A stretch of 64,000 nucleotides of DNA from Okibacterium sp. HSC-33S16 (GTDB lineage Bacteria > Actinomycetota > Actinomycetes > Actinomycetales > Microbacteriaceae), in NCBI RefSeq assembly GCF_024171565.1, contig NZ_JALJZZ010000001.1, positions 310,001 to 374,000 of the forward strand. Reading direction: 5' to 3'. Position 1 is the first letter of the stretch. Each line of letters starts with the position of its first letter. The notes beneath the pieces were generated by a model. The model was not told the origin of the DNA. It searched no databases and worked only from the letters and a program-made list of their open reading frames with translations. The position numbers and the translations under genes were made by a program. Shown here piece by piece: positions 1 to 64,000 of the stretch.

Positions 1-588
1 GTGCTCAGCGACGCCGGCATGCCGACGGTCTCCGATCCCGGCTACCACCTCGTGGTTGCTGCGGTCGACGCCGGTGTTGCGGTCACCGTTATCCCCGGTC
101 CGAGCGCCGTGATCACGGCGCTCGCCGTATCCGGCCTTCCGACGGACAGGTTCAGCTTTGAGGGATTCCTCCCTCGAAAGCAGGGCGACCGCCTGGCCAC
201 CCTGGCCTCACTCGAACACGAGCGCCGGACGATGGTGTTCTTTGAATCTCCCAATCGGTTGGCGTCCTCTCTCGCGGACGTGGCATCCGTTCTGGGAAAC
301 GATCGTCGTACGGTTGTCTGCCGGGAGCTGACGAAGATGTTCGAAGAGGTCAAGCGGGGTACCGCAGCAGAACTGGCGGAGTGGGCGTCGGAGGGAGTGC
401 GCGGGGAGATCTGCATCGTCGTCGCCGGAGCTGAGAAACGCGAGTTCAGTTTGCAGGACGGTGTTGTCGAAGTGCTGGAGCGGGTAACGGCGGGGGAGCG
501 GTTGAAGGATGCCGCTGGCTCGGTTTCGGAGGCGACCGGGCTGAGCAAGCGCGAGCTGTACCAGGCCGCGCTTGCCGCGAAGAAGTAG
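1..588 (+). CDS. rsmI: 16S rRNA 2'-O-methyltransferase RsmI, C-terminal part
   Basis: This is the last 195 codons of RsmI, which 2'-O-methylates cytidine 1402 of 16S rRNA with S-adenosylmethionine. The family motifs are clear: LSDAGMPTVSDPG at the window edge, then VIPGPSAVITALAVSGLPTD and FEGFLPRK, followed by FFESPNRL and the CRELTKMFEEV segment. The frame is open to base 1 and about 70-80 residues of the usual roughly 275 are missing, so the GTG at base 1 is probably internal. The stop lies 57 bp before metG on the same strand. Confidence 0.93.
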   Translation: MLSDAGMPTVSDPGYHLVVAAVDAGVAVTVIPGPSAVITALAVSGLPTDRFSFEGFLPRKQGDRLATLASLEHERRTMVFFESPNRLASSLADVASVLGNDRRTVVCRELTKMFEEVKRGTAAELAEWASEGVRGEICIVVAGAEKREFSLQDGVVEVLERVTAGERLKDAAGSVSEATGLSKRELYQAALAAKK

Positions 589-645
589 CAGCGTCGTCTC
601 GTAACCGGGCGGGAGAGGTGCGGCGGCGGCCATAAGATTGACAGC

Positions 646-2226
646 ATGGCCAGCGGTAACTCTTTCTACATCACGACGCCCATCTTCTACGTGAACGATG
701 CGCCCCACATCGGGCACGCATACACGGAGGTGGCTGCTGACGTTGTTGCGCGCTGGCACCGGCAGGCCGGGGATGACACCTGGTCGCTCACCGGAACCGA
801 TGAGCACGGTGAAAAGATCCTGCGCACGGCAACGGCCAACGGTACGACCCCGAAGAAGTGGGCGGACAAGCTGGTGACCGAGGCGTGGAAACCGCTGCTC
901 GAGACCATCAACATCGCGAACGACGACTTCATCCGCACCACCGATGAGCGGCACGAGTCGAGCGTGCAGTTGTTCCTGCAGCGCCTCTACGACGACGGCT
1001 ACATCTACTCGGGCGAATATGAAGCGCTGTACTGCGTGGGCTGTGAAGAGTTCAAGCCGCAGTCGGAGATCGTAAACGGCACGGGGCCGTTTGAAGGCCA
1101 GAAGGTGTGCGCGATCCACTCCAAGCCGCTCGAGCTGCTCAAGGAGAAGAACTACTTCTTCCGGATGAGTGACTTCACCGAGCGCCTGCTCGCCCTCTAC
1201 GAGGAGCGTCCTGACTTCGTGCAGCCGGAATCGGCCCGCAATGAGGTCATCCAGTTCGTGCGGCAGGGGCTCAGCGACCTCTCGATCTCGAGGTCCAGCT
1301 TCGACTGGGGCGTCAAGGTGCCGTGGGACGACAGCCACGTCGTTTACGTCTGGTTCGACGCGCTGCTCAACTACATCACCGCGGTCGGCTATGGCCAGGA
1401 CGAATCGAACTTTGACCGGCGCTGGCCGGCCACGCACATTGTGGGCAAAGACATCCTCCGCTTCCACGCGGTCATCTGGCCCGCCATGCTCATGGCTGCC
1501 GGGCTCGAGGTGCCCAAGCAGGTCTTCGGCCACGGCTGGCTGCTCGTCGGCGGCGAGAAGATGTCGAAGTCGAAGCTCACGGGCATTGCGCCGACGGAGA
1601 TCACCGACACGTTCGGCTCTGACGCGTTCCGTTACTACTTCCTCCGCGCCATCGCCTTCGGCCAGGACGGCTCGTTCAGCTGGGAAGACCTGTCTGCGCG
1701 CTACCAGGCTGAACTGGCGAACGGCTTCGGCAACCTCGCCTCGCGGGTCATCGCGATGGTCACGAAGTACTTCGACGGAGTCGTTCCGGCTCCAGCCGAA
1801 TACACCGACGTGGACCTCGCTATCCAGGCGGTCGTGCAGAAGGCCGCGGAAGACGCCGACCGGTCGATCAACGCGCTTGCTATCCACGATGCGCTCGCGT
1901 CGATCTGGACGATTGTCGATGAGCTCAACGGGTACATCACCGATTCGGAGCCATGGGCCCTCGCCAAGGACCCGGCGAACGCCGCACGTCTGGGTACCGT
2001 GCTCTACACCGCGCTCGATGGGCTCCGTGCGCTCGCCGTGCTGCTCTCGCCCGTACTGCCGCAGGCCACCGACAAGCTGTGGGAAGCCCTGGGCGCGGCC
2101 GCGACCCTCGGTGCACTCGTCGACCAGCCCCTCCGCGAGGCCGGTCGGTTCGAGCAGCTGCCGGAGGGGAGCACCGTCTCCGCGCTGCAGGCTCTGTTCC
2201 CGCGCATCGAACCAGCCGTCGCCTGA
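646..2226 (+). CDS. metG: Methionyl-tRNA synthetase
   Basis: The 526-residue class I synthetase charges tRNA-Met in the cytoplasm. The ATP-binding HIGH motif is at residues 21-24 and KMSKS at about 305-309. A CxxC followed by a CxxH about 25 residues later, near residues 130-160, is a zinc-knuckle remnant in the connective peptide. The C-terminal tRNA-binding domain found in dimeric MetRS is absent, which fits the short form. No good ribosome-binding site precedes the ATG, but TAAGAT at 633-638 lies 7 nt upstream, so the mRNA may be leaderless. It sits between rsmI and tatD, a common actinobacterial order. Confidence 0.97.
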   Translation: MASGNSFYITTPIFYVNDAPHIGHAYTEVAADVVARWHRQAGDDTWSLTGTDEHGEKILRTATANGTTPKKWADKLVTEAWKPLLETINIANDDFIRTTDERHESSVQLFLQRLYDDGYIYSGEYEALYCVGCEEFKPQSEIVNGTGPFEGQKVCAIHSKPLELLKEKNYFFRMSDFTERLLALYEERPDFVQPESARNEVIQFVRQGLSDLSISRSSFDWGVKVPWDDSHVVYVWFDALLNYITAVGYGQDESNFDRRWPATHIVGKDILRFHAVIWPAMLMAAGLEVPKQVFGHGWLLVGGEKMSKSKLTGIAPTEITDTFGSDAFRYYFLRAIAFGQDGSFSWEDLSARYQAELANGFGNLASRVIAMVTKYFDGVVPAPAEYTDVDLAIQAVVQKAAEDADRSINALAIHDALASIWTIVDELNGYITDSEPWALAKDPANAARLGTVLYTALDGLRALAVLLSPVLPQATDKLWEALGAAATLGALVDQPLREAGRFEQLPEGSTVSALQALFPRIEPAVA

Positions 2227-2271
2227 CCGGCGTTTCGAATGCTCTCAGTCGCGGTGAGGTAGCGTCGAGAT

Positions 2272-3198
2272 ATGACTGAATCCGCCCACGTGCGCAAGCG
2301 CGACGCTGGGGAGCGCAAGGACATCAGCTTCCCTCCGCTGCCGGAGAGCCTCGCCGTCTCGGTCTACGACAACCACACGCACCTCGAAATCGCCGACGGT
2401 GACATCGCGCTCGATTACCGCGAGCACCTCGATCGAGCGTCGAGCGTCGGGGTTCGCGGAGTCGTGCAGGTCGGCACCGACGTTGCAACGTCGATCTGGA
2501 GCGCAGAGACGGCAGCAATCGAGCCGCGCATGCTCGCCGCCGTCGCCCTTCACCCCAACGAGGCACCGGATCTGGAACGGGCCGGCACCCTCGACGACGC
2601 GCTCGCCGTGATCGCTGAGCTCGCCACCCGCCCGCGGGTTCGTGCTATCGGCGAGACCGGGCTCGATTTCTTCCGCACGCAGGAAGACGGCCAGGCCGCC
2701 CAATACACGTCCTTTGAGGCGCACATCCAGATAGCGAAAGAGAACAACCTCGCCCTGCAGATCCACGACCGCGACGCCCACGCCGAGGTGATCGCTACGC
2801 TGAAGCGCGTCGGCGCCCCCGAGCGCACCGTCTTCCACTGCTTCTCCGGTGACCGTGAACTTGCCGAGATCTGCACCGAGAACGGCTGGTACATGTCGTT
2901 CGCGGGGACGTCGACGTTCAAGAACGCAGCCAACCTGCGGGAAGCCCTCGCCGTCGCACCGCGCAGCCTGCTGCTCATCGAGACCGACGCCCCGTACCTC
3001 ACCCCCATGCCGTATCGCGGCCGACCCAACGCGCCCTACCTGATCCCGCACACGCTGCGGTCGATGGCCGCGACGCTCAACACCGACCCGTCAATGCTGG
3101 CGGCCCAGATTTCGTCGAACACCGAGTACGTGTACGGCCACTGGGACGACGAGCCCGTCGTCTCCCCACCAAACCCCTATGAGGATGTACGCGCATGA
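2272..3198 (+). CDS. tatD: TatD family metal-dependent DNase
   Basis: The 308-residue protein is a TIM-barrel hydrolase of the TatD family, thought to act as a 3'-5' exonuclease in DNA repair. The first metal-binding HxH is at residues 35-37 (NHTH). GETGLDFF, a downstream HDRDAH, HCFSGD and ETDAPYL supply the remaining ligands. It has about 25 extra N-terminal residues compared with many TatD proteins. TAGCGT at 2260-2265 is 6 nt before the ATG, suggesting leaderless initiation. Its stop overlaps the rsmA start by 4 bp, so the two are translationally coupled. Confidence 0.93.
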   Translation: MTESAHVRKRDAGERKDISFPPLPESLAVSVYDNHTHLEIADGDIALDYREHLDRASSVGVRGVVQVGTDVATSIWSAETAAIEPRMLAAVALHPNEAPDLERAGTLDDALAVIAELATRPRVRAIGETGLDFFRTQEDGQAAQYTSFEAHIQIAKENNLALQIHDRDAHAEVIATLKRVGAPERTVFHCFSGDRELAEICTENGWYMSFAGTSTFKNAANLREALAVAPRSLLLIETDAPYLTPMPYRGRPNAPYLIPHTLRSMAATLNTDPSMLAAQISSNTEYVYGHWDDEPVVSPPNPYEDVRA

Positions 3199-4061
3199 CG
3201 CTTCTTGGCCCCGCCGAGATCCGCGACCTCGCTGAACTGCTGAACGTCCAGCCGACCAAGAAGCTTGGACAGAACTTCGTCGTCGACGCCAACACGGTGC
3301 GCCGCATCGTGAAGGTCGCCAAAGTCGCCGCCGGCGAACAGGTCGTCGAAGTCGGCCCCGGCCTGGGGTCGCTGACCCTCGGACTGCTTGAGGTCGGTGC
3401 GAGCGTCGTTGCGGTCGAGATCGACACCCGGCTGGCCGAGCAGTTGCCCCGTACCGTGTCGCTGCTGCAGCCGGATGCCGACCTGACCGTGGTCACGGCC
3501 GATGCGCTCCGCATCACCGAACTGCCCGGCGATCCCACTCGGCTGGTCGCGAACCTGCCCTACAACGTCTCGGTCCCTGTGCTGCTGCACCTGCTCGAAA
3601 ACTTCTCCTCGTTGTCAGCGGGCGTTGTGATGGTGCAGGCCGAGGTCGGTCACCGCCTCGCCGCCGAACCGGGTTCGAAGGTGTACGGAAGCCCCAGCGT
3701 GAAGGCTGCATGGTACGGAGCATGGCGAACAGCCGGCAATGTGTCGCGCCAGGTGTTCTGGCCGGTTCCGAACGTCGACAGTGTACTTGTGGCCTTCGAA
3801 CGGCGAACGGATGCCCTGGGTACGGAAGATGAGCGGCTGACGACGTTCCGCCTCGTCGACGCGGCGTTCCAGCAGCGGCGCAAGATGCTGCGCCAGTCGC
3901 TCGGACAGATCCTCGGCGGATCGCAAGCGGCGACGGATGCCATGGTGGCCGCCGGTATCGCACCGACGGCACGCGGTGAAGAGCTGACGGTACATGACTT
4001 CCTCGCGATCGCGAGGAAAATCGGGAACGTGACCGAGGCATCCGCTCATGACGATCTCTGA
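3195..4061 (+). CDS. rsmA: 16S rRNA dimethyladenosine transferase RsmA/KsgA
   Basis: The 288-residue enzyme dimethylates two adjacent adenosines near the 3' end of 16S rRNA during 30S maturation. The SAM-binding motif VEVGPGLGSLT is near residues 50-60 and the catalytic NLPY motif near 120-123. LGQNFVVDANTVRRIV at the N terminus is typical of the family. The start ATG overlaps the tatD stop. The end overlaps the next gene by 14 bp, so tatD, rsmA and the DUF4287-type gene form one transcription unit. Confidence 0.95.
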   Translation: MTLLGPAEIRDLAELLNVQPTKKLGQNFVVDANTVRRIVKVAKVAAGEQVVEVGPGLGSLTLGLLEVGASVVAVEIDTRLAEQLPRTVSLLQPDADLTVVTADALRITELPGDPTRLVANLPYNVSVPVLLHLLENFSSLSAGVVMVQAEVGHRLAAEPGSKVYGSPSVKAAWYGAWRTAGNVSRQVFWPVPNVDSVLVAFERRTDALGTEDERLTTFRLVDAAFQQRRKMLRQSLGQILGGSQAATDAMVAAGIAPTARGEELTVHDFLAIARKIGNVTEASAHDDL

Positions 4062-4572
4062 ACAGACGTCAAGCGTGAACGACGAAGCGGTACTTCGAGC
4101 GACCGGACGAACCCGCAGCACCTGGCATGAACTCCTCAGCACCGCGGGTGCTCACGACTGGAACCATTTCGATACGGCCGCGTGGCTGGTGCGTGAACAC
4201 GGCGTTGACGGCTGGTGGGCGCAGGGCATCAGCGTCGGCTACGAAAAGCAGACCGCGCGGCGTAAGCCCGGGCAGCGCGCCGACGGGAGGTTCGAGGTGA
4301 CGGTGAGCCGTCGGGTTCCGCTCGACCAGCAGGAAGCGCTGCACGCGGTCATCGCACGGGTGGGGAACGAAATCGGTGCTGATCCCACCTCGACCCGGGC
4401 GAAGACCAAGTACGTCACAGCGAAGTGGAAGCGCGAGGGGGGAGTGATCACGGCGCGCGTCGCCCCGAGCGAGAACGGGAAATCACCGATCGCCCTGGCG
4501 ATGACCGTCGCATCCGACACCGACCTGCCCGCCGCAAAGGCCCTTCTGACGAGCTGGCTGCCCGAAGCCTGA
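4048..4572 (+). CDS. DUF4287-type conserved protein
   Basis: The 174-residue soluble protein has an N-terminal segment (about residues 15-85) with features of DUF4287 proteins: TGRTRSTWHELL, AAWLVREHGVDGWWAQGISVGYE and RKPGQRADGRFEV. The C-terminal half resembles a small SRPBCC-like fold, but that is inference. No catalytic motif is evident. It begins inside the 3' end of rsmA, 14 bp before the rsmA stop, which implies cotranscription. Its function is unknown. Confidence 0.75.
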   Translation: MTISEQTSSVNDEAVLRATGRTRSTWHELLSTAGAHDWNHFDTAAWLVREHGVDGWWAQGISVGYEKQTARRKPGQRADGRFEVTVSRRVPLDQQEALHAVIARVGNEIGADPTSTRAKTKYVTAKWKREGGVITARVAPSENGKSPIALAMTVASDTDLPAAKALLTSWLPEA

Positions 4573-4611
4573 CGTTCGTGGGGCGTGAACTCGAGGGATT
4601 AGGTTGGAATC

Positions 4612-5550
4612 ATGACGGAACCGGTAGGCCTGCACTTCGCTCACGCCAGGGCACCGGGAAAGATCAACGTCTTCCTCAAAGTCGGGCAGTTGCAGAGCGA
4701 CGGTTATCACGAGCTCGCGACGGCGTTCCAGGCCGTCTCGCTCTATGAGGACGTTCGTGCCTACCCGGCCGCTGACTTCTCCGTCTCCTTCTCCGGGAGT
4801 ATCGACACCACAGCGCTGGTCACCGACGGGTCGAACCTGGCCATCAAAGCGGCTCGTCTTCTCGCTAAAAAGACCGGCTATCGCGGCGGGGTGCGCCTCG
4901 AAATCGAGAAGAACGTGCCCATCGCGGGCGGGATGGGTGGCGGGTCCGCAGACGCGGCGGCAACGCTCGTGGCCTGTGATGCTCTCTGGGGCACGGCGGC
5001 ATCCCGCGACGAGCTGGTGTCTCTCGCCGCCCAGCTCGGAGCCGACGTGCCGTTCGCTCTCTCCGGCGGAACCGCGATCGGAACCGGACGCGGCGACCAG
5101 CTCAGCCCGGCCCTCGCCAAGGGACGATTCCACTGGGTTCTCGCGATCGCCGAGTTCGGCATGTCGACACCCGAGGTGTACTCGGCGCTTGACCGGCACC
5201 GCGAGAAGCACGCGCAGGACATTTACCCGGCCACTCTGCAGCCGGTCGTCGACACCGAGGTCCTGCAGGCTCTCCGTGCCGGCGATGCCCGGCAGCTCGC
5301 GGAAGCGCTGCACAATGACCTGCAGGCGCCCGCCCTGGGGCTTGCCCCTGGCCTGGGTCGAATCCTCGAGCTCGGTGAGCAAATGGGTGCACTGGCCGGG
5401 ATCGTCTCCGGGTCAGGACCGACCCTCGCGTTCCTCGTGCCCGACGCCGACAGCGCCCTTGAACTGCAGGTCGCGTTGAGCGCGTCCCGGTTGACTGCCC
5501 TGCGCGTGACCGGGCCGGTCCACGGGGCACGGCTCGTTCAGGAGTGGTGA
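4612..5550 (+). CDS. ispE: 4-diphosphocytidyl-2-C-methyl-D-erythritol kinase
   Basis: IspE phosphorylates CDP-methylerythritol in the MEP pathway to isoprenoid precursors. The 312-residue GHMP kinase shows the N-terminal [10 protein letters not shown], with the conserved Lys at residue 17, and the ATP loop [16 protein letters not shown] near residues 103-118. [11 protein letters not shown] carries the catalytic Asp near residue 145. A late GSGPTLAFL matches the third GHMP motif. TAGGTT at 4600-4605 lies 6 nt before the ATG, consistent with a leaderless transcript independent of the preceding gene. Confidence 0.95.
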
Positions 5551-5582
5551 GCACCAGCCTCCCGGGCGCATAGTCTTAAACC

Positions 5583-7397
5583 GTGGCCCATCTACTCGGA
5601 GCTGAACAGCTCCACCTTGAATACCCGACGCGTGTGATCTTCGACTCCGTGACCGCCGGGGTGAACGAAGGAGACAGGATCGGCGTCGTCGGCCGCAACG
5701 GTGACGGCAAGTCGACCCTGCTGTCCCTCCTTGCCGGTCGTCTTGAACCCGATGGTGGCCGGGTGACGCGCCGCCGTGGAATTACCGTTGGCGTCCTCGA
5801 CCAGAGGGATGAGCAGCCGGATGACCTGACTGTCTCGGCCGCCATCGTCGGAACCACCGAAGAGCACGAGTGGGCGGGTTCCGCACGCGTCCGCGATGTC
5901 ATTGCCGGGCTCGTGCAGGACATCCCATGGCACGCCACCATTGGTTCCCTGTCCGGCGGCCAGCGTCGCCGGGTCGCCCTGGCAGCCCTGCTGGTCGGTG
6001 ACTGGGACGTCATTTTCCTCGACGAGCCGACCAACCACCTCGACGTTGAGGGAATCGCCTGGTTGGCCGGCCACCTCAAGAAGCGGTGGGCGTCGAACGC
6101 CGGTGGACTCATCGTCGTCACACACGACCGGTGGTTCCTCGACGAGGTCTGCACGGCAACGTGGGAAGTTCACGACCAAATCATCGAGCCGTTCGAAGGC
6201 GGATACGCCGCGTACATCCTCCAGCGCGTCGAACGCGACCGGATGGCTGCGGCAAGTGAGGCGCGTCGACAGAACCTGATGCGCAAGGAGCTCGCCTGGC
6301 TCCGCCGCGGCGCCCCCGCACGCACGACCAAGCCCAAGTTCCGGATGGACGCTGCGTTTGAACTCATTGCCAATGAGCCGCCGCCCCGCAACACCGTCGC
6401 ACTGACCCAACTGGCCACCTCCCGCCTCGGCAAGGACGTCGTCGACCTGTTGGACGCGGGAGTCGTCTACCCGGATCCCGAGTCGGACACCGGGTTCAAG
6501 ACGGTACTCAAGGATGTTGAGTGGCGGATCGCCCCGGGGGAGCGCACCGGAATTCTTGGCGTTAACGGTGCGGGTAAGTCCACCCTGTTGGGCCTGGTTA
6601 CCGGAGACGTCACCCCGACCTCCGGGAAGGTGAAGCGGGGAAAGACTGTCAGGATCGCAAGCCTGACCCAACAACTCGATGAGCTGAAGGAGATCGAGCA
6701 CGAACGGGTCTCCACCGTCGTTGGTATGCAGAAAGCGGCATATGTCGCCGGTGACAAAGAGCTCACGCCAGGTCAATTGCTCGAACGACTGGGCTTCACC
6801 AGCGCTCAACTGTCCACTCCGGTAAAGGATTTGTCGGGCGGACAACGCCGTCGGCTTCAGCTTCTGTTGATTCTTCTCGACGAGCCGAACGTCCTCATCC
6901 TCGATGAGCCCACCAATGACCTGGACACCGACATGCTCGCGGCGATCGAGGATCTCCTTGACTCCTGGCCAGGAACGCTGCTCGTCGTCTCGCACGACCG
7001 GTACCTCCTGGAGCGCGTCACCGATCAGCAGTACGCAGTGCTCAACGGACACCTGCGACACCTGCCCGGTGGGGTGGACGAATATCTCGCGCTGCGGTCG
7101 GGGCAGGAGGTTGCTCCACTCATTGCACCGCTCGCCGGCGACGTGGCGTCCGGACAGGTTAAGGCGGCGAAGCTCGGCGGAGCGGACCTCCGTAACGCTC
7201 AGAAGGAGATCGCTTCCATCGAGCGCAAGATTGAGAAAGCACGCCACAAGGTGGCAACGACGCACGAGTTGTTGGCTAACGCCGACCAGAGCGACTATGT
7301 CGGGCTAGGCGAACTGACGGCGACGGTAACCGAAATGGAATCCACCATCGCTGATCTCGAAACACGCTGGCTCGAGCTCTCAGAATTGCTCGAGTAG
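5583..7397 (+). CDS. ABC-F family ATPase
   Basis: The 604-residue protein has two ABC domains and no membrane segments, as in ABC-F translation factors that act on ribosomes. Walker A motifs are at about 37-45 (GRNGDGKST) and 327-335 (GVNGAGKST). LSGGQRRR signatures are near 123 and 418, and FLDEPTNHLD and ILDEPTNDLD supply Walker B. The linker between the domains is charged. The last 60 residues are a predicted coiled coil, as in Uup-like members. The GTG start lacks a Shine-Dalgarno, but TAGTCT at 5571-5576 is 6 nt upstream. Whether it is a resistance or housekeeping ABC-F cannot be told from sequence. Confidence 0.9.
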   Translation: MAHLLGAEQLHLEYPTRVIFDSVTAGVNEGDRIGVVGRNGDGKSTLLSLLAGRLEPDGGRVTRRRGITVGVLDQRDEQPDDLTVSAAIVGTTEEHEWAGSARVRDVIAGLVQDIPWHATIGSLSGGQRRRVALAALLVGDWDVIFLDEPTNHLDVEGIAWLAGHLKKRWASNAGGLIVVTHDRWFLDEVCTATWEVHDQIIEPFEGGYAAYILQRVERDRMAAASEARRQNLMRKELAWLRRGAPARTTKPKFRMDAAFELIANEPPPRNTVALTQLATSRLGKDVVDLLDAGVVYPDPESDTGFKTVLKDVEWRIAPGERTGILGVNGAGKSTLLGLVTGDVTPTSGKVKRGKTVRIASLTQQLDELKEIEHERVSTVVGMQKAAYVAGDKELTPGQLLERLGFTSAQLSTPVKDLSGGQRRRLQLLLILLDEPNVLILDEPTNDLDTDMLAAIEDLLDSWPGTLLVVSHDRYLLERVTDQQYAVLNGHLRHLPGGVDEYLALRSGQEVAPLIAPLAGDVASGQVKAAKLGGADLRNAQKEIASIERKIEKARHKVATTHELLANADQSDYVGLGELTATVTEMESTIADLETRWLELSELLE

Positions 7398-7507
7398 TCG
7401 CCTTCTGACTGGGCTGTGCGCTTGGCTTCGGTGGAAACACCGGAGCCAAGTGGTCGCCTCCATGCCCGCAAGTGGCTCTGCCCGCTGATCAGTCGTGTGC
7501 ACAATGC

Positions 7508-7566
7508 AAAAAAACACCGGCCCCGCCGGACAACCATTTCTGGTCGGTCCGTGCGGGGCCGGTGTT
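7508..7566 (-). terminator. Intrinsic terminator of the cold-shock gene
   Basis: A perfect 14-bp stem (7513-7526 with 7553-7566) lies downstream of csp on the minus strand. On that strand it is followed by a run of Us, seen as A at 7508-7514 on the plus strand. It lies 47 bp past the csp stop. It also separates csp from the convergent ABC-F gene, for which it would be a weaker terminator. Confidence 0.85.
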
Positions 7567-7612
7567 CAAATAATTACAGCGAAAGCCGAAGCCACCAGAG
7601 TAATAGTTTTAG

Positions 7613-7816
7613 TTACAGCGGGCGGATGTTCTCAGCCTGCAGGCCCTTGGGGCCCGTTGCGGTTTCGAATTCAACCTTCTGGTTCTCTTCGAGCGTGCGG
7701 AAGCCGCTGGAAGCGATGGCCGAGAAGTGAGCGAAAACGTCGGCGCTTCCGTCATCGGGAGCGATGAATCCGAAGCCTTTTTCTGCGTTAAACCACTTGA
7801 CGGTTCCTGTTGCCAT
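7613..7816 (-). CDS. Cold-shock protein (CspA family)
   Basis: The 67-residue single OB-fold RNA chaperone binds single-stranded nucleic acid and prevents secondary structure in mRNA. RNP1 (KGFGFI) is at residues 13-18 and RNP2 (VFAHF) at about 27-31. The [15 protein letters not shown] terminus is diagnostic. A strong AAGGAG lies 8 nt before the ATG on the minus strand. The upstream leader contains two stable hairpins, listed separately. Divergent to it is a fatty acid desaturase, so the pair looks like a cold-adaptation locus. Expression may be induced by cold through the leader, which is inference. Confidence 0.97.
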
Positions 7817-7841
7817 GATGATCTCCTTAGGAGTCTTGCGT

Positions 7842-7927
7842 GGATGTCGACTGTCGACATCCCAAAGTGCGGCGTACCTGTCCGCTCCTACAAGAAACGG
7901 CGGCTCTTCAGATGAAGGAACCGCCGT
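7842..7927 (-). promoter_or_regulatory. Structured leader upstream of csp (two hairpins)
   Basis: Reading the minus strand towards csp, the first hairpin has 7-bp outer arms (7921-7927 with 7897-7903). An inner CTTC/GAAG stem follows, and then a short U-rich stretch, so it resembles an attenuator. The second is a perfect 9-bp stem (7854-7862 with 7842-7850) with a 3-nt loop, ending 25 nt before the start codon. Long structured leaders are known for cold-shock mRNAs. A role in temperature sensing or attenuation here is inferred. Confidence 0.5.
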
Positions 7928-8146
7928 AAATCAATCACTGCGTAACACTACTACTGCGGTTACAACCGTAGCCCAGAGGTCCGCTCAAAGCAAGGCCGAG
8001 TTTCGAGACACTGTGTATATGCCGAAATACGAGTCATTTTCCACTAATGGAATGGACTCTCCCGTAGTCTCGGACCATCCTGGGCATATGCCCGATTTTC
8101 AACTCTCACGGCTGGGAAGTCGAGCTTAACCCTTTTTGGAGGTGCC
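7928..8146. other. Divergent intergenic region, csp / desaturase
   Basis: With the csp leader this forms a 330-bp gap. It should hold the csp promoter (minus strand) and the desaturase promoter (plus strand). A 12-bp perfect palindrome GGGCATATGCCC is at 8082-8093, about 54 bp before the desaturase start, and could be a regulator site. No open frame with a ribosome-binding site is visible. Confidence 0.5.
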
Positions 8147-9241
8147 TTGACTGTTACAGCAACACTGGGCCCTGTTCGTAAAACATCTGCACGCCTCACC
8201 GGGCTGGAAAACCCGACAAATACTTTCTCCTCTCTGCTGAAGACTGTCCGCGAGGCCGGGCTGCTGCAGCGCCGCCGAGGGTTCTACCTCGCAACTCTCG
8301 CGGTCCTGACCGTGGCCCTGGTGGGCCTCGGCGTCGGGTTCGTCTTGCTGGGCGATTCCTGGTTCCAGTTGCTGATCGCAGCCGGTCTGGGGATCATCTT
8401 CACGCAGTTCGCCTTCGTCGCCCACGAGGCATCACATCGCCAGGTGTTCGAGTCCGGACCCGCAAACGACCGTCTGGGTCGCATCCTCGCCGACGCTGTC
8501 GTCGGCATCAGCTACGCCTGGTGGATGACCAAGCACACGCGGCACCACGCCAACCCCAACACGGTCGGTAAGGACCCGGATATCGAGATCGACACGATCT
8601 CCTTCATCGAAGAGGATGCGGCAACGGCCAAGGGGCTGCGTGGCTTCATTACCCGGCGGCAGGGTTATCTCTTCTTTCCGCTGCTGACGCTCGAAGGCCT
8701 CAATCTCCACTTCCGTTCCATCGTGACGCTTTTCACCGCCGAGAAGGTCGACAAGCGCTGGTTGGAACTGACGCTCATTGCGCTCCGGCTTGGTATCTAC
8801 CTCGCGATCCTCTTCACGTTCCTCCCGCTCGGAATGGCGTTTGCCTTCCTCGGCGTGCAAATGGCTGTCTTCGGCGTCTACATGGGAGCGTCATTCGCTC
8901 CGAACCACAAGGGAATGCCTTTGATTCAGGAAGGCGCGAAGATTGACTTCCTCTCCAAGCAGGTTCTCACCTCGCGAAACATCCGCGGCTTGGGCATGAG
9001 CTACTTCATGGGTGGACTTAACTACCAGATCGAGCACCACCTGTTCCCCAGCATGCCGAGGCCGCACCTCAAGCACGCACGAGAGATCGTCGTTGAGCAC
9101 TGCAAGACGCTCGGCATTCCGTACACCGAGACAACGCTGGTCAATTCCTACGCGATCGTCATTGACTACCTCAACCGTGTCGGTTTGTCCGCGCGCGACC
9201 CGTTCGATTGCCCCATGGTGAATCAGTTCCGTCGCCCGTAA
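8147..9241 (+). CDS. Membrane fatty acid desaturase
   Basis: The 364-residue integral membrane di-iron enzyme introduces a double bond into acyl chains. The three histidine boxes are visible: HEASHR from residue 93, HTRHH from residue 130 and QIEHHLFP with the paired His at 297-298. Hydrophobic segments fall at about 48-90 and 205-250. The start is TTG, chosen because GGAGGT (8138-8143) is 3 nt upstream and no in-frame ATG or GTG gives a full N terminus. Desaturases of this class maintain membrane fluidity in the cold, which fits the neighbouring csp. Regiospecificity cannot be assigned. Confidence 0.92.
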   Translation: MTVTATLGPVRKTSARLTGLENPTNTFSSLLKTVREAGLLQRRRGFYLATLAVLTVALVGLGVGFVLLGDSWFQLLIAAGLGIIFTQFAFVAHEASHRQVFESGPANDRLGRILADAVVGISYAWWMTKHTRHHANPNTVGKDPDIEIDTISFIEEDAATAKGLRGFITRRQGYLFFPLLTLEGLNLHFRSIVTLFTAEKVDKRWLELTLIALRLGIYLAILFTFLPLGMAFAFLGVQMAVFGVYMGASFAPNHKGMPLIQEGAKIDFLSKQVLTSRNIRGLGMSYFMGGLNYQIEHHLFPSMPRPHLKHAREIVVEHCKTLGIPYTETTLVNSYAIVIDYLNRVGLSARDPFDCPMVNQFRRP

Positions 9242-9259
9242 GCGCCGCTGAACCAAAAG

Positions 9260-9294
9260 ATACCCCCGCGGACCAAATAGGTTCGCGGGGGTAT
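9260..9294 (+). terminator. Terminator after the desaturase gene
   Basis: A 15-bp stem (9260-9274 with 9280-9294, one G-U pair) with a 5-nt loop begins 18 bp past the desaturase stop. It is followed by a T-rich stretch (TTGCTCTATCTCT). The arms begin and end with A/U runs, so it could work in both directions. Confidence 0.8.
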
Positions 9295-9305
9295 TGCTCT
9301 ATCTC

Positions 9306-9317
9306 TACATCGATGTA
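9306..9317. promoter_or_regulatory. Palindromic operator candidate before the arabinoside operon
   Basis: TACATCGATGTA is a perfect 12-bp palindrome with a central CG, the usual form of LacI-family operators. It lies 31 bp upstream of the solute-binding protein start. The sequence differs from the operator repeated at 25-39 kb, so a different regulator, not encoded in this window, would be responsible. Confidence 0.5.
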
Positions 9318-9347
9318 AAGCTGTAATCCCTCACGAAGGAGTGTCGG

Positions 9348-10694
9348 ATGCACGGACAGTATTTTTCGTCGAATTCTCCACTTACGCGTCGATCCGTCTT
9401 GCTTGGCGGTGCCGCGGTGCTCGGTGGCGCCGCGCTTGCTCCCGCCCTCTCTGGGTGTGCTGCCGCCGGCGCCGGTGAGACCACCTACCCGCTCAAGTTC
9501 TGGCATCTGCTGTCCGGCGGTGACGGAATCGTCATGGCCGGTATGGTTGACGCCGCCAATGAAGCCAATCCGGAATTCTTTGCCTCGCAGACGGTTCTCG
9601 CCTGGGGTACGCCGTATTACACCAAGCTCGCCATGGCATCTGTGGGCGGCCGTGCTCCCGACGTTGCGATTATGCACGCGTCGCGACTGCCCGGATATGC
9701 GCCTGGCGGACTCCTCGATCCCTGGGACACTGATCTTCTGGCTGAGTTTGGGGTCACGGAACAGGACTTCCCGCCTCGCGTGTGGGAGAAGGGGGTCGTC
9801 GATGGGAAGCTTTACTCCGTCGCTCTGGATGCGCACCCGTTTATCCTCATGTACAACACGGACGTGGCGGAGAAAGCCGGAGCGCTCGGACCCGATGGGC
9901 AACTCGTCGAGATCACCTCGCCGGAGCAGTTCTTAGACGTCGCGTCAGCCATGCAGGCCGTCACGGGAAAGCACGGACTGTCCTACGGATACCTGGGTGA
10001 CGGTGCTCAGATGTGGCGCCTGTTCTACACCTTCTACAAGCAACTCGGCGCGGAGATGGTCCTCGAAAACGGGAAAGAAGCTCAGGTCGATGAGGAAGCC
10101 GCGGTCACCGCATTGTCCTTCATCCAGCAGCTGCTCGACGACACCATCGCCACAAAGAGCGGTGACTACGCCACAGCCGTTGCTGAGTTTGTGAACGGTG
10201 AGAGTGGCATGTTCTTCACCGGCGTGTGGGAACTGCCCACCGCGAAGAACTCAGGCATTCCCTTTGACGCCCAGCCCATCCCGACACTGTTCGGAACCCC
10301 CGCAGCGTATGCCGATTCGCACGCATTCGTGCTCCCGCACCAGTCAGCTCCCGACGAGAACAAGCGAAGGGAGGTGTACCGGTTCGTGTCAGAACTCTTC
10401 AAGGGATCTATTGACTGGGCAGGCGCGGGACACATTCCCGGATACCTACCCGTTGTGGAGAGCGACGAATACTCCGAACTGATACCGCAAGCGCACTATG
10501 CCTCGGCCGCAGACGTGCTCAATTACGATCCATCGGCCTGGTTTACGGGTTCAGGATCGGACTTCCAAACCTATTTCGCAGAAAACGTGCAGGGCGTCTT
10601 CCTCGGCGGCGACGATCCTGCCGAGGGCATCCGCGGATTCGTTCGGCGGCTGAACGTCCTCCTGGCCAAACCCAACCCGGTCGCCAAAGGCTGA
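9348..10694 (+). CDS. Sugar ABC transporter solute-binding lipoprotein
   Basis: The 448-residue family 1 extracellular solute-binding protein starts with a Tat-type signal (TRRSVLLGG, Arg14-Arg15) and a lipobox ending at Cys37 (LSGC). It is therefore probably exported folded and lipid-anchored. GAAGGAGTG lies upstream of the ATG at good spacing. It heads an operon with two MalFG-type permeases and a GH51 arabinofuranosidase. The likely substrate is an arabinose-containing oligosaccharide, as for AraN-type binding proteins. The substrate call rests on the neighbour enzyme, not on binding residues. Confidence 0.9.
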   Translation: MHGQYFSSNSPLTRRSVLLGGAAVLGGAALAPALSGCAAAGAGETTYPLKFWHLLSGGDGIVMAGMVDAANEANPEFFASQTVLAWGTPYYTKLAMASVGGRAPDVAIMHASRLPGYAPGGLLDPWDTDLLAEFGVTEQDFPPRVWEKGVVDGKLYSVALDAHPFILMYNTDVAEKAGALGPDGQLVEITSPEQFLDVASAMQAVTGKHGLSYGYLGDGAQMWRLFYTFYKQLGAEMVLENGKEAQVDEEAAVTALSFIQQLLDDTIATKSGDYATAVAEFVNGESGMFFTGVWELPTAKNSGIPFDAQPIPTLFGTPAAYADSHAFVLPHQSAPDENKRREVYRFVSELFKGSIDWAGAGHIPGYLPVVESDEYSELIPQAHYASAADVLNYDPSAWFTGSGSDFQTYFAENVQGVFLGGDDPAEGIRGFVRRLNVLLAKPNPVAKG

Positions 10695-10708
10695 GAGAGG
10701 AGCTCAAC

Positions 10709-11644
10709 GTGACGACATCAGCGGTAAGCAACCGAGCGCAGGCCACCACCGGGGCCAAAGGCGACACGAAAGCCGCGCGCAGACGTAAGGACAATCTTGC
10801 CGGCTGGGCATTTGTGGCTCCGTTTGGTGTGTTCTTCGCGTTGTTCCTGATCTGGCCCATTCTTTTTGGTCTCTACTTGAGCTTCACCGGCACCACCCTC
10901 ACGGGAGCTGGGGGTTCGTTCGTTGGCTTCGCCAACTATGCCGAGGCGCTCGGCAGCAGTGACATGTGGCGTGCCATGCTCAATACGGTGTGGTTTACGG
11001 TCCTGTCGACCATTCCGCTCGTCGTCATCGCTCTGGTTATGGCACTGCTTGTCGATCTCGGTCTTCCCGGTCAGTGGCTCTGGCGTCTGTCCTTCTTTAT
11101 GCCGTTCCTCCTGGCGTCGACCGTTGTCTCCCTGTTCTGGATCTGGATGTTCAACCCCCAGCTGGGATTGATCAACGAAATGCTCAAGCCGTTTGGAGTC
11201 GCGCCGATCGCCTGGCTTCAGGACCCGCAGTGGGCGATGCTCGGTGTGGTCATCGCAACGGTCTGGTGGACGGTTGGATTCAACTTCCTCCTGTACCTCG
11301 CGGCTCTTCAGAACATCCCCGAGCAGCAATACGAAGCGGCCGCGCTCGACGGTGCGGGGAAATGGCGCCAGCTCTTTTCCATCACCATTCCGCAACTCGC
11401 TCCAACGACCGCGCTTATTTTGATCCTGCAAGTTCTCGCGTCGCTCAAGGTCTTCGACCAGATCTACCAGATGACGCAGGGTGGTCCCGCTGGCACCACC
11501 CGAACCGCTGTCGTCTACATCTTCGACACTGGCTTTACCGGATACCGCTTCGGCTACTCAGCAGCGGTCTCGTTTATCTTCTTCGCCCTGATCATCCTGG
11601 TTTCGCTTGTCCAGTTCACGTCTCGAAAGGGGGCGCGGTCATGA
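10709..11644 (+). CDS. Sugar ABC transporter permease, MalF/UgpA type
   Basis: The 311-residue inner-membrane protein has a charged cytoplasmic N terminus of about 35 residues and then six transmembrane helices. The EAA loop that docks on the ATPase reads EQQYEAAALDGAGKWRQLF near residues 205-225. GAGAGGAGC precedes the GTG start, 14 bp after the binding-protein stop. Its stop overlaps the start of the second permease by 4 bp. Together they form the membrane pore of the arabinoside importer. Confidence 0.92.
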   Translation: MTTSAVSNRAQATTGAKGDTKAARRRKDNLAGWAFVAPFGVFFALFLIWPILFGLYLSFTGTTLTGAGGSFVGFANYAEALGSSDMWRAMLNTVWFTVLSTIPLVVIALVMALLVDLGLPGQWLWRLSFFMPFLLASTVVSLFWIWMFNPQLGLINEMLKPFGVAPIAWLQDPQWAMLGVVIATVWWTVGFNFLLYLAALQNIPEQQYEAAALDGAGKWRQLFSITIPQLAPTTALILILQVLASLKVFDQIYQMTQGGPAGTTRTAVVYIFDTGFTGYRFGYSAAVSFIFFALIILVSLVQFTSRKGARS

Positions 11645-12543
11645 CCACAGTCGAGCTGCCGCCGGAAGCACGCGTCGCCGAGTCACGCCCACAGGTGCCA
11701 CACCGGCCGGGCGAAAAGCGTTTCGGCGCGGGCCGGGTCATTGCCCTCATCATTCTCATTGTCATGGCCGTCTCGTGGCTGCTTCCCTTCGCCTGGGCAC
11801 TGGTCACCTCGCTTAAGACCGAAGCGGATGCCGGCGCGACGCCGGTCAGCTGGCTCGCGCCGCACGGTTACACACTCGAGGCGTACGCCAACGTCCTGGC
11901 CGAGGGAAATATCCCAATTTGGGCGCTCAACAGCCTGTTGAGTTCGACGATTATCACCATTCTCACGGTGGCGACGTGTGCGTTGGCCGCCTACGCGTTT
12001 TCTCGACTGGACTTCACCGGTCGCAGGTGGCTGTTCTTCGTCGTCATCGCTTCCATCATCATTCCGCCGCAGGTACTGATCATCCCGTTGTTCTACGAGA
12101 TGCTCGCGTTCAACATGGTTGACACCTATTGGGGCCTGATCCTCCCACAGGTCGTTGCGCCGCCGATGGTGTTCATTCTGAAAAAGTTCTTCGACCAGAT
12201 TCCGATCGAACTTGAGGATGCCGCTCGAGTTGATGGGGCGAATCGCCTTCGGATCTTCTGGACGATTGTGTTGCCCCTGTCCCGTCCGATCCTTTCCGCC
12301 GTATCAATTTTCGTTTTCATCGGAGCCTGGAACAACTTCCTCTGGCCGTTCATCATCATCAACGACACCTCGCTGATGACCCTTCCCGTCGGGCTGCAGA
12401 CGGTCAAGAGCGCATACGGCGTGCAATACGCACAGAACATGGCCATGGCGCTCCTCGCAGCGGCGCCCTTGATCATCATCTTCCTCTTCTTCCAGAGGCA
12501 GATCATCAAGGGGATCGCGACGACTGGCTTTGGTGGCCAGTAG
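11641..12543 (+). CDS. Sugar ABC transporter permease, MalG/UgpE type
   Basis: The 300-residue partner permease has six predicted transmembrane segments and the EAA loop IELEDAARVDGANRLRIF near residues 190-210. The ATG at 11641 is preferred over an in-frame start at 10966, because the upstream extension is a shadow of the first permease and the ATGA overlap is the usual operon junction. No ATPase gene is present in the operon. The importer presumably borrows a shared MsmK/MalK-type ATPase encoded elsewhere, as known for other CUT1 systems. Confidence 0.92.
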   Translation: MTTVELPPEARVAESRPQVPHRPGEKRFGAGRVIALIILIVMAVSWLLPFAWALVTSLKTEADAGATPVSWLAPHGYTLEAYANVLAEGNIPIWALNSLLSSTIITILTVATCALAAYAFSRLDFTGRRWLFFVVIASIIIPPQVLIIPLFYEMLAFNMVDTYWGLILPQVVAPPMVFILKKFFDQIPIELEDAARVDGANRLRIFWTIVLPLSRPILSAVSIFVFIGAWNNFLWPFIIINDTSLMTLPVGLQTVKSAYGVQYAQNMAMALLAAAPLIIIFLFFQRQIIKGIATTGFGGQ

Positions 12544-12568
12544 TTCAGACGAGCGAGAAACGGACACG

Positions 12569-14104
12569 ATGACTTCCTGCCGCATCACCCTCGACCGAGA
12601 CTTCATCGTCGGCGACGTCCCCCACCGGCTGTTTGGCTCTTTCGTCGAGCACATGGGCCGCTGCGTCTATACAGGCATCTACGAACCAGGCCACCCGACA
12701 GCCAACGAATCGGGCTTTCGTACCGACGTCCTCGACCTGGTTCACGAGATGGGACCGACGGTCGTGCGGTATCCCGGCGGAAACTTCGTGTCCGGATACA
12801 ACTGGGAGGACGGGGTTGGCCCGGTCGACCAGCGTCCCCGCCGGCTGGATGGCGCCTGGCACACCCTCGAAACCAACGAATTCGGCTTGCACGAGTTCAT
12901 GGAGTGGTCGAAGTTGGCCAACGTCGAGGTCATGCAAGCGATCAACCTCGGAACGCGGGGAGTGGACGCCGCGCGCGAACTGGTCGAATATGCCAACCAC
13001 CCGGGCGGGACCTACCTCTCCGATCTGCGCCGAAAGAACGGCGCAGACGACCCGTTCGACATTCGGCTGTGGTGCCTCGGTAACGAACTGGACGGCCCGT
13101 GGCAGATCGGTCACAAAACACCCGAAGAGTACGGCCGCCTCGCCAAGGAAGCAGCCAAGGCGATGCGATACGTCGACCCGACGATCGAACTCGTCGCTGT
13201 CGGCAGCTCGAACTCAGGGATGCCGACCTTCGGTGAATGGGAACACACCGTCCTGACCCACGTGTACGAGGAGGTCGATTTTATCTCGTTGCACGCCTAT
13301 TACCAGGAGCACGACGGTGATGCTGCGAGCTTCCTGGCCTCTGCGCTCGACATGGATCACTTCATTGAGTCGGTGATTTCTACGGCCGACGCCGTGCGGG
13401 CGCGCGGGCGACACAACAAACACATCAACCTCTCCTTCGACGAATGGAACGTCTGGTACCAGCGCGGTCGCAACACCGAGGATCAGGAGCATCGGGTCAA
13501 AGAGTCGGGATGGCGAGAGCACCCGCGGTTGATCGAGGATGAATACACGATGACGGATGCTGTCGTGGTCGGCACATTCCTCAACTCACTTCTTCGACAT
13601 GGAGACCGGGTCCACATCGCTAATCAGGCGCAACTGGTGAACGTGATTGCTCCGATTCGCACTGAAGAGAATGGGCCCGCGTGGAGGCAGGCCACCTTCT
13701 GGCCATTCGCGCGAATGGCTGCTGTAGCGAGGGGCAAGATTCTTCGAACAGCGGTGACAAGCGACCGGATCCCGACCGCCCACTACGGCGACGCGGATGT
13801 CATTGATGTCAGCGCGACGTGGGACGAAGAGAACGGCCGTGTAGCGCTCTTCCTGGCCAATCGGAGTCTGGACGATGCCGCCGACGTCCAGGTGGCGTTG
13901 CACGGCCTTCGCGGAGACCGCGTTGTGCGGGCCGAGGTGCTCGAAGCTCCCGACGGTGCCGACCGGCACGTTTCCAATACCGCCAAGGCCGAACGGGTCT
14001 CGCTCACACATCTTGCCGGGGTCTCGGTGTCAGAGGCAGGTGTGGCCCTGTCCCTCCCGGCATTGAGCTGGGCGGTCATCGAAGTGACCGTTTCGTCGGT
14101 CTAA
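12569..14104 (+). CDS. abfA: GH51 alpha-L-arabinofuranosidase
   Basis: The 511-residue enzyme removes terminal alpha-L-arabinofuranosyl residues from arabino-oligosaccharides. Family GH51 features include RYPGGNFVSGYNWEDGVGP, the acid/base Glu173 in CLGNELDGPW and the nucleophile Glu292 in SFDEWNVWY. HAYYQEHDGD and the C-terminal beta-sandwich are also typical. No signal peptide is seen, so it works in the cytoplasm on imported oligosaccharides. I chose the ATG at 12569, 25 bp after the permease stop. An in-frame ATG at 12530 would overlap that gene by 14 bp. Intracellular GH51 behind an importer is the standard arabinan-utilization arrangement. Confidence 0.94.
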   Translation: MTSCRITLDRDFIVGDVPHRLFGSFVEHMGRCVYTGIYEPGHPTANESGFRTDVLDLVHEMGPTVVRYPGGNFVSGYNWEDGVGPVDQRPRRLDGAWHTLETNEFGLHEFMEWSKLANVEVMQAINLGTRGVDAARELVEYANHPGGTYLSDLRRKNGADDPFDIRLWCLGNELDGPWQIGHKTPEEYGRLAKEAAKAMRYVDPTIELVAVGSSNSGMPTFGEWEHTVLTHVYEEVDFISLHAYYQEHDGDAASFLASALDMDHFIESVISTADAVRARGRHNKHINLSFDEWNVWYQRGRNTEDQEHRVKESGWREHPRLIEDEYTMTDAVVVGTFLNSLLRHGDRVHIANQAQLVNVIAPIRTEENGPAWRQATFWPFARMAAVARGKILRTAVTSDRIPTAHYGDADVIDVSATWDEENGRVALFLANRSLDDAADVQVALHGLRGDRVVRAEVLEAPDGADRHVSNTAKAERVSLTHLAGVSVSEAGVALSLPALSWAVIEVTVSSV

Positions 14105-14272
14105 GGGGAAATCAACCAAAGTCGATTCGGAGTCCTTCACACTCGCGGATCTTCCTCGAGCCTGCCGCGAGCGCGCAGATAATCCGCCCAACCGGCGCAC
14201 CGCCGAAGAATCTGTTACGAACGGTGACGCTCCGTCTCGCGCACGACAGAAAACGCGGATATCTTAATTCTG

Positions 14273-14332
14273 TGCCCCGGTGCTGGGAGCACGGATCCCT
14301 TCCTTCATAACGCTTCGTTTTCCGGAGCGTTA
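14273..14332 (+). promoter_or_regulatory. Leader hairpins upstream of metQ
   Basis: Two stem-loops occupy the metQ leader. The first pairs GUGCCCC with GGG-A-GCAC around 14273-14293. The second has a 10-bp stem (14308-14317 with 14323-14332, one G-U) around a 5-nt loop. A leader control element for methionine transport is plausible, but I cannot match it to a known SAM riboswitch core. The stretch from the end of abfA to about 14270 shows nothing else I can support. Confidence 0.35.
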
Positions 14333-14386
14333 GTTTCCGTGCCCTGCACTCCCGAGGAGACACACACACAGCGAAGAGGAATCACC

Positions 14387-15289
14387 GTGAAGAAATCCAA
14401 CCTGAAGAGCGCACTCGCCGCCCTCGCCATCCTGCCCGTGGCTGCACTGCTGGCGGGCTGCGCCGGCAGCGCAGGTTCTTCGAGCGAAGGCAGCGAGAAC
14501 GAGACCGTCAAGATTGGCGTTGTCGGAGCGAGCGACCCGTACTGGGAAACGTACGTCGACGCTGCGGCCGACGAAGGCATCACCGTCGAACTCGTCGACT
14601 TCTCTGACTACAACCAGCCCAACCCGGCGCTCGCCGAGGGTGAGATCGACCTCAACCAGTTCCAGCACATCATCTACCTGGCTGACTATAACGAGGCGAA
14701 CGGGCAGGACCTCGTACCCGTTGGCGCGACGGCAATCTACCCGCTCGGTCTTTACTCTGCGAAGTATGACTCGGTCGAGGAGATCCCCGATGGCGCCACC
14801 ATCGCGATCCCGAATGACGCCACCAACCTGTCGCGTGCGCTCCTCGTGCTGCAGTCGGCCGACCTCATCACGCTGAAGGGTGGCGGAAGCGCTTACTCGA
14901 CCGTGTCGGAGATTGACGAGGCGAAGTCACGGGTTACGGTCACGGAACTGGACCCGACGCTCACCGCTACGTCGCTGCCCGACGTCGCTGCCGCCATCGT
15001 CAACAACGACTTCATCGTTGATGCGGGACTCGACGCCAACGACGCGATTGCGCAGGATGACCCGTCCGACCCCAATGCTCTTCCGTACGTCAACATCTTT
15101 GCCGCTCGTGCCGAAGACAAGGACAACGAGACCTACGCGAAGCTCGTGGAGATATATCAGGACACTCAGGCCGTCACCGACGGCGTCATCGAGAACTCGG
15201 GTGGAACGGCGGTTATGGTGAAGACTCCGGTCGCTGACCTGGTCGAATCGCTCAAGACCGTCCAGAAGCAGATCGCCGAGCAGGGCTAG
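14387..15289 (+). CDS. metQ: Methionine ABC transporter substrate-binding lipoprotein
   Basis: The 300-residue NlpA-family lipoprotein delivers methionine to MetNI. The signal peptide ends at Cys25 in LLAGC. The mature part contains the family segments GVVGASDPYWETY, DYNQPNPALAEGEIDLNQFQH and VPVGATAIYPLGLYS. The GTG at 14387 is preferred because GAAGAGGA lies about 8 nt upstream and the signal peptide begins there (VKKSNLKSALAAL). Upstream codons would add a charged non-signal stretch. It is the first gene of metQ-metN-metI. Confidence 0.92.
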   Translation: MKKSNLKSALAALAILPVAALLAGCAGSAGSSSEGSENETVKIGVVGASDPYWETYVDAAADEGITVELVDFSDYNQPNPALAEGEIDLNQFQHIIYLADYNEANGQDLVPVGATAIYPLGLYSAKYDSVEEIPDGATIAIPNDATNLSRALLVLQSADLITLKGGGSAYSTVSEIDEAKSRVTVTELDPTLTATSLPDVAAAIVNNDFIVDAGLDANDAIAQDDPSDPNALPYVNIFAARAEDKDNETYAKLVEIYQDTQAVTDGVIENSGGTAVMVKTPVADLVESLKTVQKQIAEQG

Positions 15290-15316
15290 GCCCAGCTGAA
15301 GCACCACGTGTAGCAA

Positions 15317-15345
15317 AGGCGCCGGAGTTCACAACTCCGGCGCCT
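15317..15345 (+). terminator. Intercistronic hairpin between metQ and metN
   Basis: A perfect 13-bp GC-rich stem (15317-15329 with 15333-15345) with a 3-nt loop sits 27 bp after metQ. No U-tract follows. It is more likely a partial terminator or 3'-end stabiliser that keeps metQ mRNA more abundant than metNI, as is common for binding-protein genes. Confidence 0.65.
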
Positions 15346-15370
15346 GTTCGCGTCACCGAGAGGAAACCCC

Positions 15371-16399
15371 GTGAGCATCGTCAGCATGACGGATGTCGTC
15401 AAGTCATATCCACCGTCCCAGAAGGGCGGTGACCCGGTCGTCGCCATCGATGGGGTGAGCATCGAGGTGGAACACGGTGATGTCTACGGGATCATCGGAT
15501 ACTCGGGCGCCGGCAAGTCCACTCTGGTTCGGCTCGTGAACGGTCTCGAGAAGGCCACGTCGGGCAGCATCGTGGTCAACGGCACCGAGATCACGTCGCT
15601 CAAGGAACGGTCGATGCGCACGGTGCGCGGTGACATCGGCATGATTTTCCAGCAGTTCAACCTGTTCAACTCGAAAACCGTGGCGAAGAACGTGGCATAC
15701 CCGCTCGAGGTTGCCGGTCGCCCAGCTGCGGAGATCACCGCCAGGGTCACCGAAATGCTCGCCTTCGTTGGATTGAGCGACAAGGCAAAGAACTATCCCG
15801 ACCAACTTTCGGGCGGACAAAAACAGCGGGTGGGAATTGCCCGTGCGCTGGCGACATCGCCGTCGCTGTTGCTCGCGGATGAAGCCACCAGCGCCCTGGA
15901 CCCGGAGACGACGAGCGAGGTCTTGTCGCTCCTCGACCGGGTGAACCGGGAACTCGGCGTCACGATCATTCTGATCACCCATGAGATGGACGTCATCCGG
16001 AGCCTCGCCACGAAGGTGGCTGTGATGGATGGCGGACGTATCGTCGAGCGCGGCGATGTCTTCGACGTGTTCTCCCGTCCGCAAAACCCGGCATCGGCGC
16101 GATTCGTGTCGACGGTTGTGCAGGGTGTTCCATCGCCCGTCGAGGTGCAGACGCTCCGTACCCGTCATGACGGTCGAATCGTCACCTTCTCTTTCCGCGA
16201 CGGCAATAACTCGCAAGCGCAGGTTTTTCTCGATCTCGCAGCCACAGGCATCCGTTTCGAATTGGTTTATGGCGGCATCAATGACATTCGTGGCCGCGCA
16301 TTCGGCCACCTCACCCTTGCCCTGCAAGGCGAGTACGCAGCGATCGACGCCGCGCTGGCCCGCATTGGCAGCTACTCAGAAGTGACGGAGGTGCACTGA
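15371..16399 (+). CDS. metN: Methionine ABC transporter ATP-binding protein
   Basis: The 342-residue ATPase powers methionine import. Walker A GYSGAGKST is near residues 43-51, the LSGGQKQR signature near 146-153 and Walker B LLLADEATSALDPET near 165-179. The C-terminal 75 residues (from about 265) form the NIL domain, which binds methionine and gives trans-inhibition in MetN proteins. The GTG start has GAGAGGAAACCCC upstream. It is followed 2 bp later by metI. Confidence 0.95.
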   Translation: MSIVSMTDVVKSYPPSQKGGDPVVAIDGVSIEVEHGDVYGIIGYSGAGKSTLVRLVNGLEKATSGSIVVNGTEITSLKERSMRTVRGDIGMIFQQFNLFNSKTVAKNVAYPLEVAGRPAAEITARVTEMLAFVGLSDKAKNYPDQLSGGQKQRVGIARALATSPSLLLADEATSALDPETTSEVLSLLDRVNRELGVTIILITHEMDVIRSLATKVAVMDGGRIVERGDVFDVFSRPQNPASARFVSTVVQGVPSPVEVQTLRTRHDGRIVTFSFRDGNNSQAQVFLDLAATGIRFELVYGGINDIRGRAFGHLTLALQGEYAAIDAALARIGSYSEVTEVH

Positions 16400-16401
16400 T
16401 C

Positions 16402-17061
16402 ATGGAGAAACTTCTCGATCTTCTGCCCCAGCTCGGCGAAGCCGCCTGGGAGACGCTCTACATCGTTGCCGCGAGCCTGGTTTTTGGTGGCATCGCCGGA
16501 CTGCTCATCGGGCTGGGTCTGTATGTCACCCGGCCGGGCTCGATTCTTGAGAACCGGGTCGCTTTCACGGTAATCAATGTGCTCGTCAACATCTTCCGGC
16601 CGATTCCATTCATCATCTTCATCGCGGCGATCCAGCCGCTTGCCCGGCTGGTGCTCGGGACAGGCATCGGTAACGGCGCTCTCATTTTCGCGATCTCTAT
16701 CGGTGCGGCGTTCGGTATCAGCCGTATCGTCGAGCAGAACCTGCTCACCGTGTCACCGGGAGTGATTGAGGCGGCGCGAGCGGCCGGAGCAGGGCCGCTC
16801 TACATCGTTCGCACCGTGCTGCTGCCGGAAGCGCTCGGCCCACTGATCCTCGGCTACACCTTTGTGCTGGTTGTGCTCGTCGATATGACGGCGGTCGGCG
16901 GCTACATCGGCGGCGGTGGCATCGGTAACTTTGCCATCCAGTACGGCTACCGGCAGTTCAACCCGATCGTGACCTGGGCCGCCGTGCTCGTTGTGATCGT
17001 TTTCGTGCAGCTCATCCAGTTCTTCGGCAACGCCCTGGCGCGGAAGATCATGCGCCGCTAG
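16402..17061 (+). CDS. metI: Methionine ABC transporter permease
   Basis: The 219-residue membrane protein has five predicted transmembrane helices and the coupling loop VIEAARAAGAGPLYIVRTVLLPEALGP at about 120-146. IFRPIPFIIFIAAI and GGGGIGNFAIQYGYRQF are MetI-family segments. The ATG lies 2 bp past the metN stop with GACGGAGGTG upstream, so it is the last gene of metQNI. The 3' end overlaps the convergent MarR gene by 4 bp. Confidence 0.95.
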   Translation: MEKLLDLLPQLGEAAWETLYIVAASLVFGGIAGLLIGLGLYVTRPGSILENRVAFTVINVLVNIFRPIPFIIFIAAIQPLARLVLGTGIGNGALIFAISIGAAFGISRIVEQNLLTVSPGVIEAARAAGAGPLYIVRTVLLPEALGPLILGYTFVLVVLVDMTAVGGYIGGGGIGNFAIQYGYRQFNPIVTWAAVLVVIVFVQLIQFFGNALARKIMRR

Positions 17062-17573
17062 AACTCGGTCGGCCCTGCCGCGTCGAAGTCGAGGCTGAGC
17101 TTGCGCAGCAGGGACGCGAGTCTTTGCTGGTCGGCCGGGGAGAGCGACGCGAGGATTTCGGACTCGGCGTCGACGAGCCGCGTGATGGCCGCGTCGACCC
17201 GGGTCAGGCCGGTCGGTGTCATCACGACGAGGATGCCACGGCCGTCACCGGGGTCGGCCTTGCGTTCGGCCAGCCCTGAGGCGACGAGCCGGTCAATGCG
17301 GTTGGTCATAGTGCCGCTTGAGACGAGTGTCTGCTGCAGCAACTGCTTGGGGCTCAGCGTGTACGGCTCACCCGCACGGCGGAGCGCGCTCAGCACGTCG
17401 AATTCCCACGACTCAAGCTTCGAGCGGGTGAACGCGGTCTTGCGGGCACGGTCAAGGTGCCGGGTCAGCCGACCCACCCGTGAGAGCACCTGCAGCGGGG
17501 CGAAGTTGAGGTCAGGGCGTTCGCGCTCCCACGCCTCGACAATGCGGTCGACTTCGTCACTCTTTTCGGGCAT
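17058..17573 (-). CDS. MarR family transcriptional regulator
   Basis: The 171-residue winged-helix protein contains TLSPKQLLQQTLVSSGTMTNRIDRLVASGLAERKADPGDGRGILVVMTPTG, the MarR DNA-binding helix and wing. It is flanked by dimerisation helices. The ATG at 17573 is chosen over an upstream frame start because AAGGAA directly precedes it. GATAAT (17580-17585, minus strand) lies 6 nt upstream, so initiation could be leaderless. It converges on metI, so it may not regulate metNIQ. The ligand is unknown. Confidence 0.88.
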   Translation of the reverse strand: MPEKSDEVDRIVEAWERERPDLNFAPLQVLSRVGRLTRHLDRARKTAFTRSKLESWEFDVLSALRRAGEPYTLSPKQLLQQTLVSSGTMTNRIDRLVASGLAERKADPGDGRGILVVMTPTGLTRVDAAITRLVDAESEILASLSPADQQRLASLLRKLSLDFDAAGPTEF

Positions 17574-17658
17574 TTCCTTATTATCCCGTGTGAGAGCGCA
17601 CGGGCCCGCGGTCATTATCTGGCAGACTTGACTCGTGCGTACGTTTCGGCGGGCGCGG

Positions 17659-17730
17659 TCCGCCTTAGTGTAATGGCAGCACGGCAACCTTTGGAGTTGT
17701 TCGGTCCAGGTTCGAGTCCTGGAGGCGGAG
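17659..17730 (+). tRNA. tRNA-Gln (anticodon UUG)
   Basis: The 72-nt gene folds into a full cloverleaf. The acceptor stem is 17659-17665 with 17723-17729. The anticodon stem GCAAC/GTTGT holds the loop CTTTGGA, whose anticodon TTG reads CAA. The T stem CCAGG/CCTGG (17706-17710, 17718-17722) carries the TTCGAGT loop. The discriminator is G and no CCA is encoded. It lies just before glmU, a frequent actinobacterial position. Confidence 0.95.
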
Positions 17731-17805
17731 CGGAACGGACGGCTCCCAGCCGACGGAACACTACGAACAACATCGAGTCAGCTCGATTCAATCTCCGGGG
17801 GACCC

Positions 17806-19251
17806 GTGGCAGATACTCAACTCGCGATCGTTGTCCTGGCGGCCGGCCAGGGAACCCGGATGAAATCCGCAACCCCCAAGCTGTTGCATCCGCTCGCGGG
17901 CGTGCCGATGATCGGTCACGTGCTGGCCACGGCCCGCGCACTGGAGGCCGAGCACGTCATCGCGGTCGTGCGCCATGAGCGTGACCGACTGGTTGAGGTC
18001 ATCTCCGCCGAGCTGCCCGAGAGTGTCATTGTCGATCAGGACGAGGTTCCCGGCACGGGGCGTGCGGTCGAGCAGGCCGTGGCAGCGATTCCGGAGAGTT
18101 TCGACGGCGACGTCCTCGTGATCAACGGTGACGTGCCTCTCCTCGACGCCGACACCCTCGCCACCCTCCTCGCGCGTCACCGCGCCGAAGGCACTGCCGC
18201 AACGCTCTTGTCGGCGATCCTCGACGACGCCACCGGCTACGGGCGCATCATCCGCACGGCAGACGGCACCGTCGACTACATCGTCGAGCAGAAGGACGCG
18301 TCCGACGCCGAGCGCGCGGTCGCCGAAATCAATGCTGGGGTCTACCTCTTCACTGTCGGTGCTCTTCGCCAGCAGCTGGCGAAGCTCACCACCGACAATG
18401 CGCAGGGCGAAAAATATGTGACGGATGTTGTGGGCCTGCTTCGTGCGGAGGGACTCAACGTCTCGGCACTGCCGGTTTCGGAGCCGTGGCTCGTCGAGGG
18501 CGTCAACGACCGCGCCCAACTGAGCGCGCAGGCTGCCCGACTGAACGCCATGATCATCCGCGGCTGGCAGTTGGCCGGCGTCACCATCCAAGACCCGTCG
18601 TCGACGTGGATCGACGTTAAGGCAACGCTCGCGCCCGACGTCACCGTCAAGCCCGGCACCCAGATTCTCGGCGCGACCGCGATCGCCACCGGTGCGGTTG
18701 TGGGCCCTGACACCACTCTGGTCGATTGTGAGATCGGCGAGAACGCCGAGGTGAAGCGCACAGACGCAACCCTCGCTGTGATCGGTGCCGGAGCATCCGT
18801 TGGTCCGTTCTCCTACCTCCGGCCCGGCACAATCCTGGGCGCTGACGGGAAGATCGGTACGTTCGTTGAGACCAAAAATGCCCGCATCGGGACGGGCAGT
18901 AAGGTGCCACACCTCTCCTACGTCGGCGACGCCGAAATCGGTGAGGGCTCGAACATCGGCGCCGGAAGCATCTTCGCCAACTACGACGGGGTCAAGAAGC
19001 ACTCCTCGGTGGTCGGCTCACACGTTCGCACCGGCTCACACGGCGTCTTCGTGGCGCCGGTTAGAATTGGTGACGGCGCGTACACCGGCGCCGGGACCGT
19101 CGTTCGCAAAGACATTCCTGCCGGGGCTCTCGCTATCAGCGTTGCTCCGCAGCGCAACATGCCCGGCTGGGTCGAGAAGAACCGACCCGGTACCGCGGCA
19201 GCGGAAGCTGCCCTCGCGGCCCAAGACTCCAACCCCCACGAAGAAAACTAA
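17806..19251 (+). CDS. glmU: Bifunctional GlmU (GlcNAc-1-P uridylyltransferase / GlcN-1-P acetyltransferase)
   Basis: The 481-residue enzyme makes UDP-GlcNAc for peptidoglycan. The nucleotidyltransferase domain begins with VVLAAGQGTRMKS at residues 9-21, and GTGRAVEQA and INGDVPLLD follow. The C-terminal left-handed beta-helix (about 255-455) has hexapeptide repeats and LRPGTILGADGKIGTFVETKNARIG, with GAGSIFANYDGVKKH. GGGGGACCC precedes the GTG start. It is followed 39 bp later by prs, a very widespread pair. Confidence 0.97.
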   Translation: MADTQLAIVVLAAGQGTRMKSATPKLLHPLAGVPMIGHVLATARALEAEHVIAVVRHERDRLVEVISAELPESVIVDQDEVPGTGRAVEQAVAAIPESFDGDVLVINGDVPLLDADTLATLLARHRAEGTAATLLSAILDDATGYGRIIRTADGTVDYIVEQKDASDAERAVAEINAGVYLFTVGALRQQLAKLTTDNAQGEKYVTDVVGLLRAEGLNVSALPVSEPWLVEGVNDRAQLSAQAARLNAMIIRGWQLAGVTIQDPSSTWIDVKATLAPDVTVKPGTQILGATAIATGAVVGPDTTLVDCEIGENAEVKRTDATLAVIGAGASVGPFSYLRPGTILGADGKIGTFVETKNARIGTGSKVPHLSYVGDAEIGEGSNIGAGSIFANYDGVKKHSSVVGSHVRTGSHGVFVAPVRIGDGAYTGAGTVVRKDIPAGALAISVAPQRNMPGWVEKNRPGTAAAEAALAAQDSNPHEEN

Positions 19252-19290
19252 GCAGTACAACGCCGGTTCGACCGGCAGGAAGCGGGCTAC

Positions 19291-20268
19291 GTGTCTGGCA
19301 TCAAAATGAGCGGAGAAAAGCGACTCGTTCTCGTATCGGGTCGTGCTCATCCACAACTGGCCGCAGACATTGCCGCAGAGTTGGGGTCCGACCTGGTCCC
19401 CACCGACGCGAGGACCTTCGCCAACGGTGAGCTCTACGCACGTTTCGACGAGAGCGTTCGCGGGTCGGATGCGTTCGTCATCCAGTCGCACACGGCCCCC
19501 ATCAATGAGTGGCTCATGGAGCAGCTCATCATGGTCGACGCGCTGAAGCGGGCATCCGCCAAGCGGATCACCGTTGTGGCACCGTTCTACCCGTACGCCC
19601 GCCAGGACAAGAAGGGCCGCGGCCGTGAGCCGATCTCCGCCCGCCTCGTCGCCGACTTGTTCAAGGTCGCCGGCGCCGACCGAATCATGTCGGTCGACCT
19701 GCACGCCGCCCAGATCCAGGGCTTCTTCGACGGCCCCGTTGATCACCTCTTCGCCATGCCTGTGCTGCTCAACCACTTCCGCGAGAAGCTCGACCCGGAA
19801 ACTCTGACGATCGTGTCTCCCGATATGGGCCGTGTTCGCGTCGCCGACATTTGGAGCGACAAGCTCGGCGTTCCACTCGCGATCATCCACAAGCGCCGCG
19901 ACCCGCTGGTTCCCAACCAGGTGTCGGTGCACGAGATCGTCGGTCAGGTGGAGGGTCGCGTGTGCCTCCTCGTCGACGACCTCATCGACACGGGCCGCAC
20001 CATCGTCCGCGCGGCGGAAGCCCTCAAGGCTGCTGGCGCGCTCGGCGTTGTCGTCGCGGCGACCCACGCGGTCTTCAGCGACCCGGCCACCGAAATCCTT
20101 CAGAGCGACTTCATCGACTCGGTCGTGGTGACGGACACGCTTCCAATTCCGGAGGAGAAGCGCTTCGAACGGCTCACGGTGCTGCCCATCGCCCCGTTGC
20201 TCGCTCGCGCAATTCACGAGGTCTTCGAAGACGGCTCCGTGACGAGCATGTTCGACGGCGCCGCATAG
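19291..20268 (+). CDS. prs: Ribose-phosphate pyrophosphokinase
   Basis: The 325-residue enzyme makes PRPP from ribose 5-phosphate and ATP for nucleotide, His and Trp synthesis. PYARQDKKGRGREPISARL carries the ATP-binding flexible loop, DLHAAQIQGFF the metal site, and DDLIDTGRT (about 229-237) the PRPP loop. The GTG at 19291 has AGGAAGCGG upstream; an in-frame ATG seven codons later is an alternative start. It lies downstream of glmU and ends before a strong hairpin. Confidence 0.97.
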   Translation: MSGIKMSGEKRLVLVSGRAHPQLAADIAAELGSDLVPTDARTFANGELYARFDESVRGSDAFVIQSHTAPINEWLMEQLIMVDALKRASAKRITVVAPFYPYARQDKKGRGREPISARLVADLFKVAGADRIMSVDLHAAQIQGFFDGPVDHLFAMPVLLNHFREKLDPETLTIVSPDMGRVRVADIWSDKLGVPLAIIHKRRDPLVPNQVSVHEIVGQVEGRVCLLVDDLIDTGRTIVRAAEALKAAGALGVVVAATHAVFSDPATEILQSDFIDSVVVTDTLPIPEEKRFERLTVLPIAPLLARAIHEVFEDGSVTSMFDGAA

Positions 20269-20281
20269 CCTTTAACGTGAG

Positions 20282-20314
20282 GGAGGACGGGATATCCCGA
20301 TTATCCCGTCCTCC
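20282..20314 (+). terminator. Terminator-like hairpin after prs
   Basis: A perfect 12-bp stem (20282-20293 with 20303-20314) with a 9-nt loop starts 13 bp after prs. There is no U-run, so it may be a Rho-assisted end or an mRNA 3' stabiliser. A further nested structure begins at the very next base. Confidence 0.7.
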
Positions 20315-20387
20315 AAGGCCCTCAGGTCTGACCCGGCGTCCGGGTGCTCTCAATAGCACCTAAGCGGGTCATCTCGGGGAGGGCCTT
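20315..20387. other. Nested inverted repeats, possible structured RNA
   Basis: Three nested perfect stems occupy 73 bp: AAGGCCCTC/GAGGGCCTT (20315-20323 with 20379-20387), TGACCCG/CGGGTCA (20329-20335 with 20365-20371) and GGTGCT/AGCACC (20343-20348 with 20355-20360). A competing hairpin ACCCGG-CGT-CCGGGT (20331-20345) would disrupt the middle and inner stems. It lies between two terminators and codes for nothing. The symmetry does not reveal which strand is transcribed. Confidence 0.4.
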
Positions 20388-20402
20388 ATACCTCAAGTGT
20401 AG

Positions 20403-20441
20403 AAAAGCGTTGTCAAGCCCGGCGAGGGCTTGACAACGCTT
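20403..20441 (-). terminator. Terminator of the 84-aa gene
   Basis: A perfect 16-bp stem (20405-20420 with 20426-20441) with a 5-nt loop is followed on the minus strand by UUUUCU. It starts 14 bp past the stop of the minus-strand gene. It could also stop transcription coming from prs. Confidence 0.82.
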
Positions 20442-20455
20442 CGTGGTAGGTGTTC

Positions 20456-20710
20456 CTAGCTCGAATACCCGTCGGCGTCCGAACCGGCGATGCGTTTCGC
20501 CTGTTCCAGCAGGTCATCCTCAGAAATAGCGATACCCGCGTCGGCGAATCGTTGGCGAAGCGCCTCGATGATTTCGGTTTCCTCGTGGCCGGCGAGATCC
20601 GCTTCTTCCTGGATCAGGATTCCAGCGACTTTCTCATCGAGCGGTTGCGGGTGCTGGTCCTGGACGGGCACCGTTGTGTCTCTTGCAGGTGTGTTGTCGA
20701 CATCCGACAT
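20456..20710 (-). CDS. Small acidic hypothetical protein
   Basis: The 84-residue protein has a disordered acidic N terminus and then two short amphipathic helices (EKVAGILIQEEADL and TEIIEALRQRFADAGIAIS). I recognise no domain and see no signal peptide or membrane helix. It is very probably a real gene: AGGAGG lies 8 nt before the ATG and a strong terminator follows. It is preceded by a CPBP-type gene on the same strand. Confidence 0.72.
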   Translation of the reverse strand: MSDVDNTPARDTTVPVQDQHPQPLDEKVAGILIQEEADLAGHEETEIIEALRQRFADAGIAISEDDLLEQAKRIAGSDADGYSS

Positions 20711-20776
20711 AGTGGCCTCCTCGAATCGTTCATTCCATTCTGGCGGTACCGGATGGCGTTCGGCAGAGGCACTCGC

Positions 20777-21607
20777 TCAGTAGAGGAAGATTGCCAGCCA
20801 ATCGCGATTGTGCGCGTGCAGGAGTACCAGGAAGAGAACGAAGTCGAACAACAGGTGCACGCTCACGATGTAGCTCAGTGACTTCGTCTGCCGGAAAATC
20901 CACCCTTGCAGGACGGCAAAGGGGTAGATGAGGAACGGACCCCAAGAGTGGAAACCCAGCTCCCAGAGGAACGACGTAAACAGAACGGCCTGCAGCAGGT
21001 TGGCTTGCCAGTCAGGAAAGTGACGGCGCAGCAGTGCGAATGTCGTGCAAATGAAGAACAATTCGTCCCAGATCCCCAGTGCATTCGTTCCCAGGAAAAG
21101 TCGGGCGATGCTTCCAGGGTCGGATGCTGCCGGCCAGTTTTCGTAGACACCGGTCGGAATCATATAGACCGGAAGCAGGAACCAGCCGAGGATCACGACA
21201 GCAACGAGGTAGCCGAACTCGAATCGAGACCATCGTTTTCCGGTCCACACCGGGAAACGGATGGCGTGATCGCGGTAGACGAACCGGGAGATGAGGTAGG
21301 GGAGGAGCACCGCGGCCGCGAGGGCGGCTCCCATCAGGAGCATGTGGCCCCACTCGATGTCAGTGTTGATCGGCACGAGGCTGATCGCCGTGAGCCCGAT
21401 CGCGATGAGCAGCAGATCTTTCGCGAGGGCTCGATCGATGGCCACGGCCGCAACTAGGCTCACGGCGAGGGTGAGGTAACCGGCGGGGCGCTCGTCTAGT
21501 CCGAACAAGAGAAACCCGGATGCGGCGAGCAGAATTCCGGGAAGGAGGTTCCAGCTCACCAGCGGTCGAGCGGGGGCGTGAGCGGCGGTTGGGCGTGGCG
21601 TCGTCAT
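20777..21607 (-). CDS. CPBP family intramembrane protease-like protein
   Basis: The 276-residue polytopic membrane protein has about eight hydrophobic segments. The CPBP-like motifs are WDELFFICTTFALLRR, then FLWELGFHSWGPF, and SYIVSVHLLFDF near the C terminus. The usual EExxxR glutamate pair reads DE here, so protease activity is uncertain. The ATG at 21607 is chosen because GAGGAA lies upstream; the longer open frame reads through gnd terminator sequence. It may process prenylated or membrane peptides or act in immunity-type roles, but none is shown by the context. Confidence 0.75.
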   Translation of the reverse strand: MTTPRPTAAHAPARPLVSWNLLPGILLAASGFLLFGLDERPAGYLTLAVSLVAAVAIDRALAKDLLLIAIGLTAISLVPINTDIEWGHMLLMGAALAAAVLLPYLISRFVYRDHAIRFPVWTGKRWSRFEFGYLVAVVILGWFLLPVYMIPTGVYENWPAASDPGSIARLFLGTNALGIWDELFFICTTFALLRRHFPDWQANLLQAVLFTSFLWELGFHSWGPFLIYPFAVLQGWIFRQTKSLSYIVSVHLLFDFVLFLVLLHAHNRDWLAIFLY

Positions 21608-21699
21608 GACTCTGCATTCCTCGGTGAACTCGGGGCTACGTTCGAGGCTACAGGGGGTTGCCGTGTCGTTCGAGCGGGGCGTTCCCCGACGCGACCAGA

Positions 21700-21730
21700 A
21701 ATGGACCCCTCGCAATGCGAGGAGTCCATT
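21700..21730 (-). terminator. Terminator of gnd
   Basis: A 14-bp stem (21700-21713 with 21717-21730, one mismatch) with a 3-nt loop lies 25 bp past the gnd stop on the minus strand. It is followed on that strand by UUCUGGUCGC. Confidence 0.7.
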
Positions 21731-21755
21731 CCTGTAACTCGTGTATTGGTGGTGC

Positions 21756-23204
21756 TTAGTGGGTGTCCACGGCTTCGATCTCGGTGCGGTCACCGGACCA
21801 GAGGGTGTGGAAGGTGCCTTCGGCGTCGACCCGGCGGTACGTGTGTGCTCCGAAGAAGTCGCGCTGGCCCTGAACCAGGGCAGCGGGGAGGCGGTCGGCG
21901 CGCAGCCCGTCGTAGTACGAAAGCGATGACGAGAACGCGGGCGAGGGGATGCCGGCCTGCGCCGCAGCGACGACAACTCGGCGCCAGGCGTCCTGCGCCT
22001 GCGAGACGGCGTCGGTGAAGTACGGTGCGGTCACCAGCGCGACGAGCCCGGGGTTCTCGTCGTATGCCTCGGTGATGCGGTTGAGGAACTGGGCACGGAT
22101 GATGCAGCCGCCGCGCCAGATCTTCGCGATGTCGCCCTTCTTGATGTCCCAGTCGTACTGCTCAGCACCGGCGACGATCTCGTCGAAGCCCTGGCTGTAT
22201 GCGATGATTTTCGAGGCGTAGAGTGCCTGGCGAACGTCCTCGACGAACGCGTCGGCGTCGTCGACGGTCCACTCCGACGAGGGGCCGGGAAGGTCGGACG
22301 CTGCCGCACGTTGCGCGGGCTTTGACGAGAGGGAGCGGGCGAAGACGGCTTCGGCGATCCCGGAAACCGGGATGCCCAGGTCGAGGGCGGTTTGCACGGT
22401 CCACGCGCCGGTTCCCTTTGCTCCGGCCTGGTCGACGATGACGTCGACGAGGGGCTGACCTGTCTTGGCGTCGACCTGGCGAAGAACCTCTGCGGTGATT
22501 TCGATCAGGTAGCTCTCGAGTTCGCCCTTGTTCCACTCGGTGAAAATGTCAGCGATCTCGGCGGGGGACTTGCCGGTGCCTCTGCGGATGAGGTCGTATG
22601 CCTCGGCGATGAGCTGCATGTCGGCGTACTCGATGCCGTTGTGGATCATCTTGACGAAGTGTCCGGCTCCGTCGGTGCCAACGTGTGTGACGCACGGCTC
22701 GCCCTCGGCGATAGCGGCGATCGACTTGAGGATGGGGCCGAGGGTCTCCCAGGCTTCTGCGGAGCCACCGGGCATGATGCTCGGGCCCTTGAGAGCGCCC
22801 TCTTCACCGCCGGAGATTCCGGCGCCAACGAAGTTGATTCCGGTCTCACGAACGGCCTTCTCACGGCGAATGGTGTCGGTGAACAACGCGTTACCACCGT
22901 CGACGATGATGTCACCCGGCTCGAACACCTCGGTGAGTTGCTCGATGACCGCGTCCGTGCCCGCGCCCGCCTTCACCATGATGATGGCGGTTCGGGGCTT
23001 GGTCAGGGATGCGGCGAAGTCCTCGATGGACTCGGAAGCGACAAAGCCGGCCTCAGGGAACTCGGAGACGACCGCACGCGTCTTCTCAGCGGAGCGGTTG
23101 TAGATGGCGACGGTGTTGCCTTCGCGGCTCGCGAGGTTTCGAGCAAGGTTCGATCCCATCACCGCCATCCCGATCACGCCGATGTTTGCCTGTGCCTGGG
23201 CCAT
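21756..23204 (-). CDS. gnd: 6-phosphogluconate dehydrogenase, decarboxylating
   Basis: The 482-residue enzyme converts 6-phosphogluconate and NADP to ribulose 5-phosphate and CO2. The Rossmann motif GVIGMAVMGSNLARN starts at residue 9. VGAGISGGEEGALKGPSIMPGG and the C-terminal helical tail with AQRDFFGAHTYRR are diagnostic. AGGAGA lies 6 nt before the ATG at 23204. Length matches the long homodimeric form. A gluconokinase lies at 42.1 kb, so gluconate can feed this enzyme. Confidence 0.97.
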   Translation of the reverse strand: MAQAQANIGVIGMAVMGSNLARNLASREGNTVAIYNRSAEKTRAVVSEFPEAGFVASESIEDFAASLTKPRTAIIMVKAGAGTDAVIEQLTEVFEPGDIIVDGGNALFTDTIRREKAVRETGINFVGAGISGGEEGALKGPSIMPGGSAEAWETLGPILKSIAAIAEGEPCVTHVGTDGAGHFVKMIHNGIEYADMQLIAEAYDLIRRGTGKSPAEIADIFTEWNKGELESYLIEITAEVLRQVDAKTGQPLVDVIVDQAGAKGTGAWTVQTALDLGIPVSGIAEAVFARSLSSKPAQRAAASDLPGPSSEWTVDDADAFVEDVRQALYASKIIAYSQGFDEIVAGAEQYDWDIKKGDIAKIWRGGCIIRAQFLNRITEAYDENPGLVALVTAPYFTDAVSQAQDAWRRVVVAAAQAGIPSPAFSSSLSYYDGLRADRLPAALVQGQRDFFGAHTYRRVDAEGTFHTLWSGDRTEIEAVDTH

Positions 23205-23356
23205 GAAGGTCTCCTCTAGTGTCATGCAGTGGTTCGGGAAGAAAAACTGGGAGCGGTGTCGTCAGGAGTAATACCGAATCGGGAGAAACATCCGCTCGAC
23301 ACAACGCTAGCAAAGTCCGTATGTCGCATCAGGGAGATGACGGCTCCGGCGGTGAG

Positions 23357-25093
23357 CTACAGGCGGGTACCGAAGGTGTCGCACCAGACGTTGTCGTTGA
23401 ACGTTCCGGTGAAGCCGGACGTGCCCGTCATTTTCGCAACAGTGGCCGCGATCGCTTCGCGGCTGGGCGCATAGGAATGAATGACGGTCTTCACCATCGG
23501 CACATCGATCAGGTGATTGGGCTGAGCCAGGGAGACGAAGATCGTGGGAATCTCGGTCACATACCAGGGAATCTCGGCTGCCATCGGCGTCGACCAGTGA
23601 ATCCGCACCGTCGCCTCCTGCGCGAAGCCGGTGACGTTGGCGAAAATGATGGCTGCGTCGTACTTCTCGGCGTATTGTTCGTTCGCCTCGTCGGCCATCA
23701 CCGTGTGGAAGTACACCCCTTCCTCGCCGTCGGCCTTGCGCTGGACGGCGTCGCGGAACACGTGCACCTCAAAGCCGGCGTTCTCCAACTCCTGCCTGGC
23801 GATGTCGAGAAACCCGCTCGGGTCTGTGCCGGTGAAATCGGCCTGGCCAGAAATGCCGTACAACCGAATTCGCTTGTGGGTCTGTGGAGACAACGGCAGG
23901 TTGTTCTGGGTGTCCTTGACGAGGGTGACGTTCTTGTCGGCAACGGCCGCCGCGATGGCCAGGTGCTCCTCGCTTCCGATCACGTCGAGCGCTTCCGGGC
24001 CCGGGACAAGTTGGTCGCGCGGGATCGTGTGCAGGCCGATGGAGGCCTTCAGCCCCAGGATTCGAAGGAGCGCGTCGCGAAGTCGTTCCTCGGTGATGAC
24101 GCCCGAGCGGTAGCCCTCGAGCATGTAACGGAAGTCTTCGTCGGCGTTGCGGAAGAAGAGGAACATATCGCAGCCTGCAGCGATCGCCGCTGGCACCAGA
24201 TCCTTGCGCTTCATGGCCTGGGTCATACCGATCATGGCTGAGGCGTCGGTGAGGATGAGCCCGTTGAAGTTCAGTTCTCCTCGCAACAGGTCCTGGAGAA
24301 GTTCAGGGGCAAGGGTGGCGGGCATGATCTCGGAATCGGCGATGCCGGGACGGAAACGGCGCGACAGCTCCGGCGCACCGATGTGGCCGACCAGGATCGA
24401 CTGCACGCCGTGATCGATCAGCTCGCGGTATACCCGACCGTAGGTCGAGTTCCACTCGTCGTACCCGAGCGTGTTATACGTGGTGACCACATGCTGGTCT
24501 CGTTCGTCCATGCCGTCGCCGGGAAAGTGCTTCATGGCGGCAGTGGATCCGGTCTCACTGAGCCCGTCAAAGTAGGCCTTGGCCCGCTCGATCACGACAT
24601 CGGGGGTGTTCCCGAACGACCGGGTGCCGATCACCGTGTTACGCCAGTTGTAGTGGATGTCAACGATGGGAGCGAACGCCCAGTTGCAGCCCAGGGCTGC
24701 CGTTTCACGCCCGCCTACGTAGCCGAGGTCGCGTGCGATGGAGGCATCGGGGTGGCTGCCGGCGCCGAGGTGGGTGGTGACCAGGGTCCCATCGTTGATG
24801 CTGCCCGCTCCGCCCATCTCGGGGTTGGATGCGATGAGCAGCGGAACCTTGGACTTCGACTGCGCGTAGCGGATGTGGCTCTGCACGGTCGCGGAATCAG
24901 CACCCATGTAGCGCATCCCGCCCACATGGAAGTTGTCGAGAACGTTGTCGAGATAGCTCGGCTCAAACGAGGTGTTGAGGTTAATGAAGAGCTGACCGAT
25001 CTTTTCCTCAATCGAGAGTGAGGCAAGCGTCGTTTCGACCCACTCGACGCCAGCGGCGTCAAGGTTAAACGGGTGTGCTGTCAGATCGACCAT
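23357..25093 (-). CDS. Glycoside hydrolase family 3 enzyme (NagZ-like)
   Basis: The 578-residue protein has the GH3 TIM-barrel with KHFPGDGMDERDQH from residue 188, the His/Asp acid-base loop typical of NagZ-type enzymes. The nucleophile is Asp283 in LILTDASAM. A C-terminal alpha/beta domain follows (about 400-578). There is no signal peptide, so it acts in the cytoplasm on imported sugars. AAGGA precedes the ATG at 25093. A LacI-type operator (25171-25190) lies between it and the divergent isomerase gene. That links it to the uronate regulon rather than to cell-wall recycling. The actual substrate is unknown. Confidence 0.88.
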   Translation of the reverse strand: MVDLTAHPFNLDAAGVEWVETTLASLSIEEKIGQLFINLNTSFEPSYLDNVLDNFHVGGMRYMGADSATVQSHIRYAQSKSKVPLLIASNPEMGGAGSINDGTLVTTHLGAGSHPDASIARDLGYVGGRETAALGCNWAFAPIVDIHYNWRNTVIGTRSFGNTPDVVIERAKAYFDGLSETGSTAAMKHFPGDGMDERDQHVVTTYNTLGYDEWNSTYGRVYRELIDHGVQSILVGHIGAPELSRRFRPGIADSEIMPATLAPELLQDLLRGELNFNGLILTDASAMIGMTQAMKRKDLVPAAIAAGCDMFLFFRNADEDFRYMLEGYRSGVITEERLRDALLRILGLKASIGLHTIPRDQLVPGPEALDVIGSEEHLAIAAAVADKNVTLVKDTQNNLPLSPQTHKRIRLYGISGQADFTGTDPSGFLDIARQELENAGFEVHVFRDAVQRKADGEEGVYFHTVMADEANEQYAEKYDAAIIFANVTGFAQEATVRIHWSTPMAAEIPWYVTEIPTIFVSLAQPNHLIDVPMVKTVIHSYAPSREAIAATVAKMTGTSGFTGTFNDNVWCDTFGTRL

Positions 25094-25170
25094 GGGACGT
25101 CCTTGTTCTCGGGAAAAACGGGCGCGACTGTGCATCCGTCGCACTCCTATGAGACACCGCGGAGCGCAGT

Positions 25171-25190
25171 TTTGTCAACCGGTTGCCAAA
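25171..25190. promoter_or_regulatory. LacI-type operator, GH3 / isomerase divergent promoter
   Basis: TTGTCAACCGGTTGCCAA is an almost perfect palindrome with central CCGG. On the plus strand TTGCCA (25183-25188) and TAGAGT (25207-25212) make an 18-bp-spaced promoter for the isomerase operon. On the minus strand TTGACA within the same site is a -35 for the GH3 gene. A bound repressor would block both. Confidence 0.78.
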
Positions 25191-25282
25191 TCCGTCCTCG
25201 TCCACCTAGAGTGAATCATGCCCGCGGACTGGCTCCACCGGGTTCCCAATGAAGCGAACAGACGTAAGGCGGCACTGAAGCA

Positions 25283-26137
25283 ATGACGATCGGAACCGAC
25301 ACAGTTACCTGGACCCTCTCCGGCTTCGGCGATGAGATCGATACTGACCCGCGAATACAGATCGCCGTCCTCAAGGCGCTCGGCAGCGAACACATCGAGG
25401 TTCGCAGCGCGTGGGGCACCAACGTCGTCGACCTGGATGATGACCAGCTGGCTGCGCTCGCCACGCTTCTCTCCTCCGAAGGGATGAAGGCTTCCGCGGT
25501 CGCGTCGCCGATCGGCAAGGTCGACGTTTCACTCGACGCCGACCTCGAGGTCGCCCGTCTTCGCCGAATCATCAGAGTGGCTCACGCGCTGAACACTCCG
25601 AACATCCGTATCTTCTCCTTCTTTCGTGCCGAGGGCGTGCCCGTCGCCGACATCCGCGACGACGTGATGACTCGAATGCGCCTTCTCGCTGACGAGGCGG
25701 AACGCGAGGGCGTCGTTCTCCTCCACGAGAACGAGAAGGACATCTACGGCGACACTCCGGAGCGTGTCCTCGACCTCGTCGAGTCGGTCGGGTCGAGCGC
25801 ACTTCGACTTGCCTGGGACAGCGCCAACTTCGTTCAGGTCGGTGTCACCCACCCGCATGATGCGGGCTACGCCATGCTCCGCCCCTACCTCGATTACCTG
25901 CAGATTAAGGACGCGGATGCCGCGAGCGGCTCGGTCGTTCCTGCCGGCCAGGGTGACGGCCAGGTGTTGGCCACCCTCACCGCGCTTCGTGACGATGGCT
26001 ACACCGGTTTCGCTTCGTTGGAGCCGCACCTCGATGAAGCTCACACGCTGGGCGGCTTCTCCGGCCCGACCGCATTCGGCCAGGCCGCTCGCGCATTCGA
26101 CGGACTGCTGCGCAGCATTGGAGTGTCCACCAAGTGA
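25283..26137 (+). CDS. Sugar phosphate isomerase/epimerase family (TIM barrel)
   Basis: The 284-residue xylose isomerase-like TIM-barrel protein has candidate metal-site segments LLHENEKDIYGD, RLAWDSANFVQVG, YLQIKDAD and FASLEPHL, at the strand ends where this family places Glu, Asp, His and Glu ligands. It is the first of three genes joined by 4-bp overlaps, followed by two Gfo/Idh/MocA oxidoreductases. That trio recurs in pathways that epimerise or 3-oxidise sugars or glycosides. The exact reaction cannot be read from sequence. Confidence 0.85.
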   Translation: MTIGTDTVTWTLSGFGDEIDTDPRIQIAVLKALGSEHIEVRSAWGTNVVDLDDDQLAALATLLSSEGMKASAVASPIGKVDVSLDADLEVARLRRIIRVAHALNTPNIRIFSFFRAEGVPVADIRDDVMTRMRLLADEAEREGVVLLHENEKDIYGDTPERVLDLVESVGSSALRLAWDSANFVQVGVTHPHDAGYAMLRPYLDYLQIKDADAASGSVVPAGQGDGQVLATLTALRDDGYTGFASLEPHLDEAHTLGGFSGPTAFGQAARAFDGLLRSIGVSTK

Positions 26138-27177
26138 GTACCGCTCTTCGCGTGGCCGTCATCGGCTGCGGTGACATTTCCGCGCTGCACTTCGCCGCCA
26201 TCGCCGGCCAGGACAGTGCGACACTCGTCGCGGTGTGCGACGTCGATGAGGGCCGTTTGAGCAGCGCGAGCGAATTACACGGTGTTCCCGGTTTCACCGA
26301 CCACCGGCAGATGCTCGACCAAGTCAGGCCCGACGTTGTCCATATCTGCACCCCGCACAACACCCACGCGGCGCTGGCAATCGACGCGCTCGATCGCGGC
26401 GTCTCGGTTGTGCTCGAGAAGCCGGTCGCGCACACGCGAGACGAGGCCACACGGCTCGTCGAAGCCGCCGGTCGAAGCGAGGCCTCCATCGCAGTCTGCT
26501 TCCAGAACCGATACAACGCCCCGGTCCAAGCGGCGGCCGAGATGCTCGCGAGCGGGGCGGTCGGCACCGTGCACGGCGCCGCGGCGACGGTGATCTGGCA
26601 CCGCTCGGCGGAGTACTACCTGGATCGCCCCTGGCGCGGACGCTGGTCGACCGGCGGTGGCGGGCTGCTGATGAACCAGGCCATCCACACCCTCGACCTG
26701 GTGCAGTGGCTGATGGGACCGGTGACAACGGTTCGGGGCAGCGCGAGCACACGCTTCCTCGATGATGTCATTGAGGTCGAGGACACGGCCGACATGGTCC
26801 TCACCCACGAGAACGGCGCGCGATCGGTGTTTTACACCACCCTCGCCCACGTCACCAACGCTCCGGTCACCCTGGAGATCGTGGCAGAGAACGCCACGCT
26901 GCGCCTGTGTGGAGACCTCACGGTGAGCTGGGCGGATGGCCGCGTCGAGACGGTGCACGAACGCGCACTCCCAACCGGCGAGCGCGCCTACTGGGGTGTC
27001 TCACACGAGCTTCTCATTGCGGACTTCTACGAGCACCTCACGGCGGGATCGTCCTTCTGGATTGACGCGGCCGAGGCGCGTAAATCCCTCGACATCATTC
27101 AAGACGTATATGACCAGTCCTTCCCGGAACGAGCCGGGCGGACACAACCGACAACAGAACGGAAAGCTTTTTCATGA
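26134..27177 (+). CDS. Gfo/Idh/MocA family oxidoreductase (first)
   Basis: The 347-residue NAD(P)-dependent dehydrogenase has the Rossmann segment VIGCGDISALHF from about residue 9. The EKP motif (VLEKPVAHT) is near residues 94-98. The C-terminal alpha/beta domain includes WSTGGGGLLMNQAIHTLDLVQWLMG, holding the active-site His. GTGA overlaps the stop of the isomerase. Paired with the next gene, it may oxidise a sugar hydroxyl to a keto group or reverse that step. Confidence 0.87.
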   Translation: MSTALRVAVIGCGDISALHFAAIAGQDSATLVAVCDVDEGRLSSASELHGVPGFTDHRQMLDQVRPDVVHICTPHNTHAALAIDALDRGVSVVLEKPVAHTRDEATRLVEAAGRSEASIAVCFQNRYNAPVQAAAEMLASGAVGTVHGAAATVIWHRSAEYYLDRPWRGRWSTGGGGLLMNQAIHTLDLVQWLMGPVTTVRGSASTRFLDDVIEVEDTADMVLTHENGARSVFYTTLAHVTNAPVTLEIVAENATLRLCGDLTVSWADGRVETVHERALPTGERAYWGVSHELLIADFYEHLTAGSSFWIDAAEARKSLDIIQDVYDQSFPERAGRTQPTTERKAFS

Positions 27178-28340
27178 CACAGAAAGTGCGCTTGGGAATC
27201 ATCGGCCTGGGAACCCAGGGATCGATGTACGCCAAATTCATCGCTGACGGCATGGTGCCCAACATGGTCGTCACGGCCATCGCCGACACTGACCCGGCCA
27301 AGGCCACGGTTGTGCGGGACACCTACCCGGATGCCCACTTCTACGACGACCACATCGCCCTGCTCGAGAGCGGAGACGTGGACGCTGTCGTCACGACGGT
27401 TCCGCACTTCCTGCACCCTCAAATGGGAATCGACGCTCTCTCGCGAGGCGTGCACGCTCTCGTCGAGAAGCCGGCTGGCGTCTATACCAAGCAGGTTTCC
27501 GAGCTGCTGGCCTTCGCCGAAACGGTGCCGCAGCTGAGCTTCGGGATCATGTTCAACCAGCGCAACAACCCGCTGTATCGACGCCTGAAGGAGATCGTCG
27601 ATGCCGGCGAAATTGGGGATATCCGCCGCACCAACTGGATCATCACAACCTGGTGGCGTCCGCAGGGGTACTACGACCAGAGCGAATGGCGGGCAACCTG
27701 GGGCGGCGAGGGCGGGGGAGTCCTTGTGAACCAGGCGCCGCACCAGCTCGACCTGTGGCAGTGGATTTGCGGAGTTCCCGAGAAAGTCTTCTCGAAGGTG
27801 GCCTACGGCTTCCGTCGCAACATCGCCGTTGAAGATGAAGTCACTGCGGTTGTCGACTATGGAAACGGCGCAACCGGTGTCTTCGTGACCGCGACGCACG
27901 ACCTGACCGGAACCGACCGGTTTGAGATCCTCGGTGATGCCGGCAAGATCGTTGTCGAAAACAGCAAGACCGCAACGGTTACCCGCCTGAAGAAGCCCGA
28001 ACGCGAGTTGTCCGAGAGCATGAGCATGCAGGATGTCGGCAAGCTGTTCATGGGTCAGCTCGACCCGACTGAGTACTACACGACCGAAACCATCGAGTTC
28101 GAGTCGGCTTGGGGTGACCAGCACTCAGGGGTGCTGGAAAACTTCGCCGCCAACATCCTGGACGGCACTCCGTTGCTCGCACCGGGGTCCGATGGCATCA
28201 AGGGCGTGCGTCTCGCCAACGCTATCCACCTCTCGAGCTGGACGGGCAAAGAGGTTTCGCTGGACTTCGATGAGGACGAGTACCTCGCCGAACTCAACAA
28301 GCGAATCGCCGACGAGGCCAAGTTCCCCGTCCGCGCCTAG
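27174..28340 (+). CDS. Gfo/Idh/MocA family oxidoreductase (second)
   Basis: The 388-residue paralogue of the preceding gene has the nucleotide motif IIGLGTQGSMYAKF near residue 7 and the EKP motif (LVEKPAGVYT) near 97-100. The active-site region reads GGEGGGVLVNQAPHQLDLWQWICG. ATGA overlaps the upstream stop. Two such enzymes in one operon would fit an oxidise-then-reduce cycle on one substrate, or two different sugar positions. A strong terminator follows. Confidence 0.88.
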   Translation: MTQKVRLGIIGLGTQGSMYAKFIADGMVPNMVVTAIADTDPAKATVVRDTYPDAHFYDDHIALLESGDVDAVVTTVPHFLHPQMGIDALSRGVHALVEKPAGVYTKQVSELLAFAETVPQLSFGIMFNQRNNPLYRRLKEIVDAGEIGDIRRTNWIITTWWRPQGYYDQSEWRATWGGEGGGVLVNQAPHQLDLWQWICGVPEKVFSKVAYGFRRNIAVEDEVTAVVDYGNGATGVFVTATHDLTGTDRFEILGDAGKIVVENSKTATVTRLKKPERELSESMSMQDVGKLFMGQLDPTEYYTTETIEFESAWGDQHSGVLENFAANILDGTPLLAPGSDGIKGVRLANAIHLSSWTGKEVSLDFDEDEYLAELNKRIADEAKFPVRA

Positions 28341-28350
28341 ATGAATCACG

Positions 28351-28380
28351 AAGGCCCCGCAGCTCGCGCTGCGGGGCCTT
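28351..28380 (+). terminator. Terminator of the isomerase-oxidoreductase operon
   Basis: A perfect 13-bp GC-rich stem (28351-28363 with 28368-28380) with the 4-nt loop TCGC begins 10 bp past the stop. Confidence 0.82.
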
Positions 28381-28469
28381 CGCCGTGTCACGCGCCGCCT
28401 ACTGGTCGCCCGAGGGGCAATCGATTGCATAGCTGGTTTACGGGGTTGTGACGTCACTTTGTAACTATT

Positions 28470-28487
28470 TTGACAATCGGTTGCCAA
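28470..28487. promoter_or_regulatory. LacI-type operator O1 and promoter of the ABC importer
   Basis: TTGACAATCGGTTGCCAA matches the repeated operator. Its first six bases are a consensus -35 (TTGACA), with a -10-like CAAGAT at 28493-28498 after 17 bp. Repressor binding would cover the -35 element. Confidence 0.75.
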
Positions 28488-28544
28488 ATGACAAGATGCC
28501 GATTAGTGTGGTCCCCAGATCGGAAGCCAAGCGTCACTCAGATA

Positions 28545-28562
28545 TCGGCAACCGGTTGCACT
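28545..28562. promoter_or_regulatory. LacI-type operator O2 in the ABC importer leader
   Basis: TCGGCAACCGGTTGCACT has the same core (GGCAACCGGTTGC). It lies downstream of the predicted start of transcription and about 20 bp before the Shine-Dalgarno. Its centre is 75 bp from that of O1, about seven helical turns, so the two could be bridged by a DNA loop. Confidence 0.68.
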
Positions 28563-28594
28563 CAGAGTCGAGCATCCCTCCCAAGGAGACAACA

Positions 28595-30121
28595 ATGAAG
28601 TTTGGTCCCCGTGCGACGTCCGTCGCCATCGTCGCCGCGACAGCCGTCGCCCTCGTCGGATGCTCCTCAGCAGCCGGCGGAAAATCCGGCGGCGGTTCAG
28701 CCGTAGACACACTGTCAATCGGTTCCCTCTCGAACATCCTGTCCTTCGATCCGGCCCAAGCGCACCTGGGCCACCAGATGCCGCTGTACCAGGCCGCGTA
28801 CGACACCCTGGTTCTGCGCAAGCCCGATGGATCGTTCGCTCCAATGCTCGCTACCGAGTGGGAGTACAACGACGACCAGACCGTCCTCACCGTCGACCTC
28901 CGCGATGACGTCACGTTTACCGACGGCGAGAAGTTCGATGCGGAAGCAGCGAAGGCGAACCTCGATCACTTCAAGAGTGCAAACGGACCTGACGCTGCGC
29001 AACTGGGGTCGGTCAGCGCCGTGGACGTCGTCGACGAAGACACCATCGACATCACGCTCGCAGCAGCAGACCCCGCACTCGTGTATTACCTCAGCCAGGC
29101 CCCCGGCCTCATGGGCAGCCCGAAGGCGCTCGGAACCGAGGAGATCAAGACGGTTCCCGTGGGATCCGGCCCCTATGTCCTCGACGCCAAGAGCTCGGTC
29201 AACGGCTCGCAATTCGTCTACACGGCCAACGAGGACTACTGGAACAAGGATCTTCAGAAGTTCGCAAAGGTCACCATCAAGGTCCTCACCGACATCACGG
29301 CGCGAACCAACGCCGTCGTGTCCGGGCAGGTCAACGCCACACTGCTTGACGCAAAGAACGGCAAGCAGGCTGAAGGTGCCGGTCTCAAGGAAGTCTCGTA
29401 CCCCGTTGACTGGAACGGCCTCTTCCTCTTCGACCGCGACGGGCAGAACACGCCAGCACTCGGCGACGTCCGCGTCCGCCAGGCCATCAACTACGCCTTC
29501 GACCGCGAAACCATGCTCGAGCAGCTCTCGCTCGGACACGGAGAAGTCACCGCGCAGATCTTCGGCAAGACGACTGATGCCTATATCCCGGAACTTGACG
29601 ACGCATACGCGTACGACCCCGAGAAAGCCAAGTCGCTCCTCGCCGAAGCCGGATACGCCGATGGCTTTGAGTTGACCCTCCCGGTCCTGCCCGGCACAGA
29701 GGCCATCATGGCAATGGTGCAGCAGCAGCTTGCCGACGTCGGGATCACCGTCAAGCAGGAAGCCGTTCCCCAGGCCAACTACGTCACCGACCTCCAGGCA
29801 GCCAAGTTCTCGGCAGCATGGTTCTCCGTCTTCCAGGGCGAGCCGTGGGTTGCAATCAAGCAGGCGATTGGCCCGCAGGCCGCATACAACCCGTTCAAGA
29901 CGACAACTCCTGAACTCCAGGCAGCAATCGATGCCGTCCAAACGGGCGGCGACAAGAGCGGCGAACTGGCGAAGGACGTCAACGAGTACGTGACCGAGCA
30001 GGCCTGGTTTGCTCCGTGGTACCGCATCGACCAGATGTTCTACATCGACGACAAGATCACCGTTGAGCCTCAAGCCCAGCAGGCAGTGCCGAGCATCTAC
30101 AACTACGCTCCGGCATCCTGA
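28595..30121 (+). CDS. Dpp/Opp-type ABC transporter substrate-binding lipoprotein
   Basis: The 508-residue family 5 solute-binding protein has a lipoprotein signal with Cys23 (ALVGC). The mature part contains YDTLVLRKPDGSFAPMLATEW and LRDDVTFTDGEKFDAEA, the family-5 signature region. The ATG at 28595 is set by AAGGAG (28583-28588), and upstream in-frame codons are discarded. Family 5 proteins bind peptides but in several bacteria also oligosaccharides. The two upstream operators and uronate genes around it favour a glycoside substrate here. Confidence 0.9.
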   Translation: MKFGPRATSVAIVAATAVALVGCSSAAGGKSGGGSAVDTLSIGSLSNILSFDPAQAHLGHQMPLYQAAYDTLVLRKPDGSFAPMLATEWEYNDDQTVLTVDLRDDVTFTDGEKFDAEAAKANLDHFKSANGPDAAQLGSVSAVDVVDEDTIDITLAAADPALVYYLSQAPGLMGSPKALGTEEIKTVPVGSGPYVLDAKSSVNGSQFVYTANEDYWNKDLQKFAKVTIKVLTDITARTNAVVSGQVNATLLDAKNGKQAEGAGLKEVSYPVDWNGLFLFDRDGQNTPALGDVRVRQAINYAFDRETMLEQLSLGHGEVTAQIFGKTTDAYIPELDDAYAYDPEKAKSLLAEAGYADGFELTLPVLPGTEAIMAMVQQQLADVGITVKQEAVPQANYVTDLQAAKFSAAWFSVFQGEPWVAIKQAIGPQAAYNPFKTTTPELQAAIDAVQTGGDKSGELAKDVNEYVTEQAWFAPWYRIDQMFYIDDKITVEPQAQQAVPSIYNYAPAS

Positions 30122-30203
30122 CCCACCGCCAGGGGGAGGGGCAGCACGCGCCCTTCCCCTGGCGTCACACCACCGCGAATTACATCAACACCGGAATGAG
30201 ACC

Positions 30204-31145
30204 ATGGTCACCTTCATCCTGAAGCGGATCGGATCGGGACTTGTCGTACTCGCGGCGATCTCCTGCCTGACCTTCTTCCTCCTGTACTTCTCAAGCACGA
30301 ACATCGCCCGCAATATCCTCGGCGAGTACGCAACACCCGAGCAGGTCGCTGCCAAGCAGTCCGAACTCGGGCTCGACCAGCCCATCCTCACCCGCTTTGC
30401 AACGTGGGTGGGCAACGCCCTCACCGGCGACTTCGGGACCTCATGGTTCACCAACGAACCCGTCGTCCAGTCGCTTCTGACCCGACTTCCGGTCACCCTC
30501 GCACTCGTTGTTACCTCCATCCTGATCATCGCCGTCCTGTCGACACTCATCGGCGTTGCTGCCGCGGTGAAGCGGGGATGGATCGACCGCGTCGTGCAGA
30601 CCGCCGCGGTCATCGGAGACGCGATTCCCAACTTCGTCCTCGCGATCGTCTTCGTCACGATTTTCGCCATTCAGCTCGGGTTCTTCCCGGCCACAAGCAG
30701 CATCCAGCCCGGCGCAGACGCCGGAGCCTGGGTCGCTTCCCTCACCCTTCCGGTAATCGCCCTCGTGATCAGTGGGCTGACCAGTGCTGCCCAACAGGTT
30801 CGAAGCGCCGTCATCAAGCAGCTCGAAAAGGACTACGTGAGGACGCTCCGCAGCCGCGGCATCTCTGAAGGCGTGATCCTCTTCAAACACGTTTTGCGCA
30901 GCGCTGCGCCGGCCGGTCTCACCGTGTTGAGCCTTCAGTTCATCGGAATGCTCGGCGGTGTCGTCATCATCGAGCAGATCTTCGCCCTCCCCGGGATGGG
31001 CGCCCTCGCCGTTCAGTCGACCACCCTCGGGGATACCCCCCTCGTGATGGGCGTCGTGCTCTACACGGTCATCATCGTCATCATCGTCAACCTGCTCGTG
31101 GACCTCGCGAACGGCTGGCTCAACCCCAAGGTGCGTGTCTCATGA
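30204..31145 (+). CDS. ABC transporter permease, DppB/OppB type
   Basis: The 313-residue membrane protein has an N-terminal transmembrane helix, the LGLDQPILTRFATWVGNALTGDFGTSW segment and five further helices typical of DppB. The coupling segment VRTLRSRGISEGVILFKHVLRSAAP lies near residues 212-236. The ATG at 30204 is the first that preserves the DppB N terminus; an earlier in-frame start at 30009 lies inside the binding-protein gene. The next gene overlaps by 4 bp. Confidence 0.92.
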   Translation: MVTFILKRIGSGLVVLAAISCLTFFLLYFSSTNIARNILGEYATPEQVAAKQSELGLDQPILTRFATWVGNALTGDFGTSWFTNEPVVQSLLTRLPVTLALVVTSILIIAVLSTLIGVAAAVKRGWIDRVVQTAAVIGDAIPNFVLAIVFVTIFAIQLGFFPATSSIQPGADAGAWVASLTLPVIALVISGLTSAAQQVRSAVIKQLEKDYVRTLRSRGISEGVILFKHVLRSAAPAGLTVLSLQFIGMLGGVVIIEQIFALPGMGALAVQSTTLGDTPLVMGVVLYTVIIVIIVNLLVDLANGWLNPKVRVS

Positions 31146-32953
31146 GCGAACCCGTTGAAATCAAGGCAAGTACGGCCACTCTGGCCAGGACAAACGTCTT
31201 CAAGCGCATACTCAAGAACCCCCTGGGCATCTTCGCGGTCGCCGTTCTCACGATCATGGTTCTCGTGGCCATTTTCGCGGGCTGGATCGCCCCCTTTGGT
31301 GAGAACGCCGCCAACATCGGCAAGACCCTGTCAGGGGCCGACTCGGTCAACCTGCTCGGAACCGACAGCGCCGGCCGAGACACCTTCAGCCGCCTGGTTT
31401 ACGGTGCCCAAACGACGCTGCTGTCGGCGCTACTCTGTGCAGCGGTCGCCATTGCGATTGGGCTGCCAGCTGGCCTCATCGCCGGCTACTACTCCGGTCC
31501 GTTCGACTCCGCTGCGAACTGGGTCGTCAACGTCCTGATGGCGCTGCCCGGCATCATCGTCCTGCTCACCATCCGCGCGGCCTTCGGACCGTCGGTGTGG
31601 ATCTCGATGATCGCATTCGGCATCCTCATCAGCCCCGGCTATTTCCGCCTCACCCGGACCGCCGTGCAGTCGGTGCGCAACGAACTGTATGTTGACGCCG
31701 CCCGGGTCTCCGGACTGAGCGACGCTCGAATCATCACCCGCCACATCTTCTCGGTGGTGCGCGCACCGATCATCATCCAGACGGCCATCGTCTGTGGTGT
31801 CGCAATCAGCATCCAATCAGGACTGGAATTCCTTGGACTCGGTGACCCGACGGTCGCGACCTGGGGCGTCATGCTGAGCGAGGGGTTCAAGAACGTCTAC
31901 CTCGCTCCCACGCTGCTGCTCTGGCCGGCTCTCGCCATTGGCCTCGCGGTCGGCTCGCTCGTGCTCCTCGGCAACGCCGTGCGCGATGCCCTCGAGGACC
32001 GTGAGAAGGTCACGGTCTCCAAGCGCAACGACCCGCCAACGGTTGCCCTGCAGATGCAGCGCGGTCCGCGGAAGAAGAAGGCGGCGAATGTCGAGGTCGG
32101 TACCGAGAAGCACCTCGTCAAGGTGTCACACCTCGCCATCGGTTACCCGCAGGCGAACGGGACTCTGAAGCCCGTCGTGAACGATGTCTCCTTCACGGTC
32201 GACCGAGGTGAAGTGCTGGGGATCGTCGGCGAGTCCGGATCCGGTAAGTCACAGACCGCCTTCTCCATCCTCGGGCTGCTCCCGCCGGAAGCGCGGATCA
32301 TGTCCGGCAGCATCCAGTTCGACGGTGAGTACACCGTTGAGCCGGGGGAGGACACCGTAAACCAGGGCCGCCTCTCCGCGCTCCGCGGGAAGCGCATCTC
32401 CTACATTCCGCAGGAGCCGATGTCGAACCTCGACCCGGCATACACGATCGGTTCCCAGCTCGTCGCTCCGATGGTGACCGTGCTGGGCATTTCGAAGGCG
32501 GAAGCCAAGAAACGTGCACTCAAACTGTTGTCCGACGTCGGCATCGTCGACCCGGCGCGCACCTTCGGCGCGTACCCGCACGAGGTCTCCGGCGGAATGG
32601 CGCAGCGCGTACTCATCGCGGGTGCGATCAGCTGTGAGCCGGACCTCATCATTGCCGACGAGCCGACAACCGCGCTCGACGTGACCGTGCAGGCAGAAGT
32701 GCTGGATCTCATCCGTGACCTTCAAAAACGACTCGGTGTCGGTGTCATCCTTGTGACCCACAACTTCGGCGTCGTTGCTGACCTCTGCGACCGTGTCGTC
32801 GTCATGCAGGCCGGTCGCCTCGTCGAGGGCGGACAGGTGCGCGAGATTCTCGGCGCGCCGCAGGACCCGTACACGATCACCCTCCTCGACTCCATGCTCG
32901 AGAACAAGAAGCCCATGACGATGCTCGTCAGCCAGGGAGGAACCACATCATGA
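31142..32953 (+). CDS. Fused permease-ATPase (DppC-DppD) of the ABC importer
   Basis: The 603-residue protein joins two subunits. Residues 1 to about 285 are a DppC-type permease with a cytoplasmic N terminus, GTDSAGRDTFSRLVYGA and the coupling loop YVDAARVSGLSDARIITRHIF. After a basic linker (about 290-325) comes a DppD-type ATPase. It has Walker A GESGSGKSQT near 363, signature VSGGMAQR near 482 and Walker B LIIADEPTTALD near 501. Such fusions occur in actinobacteria. The open frame is continuous with no sign of an assembly artefact. It overlaps both neighbours by 4 bp. Confidence 0.93.
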   Translation: MSEPVEIKASTATLARTNVFKRILKNPLGIFAVAVLTIMVLVAIFAGWIAPFGENAANIGKTLSGADSVNLLGTDSAGRDTFSRLVYGAQTTLLSALLCAAVAIAIGLPAGLIAGYYSGPFDSAANWVVNVLMALPGIIVLLTIRAAFGPSVWISMIAFGILISPGYFRLTRTAVQSVRNELYVDAARVSGLSDARIITRHIFSVVRAPIIIQTAIVCGVAISIQSGLEFLGLGDPTVATWGVMLSEGFKNVYLAPTLLLWPALAIGLAVGSLVLLGNAVRDALEDREKVTVSKRNDPPTVALQMQRGPRKKKAANVEVGTEKHLVKVSHLAIGYPQANGTLKPVVNDVSFTVDRGEVLGIVGESGSGKSQTAFSILGLLPPEARIMSGSIQFDGEYTVEPGEDTVNQGRLSALRGKRISYIPQEPMSNLDPAYTIGSQLVAPMVTVLGISKAEAKKRALKLLSDVGIVDPARTFGAYPHEVSGGMAQRVLIAGAISCEPDLIIADEPTTALDVTVQAEVLDLIRDLQKRLGVGVILVTHNFGVVADLCDRVVVMQAGRLVEGGQVREILGAPQDPYTITLLDSMLENKKPMTMLVSQGGTTS

Positions 32954-33825
32954 CCGGTGCATTTCAGGACGACTTGCTCGTCGTCGACGACCTCGTTGTG
33001 GAGTACCCCAGCAAGGGCTTCCGCAAGAAACCGTTCCGTGCACTTACCGACGTGTCGATCCGTATCGGGCAGGGCGAGACCCTCGGTCTTGTGGGGGAGT
33101 CGGGCTCCGGCAAGACGACCCTGGGCCGTGCCGTGCTCGGCCTGGCCCCGGTCACCGCCGGAACCATCACGTTCGAGGGCGAAGACATCAGCCATGCGAG
33201 CCGCAAGCACCGGCAAAAGCTGAGCCGTGACCTGCAGGTGGTGTTCCAGGACCCGTATACCTCGCTCAACCCGGCCATGGAGATCGGCGACATCCTGGCT
33301 GAGCCGCTCACCATCCAGGGCATCGGGCCCACCGAGTCGAAGGCACGGGTCAAGGAGCTGCTCGACCACGTCAACCTGCCCTCCGACGCGTTGCACCGCC
33401 AGCCCCGTGAGTTCTCGGGCGGCCAGCGCCAGCGGGTGGCCATCGCCCGGGCGCTCGCCCTGTCGCCCAAGCTCATCGTCTGCGACGAGCCGGTATCTGC
33501 GCTCGACCTCACCACACAGGCCCGCGTGCTCGACCTGTTCCTGCAGATTCAGCAGGACACCGGCGTCTCCTATCTGTTCGTCTCACACGACCTCGACGTG
33601 GTGCGGCACATCAGCCACCGAGTCGCCGTCATGTACCACGGCGAGATTGTCGAGCAGGGGCCGGCGGCGCAGGTCACTGTCTCCCCCGAGCACCCGTACA
33701 CGCAGCGCTTGCTGCTCGCATCGCCGGTGCCGGATCCTGACCGCCAGGAGGAGCGCCGGGCCAACCGTCGGCGCCTACTCGACGAGCAACGCGCCTCGGC
33801 CGAGCTCGCCGCGGCGGGGGCGTGA
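32950..33825 (+). CDS. ABC transporter ATPase, DppF/OppF type
   Basis: The 291-residue ATPase has Walker A GESGSGKTTLGR near residues 50-61, QVVFQDPYTSLNP, signature FSGGQRQR near 156 and Walker B LIVCDEPVSALD near 177. The C-terminal EHPYTQRLLLASPVPDP motif is typical of Opp/Dpp ATPases. It is the last gene of the importer operon, 81 bp before the LacI gene, so the regulator may be partly cotranscribed. Confidence 0.94.
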   Translation: MTGAFQDDLLVVDDLVVEYPSKGFRKKPFRALTDVSIRIGQGETLGLVGESGSGKTTLGRAVLGLAPVTAGTITFEGEDISHASRKHRQKLSRDLQVVFQDPYTSLNPAMEIGDILAEPLTIQGIGPTESKARVKELLDHVNLPSDALHRQPREFSGGQRQRVAIARALALSPKLIVCDEPVSALDLTTQARVLDLFLQIQQDTGVSYLFVSHDLDVVRHISHRVAVMYHGEIVEQGPAAQVTVSPEHPYTQRLLLASPVPDPDRQEERRANRRRLLDEQRASAELAAAGA

Positions 33826-33906
33826 GTGCCGTGCCGTGCGATAGCGTAAGAGCAATACGGGCCGGTCGAACGGCCACGCGCGATGCGCACGCCCAGAGGA
33901 GATACC

Positions 33907-34989
33907 GTGTCGAGTGAGAGCGTCGAGGAGCACGCCACCAACGTCGTGCCCAAAGCGCGAACGGCCGCGCGGGGCGGGCGTCCAGCGAAGACAGCGCCGA
34001 CCATTTATGACGTCGCCGAGCTGGCTGGGGTGAACCCGTCAACCGTGTCTCGCGCACTGAGCCAGCCCGGTCGCATCAACATCAAGACCGAAGAGCGCAT
34101 CCACGCCGCAGCCAAGACGCTCAACTATCGGCTCAACCCGATGGCTCGGGCGCTGCCGACCGGTCGCACCAGCACCCTCGGCCTGCTGCTCGCTGACATC
34201 ACCAACCCGATGATCTTCGGCATCGTCCGTGGTGCCGAGCACGCTGCCGCTGAGCAGGGCTATACCCTGGTCATCGCCGAATCGCAGGAGTCGGGGGAGC
34301 GTGAGGCGTCAACGGCTCAACGCATCCAGCCCTCGGTTGACGGCCTCATTCTTGGCACCACCCGACTGAGCGACACGCAGATCCAGGAGCTCGCGACGAA
34401 CAAGCCGCTCGTTCTCATCAACCGAGACGTCGAGGGAGTCGCCAGTGTGCTGCCCGACGTCAACCCGGGGATCGACGGGGCGCTCGCGCACCTTGAATCG
34501 CTCGGACACCATTCGATCGCCTACCTCTCGGGCCCGGCCAACTCGTGGATGAGCGGCACCCGCTGGGCAAGCCTGCTCGAACGTGCCGTCGCGCGCGGCA
34601 TGAACGTCGTCGAGATCGGGCCCGGTGTGCCGACCCTCGACGGCGGCCGCGCCGCGCTGACCCGTGTGCTTGCTTCCGGCGTCACGGCGGTGGTCGCATA
34701 CAACGACCTGATGGCGATTGGCCTGCTCCAGGCCGCGGGCGATGAAGGCATCTCGGTGCCCGATCGCTTCAGTCTCGTCGGCTTTGACGACATCTTCGGT
34801 TCTGATTTCACCACGCCGGCCCTCACGACGATTCGCACGCCGCTCGCCCGGGCGGGTGCCCGCGCGGTCCGCCACGCCCTCGCGCTGGTGAGCGGAACAG
34901 CCGACGAATCGTCGACCGCTGCCGACAACGACGAAAAAATTGAAACCGAGCTTGTCATTCGGCAATCGACGGGGCCTGCGGCCTCTTAA
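33907..34989 (+). CDS. LacI family transcriptional regulator
   Basis: The 360-residue protein has a 30-residue basic tail and then the LacI helix-turn-helix TIYDVAELAGVNPSTVSRAL (about 32-51). The hinge region YRLNPMARAL follows. The rest is a periplasmic-binding-protein-like effector domain starting TLGLLLADITNPMIFGI. I chose GTG 33907 over ATG 33883 because AGAGGAGA lies 5 nt upstream of it. It is the only LacI-type regulator in the window and sits in the middle of five promoter regions sharing one palindromic operator. It is therefore the likely repressor of the uronate regulon. No operator is visible before its own gene. Confidence 0.93.
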   Translation: MSSESVEEHATNVVPKARTAARGGRPAKTAPTIYDVAELAGVNPSTVSRALSQPGRINIKTEERIHAAAKTLNYRLNPMARALPTGRTSTLGLLLADITNPMIFGIVRGAEHAAAEQGYTLVIAESQESGEREASTAQRIQPSVDGLILGTTRLSDTQIQELATNKPLVLINRDVEGVASVLPDVNPGIDGALAHLESLGHHSIAYLSGPANSWMSGTRWASLLERAVARGMNVVEIGPGVPTLDGGRAALTRVLASGVTAVVAYNDLMAIGLLQAAGDEGISVPDRFSLVGFDDIFGSDFTTPALTTIRTPLARAGARAVRHALALVSGTADESSTAADNDEKIETELVIRQSTGPAAS

Positions 34990-35002
34990 CTTCTTCTCCA
35001 TG

Positions 35003-35041
35003 ACGGATGCCGTCGCGCACGACGTGCGTGACGGCATCCGT
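35003..35041 (+). terminator. Terminator of the LacI gene
   Basis: An 18-bp stem (35003-35020 with 35024-35041, one G-U) with a 3-nt loop begins 13 bp after the regulator stop and is followed by TATTC. Confidence 0.8.
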
Positions 35042-35060
35042 TATTCGAATTCAGGCATAC

Positions 35061-35089
35061 GAAAAGGCGCCCCCTCGCGGGAGCGCCTT
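35061..35089 (-). terminator. Terminator of the minus-strand isomerase gene
   Basis: Inverted repeat AAGGCGC-CCC / GGG-A-GCGCCTT (35064-35073 with 35079-35089, one bulged A) lies 20 bp past the isomerase stop. It is followed on the minus strand by UUUUC. Confidence 0.68.
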
Positions 35090-35109
35090 CGTCGTCTGCC
35101 TCGAACGGC

Positions 35110-35970
35110 TTAGAACAGGTTGCTGTAGCCGAGGGCGACGAGGTTGTCGTATGAGGTCTGCAGGGCGTCGAAGACATCGCGGCCGTAGAGGTCGTCCTGC
35201 TCGACGAGCAGGTACTGCACCTCGCTGGCCAGGCTCTCCTCAATGATGGCGCGGAAGTCGAGGTTGCCCTCGCCGACCTCGGCGAACTGAACGACTCCGG
35301 TGAACGCGGCCATGAAGGTCTTGTGGTCGCCCGTGGCGAGGGCGGCAAATGCTTCGTCGGGGATCTGTCCGATGCGGTAGTCCTTGAGGTGAACCATGGC
35401 CACCCGGTCACGGTACTTGCGAATGGTCGAGACGGGGTCGAGCCCACCGCGCTGCACCCAGTGCACGTCGATCTCGAGTCCCATGTCGGGCGCGCGGTCG
35501 GCGATGATGTCGAGCAGGTGCTTGCCGTCGTACTTTGCGAACTCAACGTGGTGGTTGTGGTAGTACAGGCTGATGCCCTCGTCGGCCAGGCGGCGGGCGA
35601 TGGCGTTGGTCTCGTCGGCGAACTCGAGCACCTTGTCGAGTGAGCCCATGGCGTCGAACGGCAGCATGCCGATGCGCAGCATGGTGGTGTCGAGGGTGCG
35701 GCAGTCGGCGACGATCTTGTCGAAGTCGGCAGTCAGCGATTCGCCGGGCATGCCAGCGGGAACACGCAGTGCCGCTGACAGTGCGGCGATATTCATTCCG
35801 AGCTCGTCGCGAGCGCGTGCCAGTTCGGCCACGTTCTCGGTGGTCATCGGGATCTGTGACACTTCTACGGCGTGGTAACCGATGCCGCTGATCTTGCGCA
35901 GCGTCTCGAACGGTCCCACCTCCGCGAAGCTGTTCTTGAGCATCATTGCCTGGACGCCGATAGTGGCCAC
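35110..35970 (-). CDS. Sugar phosphate isomerase/epimerase family (second)
   Basis: The 286-residue TIM-barrel protein has SLYYHNHHVEF, LEIDVHWVQRGGLDP and VAMVHLKDYRIGQ, the segments that carry metal and substrate ligands in xylose isomerase-like epimerases. GVQAMMLKNSF opens the barrel. GGAGGAAC precedes the ATG on the minus strand. It is transcribed away from uxaC and shares with it a 170-bp region holding a strong and a weak LacI operator. That makes it part of the regulon. The substrate is unknown; a uronate or keto-sugar epimerase is possible. Confidence 0.86.
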   Translation of the reverse strand: MATIGVQAMMLKNSFAEVGPFETLRKISGIGYHAVEVSQIPMTTENVAELARARDELGMNIAALSAALRVPAGMPGESLTADFDKIVADCRTLDTTMLRIGMLPFDAMGSLDKVLEFADETNAIARRLADEGISLYYHNHHVEFAKYDGKHLLDIIADRAPDMGLEIDVHWVQRGGLDPVSTIRKYRDRVAMVHLKDYRIGQIPDEAFAALATGDHKTFMAAFTGVVQFAEVGEGNLDFRAIIEESLASEVQYLLVEQDDLYGRDVFDALQTSYDNLVALGYSNLF

Positions 35971-36003
35971 GTGAGTTCCTCCGTTGGATCTGGGCTGCCG
36001 TCG

Positions 36004-36021
36004 TTGGAAGCCGATTGCCGT
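36004..36021. promoter_or_regulatory. Weak LacI-type operator before the minus-strand isomerase
   Basis: TTGGAAGCCGATTGCCGT matches the repeated operator at 13 of 18 positions. Its centre is 79 bp from the strong site at 36083-36100 and 42 bp upstream of the isomerase start codon. It may be an auxiliary site. Confidence 0.4.
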
Positions 36022-36082
36022 TGTGGGAGTCGGTGAAGATTCCCTACGGTGTTGCCCTCAGTCTGTCATGAGGTTACGATGT

Positions 36083-36100
36083 TTGGCAACCGGTTGACAA
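36083..36100. promoter_or_regulatory. LacI-type operator, isomerase / uxaC divergent promoter
   Basis: TTGGCAACCGGTTGACAA is a near-perfect palindrome. On the plus strand TTGACA (36094-36099) is a consensus -35, with AAGATT (36117-36122) 17 bp downstream as the uxaC -10. On the minus strand TTGCCA, 18 bp and CAGACT form a promoter for the isomerase. Both -35 elements are inside the operator. Confidence 0.78.
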
Positions 36101-36142
36101 CGATATCGCAGCCGACAAGATTATCCATATGAAGGTGTGTCA

Positions 36143-37555
36143 ATGAAGCTGCAACTCGATCCAGACCGGCTCTTTCCGGTCGACCCCTCCACGCGCTCGA
36201 TCGCCCGTGCCCTGTACGAGCAGGTGGAGAGCCTGCCGATCATTTCGCCGCACGGTCACGTCGACCCGGCAATCCTCGTCGAGGACCAGCAGTTCCCCGA
36301 CCCCGCTGAGTTGTTCATCCGCTATGACCACTACGTCACCCGGCTCATGCACGCGGCCGGCATCGACCTCGACCGGCTGGGCATTCCGAACCGCACGACA
36401 GGGAAGCCGGCGGCCTCCCCGCGTGAGGTGTGGCGCACCTTCAGCGAGAACTGGCACCTCTACGCCGGAACGGCGTCGGGCTATTGGTTGCAGTCGACGT
36501 TCGCGCAGATCTTCGGGATCGACGTCCAGCCGAGCGCTGACAACGCCGACGCCGTCTATGACACGATCCAGAGCGCCCTCGATACCGACGCGTTTCGCCC
36601 GCGCGCCCTGTTCGAGCGGTTCAACATCGAAGTTCTCGCCACCACTGACGACCCGATGGACTCGCTGGCGCCGCACCAGGCGCTCGCCGCTGACCCGACG
36701 TTCTCGGGTCGCGTGCTCCCGACGTTCCGCCCAGACGCCTACCTCAATCCGGCAACCCCGGGCTGGGTAGACAAGGTGGCAGCACTCGCCGACTGGAACG
36801 GTTCCGCCGTGGGCAGCTACGCCGGCTACGTCGAGGCGCTCACCGGTCGCCGCCGATACTTCGTCGAGAATGGTGCGGTTTCGGCCGACCACGGCGTACT
36901 CCAGCCGCTCGCGGTTGACCTCGACCCGGCCGAAGCGGCAGCCCTGTTCGCCAAGGGCCTCGCCGGAAACCTCTCCGACGCCGAGTCGCGCGCCTTCGCC
37001 GGTCACATGCTGCTCGAGAGCGCACGCATGAGCACCGAAGACGGACTCGTCATGACCGTGCACCCGGGCGTCTACCGCAACCACTCGAGCGAGACCTTCG
37101 CGACGTTCGGCCCCGACACCGGCCACGACATCCCGGTCACAACGACCTACGTCGAGAACCTGCGCCCGTTGCTCGAGAAATACGGCAACAACGCCGACTT
37201 CCACCTCGTCCTGTTCAGTGTCGACGAGACGGTGTACTCACGCGAAGTGGCACCGCTCGCTGGCTTCTACCCGAGCGTGTACATCGGTGCACCGTGGTGG
37301 TTCCTCGACGCTCCCGACTCCGTCCTCCGCTTCCGCTCGGCCGTCACCGAAACCGCGGGCTTCTACCGCAGCTCCGGCTTCATCGACGACACCCGGGCGT
37401 TCCTCTCCATTCCGGCTCGCCACGACATGGCTCGCCGCCTCGACTCCGCGTTCCTCGCCCGACTCGTTCGTGAAGGACGCATCGACGAACAGGCCGCTGG
37501 CCGAATCAACGTCGACCTCGTCGACTCGATGCCTCGAAAGGTCTTCAAACTGTGA
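36143..37555 (+). CDS. uxaC: Glucuronate isomerase
   Basis: UxaC interconverts D-glucuronate and D-fructuronate (or galacturonate and tagaturonate). The 470-residue amidohydrolase-fold protein shows LPIISPHGHVDP with the metal His pair, FIRYDHYVTRLMHAAGID, the ATTDDPMDSL strand and VMTVHPGVYRNHS. WWFLDAPDSVLRFR near the C terminus is family-typical. The ATG at 36143 has GAAGGTG about 7 nt upstream; the GTG two codons earlier is too close to it. It overlaps uxuB by 4 bp. Confidence 0.94.
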   Translation: MKLQLDPDRLFPVDPSTRSIARALYEQVESLPIISPHGHVDPAILVEDQQFPDPAELFIRYDHYVTRLMHAAGIDLDRLGIPNRTTGKPAASPREVWRTFSENWHLYAGTASGYWLQSTFAQIFGIDVQPSADNADAVYDTIQSALDTDAFRPRALFERFNIEVLATTDDPMDSLAPHQALAADPTFSGRVLPTFRPDAYLNPATPGWVDKVAALADWNGSAVGSYAGYVEALTGRRRYFVENGAVSADHGVLQPLAVDLDPAEAAALFAKGLAGNLSDAESRAFAGHMLLESARMSTEDGLVMTVHPGVYRNHSSETFATFGPDTGHDIPVTTTYVENLRPLLEKYGNNADFHLVLFSVDETVYSREVAPLAGFYPSVYIGAPWWFLDAPDSVLRFRSAVTETAGFYRSSGFIDDTRAFLSIPARHDMARRLDSAFLARLVREGRIDEQAAGRINVDLVDSMPRKVFKL

Positions 37556-38979
37556 CGAACACCGCTTCCGCTCCCCGTCCGCTCAACCGCTCCACATTCG
37601 CCAATTCGAATCGAGCGGATGCTTCGCGGGGCATCCGCATCGTCCACGTCGGTCTCGGCGCTTTTTCGCGTGCGCACCAGGCCTGGTACACCGAGGTCGT
37701 TGACGAAACGGGGGAGTGGGGGATCGCTGCCTTCACCGGTCGGAACGCAACGGCGGCCAATGAACTCGCCCCGCAGGACGGGTTGTTCACGCTGATCGAG
37801 CGCTCGGCTGCTGGCGACTCCGCAACGATTGTCTCGAGCATCGTTGAGGCCGTCGACGGCGCCAATCTCAACCGTTTTGTCGAGCTCCTTGCCGCGGCAC
37901 CCACCGCACTCGTGACGCTCACCGTCACCGAGGCGGGCTACCGGCTGACTGCGAACGGCGAGCCCAACCGCGACGATGCCGCAGTGAACCACGACATCGA
38001 CTGGCTCAGCTCGGCGCTCGGTGACAACCTTGACGAATCGTTCGACGGTGGACCCGTCACGACACTCGGGCGCCTCGTCCTCGGTCTTCACGTCCGGCGA
38101 CTCGCCGGTGCTGGCCCGCTTGCCATCGTGCCGTGCGACAACATGCCCGACAATGGCCCGTTCGTGAAGTCGGGGATTCTCGCGCTCGCCCGGCTGGCGA
38201 ACGCTGAGACCGCGAGCTGGATCGCAGGCAACGTGTCCTTCGTGTCCACGTCGGTTGACCGCATCACGCCCAAGACCACAGCGGCCGACAGTGAAACGGC
38301 CGCAGCGCTCACCGGCTTCGCTGACCGTGCTCCTGTCGTCACCGAGCCCTTCCGCGACTGGGTGCTCTCCGGGGATTTCCCGGCCGGCCGCCCCGCATGG
38401 GAGAAGGCCGGCGCCCGGTTCGTCGACGAAATTGAACCGTTCGAGCGACGCAAACTGTGGCTGCTCAACGGCGCGCACAGCCTGCTGGCCTACGCCGGTC
38501 GACTGCGCGGCCATGAGACGGTCGCCTCAGCCATCACGGACGCAGTATGCCTGACCTGGGTGAACGAGTATTGGGACGCGGCCTGCGCCCACCTCGGCGA
38601 GGACCTTGACCTCGACGCCTACCGCGCGGCGCTTCTCGACCGGTTCGAGAATGCCCGCATTGAGCACCGCCTGGCCCAGATCGGCATGGAGGGAGTGACC
38701 AAGCTCCGCGTCCGTGCTGCTCCGATCATCCTCGCCGAGCGCGCCGCTGGGCGCACGGGCCAAGCGCCGATCCGGGCGATCGGCTCCTGGGCAGCGTTGG
38801 TGATGTCTGGAGCCGATCTGGCTGATGCTGCGGCCGACGGCATCGCCGCCGCTCTCGCGTCAGGCGGGGATGTGCTCACTGAGCTCGTGCGCCTCATCGA
38901 TCCGCGGCTTGCGGAGGATGCGTCGGTGCTTGCCGGCATCCGTTCGGTTGCCACCGAATCGTTGCCGACTCACGCATAA
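37552..38979 (+). CDS. uxuB: Fructuronate reductase (mannitol dehydrogenase family)
   Basis: The 475-residue long-chain dehydrogenase would reduce fructuronate to mannonate with NADH. VHVGLGAFSRAHQAWYTEV is the nucleotide-binding region. The catalytic motif K-x4-N-x2-H (KLWLLNGAHSLLAYAG) is near residues 301-316. FVSTSVDRITP is also typical of the family. The start overlaps the uxaC stop (GTGA), so product hand-off is expected. A mannitol or altronate dehydrogenase is a weaker alternative, but UxaC and the mannonate dehydratase nearby favour fructuronate. Confidence 0.9.
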   Translation: MTNTASAPRPLNRSTFANSNRADASRGIRIVHVGLGAFSRAHQAWYTEVVDETGEWGIAAFTGRNATAANELAPQDGLFTLIERSAAGDSATIVSSIVEAVDGANLNRFVELLAAAPTALVTLTVTEAGYRLTANGEPNRDDAAVNHDIDWLSSALGDNLDESFDGGPVTTLGRLVLGLHVRRLAGAGPLAIVPCDNMPDNGPFVKSGILALARLANAETASWIAGNVSFVSTSVDRITPKTTAADSETAAALTGFADRAPVVTEPFRDWVLSGDFPAGRPAWEKAGARFVDEIEPFERRKLWLLNGAHSLLAYAGRLRGHETVASAITDAVCLTWVNEYWDAACAHLGEDLDLDAYRAALLDRFENARIEHRLAQIGMEGVTKLRVRAAPIILAERAAGRTGQAPIRAIGSWAALVMSGADLADAAADGIAAALASGGDVLTELVRLIDPRLAEDASVLAGIRSVATESLPTHA

Positions 38980-39022
38980 TTCCGGGGCGGAACCTCTCGA
39001 ACCGAGAGGTTCCGCTCTTATT

Positions 39023-39040
39023 TTGGCAACCGTTTGCCAA
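39023..39040. promoter_or_regulatory. LacI-type operator before the sugar importer operon
   Basis: TTGGCAACCGTTTGCCAA matches the shared operator with one change in the centre. TTGCCA (39034-39039) with TTGAAT (39057-39062) at 17-bp spacing forms the promoter, so the operator covers the -35 element. It controls the 64-aa gene, the importer and probably the downstream genes. Confidence 0.77.
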
Positions 39041-39146
39041 ATGCCCAAAATCGTGCTTGAATGTACTTCATCAGGTCGCAGGCTTTCCCGTCTGCTCCAC
39101 ATATTTCGCAAGGACGCGGTTCGCAACGACGCGTAAGGAGACACCC

Positions 39147-39341
39147 ATGACGGCACTGTCCGCACACCTGTCCCTGCCGCTCGTTGCCATACCCTCGACC
39201 TCGCACCGGCGCGTTTCTGACGCCGACTTCTTCGGCAACTCCGCCCGTATGGCGAGCACCAGAACTGGTGGAGTTGCCGGATTCCTCGACAGGGCGCTGT
39301 GCTCTGCCTTCCTCGTATTCACATCATCGGAAGAGCAGTAG
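39147..39341 (+). CDS. Small hypothetical protein, first gene after the operator
   Basis: The 64-residue product has an Ala/Ser/Thr/Arg-rich composition and one moderately hydrophobic C-terminal patch (FLDRALCSAFLVF). I recognise no domain. Support for translation is good: TAAGGAGA lies 7-8 nt before the ATG, it is the first start codon after the regulated promoter, and it ends 33 bp before the transporter ATG. It may be a leader peptide, a small transporter partner or a fortuitous frame. Confidence 0.5.
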   Translation: MTALSAHLSLPLVAIPSTSHRRVSDADFFGNSARMASTRTGGVAGFLDRALCSAFLVFTSSEEQ

Positions 39342-39374
39342 CCGACGCGCTGCCCTTCGGGTAAAGGAGCCCCC

Positions 39375-40825
39375 ATGACAACCTCGGCCACCGAGGCGCC
39401 CCAAGCGGCGCTTGGCAAGCTGCCGAAGATCAGCATCATCGGCTACGGTGCCGGCGACGCGGCGAACAATCTGGCGTTCACGACCGCCACGATGTTCCTG
39501 CTGATCTATTACACCGACGTTGCGGGTATTTCCGCCGCTGCGGCTGGAACCCTGCTGCTCGTCGTTCGCGTTTTCGACGCCTTCGCCGACTTGCTGGCTG
39601 GCCGAATTGTTGACCGCAGCTACAGCAAGCGCTTCGGAAAGTTCCGCCCCTTCCTCATGTTTGGTTCGGTTCCGCTCCTGCTTTTGAGCGTTGCGACCTT
39701 CTCGATCCCGCAGATCGGCGAGACCGGCATGCTGATCTACGCGTACCTCACCTACGCGGCCCTCGGCCTGGCATACAGCCTCGTCAACATCCCGTTCGGG
39801 TCACTCGCTGGCGCTATGACGCAGGATCCCAGTGAGCGGGCCAAGCTCGCGAGCGCTCGCACCATTGGCGCGATGATCGTGGGCGCCGGCCTCGGCATCT
39901 TCGTTGCACCGCTGATCACCCCCGAAAACGACCTGCAGTCGATCTTCACGTTCATGACCCTCGGCTTCGTGGTCGTCGGAACTGCGCTCTACTTCTTCAC
40001 GGCCTTCACCGCGAAAGAGCGTGTGCGGCGCGATGTTCCTCACGTCACCATGAAGCAGAGCTTCGCCATCCTGAAGAGCAACAAACCGCTCGTCATGCTC
40101 TGCATCAGCTCGTTCGTGTTCCTCACTGGAATGCTCGCGCTCAGCACAGTTCAGCTGTATTACCTGCGCGACGTCCTCCACGCGCTTCCGCTCTACGCGG
40201 TCTTCTCTATCCTTCAGCTGGTCATCACCTTTGGCCTCGCGGGCTTCGTGCCCAAGATCGTCCGCACTTTGGTAAGCGGGCTGCATACATGGTGGGCGGC
40301 GGGATTATGGGCTTCGGTGGCCTCATCGTCTTCCTCGCACCGCCGAGCATGGTGTGGTTGGGCTTCACCGGATTGGTCGTCGCGCAGCTCGGAATTGTCC
40401 TCGTCAACATGCTGGTGTGGGCGCTGGAGGCCGACACGGTCGAGTACGGCGAGTGGAAGACCGGTGTTCGTGCCGAGGGCATCGTCTACGCGCTCTTCTC
40501 CTTCACGCGCAAAACCGGACAGGCCGTCGGTGGCGCTCTCGCCGCATACGCCCTCGCTTGGGGCGGTTACGTCTCCGGCGGTGCCGTTCAGTCGGTCCAG
40601 GCCGAGTGGGGCATCCGCGCCGGCGCTGGCCTGATCCCCGTCGCCGCAGCGGTCATCGCAATCGCCATCATGATCTTCTACCCGCTGACCGACAAGAAGC
40701 ACAAAGAAATCGTCGCTGAAATCGCCGAACGCCGCCTCACCCGCGGCTCGGCAGCGCCGATGGACCCGTCGCTCTCCACTGCGGCATTCATCGTCAACCG
40801 CGCACAAAGCACTCCCACCGAATAA
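39375..40825 (+). pseudogene. GPH-family sugar/glucuronide importer, broken by a frameshift
   Basis: The gene encodes a major-facilitator-type glycoside-pentoside-hexuronide:cation symporter of about 480 residues. The first 300 residues (SIIGYGAGDAANNL, VRVFDAFADLLAGRIVDRS, RFGKFRPFLMFG) are read in one frame and the rest (MGFGGLIVFLAPPS, ALEADTVEYGEWKTGVRAEG) in the -1 frame. The switch is at about 40268-40272, where restoring one base would give the expected GKR motif after VRT. Without it the protein ends at 40634 with a nonsense tail. It could be a true mutation or a sequencing error. Its place between the operator and mannonate dehydratase suggests glucuronide or uronate uptake. Confidence 0.88.
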
Positions 40826-40874
40826 TCCTTCTCGTTCGCACCGTCGAACGTCATCGCTACGCAAAGGGAAACCC

Positions 40875-42113
40875 ATGAAAATCGAAAAAGCTGAAGTCAT
40901 CGTCACGAGCCCTGACCGCAACTTCGTCACACTTAAGCTCACCACCGAAGACGGAGTCACCGGTCTCGGCGACGCAACCCTGAACGGTCGTGAACTGGCC
41001 GTCGTGTCCTACCTCACCGAACACGTCGTACCGCTGCTGATCGGTCGCGAAGCACACAACATCGAGGACACCTGGCAGTTCCTGTACCGCAGCGCGTACT
41101 GGCGTCGCGGACCGGTCACGATGGCTGCCATCGCTGCGGTCGACGTCGCGCTCTGGGACATCAAGGCCAAGGTTGCCGGCATGCCGCTGTACCAGCTTCT
41201 CGGCGGCGCTTCGCGTACCGGCCTCATGGCATACGGTCACGCCTCGGGCAAGACCCTGCCCGAATTGTTCGACAGCGTGCGCGAGCACCAGGAAAAGGGC
41301 TACAAGTCCATTCGTATCCAGACCGGCGTCCCCGGCCTCAAGTCGATCTACGGCATTGCGTCGAACGCGACGTTCGAAGCCAACAAGGGCGTTCGCTACG
41401 ACCACGAGCCCGCCCAGCGCGGTGCACTGCCCAACGAGGAAGACTGGGACACCCGCAGCTACCTGCGCCACGTACCCACCGTGTTCGAGGCCGTGCGCAA
41501 CGAGTTTGGCCCCGAGATCCCGCTCCTTCACGATGGTCACCACCGTATGACGCCGATCCAGGCCGCGAAGCTGGGCAAGTCCCTCGAGCCGTACGACCTG
41601 TTCTGGCTTGAAGACTGCACACCGGCCGAGAACCCTGAGGCCCTTCGTCTGGTTCGCCAGCACACCACGACGCCACTGGCGATCGGCGAGATCTTCAACA
41701 CGGTCTGGGACTACCAGCAGATCATCCGCGAGCAGCTCATTGACTACGTGCGCAGCGCCGTGACGCACACTGGTGGAATCTCGCACCTCAAGAAGGTGCT
41801 CGACTATGCCGCGCAGTACCAGATCAAGTCGGGCATGCACGGACCGACCGATATCTCGCCGGTTGGTATGGCTGCAGCCATGCACTTGGGCATGTCCATC
41901 CACAACTTCGGAATTCAGGAGTACATGCAGCACGGCGAGAAGACCAACAGCGTCTTCGAGCAGTCCTTCACCTGGAATGACGGAATGCTGCACCCGGGCA
42001 ACAAGCCGGGTCTCGGCGTTGAGCTCAACGTCGACGAAGCAGGCAAGTATCCGTACGCCACGGCTTACCTGCCCTACAACCGTCTCGCCGACGGTACCGT
42101 CCACGACTGGTAG
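40875..42113 (+). CDS. Mannonate dehydratase-like enolase superfamily protein
   Basis: The 412-residue protein is a mandelate racemase/enolase-type enzyme of the ManD (RspA) group, which dehydrates D-mannonate to 2-keto-3-deoxy-D-gluconate. [22 protein letters not shown] is the superfamily signature. The three metal ligands are in [11 protein letters not shown] (Asp), [10 protein letters not shown] (Glu) and [11 protein letters not shown] (Glu). [12 protein letters not shown] and [10 protein letters not shown] are ManD-specific in character. Some ManD-type proteins are very slow on mannonate or act on gluconate, so the exact substrate is not certain. UxaC and UxuB nearby make mannonate the best guess. 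Confidence 0.88.
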
Positions 42114-42130
42114 ACGGTAGATCTCGTCGG

Positions 42131-42670
42131 ATGTCAGTGAACACCACAGTTCCCGAGGGCACACAGATTGTCGTGATGGGGGTGTCGGCGTCGGGGAAGA
42201 GCACGATCGGGGCGCTCATTGCCGGTGCCCTCGGGGTCCCCTTTGTCGATGGAGACGCACTGCACCCGCAGTCCAACATCGAGAAAATGGCGGGCGGACA
42301 TCCGCTGAATGATGACGACCGTTGGCCGTGGCTCGCCATCGTCGGGGAAACCCTGGCGACGGCGGGTGCGGCCGGCACCGGTATGGTCATCGCCTGCTCG
42401 GCGCTCCGCCGAGGCTACCGCCAGGCGATCATCGACAACGCGCCGGAGGTGCGATTCATCCACCTTGACGGCAGCCGGGAAGTACTCGCTGCTCGGATCG
42501 AGGGACGCAGCGATCACTTCATGCCGCCCAGCCTGCTCGATTCGCAGTTTGCGACCCTCGAGCCCCTCGCCGAGGACGAGCCGGGGATCGTTGTCAACAT
42601 CGACCAGACGGTTGCGGCCATTGTCGCTGAAGCGGTCGAAGCCATCACCGGGAATCAGAACGCCGCCTAG
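42131..42670 (+). CDS. gntK: Gluconokinase
   Basis: The 179-residue P-loop kinase phosphorylates D-gluconate to 6-phosphogluconate. The Walker A is GVSASGKST near residues 14-22. FVDGDALHPQSNIEKMAGGHPLNDDDRWPWL is the hallmark of GntK, and ACSALRRGYR and HFMPPSLLDSQFATLE complete the family pattern. It lies 17 bp after the mannonate dehydratase gene, so is probably cotranscribed. Its product feeds gnd at 22 kb. Confidence 0.95.
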   Translation: MSVNTTVPEGTQIVVMGVSASGKSTIGALIAGALGVPFVDGDALHPQSNIEKMAGGHPLNDDDRWPWLAIVGETLATAGAAGTGMVIACSALRRGYRQAIIDNAPEVRFIHLDGSREVLAARIEGRSDHFMPPSLLDSQFATLEPLAEDEPGIVVNIDQTVAAIVAEAVEAITGNQNAA

Positions 42671-42911
42671 GTCTCGAGTCGAGCGATGTCGCGGTGACCG
42701 GACCGCTGTCGAGCCGCGTGCCGTGATTCCCGCCTCGCCACTGAACGATGCCTCGCGCGGCATGCTGTAGACTCGACGATTGAACTTCGGCGAGGGATGC
42801 TGCCTGCTTACGCAATCTGCGGCATCCGTTATCGACGCGGTGGGCAAGGCATCCACTTTTCTTACCCAAGAACTGGCTTTTCCTCACGCTGACATGCGTT
42901 CGAGTTGATTC
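42671..42911 (+). other. Intergenic region upstream of rplY
   Basis: The first 240 bp of a 325-bp gap carry no gene I can support. There is an inverted repeat GGATGC / GCATCC around 42794-42829 that may end the gntK transcript. The promoter of rplY should lie in the distal half. Confidence 0.4.
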
Positions 42912-42980
42912 GTAGCCGGTCATCCGGCTACCCAGACCACACGGAGCACCGCTCCGGTAAGCGAAAGAGCTGCAAAGCTC
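42912..42980 (+). promoter_or_regulatory. Three-hairpin leader of the L25 gene
   Basis: Three consecutive perfect stems precede rplY: an 8-bp stem (42912-42919 with 42924-42931), a 6-bp stem (42942-42947 with 42951-42956) and a 5-bp stem (42967-42971 with 42976-42980). The last ends just before the Shine-Dalgarno. Ribosomal protein genes often carry autoregulatory leaders. Whether L25 binds this one is inference. Confidence 0.45.
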
Positions 42981-42995
42981 ACCAAAGGAGAAACC

Positions 42996-43586
42996 ATGGC
43001 TGACGAGAACAAAGTTGTCGCAGAAGTCCGTACCAAGTTCGGCAAGGGCGCTGCCCGCAAGCTCCGCGCCTCCGGCAAGATCCCGGCCGTTATGTTCGGT
43101 CGCGGCACCGAGCCCAAGCACCTCGCGCTTCCCGCGCACCAGGTGAGCCTCATCATCCGCAAGTCGAACGCTCTTCTCGAGCTCGACATTGAGGGCGAAG
43201 AGAACCTCGCGCTCGTCAAGGACGTGCAGAAGGACCCTGTGCTCCGCATCATCGAGCACCTCGACCTCATCGTCGTCATCAAGGGTGAGAAGGTTGTCGT
43301 CGACATCCCCGTGCACCTCGAGGGCGAGACCGCAGCTGGCACCGTTCACAATCAGGACGCCAACACGCTGTCGATCGAGGCAGAGGCAACGAACATCCCC
43401 GAGAACATCGTTCTGTCGATCGAGGGTCTCGAGGCTGGTACACACATCCTCGCAAAGGATGTCACCCTGCCCGCCGGCTCCACCCTGCTCAGCGACCCCG
43501 AGCTTCTCGTTGTCGCCGTTTCTGAGCCTGAGGCCGAGGAAGCCGACGAAGCAGCTGGCGAGTCCACCGAGGCAGCAGCCGAGTAA
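42996..43586 (+). CDS. rplY: 50S ribosomal protein L25 (CTC form)
   Basis: The 196-residue protein has the 5S rRNA-binding L25 domain (about 1-95), with EVRTKFGKGAARKLRASGKIPAVMFGRG. The C-terminal TL5/CTC beta domain ends in an acidic Glu/Ala tail. AAAGGAGAAACC precedes the ATG. Long CTC-type L25 proteins are normal in actinobacteria. It lies upstream of pth, a frequent pair, separated by 117 bp. Confidence 0.96.
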   Translation: MADENKVVAEVRTKFGKGAARKLRASGKIPAVMFGRGTEPKHLALPAHQVSLIIRKSNALLELDIEGEENLALVKDVQKDPVLRIIEHLDLIVVIKGEKVVVDIPVHLEGETAAGTVHNQDANTLSIEAEATNIPENIVLSIEGLEAGTHILAKDVTLPAGSTLLSDPELLVVAVSEPEAEEADEAAGESTEAAAE

Positions 43587-43703
43587 CTCGACGTACATCC
43601 GGGGCCTGTCGGCTCGCGAATTCGACTCAATCGGATTCTCGGGCCGGCAGGCCACTCGGCTTAAGGGGCGCGCGTGCTGTGGCGAAGGAAGAAGGAACCG
43701 ATC

Positions 43704-44288
43704 GTGTCTGAGAACACGTGGCTCGTCGTTGGACTGGGTAACCCCGGTCCGGGATACGCGGGCAACCGACACAACGTCGGCCAGATGGTGCTCGATGAAC
43801 TTGCTCGACGGATTGGTTCAACCTTCACCCGGCACAAGACTCCAGCCGTGGTCGCCGAGGGCTTTCTCTCTCCGGGCGGTCCCAAACTCATTCTCGCCAA
43901 GCCGAACAGCTTTATGAACCTGTCAGGCGGGCCGGTCTCTGCGCTGCTCCGCTTCTACTCGCTCGACCCGTCGCGCCTGATCGTCGTCCACGACGAGCTC
44001 GACATTCCCTTCGACAGCCTGAAACTGAAATCTGGTGGCGGGCACGGCGGACACAACGGCCTGCGTGACATCGCCAAGGCCGCGGACACTCCCGACTTCA
44101 TCAGGGTTCGCGTAGGTATCGGACGGCCGCCCGGACGGCAGGACCCGGCGGACTTCGTCCTGAAGGACTTCGGCTCCACCGAGCGCGCTGCGCTCCCTAC
44201 TCTTCTCGCAGAAGCCGCGGATGCGGTGGAACTCATCGCAACGGAGGGGCTCGCAGCGGCGCAGTTGAAAGTGCACTCGAGAAGCTAA
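43704..44288 (+). CDS. pth: Peptidyl-tRNA hydrolase
   Basis: The 194-residue enzyme recycles peptidyl-tRNAs released from stalled ribosomes. [21 protein letters not shown] holds the catalytic His in [15 protein letters not shown] and [28 protein letters not shown] carry the other conserved Asn, Asp and His residues. GTG 43704 is preferred because GGAAGAAGGAA lies upstream; the longer frame from 43674 would add ten mostly charged residues. Confidence 0.95.
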
Positions 44289-44336
44289 CAGCGCAAGCCC
44301 CGCTTCGGTGTCAGTGCGCGTGCGTAAACTGATTCG

Positions 44337-47300
44337 GTGATCCTTTCGGGCTTAATCGCAGCACTTTCGCGCGCCTCCACTTTCGACAACGCTCTTTCGT
44401 ATTCCACGAGAGACGCTGATTTCTCCGTCACCGATGGGCTGCGTGCACCTCTGCTCGCCGGGCTTCTCGAAGAGCGCGGCCGCGCGGATAAGCCCGCGTG
44501 CCTGTTCGTCGTCACTCCAACCGGGCGAGATTCCGAGCAACTTCGGGCGGCCCTCGCCGATGTGTCCCCGGAAGCGACAATCGTTGACTTCCCGGCATGG
44601 GAGACGCTCCCACACGAGCGGCTGAGCCCGAGCGCCGAGATCGTCGGCAAGCGCCTCGCTGCCCTGCGGACAATGAAAGCCTGGACGGGAGCCAAGCCGC
44701 TCATCGTCGTCGCTGCCGTGCGTGCTGCGCTCCAGCCCGTCGCCGATAACCTCACAGACACCGACCCGATCGAACTGGTTGCTGCCTCACGCGGCCACGA
44801 TCTGGCTGAACTGGCCGTGCAGCTCGTCGAGCTGGCCTACGTCCGGGTCGACATGGTGTCGCGGCGTGGCGAATTTGCCGTGCGTGGTGGCATCCTCGAT
44901 GTCTTCCCTCCAACGGCCGATCACCCGTACCGGGTTGAGTTCTTCGGTGACGAAGTCGAACAGATTCGCGCTTTTTCCGTCGCCGACCAGCGATCCATTC
45001 CGGATGTCATTTCCAGCGTGTCCCTTCCGCCCAGCCGCGAGTTGTTGTTGTCAGAGTCGGTACGCCAGCGGGCCCGTGAGATGCGCGACGAATTTCCCAG
45101 CATGTCGGGAATGCTCGAAAAGATCGCCAACGGCATTCCGGTCGAAGGAATGGAATCGCTGGCTCCCGCCCTGCTTGACCGGCTCGTACCGGTGAGTCAC
45201 TACTTGCCAGCTGGTACGGCTGTTGCCGTGATGTCCCCGGAGCGGGTGGCAACGCGCGCCATCAGCCTCGCCGAAACGAACCGGGAATTCCTGGCTGCGG
45301 CGTGGAGCGCTGCCACCGCAGGCGCCCAGGCACCGATCGACCTCGAGAGCGGTGAGTTCATTACCCTCGGCGATCTGCGCGATGCCACGAAGTTCACGCG
45401 ACCCGGGGAGCCGGCCAGCGACCACCCATGGTGGACGTTCAGTACCTTCCAGCAGGGGCCAGGCGATGTGCTTCCCGAAGAGCTGGAGATGGACGAACTC
45501 CTCGCGGTGCGCGTTGCCGCCGACCCGGTGCCAAGCTTCTCCGGCAATGTCGACGGCGCCATCGCCCACGTGGCCGAGCGCCTTCGTGACGGCTGGAGCA
45601 TCGCCATCACCGCACGAGGCACCGGTCTCGTTGAGCGCGCGCGAGATGTGCTCGGCGAGCGGGAGGTGGCGGCTCGCGTCGTCGACGAATTCCCCGAGAA
45701 CCCCGAGCCTGGGCTGGCCTACATCGTTCAGGCCACCACCGAATCCGGCTTCGAACTGCCCGAGATCAAGCTCGCGCTCCTCGGCGAGAACGAGTTCTAT
45801 GGCCGGACGGTCGGCTACGACTCCAGGCAAGTGAAAAAGCTGGCGTCCCGACGGAAGAACGTCGTCGACCCGCTGCAGCTCAAGCCGGGCGACTTCGTCG
45901 TCCACCAGACGCATGGCATCGGCAAGTTCGTTGAGCTCACCCAGCGCGAGGTCTCCAGCGGCGGCCGCAACGCGACCAAGACCCGGCGCGAGTACCTCAC
46001 CCTCGAATACGCTCCTTCGAAGCGTGGTTACCCTGGAGACAAGCTCCTGGTGCCGACCGACCAGCTGGACCTGCTGAGCCGCTACGTCGGAGGCGAAGCG
46101 CCTCAACTGTCGAAAATGGGCGGAAGCGATTGGGCCCAAGCCAAGGGCCGTGCCCGTAAGGCTGTCCGCGACATCGCCGTTGAGCTCGTCAAGCTGTACT
46201 CGGCTCGCATGGCATCGAAGGGATTCGCCTTCAGCAAGGACACCCCGTGGCAGCGGGAGCTTGAAGAGGCGTTCCCGTTCGCGGAGACCCCCGATCAGCT
46301 GACCACCATCGATGAGGTCAAGGCCGACATGGAGCGGCCCATTCCCATGGACCGGCTGCTGTCGGGCGATGTCGGTTTCGGTAAGACCGAGGTCGCCATT
46401 CGCGCAGCCTTCAAAGCGGTGCAGGACGGCAAGCAGGTGGCCATGCTCGTGCCGACCACTCTTCTCGTGAAGCAGCACTTCGAGACATTCTCCGAACGCT
46501 TCGCTGGCTTCCCGGTACACCTCCGGGCGCTGAGCCGGTTCCAGAGCGCCAAGGAAGCGAAGGAGACCCGCGACGGTCTTGAGCGTGGAACCATCGATGT
46601 GGTTATCGGAACCCATCGGCTGCTGAGTGAGAACATGAAGTTCAAGGACCTCGGCCTCGTCATCATCGATGAGGAGCAGCGGTTCGGCGTTGAGCATAAG
46701 GACGCCCTCAAGAAACTGAAGACCAACGTCGACATCCTGGCGATGAGCGCGACGCCCATTCCGCGCACCCTGGAGATGGCGGTCACCGGCATCCGCGAAA
46801 TGTCGACTCTTGCCACGCCGCCGGAGGAACGGCACCCGATCCTGAGCTTTGTCGGTCCATACAGCGACAAGCAGGTGGGCGCCGCCATCCGCCGCGAGCT
46901 CCTTCGTGAAGGCCAGGTCTTCTTCGTTCACAACCGCGTATCGAGCATCAACCGGATTGCGGCGCAGCTCGCCGAGATCGTGCCGGAAGCCCGTATTGCG
47001 GTCGCCCATGGTCAACTGTCCGAAGCGACGCTCGAGCGCGTCGTCGTGGACTTCTGGGAGCGCAAGTTCGATGTGCTGGTCTGCACGACCATCATCGAAA
47101 CCGGACTGGATATCCAGAACGCCAACACGATCATCATCGACCGAGCGGATAAGTACGGGCTGAGCCAGCTGCACCAGTTGCGTGGACGTGTCGGTCGAGG
47201 CCGCGAACGTGCATATGCCTACTTCCTCTACGACGAGAACAAGCCGCTCTCGGAGACGGCACTTGACCGCCTCTCCACCATCGCTGCCAACAACGAACTC

Positions 47301-47969
47301 GGCAGCGGCATCCAGGTCGCGCTCAAGGACCTCGAGATTCGCGGCGCCGGAAACCTGCTCGGCGGCGAACAGGCCGGACATATCGCCGGCGTCGGATTCG
47401 ACCTCTACCTGCGCATGATTGGCGAGGCCGTGAGCAGCTTCCGTGGAGATGTGGCCGAGGGGCAGACCGAATTGCGACTCGAGTTGCCGGTCGATGCGCA
47501 CATTCCCGAGGACTACGTCGACAGTGAGCGGCTGCGACTTGAGGCCTACCAGAAACTGTCTGCGGCGAGCGCCCCTGCCGCAGCCGATGACCAGATCGAC
47601 CTGGTCCTCGACGAGCTGACCGACCGCTATGGGGAGCCGCCGGCACAGGTACAGAACCTCATCGCGGTGTCACGGTTGCGGCAGCGCGCCCAGCGGGTCG
47701 GGTTGGGCGAGCTGGTGGCCATGGGCAGCAACCTCCGTGCGGCACCCGCGAACCTGCCGGATTCGCTGCAAGCGCGACTGCGCCGGATGTACCCCGGCGG
47801 CAAATATCTGGCCCAGGCCAATGCGTTGATCGTTCCGATGCCCGAGAAGCACGGCGAGAAGCTCACCGACGCTGAACTGATTGCTTGGGTGAAGCAGTTC
47901 CTCGACGCCCTGTTCCCGTTGCCCGTCGCCGAGAAAGACACCGCCGTACAAGGCGCCGCGACCGCGTGA
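44337..47969 (+). CDS. mfd: Transcription-repair coupling factor
   Basis: The 1210-residue DNA translocase removes RNA polymerase stalled at lesions and recruits UvrA. The UvrB-like N-terminal module (about 1-350) is followed by the CarD-like RNA polymerase interaction domain (LKPGDFVVHQTHGIGKF, about 518-590). The helicase motor has Walker A GDVGFGKTEVAIR near 678, the IDEEQRFGV box and RGRVGRGRERAYAYF. The TRCF C-terminal domain follows. TAAACT at 44325-44330 is 6 nt before the GTG start, so it may be leaderless. Confidence 0.97.
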   Translation: MILSGLIAALSRASTFDNALSYSTRDADFSVTDGLRAPLLAGLLEERGRADKPACLFVVTPTGRDSEQLRAALADVSPEATIVDFPAWETLPHERLSPSAEIVGKRLAALRTMKAWTGAKPLIVVAAVRAALQPVADNLTDTDPIELVAASRGHDLAELAVQLVELAYVRVDMVSRRGEFAVRGGILDVFPPTADHPYRVEFFGDEVEQIRAFSVADQRSIPDVISSVSLPPSRELLLSESVRQRAREMRDEFPSMSGMLEKIANGIPVEGMESLAPALLDRLVPVSHYLPAGTAVAVMSPERVATRAISLAETNREFLAAAWSAATAGAQAPIDLESGEFITLGDLRDATKFTRPGEPASDHPWWTFSTFQQGPGDVLPEELEMDELLAVRVAADPVPSFSGNVDGAIAHVAERLRDGWSIAITARGTGLVERARDVLGEREVAARVVDEFPENPEPGLAYIVQATTESGFELPEIKLALLGENEFYGRTVGYDSRQVKKLASRRKNVVDPLQLKPGDFVVHQTHGIGKFVELTQREVSSGGRNATKTRREYLTLEYAPSKRGYPGDKLLVPTDQLDLLSRYVGGEAPQLSKMGGSDWAQAKGRARKAVRDIAVELVKLYSARMASKGFAFSKDTPWQRELEEAFPFAETPDQLTTIDEVKADMERPIPMDRLLSGDVGFGKTEVAIRAAFKAVQDGKQVAMLVPTTLLVKQHFETFSERFAGFPVHLRALSRFQSAKEAKETRDGLERGTIDVVIGTHRLLSENMKFKDLGLVIIDEEQRFGVEHKDALKKLKTNVDILAMSATPIPRTLEMAVTGIREMSTLATPPEERHPILSFVGPYSDKQVGAAIRRELLREGQVFFVHNRVSSINRIAAQLAEIVPEARIAVAHGQLSEATLERVVVDFWERKFDVLVCTTIIETGLDIQNANTIIIDRADKYGLSQLHQLRGRVGRGRERAYAYFLYDENKPLSETALDRLSTIAANNELGSGIQVALKDLEIRGAGNLLGGEQAGHIAGVGFDLYLRMIGEAVSSFRGDVAEGQTELRLELPVDAHIPEDYVDSERLRLEAYQKLSAASAPAAADDQIDLVLDELTDRYGEPPAQVQNLIAVSRLRQRAQRVGLGELVAMGSNLRAAPANLPDSLQARLRRMYPGGKYLAQANALIVPMPEKHGEKLTDAELIAWVKQFLDALFPLPVAEKDTAVQGAATA

Positions 47970-48033
47970 GTCATGGAGAACCCCCGTTCGTGCATGGAAT
48001 AGTCTCTTCCACAGACACCAACGGAGGTTCTTC

Positions 48034-48912
48034 ATGGCATTCACCGTCGCGAACGCACGGGTACTGATCACCGGCGGTGCGTCGGGAATGGGCAGGCTGT
48101 ATGCCGAACGCGCCGTTCGGGAAGGCGCATTGTCTGTCACCCTCTGGGACATCGAGCCGCTCACTCTCGATTCCACAGCGAGCACCCTCTCTGGCTACGG
48201 CACCGTCATCCACACCCGCGTGGTCGATGTGTCGAAATTGAATGATGTACGGGATGCTGCGAGTAGCGAACTCGCCGAAGGTCGCGTTCCTGACGTTCTG
48301 ATCAATAATGCGGGCATCGTCCGCGGTAACGCTTACTTCTGGAACACCGACTCCGAACGCGATACTGAACCGACCATGCGGATCAACGCGATCGCACCCA
48401 TGCACGTCACGCGGGAGTTCCTGCCCGCGATGATTGCTGATCGCTCGAAGCAGAAGCGGATCCTCAACGTGGCGTCCGCTGCCGGCACTCTGGCCAACCC
48501 CCGGATGAGCGTCTACGCGGCGTCGAAGTGGGCGTTGATTGGCTGGAGCGACTCGGTCAGGCTCGAACTCGAGCGCTCGGGCAACGGGCACGTGAAGATC
48601 ACCACTTTCTGCCCCTCCTATGTCACGACGGGCATGTTCGAGGGTGCACGCGGGCCACTGCTCACGCCGCTCCTGGCCCCGGACGTTGCGGTGGCGCGAG
48701 CATGGCAGGCCATGCTGTCCGGCAAACCGTTCCGGCTGACGCCCTGGACCGTGAGCCTGGCCCGCGGGCTCAAGGGGGTCCTTCCTACGGCGGTGTGGGA
48801 CCAGGTCGCAGACAAGGTGTTCGGGGTCTACTCGACGATGGACGACTTCACAGGCCACGCCGATACCGTTGCATCGGATCCGGCCGAGCCAGCGAAGGAA
48901 ACGAGACCGTGA
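48034..48912 (+). CDS. Short-chain dehydrogenase/reductase
   Basis: The 292-residue NAD(P)-dependent enzyme has the [14 protein letters not shown] cofactor motif at residues 11-24, the NNAG motif and the catalytic Tyr161-x3-Lys165 (YAASKWAL). AACGGAGGTTC precedes the ATG. It overlaps the following aldehyde dehydrogenase gene by 4 bp. The pair could oxidise an alcohol to a carboxylate in two steps. The substrate is unknown; lipid-derived alcohols are a reasonable guess. Confidence 0.9.
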
Positions 48913-50339
48913 CGATCACCGACACCGAGACATCCGCTCGCCCCCTGGATATCCAGGCGACACTGAGCGAGCTGCGGCGAACGTTCGCGCGCGGAACGAC
49001 AAAGCCGCTCGCGTGGCGGCTGCGCCAGCTGCGGGCACTCAAACAGATGCTCGTCGAACGCGGGCCGGAACTCGAAGACGCCCTGGCTGCCGACCTCGCG
49101 AAAAACGCGACCGAGGCACAGCTGTCTGAAATCGGACCGGTGATCGGAGAGATCGACCACGCACTGCGGCACCTGCGCTCGTGGGTGCGCACCCGACGGG
49201 TCGCCGTTCCGCTGACGCTCGCCCCCGCATTCGGCCGGGTGGTTCGTGAGCCGCTCGGCGTCGTCCTGGTCATCGGTCCATGGAACTATCCCGTGCAGCT
49301 CACCGTCACGCCGCTCGCTGGCGCGCTGGCCGCTGGCAACGCCGTTGTGGTGAAGCCGAGCGAGCTCGCGCCGGCGACGTCGGCGCTTCTGGCCCGCCTG
49401 ATCCCGCAGTACCTCGACCGGTCGGCCGTTCGGGTCATCGAGGGGGGAGTAGAGGAGACCACCGAACTGCTCCGCGAGCGCTTCGACCACATTTTCTACA
49501 CCGGCAACGGAGCGGTGGGCCGGATCGTCGCCCGCGCCGCCGCCGAACACCTCACCCCGGTCACTCTCGAGCTCGGCGGCAAGTCACCGGTGTTCATCGA
49601 TGACAGCGCCGATCTCGCCGTTGCCGCTCGGCGCATCGTCTACGCCAAGTCGCTCAACGCGGGGCAGACCTGCGTCGCCCCCGACTACCTGCTCGCGACG
49701 CCGCGCACGGCGGCCGCGCTGCTGCCGCACCTGAAAGACGCCATCGCCGAGTTCTACGGTCCGACCCCGCAGGACAGTGCCGACTTCGGGCGCATCGTCA
49801 ACGCGCGGCACTTCGACCGCCTCACCGGCCTGATCGCCGACCGGAAGGTCAGCCTGGGCGGCGGTTTCGACGCCGAGACACGCTACCTCGAGCCGACGGT
49901 GATCGATGGTGTCGACGTGGACGATCCGCTCATGGCCGAGGAGATCTTCGGTCCGATCCTCCCCATCGTTCACGTCTCGGGCGTCAGCGACGCCATCGAC
50001 ATCATCACGGCGCGCGACAAGCCACTCGCTCTCTACGTGTTCACGGCGCGCAGATCAGTCGAGCGCCGTTTCCTCCGCGAAACGTCTTCGGGCGCGGTCG
50101 GCATCAACGTGCCAGCCGCGCACCTGCTCGTCCCGCGGCTGCCCTTCGGCGGGGTGGGCCCGAGCGGCAGTGGCCGCTACCACGGCAGTTACTCGATCGA
50201 CACGTTCAGCCACACGAAGGCTGTGTTGTCGAAGCCGCTGAACCCCGACACGCTGCGCCTGATCTACCCGCCGTTCACCGAACTGCGTGACCTCCTCGTG
50301 CGCTTCGTCGTCGCTCGAACCGGGCGATCACGACGGTGA
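48909..50339 (+). CDS. Aldehyde dehydrogenase (ALDH3-like)
   Basis: The 476-residue enzyme has the general base Glu221 in [13 protein letters not shown] and the catalytic Cys255 in [25 protein letters not shown] is the ALDH3-type cofactor region. [15 protein letters not shown] and SHTKAVL near the C terminus also fit ALDH3-like fatty or aromatic aldehyde dehydrogenases. The GTG start at 48909 overlaps the SDR stop; the longer frame from 48528 is a shadow of the SDR gene. It overlaps mazG by 4 bp. Confidence 0.92.
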
Positions 50340-51025
50340 CCGGCGGCTTTCGGCAGATGGACGCGCTCGCCGCGTCGATGAGCGCCGTCCTTGACCGGTG
50401 CGTCTGGAGTCAGACCATGACGCACGAGTCGCTTGTGACCTATCTCGTTGAAGAGAGCTACGAGCTCATCGATGCGGTCGAGGCCGGCGACCGTGACGCC
50501 CTGCTCGAAGAGCTTGGCGACGTCCTGCTGCAGGTAGTCTTCCACGCGGAGATCGCCCGCCGCACCCCGGGTGAGGAATTCAGTCTCGACGACGTCGCAC
50601 GCGCCGCGAACGAGAAGATGATTCGACGGCATCCGCATGTCTTCGGCGACGAAGTCGCCCTCACCGTAGACGACGTCTACCGGGTCTGGCGTGCAGCGAA
50701 GGCTCGCGAAAAGGCGTCACGCACGAGTGTCCTCGAGGGCATCCCGCAAGCAATGCCCGCCCTGGCGCTCGCCGATAAGGTGCTCGGCCGGGTCGCGCAA
50801 TCGGGAATCACTATTTCTCGAACGGATGCTGTTCCGCCGCCGGTTTTCGACGATGAGGCTGAGCTCGGTGCCCTGCTGCTCGCCATTTCGGCGAGCGCGA
50901 ACAGTCGCGGGCTCGACGCCGAGCGGGCACTGCGAGCTGCCCTGCGTGGGGTCCAGGATGAGCTTCGCAACGCCGAGGACGCGGCTCGCGTGCCGCCGTC
51001 CGACCAGGGACCATCCGCACCCTGA
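50336..51025 (+). CDS. mazG: MazG nucleoside triphosphate pyrophosphohydrolase
   Basis: The 229-residue enzyme hydrolyses (d)NTPs to the monophosphate and pyrophosphate for house-cleaning. The metal-binding motif [28 protein letters not shown] contains the conserved ExxE and ExxD pairs. [12 protein letters not shown] is the MazG follow-up segment. The C-terminal 100 residues match the second, degenerate half of actinobacterial MazG proteins. GTG at 50336 overlaps the ALDH stop, so translation is coupled. Confidence 0.92.
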
Positions 51026-51071
51026 GTCCCTCTGGATCGAGGCGACTGATCCTGCGTGCCAGAATTGGAGT

Positions 51072-52388
51072 ATGGCTCCTGGCGTAACTCCTCCCCGTGG
51101 CATGCGAGATTTCCTCCCGGCAGAGAAGGCGCGACGAGAGCACGCGCTCGGTGTGATCCGCCGGGTGTACTCAAGCTTCGGTTTCGATGAGATCGAGACC
51201 CCCGTCGTCGAAGACTACGCACGCCTGCACTCGGGTCTCGGCGGAGACAACGAAAAGCTCGCCTTCAACGTGCTCAAGCGCGGACTCACCGGCGACGACC
51301 TCGCCCAGCCCGCCGAGACCGGCGACCTCTCGACGCTCACCGACCTGGGTCTCCGCTTCGACCTCACCGTGCCCCTTGCCCGGTTTTACGCGACCCACCG
51401 CGCCGACCTTCCGCCGGTGTTCCGGTCCATCCAGATCGCACCGGTCTGGCGAGCCGAGCGCCCGCAGAAGGGGCGCTACCGCCAGTTCGTCCAGTGCGAC
51501 ATCGACATCATCGGTGAATCCGGTCCGCTCGCCGAGATCGAGTTGATCACCGCGACAGCCGCAGCGCTCCGTGAGCTCGGCCTCGCCGGCTGCCGCATCC
51601 GCATCAACGACCGCCGTCTGCTCACCGGAATGCTCGACGTCTTCGGTTTCGATGCGGCCGAGCGCTCGCAGGTTCTCATCACCATCGACAAGCTCGACAA
51701 GGTCGGGGTCGGGGGAGTGCTTGAGGAACTCCGGTCGCGCGGTGCCACCGCCGGTGCCGTCGACGCGCTCGAGCTGTTCCTCACCCGGGTCGCCCCGGAG
51801 AACCCTGGTCAGTTCGGCGAAGCGGCGATTCGCGCGCAGCTGCCCGACGGCATCGACGACACCGTTATCGCCGAACTTGCCTCCATCGGCACCGCCGCGG
51901 AGCAGGCCGACGCTGCGGCGACCGGTCGTGACGTGAACGACACCCCCTTCGTGGTCTTCGACCCGTTCCTCGTTCGCGGCATGGGCTACTACACCGGGCC
52001 GATCTTCGAGATTGAGCATCCCGAACTCGGCTACTCGCTCGGCGGCGGCGGCCGCTACGACGGCATGATCGGCCGGTTCCTCGGCTCCGATGTGCCTGCG
52101 ACCGGCTTCTCGATCGGTTTCGAACGGATCGTCGACCTCGTTTCGTTGCCCGAAGCATCCGTTTCAGAAGCGATCGTCCTGATCTACGACAAGACCGTGC
52201 CGCCGGCAGCTCTCGTGTCGCTTAAGGCGGAACTCGTGAGCACCGGGCGTCGCGTTCGGCTGGAACCGCGCGCGAAAAACCTCAAGGCCTTGCTCGCGCG
52301 TGTGCAGGCGGCGGGATTTGGTGCGTTCGCCTTTGTGGCCGATGAAACGGCATCCGCTGCGGACCTGGAGATCAAGCCGCTGGGCTGA
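51072..52388 (+). CDS. hisS: Histidyl-tRNA synthetase
   Basis: The 438-residue class II synthetase shows PPRGMRDFLPAEKARRE at the start and LGLRFDLTVPLARF. Motif 2 is RAERPQKGRYRQFVQCDIDIIGE. The HisRS motif GYSLGGGGRYDGMIGRFLG is followed by an anticodon-binding C-terminal domain. The DLTVP and ERPQKGRYRQF wording resembles the eukaryote-type HisRS branch found in some bacteria. Start ATG 51072 has CAGAAT 6 nt upstream and a GGAG overlapping that gap; the longer frame runs through mazG. A terminator follows. Confidence 0.95.
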   Translation: MAPGVTPPRGMRDFLPAEKARREHALGVIRRVYSSFGFDEIETPVVEDYARLHSGLGGDNEKLAFNVLKRGLTGDDLAQPAETGDLSTLTDLGLRFDLTVPLARFYATHRADLPPVFRSIQIAPVWRAERPQKGRYRQFVQCDIDIIGESGPLAEIELITATAAALRELGLAGCRIRINDRRLLTGMLDVFGFDAAERSQVLITIDKLDKVGVGGVLEELRSRGATAGAVDALELFLTRVAPENPGQFGEAAIRAQLPDGIDDTVIAELASIGTAAEQADAAATGRDVNDTPFVVFDPFLVRGMGYYTGPIFEIEHPELGYSLGGGGRYDGMIGRFLGSDVPATGFSIGFERIVDLVSLPEASVSEAIVLIYDKTVPPAALVSLKAELVSTGRRVRLEPRAKNLKALLARVQAAGFGAFAFVADETASAADLEIKPLG

Positions 52389-52437
52389 CGTGCGGGTGGT
52401 ACCGACACGGTGCCTGCTGGCAAAGACCACAAAGCGC

Positions 52438-52463
52438 CGGCCCGGGTGTATGCACCCGGGCCG
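52438..52463 (+). terminator. Terminator of hisS
   Basis: A perfect 11-bp stem (52438-52448 with 52453-52463) with a 4-nt loop lies 49 bp past hisS, with TTTCTTTC a few bases downstream. It also lies just past the stop of the convergent repeat-protein gene and may end both transcripts. Confidence 0.75.
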
Positions 52464-52484
52464 ACGGCCGTTTCTTTCTGGGGG

Positions 52485-54515
52485 TTATGCCTCCTGTGCG
52501 GTGGCTGACATCATGCGCCGGATGATCAGTGCGGCCGCACCGAGGACCAGGACGAGCAGCACGATCCAGAGCATCGGGGAGCCGGCCAGCTCGGACAGGC
52601 TGAACGCTGCAGCACCGCTGTGCAGCTCGGCGCTGCCGTCGTCGATTTGAGTGTTGCCCGCTGCGAGGGACGCAGCGCCGTCGGCGAGGGTGGTGGTGCC
52701 GTCGTTGAGGGTGCCAGCACCGTCTGCGAGTTCCGCCGTTCCCTCAGCCAGGCTTGTCGATCCGGCGTAGAGGGCAGCCAGTCCGGTGTTGAGCGTCGCC
52801 GATCCGGTCGCGAGAGCGCCGTTACCCGTTGACAGGGTTGCCGCGCCCGTCGCCAGCTTGTCGTTTCCGGCGGAGAGAGACGACGCACCGGTCTGCAGCT
52901 CCATCAGTCCGGCGTTGAGGGTTGTCGCGCCGGCGAACAGGGTGTTCACTCCGGTCGAGAGCGCTGTGGCTCCGGTGGAGAGTGTGGTGCTGCCATCTTG
53001 GAGCTTCGCCATACCCGGGAGGATCTGGGTCGCGACGCCGGCGTTGAGCTCTGCTGCGCCCCCGACCAGAGCAGGAAGGTTGGTTCTGTACAGAAGTCCG
53101 CCGGGGAAACCATCCGGATCGACAGCGCCACTGGGCAGGAGATCTGGCGCTCTGTTGCTGAGTCCGTCACGGAGCGCTTCTGTGCCTCCTACCAGAGTCG
53201 GAAGGTTGGTGCTGTACTGCAGCCCTCCGGGGAAACCACCCGGAACCAACTCGCCCTTTTCGTCAAGATCCGGTCCCCTTGTGCTGAGGCCATCACGGAC
53301 CAATGCGGTACCACCCACGAGCGCCGGGATGTTGTCCTTGTAGAGCAATCCGCCGGGGAAGCCTTTCGGGATCGGAACGCCCTGCGCGTCCAGGTCAGGT
53401 CCTCTGTCGCTCAGATATGCGGCGATGGCTGAGGTGCCCCCGACGACGGTGGGGAACTTACCGAGGGCTTGCATGGCCGTGGGCATCGTAGCGGTGGAAG
53501 TAGTCATCCCTGCCAGGTGCTTGGTCGTCTCCGCGACCGAGCCCGTCAGTTTTTTCGCTCGTTCGATCGCCTCTTTAGTTTCCGTAATGGCGCCGACGTT
53601 CGTGACGGCATCTTTTTCAAGCGTGGTCAGGAGAGAAGTCAGCGTGGTCGTCAACGAGTCAGCCTCTCTAGCGGCAGCCGTGTTGGTCGTCTCGGCGGCA
53701 GGAACAGCCTGCTGCACCGCATTGACGAACGGAGCAATCTGCGCTGCCCCCGTCGAAACTTCGCGCGCACTGGTTCCCAATTCCGCGACCTTACCGTTAA
53801 GCCTTAGGGCTCCTTCGGCCACGTCAGCGGCCCCCGGGTGAAGGGACGTCTTAACTGCAAATTGGAGCTTGCCCGCTCCGGTCGCCAGCTCTGAAGCGCC
53901 GGGGAGCAGTTTGCCTTCGATGGCGGCTTGAATCTTTGCCGCGCCCTCGGAGACCTGCTTCGCACCCGGAGCGACCTTCCCGGAGAGACCGGCATAGAGA
54001 GCCTGTGCTCCCGCGTTCAGTTCGGTAGCACCATCAGCCACCTGGCCAGCGCCGCCCGACGCGGACGCCGTTCCGGCGGCGAGTGCTTTTCCACCGCCTG
54101 CGGCTTTTGTCGCGCCGGCAGAAACCTTCGCAGCGCCCTCGGCGGCGCTGGTTGCTCCGGTTGACAGAGTGAGCGCGCCGTCGGCGGCCGTCTGTGCTCC
54201 CGTGGCGAGTTTGACCGCCCCATCCGCTGCAGTCTGAGCCCCCGTCTCGAGCGACACTGCGCCATCGGCTGCCGCCTGCGCACCTGTTGCAAGCTTCCCA
54301 GCGCCGTCGTCGAGGTCACCCGCGCCGTCGGAGACGAGCGTCGCTCCCTCTGATGCCTCGGAGGCACCGGCCGTCAGCCTCGCCGCTCCATCAGTGATCT
54401 TCTGAGTGAAATAGAAGAAGAAGGCGAGGCCGGCCACCATGAGGACGGCAAGCACTGCGGTCGAGATTTTCCAGGCAAGCACCGGTGCTTGGTCTGAAGG
54501 GGACGTTCTACTCAC
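52485..54515 (-). CDS. Membrane-anchored Gly/Ala heptad-repeat protein (YhgE/Pip-like)
   Basis: The 676-residue protein has one transmembrane helix near each end (about 14-36 and 645-667), so the middle should be outside the membrane. That middle is almost all repeats. Residues about 38-185 are 7- and 14-residue units such as TGAQTAADGAVKLA. About 360-485 contain three 42-residue units beginning GFPGGL. The rest are more LxxGAxxLxxG heptads, as in the extracellular part of YhgE/Pip proteins, but the multi-pass ABC2-like domain is missing. GTG 54515 has AGGAG 7 nt upstream. Function is unknown; a cell-envelope stalk or scaffold is possible. Confidence 0.72.
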   Translation of the reverse strand: MSRTSPSDQAPVLAWKISTAVLAVLMVAGLAFFFYFTQKITDGAARLTAGASEASEGATLVSDGAGDLDDGAGKLATGAQAAADGAVSLETGAQTAADGAVKLATGAQTAADGALTLSTGATSAAEGAAKVSAGATKAAGGGKALAAGTASASGGAGQVADGATELNAGAQALYAGLSGKVAPGAKQVSEGAAKIQAAIEGKLLPGASELATGAGKLQFAVKTSLHPGAADVAEGALRLNGKVAELGTSAREVSTGAAQIAPFVNAVQQAVPAAETTNTAAAREADSLTTTLTSLLTTLEKDAVTNVGAITETKEAIERAKKLTGSVAETTKHLAGMTTSTATMPTAMQALGKFPTVVGGTSAIAAYLSDRGPDLDAQGVPIPKGFPGGLLYKDNIPALVGGTALVRDGLSTRGPDLDEKGELVPGGFPGGLQYSTNLPTLVGGTEALRDGLSNRAPDLLPSGAVDPDGFPGGLLYRTNLPALVGGAAELNAGVATQILPGMAKLQDGSTTLSTGATALSTGVNTLFAGATTLNAGLMELQTGASSLSAGNDKLATGAATLSTGNGALATGSATLNTGLAALYAGSTSLAEGTAELADGAGTLNDGTTTLADGAASLAAGNTQIDDGSAELHSGAAAFSLSELAGSPMLWIVLLVLVLGAAALIIRRMMSATAQEA
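53049..53440 (-). repeat. Three 126-bp coding repeats
   Basis: Within the repeat-protein gene, about three copies of a 126-bp unit encode 42-residue blocks that contain GFPGGL and LVGGT. The GFPGG codons recur every 126 bp at about 53097, 53223 and 53349. The copies differ at many third positions, so the duplication is not very recent. Confidence 0.75.
54130..54310 (-). repeat. Tandem 42-bp coding repeats
   Basis: At the 5' end of the same gene, at least four tandem 42-bp units encode 14-residue blocks of the form TGAQxAADGAxxLx. The central two encode 12 identical residues out of 14. Such units could expand or contract by slippage. Confidence 0.7.
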
Positions 54516-56255
<1,740 letters not shown>

Positions 56256-56262
56256 TTTCCGG

Positions 56263-56305
56263 ACACTCCCGGTGGCGCGTTGCGCTGCCGGGAGTGTTCT
56301 TTTTT
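56263..56305 (+). terminator. Terminator of eno
   Basis: A 16-bp stem (56263-56278 with 56282-56297, two G-U pairs) with a 3-nt loop is followed by TCTTTTTTT. It is one of the few canonical U-tract terminators in the window and begins 8 bp past the stop. Confidence 0.92.
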
Positions 56306-56348
56306 GGGTTTACGCCGTACAACATTGCAATTGAGAGGGGCCGGTTAC

Positions 56349-56858
56349 GTGGCTAAGCGACCACACCCCACACGCAGGGGCGCTCAGCGTGGCGCAGCAC
56401 AACCGGGTGTCCCCGTAGCGGAAAGCGAGGCTGGAAACTGGCTTCGCGGCATCCGTTTCTCAGGATTTTCGCTCCTTATGATGGGGGTCGTCGTTCTTGG
56501 GGTTATCGTGGTCGGCCCGAACCTCAAGGCGTACATCGACCAGCGGCAGCAGATCGCGGCTCTGCAGGAGTCGGTGGATCAGAGCTCGGCCGATATCGCC
56601 GACATCCGGGATGAGCGCGAGCGCTGGAACGACAGCACGTTCGTGATGACACAGGCCCGCGACCGCCTCTACTACGTCAACCCGGGTGAGATCAGCTTCA
56701 TCGTGATCGACGATGTCGACGCTGGGGTCGTTGGTGAAGACGAGGCGCCGGTCAGCGACAGCCTCAAGGAAACGCAGATCAACTGGGCCGAGTCGATGCT
56801 GGGGTCGCTGGTCAACGCCGGCTACGCAGACGTGGTCTCCGGCGACGGTCAGGGATAA
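56349..56858 (+). CDS. FtsB/DivIC-like septum formation initiator
   Basis: The 169-residue single-pass protein has a basic cytoplasmic tail (about 1-35), a transmembrane helix (about 38-60) and an extracytoplasmic coiled coil (about 62-100). The motif RDRLYYVNPGEISFIVID is diagnostic of the FtsB/DivIC family. Such proteins bridge FtsQ and FtsL in the divisome. A 50-residue acidic C-terminal extension follows. The GTG start at 56349 has GAGAGGGG upstream. The next gene begins 8 bp after the stop. Confidence 0.85.
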   Translation: MAKRPHPTRRGAQRGAAQPGVPVAESEAGNWLRGIRFSGFSLLMMGVVVLGVIVVGPNLKAYIDQRQQIAALQESVDQSSADIADIRDERERWNDSTFVMTQARDRLYYVNPGEISFIVIDDVDAGVVGEDEAPVSDSLKETQINWAESMLGSLVNAGYADVVSGDGQG

Positions 56859-56865
56859 TAGGTCA

Positions 56866-57396
56866 ATGACTACTCCGCCGTTTGGGCCCGTGTCCGACGA
56901 AGACATTCGCATCGTCTCCGCCCAGCTGGGCCGACCCGCGCGAGACGTCGTCGGCATTGCCGCCCGGTGCGTATGTGGTGCGCCGACCGTGGTCTCCACG
57001 GCCCCGCGCCTGACAGACGGTACGCCGTTTCCCACGTTCTACTACCTCAGCCACCCCGCGGCGACTGCTGCCGTATCTACCCTTGAGGCAACACTCGTTA
57101 TGGGCGAGTACAACGATCTCCTTCAGGCTGACGCTGAGCTGCGGGACCGCTACGCGGCCGCTCACGAGGCGTACATCGCGGATCGGGAGAGTGTCGGAGT
57201 CGTTCCGGAAATCGCCGGGATCTCGGCGGGCGGCATGCCCGTTCGGGTGAAGTGCCTCCACGCGCTGGTCGGTCATGCGCTCGCTGCGGGCCCCGGTGTG
57301 AACCCCATCGGCGACCTGGCGCTTGAGCGCGCACTGTGGAGCCCCGACATCTGCGAATGCGCCGACTACTCGGCCGAGGCCGCAACCGGAAGGTAA
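56866..57396 (+). CDS. DUF501 family protein
   Basis: The 176-residue soluble protein is a typical DUF501 member: LGRPARDVVGIAARCVCGAPTVVSTAPRL, FPTFYYLSHPAATAAVSTLEA and VRVKCLHALVGHALAAGPGVNPIGD are visible. Conserved Cys and His residues suggest a metal site, but no activity is known. It follows the ftsB-like gene by 8 bp and precedes the protease gene by 4 bp. GATAAT (56854-56859) is 6 nt before the ATG, so it may also be made from its own leaderless mRNA. Confidence 0.9.
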   Translation: MTTPPFGPVSDEDIRIVSAQLGRPARDVVGIAARCVCGAPTVVSTAPRLTDGTPFPTFYYLSHPAATAAVSTLEATLVMGEYNDLLQADAELRDRYAAAHEAYIADRESVGVVPEIAGISAGGMPVRVKCLHALVGHALAAGPGVNPIGDLALERALWSPDICECADYSAEAATGR

Positions 57397-57400
57397 CTCC

Positions 57401-58663
57401 GTGCATTCGAGACGCCGCATCCTGCCAGCAGCCCTTGCCACACTCTTCGTTTTCGGCACGGTGTCGGCCGGATCAACCGCAGCGCACGCCGACCCGGTTC
57501 GGGACGCTCAGTATTGGCTCGCGAACTATGGCGTCTCCGAGGCGTGGAACACGACGCGTGGCGCCGGCGCGACCATTGCGATCATCGACACAGGCATCGC
57601 CAACGGACCCGCCGAATTCAACGGTGCCGTTGTCGCCGGGCACGACGCGTCGGGTGTCGGAAGCGCTGACGGGCGCACTCCCATCGGAGGCGCCGATGAG
57701 AACCCCCATGGAAGCTGGGTGGCGTCCCTTGCTGCCGGTCGTGGGAACGGCGACGGCAACGGAGTGCTGGGCACTGCTCCCGAAGCGAACCTCATCTCCA
57801 TCTCGGTCGGGTTCCAGTCGAGCGGCTCCACCCTTCCCTTTGCCGATCAAATTGCGGATGCCATTCACTTCGCAGTTGATAACGGTGCCGACGTGATCAA
57901 CATGTCTCTGACGACAAATACGCTCGACTGGCCAGAGAGCTGGGACGAAGCGTTCTCGTATGCCAACGAAAACGACGTGATTGTCGTGGCAGCCGCCGGA
58001 AACCGGGGGAGTGGAACCGAGCAAATCGGTGCGCCGGCGACCATCCCAGGTGTCCTTGTTGTCGCGGGTGTTGACCCGGCCGGAGCGGCAAGCTGGAACG
58101 CGTCGAGCCAGGGAATCACTCTTGCGGTCGCCGCGCCCAGCGAAGAGCTTGTCGGTGTTTCGCCCGACGGCACCTACGTCTCGTGGGCTGGAACAAGTGG
58201 CGCTTCGCCCATCGTCGCCGGTATCGCGGCGCTGGTTCGAGCGAAATACCCCGACATGGATGCCGCAAACGTGATCAACCGCATCATCGCAACCGCGACG
58301 CCGGCGGCGGACCAGACAGCGGTACCAAGCCCGATCTACGGGTACGGTTACGTCAACGCCAGCCGGGCCGTTACCGCTGATGTTCCCACGGTCGACGCAA
58401 ATCCGATGGGGGACCTCGCAGCGTGGATCACCCAGCACCGCAAGGCGGAAGCTGCACCACCCGAAATCCCCACAGATGAAGGGAGCGTGCCCACTCTGCC
58501 GCCGCTCGAGACCTCGGCCGATGCGCACAATCCGTTCCTGCCGACTACCGAGTCACTGCTCTATGTGAGCATTCCGCTCGCCGTCTTTCTCGGAACTGCT
58601 ACCCTAGTAGTGCTCGGTGCCATAGGCGCCACCCGGCAGATCAAGCGGGTGGCTCAGAAGTAG
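57401..58663 (+). CDS. Membrane-anchored subtilisin-like serine protease (S8)
   Basis: The 420-residue protein has a signal peptide (RRRILPAALATLFVFGTVSAG), a peptidase S8 domain and a C-terminal transmembrane helix (about 388-410) followed by a short basic tail. The catalytic triad is Asp63 (IIDTGIA), His103 (HGSWVASLAAG) and Ser266 (GTSGASPIVAG). The layout resembles mycosins. However, no type VII secretion genes are in the window, so a general cell-envelope protease is as likely. The GTG lies 4 bp after the DUF501 stop and is probably coupled to it. Confidence 0.9.
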   Translation: MHSRRRILPAALATLFVFGTVSAGSTAAHADPVRDAQYWLANYGVSEAWNTTRGAGATIAIIDTGIANGPAEFNGAVVAGHDASGVGSADGRTPIGGADENPHGSWVASLAAGRGNGDGNGVLGTAPEANLISISVGFQSSGSTLPFADQIADAIHFAVDNGADVINMSLTTNTLDWPESWDEAFSYANENDVIVVAAAGNRGSGTEQIGAPATIPGVLVVAGVDPAGAASWNASSQGITLAVAAPSEELVGVSPDGTYVSWAGTSGASPIVAGIAALVRAKYPDMDAANVINRIIATATPAADQTAVPSPIYGYGYVNASRAVTADVPTVDANPMGDLAAWITQHRKAEAAPPEIPTDEGSVPTLPPLETSADAHNPFLPTTESLLYVSIPLAVFLGTATLVVLGAIGATRQIKRVAQK

Positions 58664-58708
58664 TAGCCTGTTTGAGTCCTTGCGACCCTCAGTAGGAGAA
58701 TTCTCACC

Positions 58709-60130
58709 GTGCCAAAAATCCTTATCGTCGGCGGCGGCTATGCCGGTTTCTACACAGCATGGAAGCTCGAAAAGTGGCTTCGTCGTGGCGAGGCAGAAGT
58801 CACTGTTGTTGACCCGCTGCCCTACATGACGTACCAGCCGTTCCTCCCCGAGGTCGCGGCAGGTTCGATCGAGGCCCGCCACGCCGTTGTTGCGCAGCGT
58901 CGCCACCTCAAAAAGACCACGGTTATCACCGCGAAGGTGACCAACATCAACCACGCCGAGAAGAAGGCGACCATCACTCCGGCCGTCGGCGAGTCGTGGG
59001 AGTTTGACTATGACATCGTCGTCGTTACCGGCGGCGCTGTCTCGCGCACCTTCCCCATCCCCGGTGTGGCAGATCAGGCCATCGGCCTCAAGACGATCGA
59101 GGAAGCAGTCGCTATCCGCGACCGTGTGCTCGCGAACTTCGACAAGGCAGCCAGTCTCCCCGCCGGCCCCGAGCGCGCGCGTCTGCTCAACTTCGTTGTC
59201 GTCGGTGGCGGTTTCGCTGGTATCGAGGTTTTCGCTGAACTTCGCTCCTTCGCCAGTTCGCTGTTGAAGTTTTACCCGCAGCTGTCCTTCGACGACGTCG
59301 AGTTCCACCTCATCGAGGCCATGGGACGCATCATGCCTGAGGTCAGCCTCAAGACGAGCCACTGGGTTCTGAAGAACCTGGCCGAGCGCGGCGCTCTCGT
59401 TCACCTCGACACCCAGCTGCAGTCGGCCGTTGACGGAAAGATCGAGCTCTCCACTGGCGAGAAGTTCGAATCCGATCTCATCGTCTGGACCGCCGGCGTC
59501 ATGGCGAACCCCCAGATCGTTCGCAACACCGACCTCCCGGTCGAAGAGCGCGGTCGCCTCGTCGTGCGCCCCGACCTCCGTATCGGTACCGCGGACGAAA
59601 TCATCGCCGACGCATGGGGCGCTGGAGACATCAGCGCCGTTCCGGACCTGTCCGGCGGCGGTGTCGGTGGTTTCTGTGTTCCCAACGCGCAGCACGCTGT
59701 CCGTCAGGGCAAGCTCATGGCGAAGAACATCGTCGCCGTCCTCCGCGGGGAAGAGCCGAAGGAATACCTGCACAAGAACATGGGTGCTGTTGCCGGCCTC
59801 GGTATCGGCGTCGGTGTCTTCCAGTCCGGAAAAATTGCCATCAAGGGATCCCTTGCATGGCTCGCCCACCGTGGATACCACGGGCTGGCCATGCCAAGCT
59901 GGGAGCGCAAGCTTCGGGTTGTTGGTGGCTGGGTAGCTAACTTCTTCCTCGGTCGCGACATCGTCGGCATCACTGCTGTTCAGACCCCGCGTTCCGCTTT
60001 CGAGGAATTCGCGTCTCGTCCGAAGCCCGCCGCAAAGCCGGCTGAAGAAGCGCCGGTGGTGAAGAAGCCTCGCGCGACCAAGAAGGTAGCTCCTGCTGCC
60101 GAGTCCGAGGCTGTCGCCGCCTCGAAGTAG
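58709..60130 (+). CDS. ndh: Type II NADH dehydrogenase
   Basis: The 473-residue FAD enzyme passes electrons from NADH to the quinone pool without pumping protons. The FAD-binding motif GGGYAGFYTAWKLE starts at residue 7. The NADH site is VVVGGGFAGIEVFAEL near residues 166-181, and WGAGDISAVPDLSGGGVGGFCVPNAQHAVRQ contains the second FAD contact. A hydrophobic C-terminal part is followed by a 40-residue Ala/Lys/Pro-rich tail. AGTAGGAGAATTC precedes the GTG. It ends before a strong hairpin. Confidence 0.95.
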   Translation: MPKILIVGGGYAGFYTAWKLEKWLRRGEAEVTVVDPLPYMTYQPFLPEVAAGSIEARHAVVAQRRHLKKTTVITAKVTNINHAEKKATITPAVGESWEFDYDIVVVTGGAVSRTFPIPGVADQAIGLKTIEEAVAIRDRVLANFDKAASLPAGPERARLLNFVVVGGGFAGIEVFAELRSFASSLLKFYPQLSFDDVEFHLIEAMGRIMPEVSLKTSHWVLKNLAERGALVHLDTQLQSAVDGKIELSTGEKFESDLIVWTAGVMANPQIVRNTDLPVEERGRLVVRPDLRIGTADEIIADAWGAGDISAVPDLSGGGVGGFCVPNAQHAVRQGKLMAKNIVAVLRGEEPKEYLHKNMGAVAGLGIGVGVFQSGKIAIKGSLAWLAHRGYHGLAMPSWERKLRVVGGWVANFFLGRDIVGITAVQTPRSAFEEFASRPKPAAKPAEEAPVVKKPRATKKVAPAAESEAVAASK

Positions 60131-60140
60131 GTTCGTGATG

Positions 60141-60169
60141 AAGAGCCCGGCCCATTGGGCCGGGCTCTT
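60141..60169 (+). terminator. Terminator of ndh
   Basis: A perfect 13-bp stem (60141-60153 with 60157-60169) with a 3-nt loop begins 10 bp past the ndh stop. Confidence 0.82.
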
Positions 60170-60224
60170 CTGATATCAGCCGTGTTCATCCCAGCGGGTT
60201 CATCCCCATAAGCTGGAGAGGCAC

Positions 60225-60297
60225 GCCCCCGTAGTCCAATGGCAGAGACAGGCGACTTAAAATCGCTCCAGTGTGGGTTCGAGTCCCACCGGGGGTA
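60225..60297 (+). tRNA. tRNA with UAA anticodon, probably tRNA-Leu
   Basis: The 73-nt gene folds as a cloverleaf: acceptor stem 60225-60231 with 60290-60296 (first pair G-U), anticodon stem GGCGA/TCGCT with loop CTTAAAA, and T stem GTGGG/CCCAC with TTCGAGT. The anticodon TAA reads UUA (Leu) and the discriminator is A. The variable loop has only about 5 nt, whereas bacterial tRNA-Leu normally has a long variable arm. No CCA is encoded. Confidence 0.88.
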
Positions 60298-60501
60298 CTC
60301 ATTCATTGACAAGCACATCCGTCCGATCGCGGCCGTCGTTGGCGGTGATCCGGCAAGGCGCAGTATCTGGCGGCGCCGCAGTGATGGGCGACGCTGGCGG
60401 GCCTCATGGAAGGAACGTTTCTTGGGGTCCGATAAACCGCTCAGTTATTGGTGCGTTTGATCGGAGCGTCTGAGGGACACTCTCAGCGCCACACGGGAAA
60501 G
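60298..60501. other. Intergenic region after the tRNA
   Basis: No gene, strong hairpin or repeat is evident here. An open frame on the plus strand (60239-60460) runs through the tRNA and is spurious. Confidence 0.5.
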
Positions 60502-60927
60502 CTATCGAGCAGGGCGCCCATACATGGCGGCGACCGCCCGAGCGTGTTCTCGTCGTTTCATTTGCTGGATTATCCTGATGCCCAGCCATCCGGGCACGAG
60601 GCGCATAGCCCCCTGTCGCGACGCTGATGCGACGGTTATCCGTCCGCGGTAGTTGTCCAGGTCGGGCGGTTCCACAGGCTCCGGCAGCGCAGGCGTATCG
60701 ATGTTCTCATGATCGAGGTCTGCGAACCGGGCCGCCCACTCGTGCGCCGCTGCACTGTCTCCGGCGGCGTAACCGCCGACCCGAACCCAATCGCCTCCGT
60801 CGGGATGCTGGAAAATCTCGGCGAAAGACGTTGCCCTTGACCAGTTACACACCCGCGATACTAGCCACCGCTCATTGCGCGAGTACACGAGTTCAGCACG
60901 TGGCATGCGTGCATTCTCCACAGTCAT
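60502..60927 (-). CDS. Hypothetical protein
   Basis: The 141-residue protein has no signal peptide or membrane helix. Its features are a Trp-containing N-terminal part (RWLVSRVCNWSRATSF), a Pro/Asp-rich middle (DTPALPEPVEPPDLDNY) and a basic C terminus. I recognise no family. GGAGG lies 6 nt before the ATG at 60927. It is a single-gene unit between the tRNA and a divergent VOC-type gene. Confidence 0.6.
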   Translation of the reverse strand: MTVENARMPRAELVYSRNERWLVSRVCNWSRATSFAEIFQHPDGGDWVRVGGYAAGDSAAAHEWAARFADLDHENIDTPALPEPVEPPDLDNYRGRITVASASRQGAMRLVPGWLGIRIIQQMKRREHARAVAAMYGRPAR

Positions 60928-61153
60928 CGGACCTCCATTTCTCGAGGCGAACACTCTTGCCTCACCATAGGGGCGCGCGCCCCTGCGCGCACTAGTGTCC
61001 ACGCTCGGGCGCTCCTCTGGAGCCGCTGCGCGACCGACTCACGCCGAGCGCTCGTGGAGCTTGAGCGCTCCCCGGCAGGCGGTCGACAGTTCTTGACCAA
61101 CAAAGTGCACGCCGGGGCTTGACGCCGCACTTGTATTTTGCAAGTGTGTCCAC

Positions 61154-61558
61154 ATGAGCCTTTTCATCACCTGCCCGGTCGAAAGCGTCGACCGTGCGAC
61201 CGCCTTCTACACCGCCCTCGGGTGGACCCTCAACACCGAAATGTCCGATCATAACGTTTCGTGCTTCGCGATCGCGCCCGAGCAGTTCGTCATGCTTGGG
61301 AGCCGTGAGATGTATGCAAGCGTCGGCGGCGTCGAGGAACTTATCGGCGGACCCAACACCCCCTCAAAGGTCACGGTGTCGTTCAACCTCGCCACCCGCG
61401 AGGCGGTCGACGAGATGGTCGAGCGTGCCGGCGCTGCCGGGGGCCGGATCGGCGACACCGACGACTACCCCTTCATGTACCAACGCCAGTTCGACGACCC
61501 CGATGGCTACCACTACTCACCGTTCTGGATGAAGCCGGCCACCGACCCGACCGAGTGA
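61154..61558 (+). CDS. VOC family (glyoxalase/bleomycin-resistance fold) protein
   Basis: The 134-residue protein has paired beta-alpha-beta-beta-beta modules: FITCPVESVDRATAFYTALGW at the start and FDDPDGYHYSPFWM at the end, as in the lactoylglutathione lyase-like PhnB/VOC group. Possible metal ligands include the late Glu/His region. The start has no clear Shine-Dalgarno. It overlaps the HxlR gene by 4 bp, so the regulator and VOC protein are coexpressed. Substrate unknown. Confidence 0.82.
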   Translation: MSLFITCPVESVDRATAFYTALGWTLNTEMSDHNVSCFAIAPEQFVMLGSREMYASVGGVEELIGGPNTPSKVTVSFNLATREAVDEMVERAGAAGGRIGDTDDYPFMYQRQFDDPDGYHYSPFWMKPATDPTE

Positions 61559-61836
61559 GCGACCTCGCAAAAGCCCTCGACATCATCGGAGCCCGGTGGG
61601 CCCTGCTCATCGTGGAGCGGCTGCTCGAAGGGCCGCAGCGCTACGGCGACATGCAGCGCGACCTCGGAGTGCCGACAAACATCCTCGCGACCCGCCTGCG
61701 CGAACTCGAAGCGGCTGGCGTACTGTACCGGCTGCCCCTCCGACACAACACCCGAGCCTACGCGCTGACCGATCGCGGCCTCGCGCTGCGCGAGGCGATT
61801 ATGGCGCTCGCGCGCTGGGGTACCGGGGAGATGTAG
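61555..61836 (+). CDS. HxlR family transcriptional regulator
   Basis: The 93-residue winged-helix regulator has IIGARWALLIVERLLEGPQRYGDMQRDLGVPTNILATRLRELEAAGVLYR, the HxlR DNA-binding region. A short dimerisation tail follows. It lacks the usual N-terminal CP motif and is slightly shorter than most HxlR proteins. GTGA overlaps the VOC stop. Regulators of this type often respond to reactive electrophiles or oxidants. Confidence 0.85.
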   Translation: MSDLAKALDIIGARWALLIVERLLEGPQRYGDMQRDLGVPTNILATRLRELEAAGVLYRLPLRHNTRAYALTDRGLALREAIMALARWGTGEM

Positions 61837-62090
61837 GCCGCGTATGGGTGTCGCGTGGCCGTCGTGCTCCGGTGCATTCCCCGCGTCCCTGAGCGGCACG
61901 TCAGCAGTTGCAGGAACGCTCTACGGGACACGGAAGCGTTGGATCCGCTGACGCCGGAATGTCGTCGCCTCGTTCCCATGCCGGACGTCCCCGGACCGGA
62001 ACGTCGTTTGAGGGACGGTGTGCGAACTTCAATGGATTCCGCACTGCTGGAGATCGCAGAACGACCTGGCCTACCTGTCCTGTGTTGCAG
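61837..62090. other. Intergenic region, HxlR / RidA (convergent)
   Basis: This 254-bp convergent gap contains no supported gene or strong U-tract terminator. A plus-strand open frame continues across the RidA gene in antisense and has no ribosome-binding site. Confidence 0.45.
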
Positions 62091-62474
62091 TCAACTGTCT
62101 GTATGCGCTGTCATCACAATCGACACGAGGATGCCTGGCAAGTTCGGTCCGAGGCGAGCGACGGCACGGGCCGGAGGAGCGTCTGGGAAGAAGGCTGCGT
62201 ATGCCTCGTTCATCCCGATGAAGTCCTCTGGTTGAGCGAGCAACACCGTGACCAGCGTGACGTCAGCAAGAGTGCTTCCGGCCGCGTGAAGGATGGCCTC
62301 GCAGGCACGCAGCGCCTGCTGGGTTTGATCCTGGATCGATGGCCCGGCGGGCACCCCGGTTGCCGGATCGATCCCAACCATTCCCGAGAGGTAGATTGCC
62401 GAACCTGCTCTCACGCCCTGGCTGTAAAGCGGAGAGCGCGGTGCATTCTCAGTGCTGATGATTTGTTTGTTCAT
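62091..62474 (-). CDS. RidA family protein (YjgF/YER057c/UK114)
   Basis: The 127-residue protein belongs to the Rid superfamily, whose founding members hydrolyse reactive enamine/imine intermediates. NAPRSPLYSQGVRAGSAIYLSGMVGIDPATG, the ALRACEAILHAAGSTLADV helix and FFPDAPPARAVARLG (with the conserved Arg) are visible. The ATG at 62474 gives the family N terminus. It is a single gene next to a convergent HxlR gene. Confidence 0.88.
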   Translation of the reverse strand: MNKQIISTENAPRSPLYSQGVRAGSAIYLSGMVGIDPATGVPAGPSIQDQTQQALRACEAILHAAGSTLADVTLVTVLLAQPEDFIGMNEAYAAFFPDAPPARAVARLGPNLPGILVSIVMTAHTDS

Positions 62475-62645
62475 GCACCGGAGCATATGCCTGGAGCAGG
62501 CATGACCGAAGGGCCGTGCGCCTCCCAATATGGAGAGGACTCGGTTGCTTTCATGTTGCCGCCTAGAGGCGTTCAAGGGGACGAAGATCCGCTGAGACTG
62601 GCGCTAAGAACGTTTGCGTACCGCGTCCTGTTGACGTCCGTCCGG
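62475..62645. other. Intergenic region, RidA / WYL regulator
   Basis: This 171-bp gap on the minus strand should contain the ridA promoter and the end of the WYL-regulator transcript. An inverted repeat ATGCCT/AGGCAT lies just upstream of ridA. Nothing else is evident. Confidence 0.4.
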
Positions 62646-63623
62646 TCAGTGCTTCGAGAGGTGCGTTGAGGGGGCGCTCGCGTGCGCGAAGCGGTCGGCG
62701 AGAAGGCGAAAGGCGTCGGCAAGTTGGGGTGGATCCTCGACCTCCATTGGTGCATCAAAGCGTCCCATCGATGCTGCCAGCGCCGTCCATGACCAGGAAC
62801 CGGCTCGGAGACGGCAGCGCTCGGGGCCCATGACCTCGACTGTGCCGTCTCCGGCGAACGGTATGACGCTGCCTGCGGGGAGGTCGAGGATCACAGTGCC
62901 GATGCATGGCCAGGCGTTCGTGTTCGCGGCCCCCTTGAATTTCGCCGAGACGTAGTTACTGACGTTTCCCCCGGGCACGACGCGAGGGGAGTACCGGGGT
63001 CCGGCGGGAACTTTGGGCGAAATACGGTCGACGCGGAACAGCCGCCAATCGTCGTGATCAAGGTCCCACGCGACCAGATACCACAGCCCGTTCGCCATGA
63101 CGACGTGATGAGGCTCGGTTCGCCGCGGTGAACTGCTGCCACTGCGGGCGTAGTCGAACCGGAGGATGGCGTGGTCTCTGATGGCAGTGCTGAGTGACAG
63201 CAAGACATGCGGGTCAGCGCGCGTCGAACTATCGGGCTGGGCGGCGAGCGTCGTGAAGCGGAGCGCATCAAGTCGGTGTCTCAATCGTGACGGCATCACC
63301 TGTCTTACCGTCGTTAAAGCCCGGACGGCTGCTTCCTCGATGTCCGCCCCGGACCCTACGGCTGATTGGAGTACCACGGCCAAGGCGATGGCCTGTTCGT
63401 CGTCGAAAAGCAGGGGCGGAAGCGCGCTGCCCGCTTCCAGGCGATAGCCGCCGTCCGGCCCTTTCGAAGCGTGGATGCGGTATCCCATCTCGCGGAGTCG
63501 ATCGACGTCTCGGCGAACCGTGCGGTCGGTGACGTGAAGCCGATCTGCCAGGACGGCGCCCGGCCAGTCCCGTCGCGTCTGCAGCAACGACAGTAAGAGG
63601 AGGAGCCGGGACGTCGATGACAT
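62646..63623 (-). CDS. WYL-domain transcriptional regulator (YafY-like)
   Basis: The 325-residue protein has an N-terminal DeoR-like HTH (RLLLLLSLLQTRRDWPGAVLADRLHVTDRTVRRDVDRLREMGY). A WYL-type ligand domain follows (LRFDYARS, HHVVMANGLWYLVAWDLDHDDWRLFRVDRI) and then the C-terminal WCX extension. The ATG at 63623 is preferred to the longer frame. It is divergent from a VOC-family gene 98 bp away, which it may regulate. That is a common pairing. Confidence 0.88.
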   Translation of the reverse strand: MSSTSRLLLLLSLLQTRRDWPGAVLADRLHVTDRTVRRDVDRLREMGYRIHASKGPDGGYRLEAGSALPPLLFDDEQAIALAVVLQSAVGSGADIEEAAVRALTTVRQVMPSRLRHRLDALRFTTLAAQPDSSTRADPHVLLSLSTAIRDHAILRFDYARSGSSSPRRTEPHHVVMANGLWYLVAWDLDHDDWRLFRVDRISPKVPAGPRYSPRVVPGGNVSNYVSAKFKGAANTNAWPCIGTVILDLPAGSVIPFAGDGTVEVMGPERCRLRAGSWSWTALAASMGRFDAPMEVEDPPQLADAFRLLADRFAHASAPSTHLSKH

Positions 63624-63721
63624 GACTTTGAGTCTAAATAGAAAAGCGGACCGAAACTGTCCTGTACTGCTGGGAGGGTGGCTACACCGGGATCGACCCG
63701 GGCGCAACCAAGGAGCAAAAC

Positions 63722-64000
63722 ATGCCTGTCACCACCACTCCCCATCTCAACTTCCGCGGCGATGCGCGAGCCGCCCTGGAGTTCTATCAGTCCGTTTTCG
63801 GCGGGCACAGCGTAATCGTGACCAATGAGGACGCCCACAGCGTTGAGACGCCTGATGAGGCCCAGCAGGTGAAATTCGGTCAGGTGATTGGCGAGAACGG
63901 ATTCCAGATCATGGCCTACGACGTCCCGGCAAGCGTCTCCTATGACCAGGGCGACAAATCGATGTTCGTCTCGGTTCGGGGAGGCTCAGCGGAGGAAATC
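63722..64000 (+). CDS. VOC/PhnB-like protein, N-terminal part
   Basis: The frame is open from ATG 63722 to the end of the window (93 codons). The residues TTPHLNFRGDARAALEFYQSVFGG and FGQVIGENGFQIMAYDVP match PhnB-like VOC proteins of about 135-150 residues, so roughly a third is missing. CAAGGAGCAAAAC precedes the start. It is divergent from the WYL regulator. Confidence 0.85.
   Translation, partial: MPVTTTPHLNFRGDARAALEFYQSVFGGHSVIVTNEDAHSVETPDEAQQVKFGQVIGENGFQIMAYDVPASVSYDQGDKSMFVSVRGGSAEEI

Follow-up and report, generated by a model that had tools for sequence, protein, structure and literature searches.

A one-base frame break in the putative GPH importer gene of a glucuronate operon in Okibacterium sp. 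HSC-33S16: probably a recent indel, possibly a sequencing error

In Okibacterium sp. HSC-33S16, the gene for a GPH-family importer within a glucuronate operon changes reading frame part of the way through, which raises the question of whether the strain carries a real mutation, whether the assembled sequence is in error, or whether a working carrier is made across the break. The window analyzed here is a stretch of 64,000 nucleotides (positions 310,001 to 374,000 of contig NZ_JALJZZ010000001.1, forward strand), coordinates are those of the window unless a contig is given, and the features concerned are collected in Table 1. The open-reading frame at 39375-40634 (+) encodes 419 aa that are GPH-like to residue ~298, followed by 121 unrelated residues. 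The Pfam profile MFS_2 (427 positions) is matched at 1-284 by the first part and at 286-427 by the second part, read in the -1 frame; the glucuronide transporter model of NCBIfam is divided alike, with 4-289 in the first part and 291-449 in the second. The full-length MFS_2 match expected of the family is present, though spread over two frames, and the single continuous frame expected for a whole carrier is interrupted after residue ~298. Compared to the gene of Mycetocola zhadangensis, protein identity was 91.6% over the first 297 codons and 87.6% over the 185 codons of the -1-frame part, as against 26% over 95 aligned codons in the frame actually read past the break. Nucleotide alignment of the two genes over a 160-base stretch at the site contained a single one-base gap, adjoining an FGKR motif that is present in this nearest orthologue; the missing base can be placed only to within about 8 bases, and the longest homopolymer at the site is three T (TTT). 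This stretch occurs once in the genome assembly from which the window itself was taken, and the base is hence not independently confirmed by it. The frame of the GPH gene is confirmed to be broken in this assembly. The initial annotation had placed a -1 frame change at about 40268-40272, and translation, both profiles and the nucleotide alignment agree with it on place and direction; its descriptions of two conserved halves that adjoin without loss and of a GKR motif restored by one added base accord with the profile coverage and identities and with the position of the gap, respectively.

Table 1 Features of the window discussed in the text
Feature	Coordinates	Strand	Basis
Operator-like site between GH3 gene (-, 23357-25144) and xylose-isomerase-like gene (+, 25283-26137)	25171..25190	.	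Pattern match
Operator-like site upstream of likely start of ABC solute-binding protein gene (28595)	28469..28488	.	Pattern match
Opp-type ABC importer: family 5 binding protein, two permease genes (second fused to ATPase), ATPase	28595..33825	+	
LacI-family regulator, candidate operator reader (inferred from place)	33883..34989	+	
Operator-like site upstream of uxaC	36082..36101	.	Pattern match
Glucuronate isomerase UxaC	36137..37555	+	Over curated cut-off
Mannitol dehydrogenase / fructuronate reductase family oxidoreductase	37552..38979	+	Below curated cut-offs
Palindromic LacI-type operator-like site upstream of GPH gene	39022..39041	.	0 mismatches; source of search pattern
N-terminal part of GPH (MFS_2) importer, in frame, residues 1-298	39375..40268	+	ORF translation; MFS_2 and NCBIfam profile matches
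Net loss of one base compared with intact relatives; which base is ambiguous	40265..40272	+	Sequence and alignment
C-terminal importer part, -1 frame; holds ORF from ATG 40289 (178 aa)	40268..40825	+	Profile match, alignment
Out-of-frame ORF tail, 121 codons and stop	40269..40634	+	26% identity in that frame
D-mannonate dehydratase ManD	40875..42113	+	Over curated cut-off
Gluconokinase, GntK/IdnK type	42131..42670	+	Over curated cut-off of TIGR01313

The operon runs in the order uxaC, fructuronate-reductase-like gene, GPH gene, manD, gntK, and the GPH gene is best explained as a hexuronate or glucuronide symporter of this glucuronate catabolic operon, with a putative transport role. At up to 3 mismatches, the operator-like pattern matched 4 times in the window against 0.01 expected, and all four sites were found in M. 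zhadangensis, where the one upstream of the GPH gene has 1 mismatch. A slightly looser pattern, allowed one mismatch across the whole genome, was found in five places, namely the four window sites and one on contig 4 (C4:135946-135965) upstream of a gene that we take, from its sequence, to be aldose-epimerase-like. We read the four palindrome copies as marking a local uronate/glycoside regulon; the ABC importer and the GPH gene appear to form one regulon, and the LacI regulator, whose gene sits between the ABC and uxaC genes, is a candidate reader of the sites. A leader ORF between the operator and the GPH gene (39147-39341) gave no Pfam match, the translation of that region is only 45% identical to M. 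zhadangensis, and the region was taken as non-coding. A tRNA scan of the window added nothing. Elsewhere in the window, a cluster with a binding protein, a permease, and an arabinofuranosidase-like gene (9348-14104) has no counterpart at the same place in M. zhadangensis.

Comparison with close relatives, which the initial annotation had proposed as a check, was made by a scan of genome contigs that gave 37 named loci, M. zhadangensis (ZD1-4) included. The genome used for M. zhadangensis was assigned to that species because the gene sequence of its named locus, L005, recurs there without a difference. The frame is unbroken through the site in 35 of the 37, M. zhadangensis among them, as expected of a frameshift pseudogene whose break is absent from close relatives. 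The two exceptions are L039, on a contig that ends before the site, and L040 from Microbacterium elymi, which is by eye in frame at the site and broken elsewhere in the gene. A further draw of 199 genomes of the family yielded 9 strong matches at E 1e-60 or lower, one of them the window's own. Open frames in the remaining 8, some of which may duplicate species among the 37 named relatives, span 489-570 aa and lack internal stops, compared to 430 aa here. UxaC together with a close GPH orthologue was found in two of six genomes of the genus, the present genome and M. zhadangensis, and a search for a second isolate of the same species found none. Judged from these sequences, the frame break is private to the present genome among those seen. 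As a separate observation, the GPH gene of Microbacterium elymi KUDC0405, a complete genome, has by eye three frame breaks (L040:8001-9487, at ~8259, 8671, and 9148), each at a CCTG-like four-base tandem, and these may be an assembly artefact; the frequency of such tandems in L040, 5 in 16.9 kb, is only mildly above the 91 in 561 kb counted over 35 other loci.

A working carrier could in principle be made across the break, either by a -1 ribosome slip or by translation of the C-terminal part from ATG 40289 and its joining to the N-terminal part. The second part does form an open frame that extends from ahead of the break as far as the natural stop, with an ATG at 40289, and other MFS carriers can function as two co-expressed pieces. 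None of the 35 unbroken relatives needs a shift, however, so that no conserved shift site was found among the orthologues. Slippery heptamers follow the rule X XXY YYZ, and by eye none is present at the site, which reads CGC ACT TTG GTA in frame; the downstream RNA (68 nt) folds no better than shuffled sequences (z -0.44). With relatives in frame and neither heptamer nor structure at the site, programmed frameshifting was rejected. A separate start at ATG 40289 is preceded, by eye, by no strong Shine-Dalgarno sequence, and the break falls after about helix 8 rather than between the two helix bundles. Recoding or a split carrier is, given these results, highly improbable, and we consider it still less credible that the break is real and that the strain nevertheless makes a working carrier at a reduced importer dose, whether by translating two pieces separately or through non-canonical -1 slippage at a low level.

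The age of the break was approached by comparing the two parts of the gene. Nucleotide difference from M. zhadangensis was 18.2% before the break and 19.8% after it, and dN/dS was 0.061 and 0.095, respectively (NG86 values, as YN00 gave numerical errors for most genes). Among 11 comparison genes, NG86 dN/dS was 0.025-0.091 for nine, 0.013 for manD, and 0.193 for rplY, so that the C-terminal part slightly exceeds 10 of the 11; relaxed selection past the break, as an old pseudogene would show, was not found at this value. At columns invariant in ten orthologues, 247 of 250 are unchanged in the window gene, and the three alterations (2 of 174 in the N-terminal part, 1 of 76 in the C-terminal part) are all conservative. 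Amino-acid changes unique to the window gene were not in excess of those unique to M. zhadangensis with four of five outgroups in either part; the fifth gave 9 versus 7 in the C-terminal part (L006) and 9 versus 8 in the N-terminal part (L010). Together, these results suggest that selection acted on the gene until very recently, or acts on it still, and, since both halves are about as conserved as neighboring genes and 247 of 250 columns are kept, that the break is either very recent or not real. The word "recent" in the initial annotation of a loss is in this respect supported by dN/dS and by the nearly unchanged invariant columns.

An older pseudogene in the course of being lost, its function having been replaced by the ABC system, would be consistent with the unbroken ABC genes and the operator-like site of matching type close to them, and with a dN/dS for the C-terminal part slightly over most comparison genes. 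Apart from the break, however, the GPH gene is free of stops and shifts, its private amino-acid changes are not clearly in excess, and the closest relative, M. zhadangensis, retains the ABC system alongside an intact GPH gene, so we regard such an older loss as extremely improbable. With both retained in M. zhadangensis, the ABC and GPH importers are probably not redundant. A takeover of uptake by the ABC system from the broken GPH importer is a plausible guess; its solute-binding protein belongs to family 5, and the substrate is not readable from its matches. One of the permease domains is fused to an ATPase domain in a single 603-aa protein (31142-32953). Other importers were sought in the genome among MFS_2 relatives, of which the two best were followed; weaker matches over the cut-off also exist. 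The best of these (C2:577739-579016, 254 bits, in a 460-aa frame) was rejected as a close paralogue that might serve as a replacement, its identity to the N-terminal part being only 26% (residues 24-205), and the ORFs of the 4.3 kb examined included no recognizable uronate gene. The other, at C2:158532-159638, contains two TGA codons and was considered as a broken gene; by eye the MFS frame closes at a TGA located at about position 2028 of L059 and is followed by a separate sugar-hydrolase-like gene, and the match was taken as unbroken.

Whether the break is a mutation or an error depends in part on how often such breaks occur in this assembly, which comprises 3.23 Mb in 10 contigs with a stated completeness of 100. 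ORFs of M. zhadangensis with a counterpart of at least 60% identity were compared to the matching stretches of the present genome, giving 409 ORFs over ~564 kb of the 3.23 Mb (153 from contig 1, 0-200 kb; 214 from 400-700 kb; 42 from the window), chosen mechanically, so that shadow ORFs may be among them. Five of the 409 were flagged, and the known GPH break was detected. Flags at window 8013-8126, window 42911-42994, and contig 1 ~501185-501316 were judged from their N-terminal place to be 5′ extensions, and a flag at contig 1 ~695196-695934 was judged on inspection to be an antisense shadow of a + strand ORF, leaving the GPH gene, in our judgment, as the only one broken within its body; on this basis the idea of an assembly rich in frameshifts was rejected. 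The reverse survey, with ORFs of the present genome placed on M. zhadangensis, flagged 0 of 155 (0-200 kb), 1 of 44 (window), and 4 of 208 (400-700 kb), all but one of the five flags lying at the N-terminus. One 740-aa ORF that is whole here (contig 1 ~688026-690248) has a counterpart in M. zhadangensis (contig 1 ~693815) that seems to shift frame after residue ~166.

A consensus or sequencing error, under which the living strain would have an intact gene and a working importer, is a possibility to be taken seriously, although we hold it to be the less probable explanation. It agrees with purifying selection on both halves close to that on neighboring genes, with conserved columns that are almost untouched, and with the intact and conserved operator-like site upstream; the absence of relaxed selection fits a one-off consensus error as well as a very recent indel, and this counts against a real mutation. 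Similarity-validated singleton frame transitions are, in the treatment of singletons by Antonov et al. 2013 (PMC3711429), expected to reflect errors of sequencing and not genuine indels. Against an error stand the survey, with no other break judged intragenic among 409 comparable ORFs over ~564 kb, and the site itself, where a run of three T is not that of a typical homopolymer error. Because the surveyed assembly has no other intragenic break and no run at the site is longer than TTT, we favor a recent real one-base indel, natural or arisen in culture, with a probability of about 0.62. Recent loss and sequencing error, the two alternatives of the initial annotation, thus remain the right pair, a conserved programmed shift being opposed by the relatives, and the choice between them now leans to the real indel.

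If the indel is real, a recent single-base deletion, natural or from culture, would have put the second half of the GPH gene out of frame. Alignment of the intact orthologue with MelB places the break near the loop before helix 9, which we take to mean after about helix 8 with the last four helices lost; the predicted product would lack the C-terminal third of the carrier, roughly those last four membrane helices, and would presumably not transport. The enzymes of the operon would stay usable if substrate enters otherwise, for example through the unbroken ABC importer with its similar operator. Translation past the shift ends 240 bases ahead of manD, and expression of manD and gntK may be subject to a polar effect. 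A real indel would mean that an importer has been lost while the catabolic operon, the operator, and a second importer remain, and growth on glucuronate or glucuronides, compared between this strain and M. zhadangensis, would then help to tell the cargo of each importer. If the break is an error, the gene should not be labeled a pseudogene in annotation. In both cases the event is commonplace and its explanation ordinary.

Like the singleton frameshifted genes of Antonov et al. (PMC3711429), the present gene has a transition private to one genome and protein similarity that validates both sides, and no feature was found that separates this case from them. The melibiose carrier MelB (PDB 4m64 and others) is a distant relative; its alignment with the intact orthologue from M. 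zhadangensis covers residues 22-471 of 485 (126 bits, E 2.4e-35); since the gene sits in a uronate operon, its substrate probably differs from that of MelB. Nearer to the carrier are the GPH:cation symporters (TIGR00792), whose cut-off the N-terminal part alone exceeds (251.1 vs 231.35 bits), and the glucuronide transporter type NF007353, which we take to be UidB/GusB of E. coli and which is the top NCBIfam match for both halves (382 and 194.9 bits, scored separately, neither half alone reaching the cut-off of 528 bits). The present gene resembles these systems in its glucuronate operon context and differs from them by one frame break.
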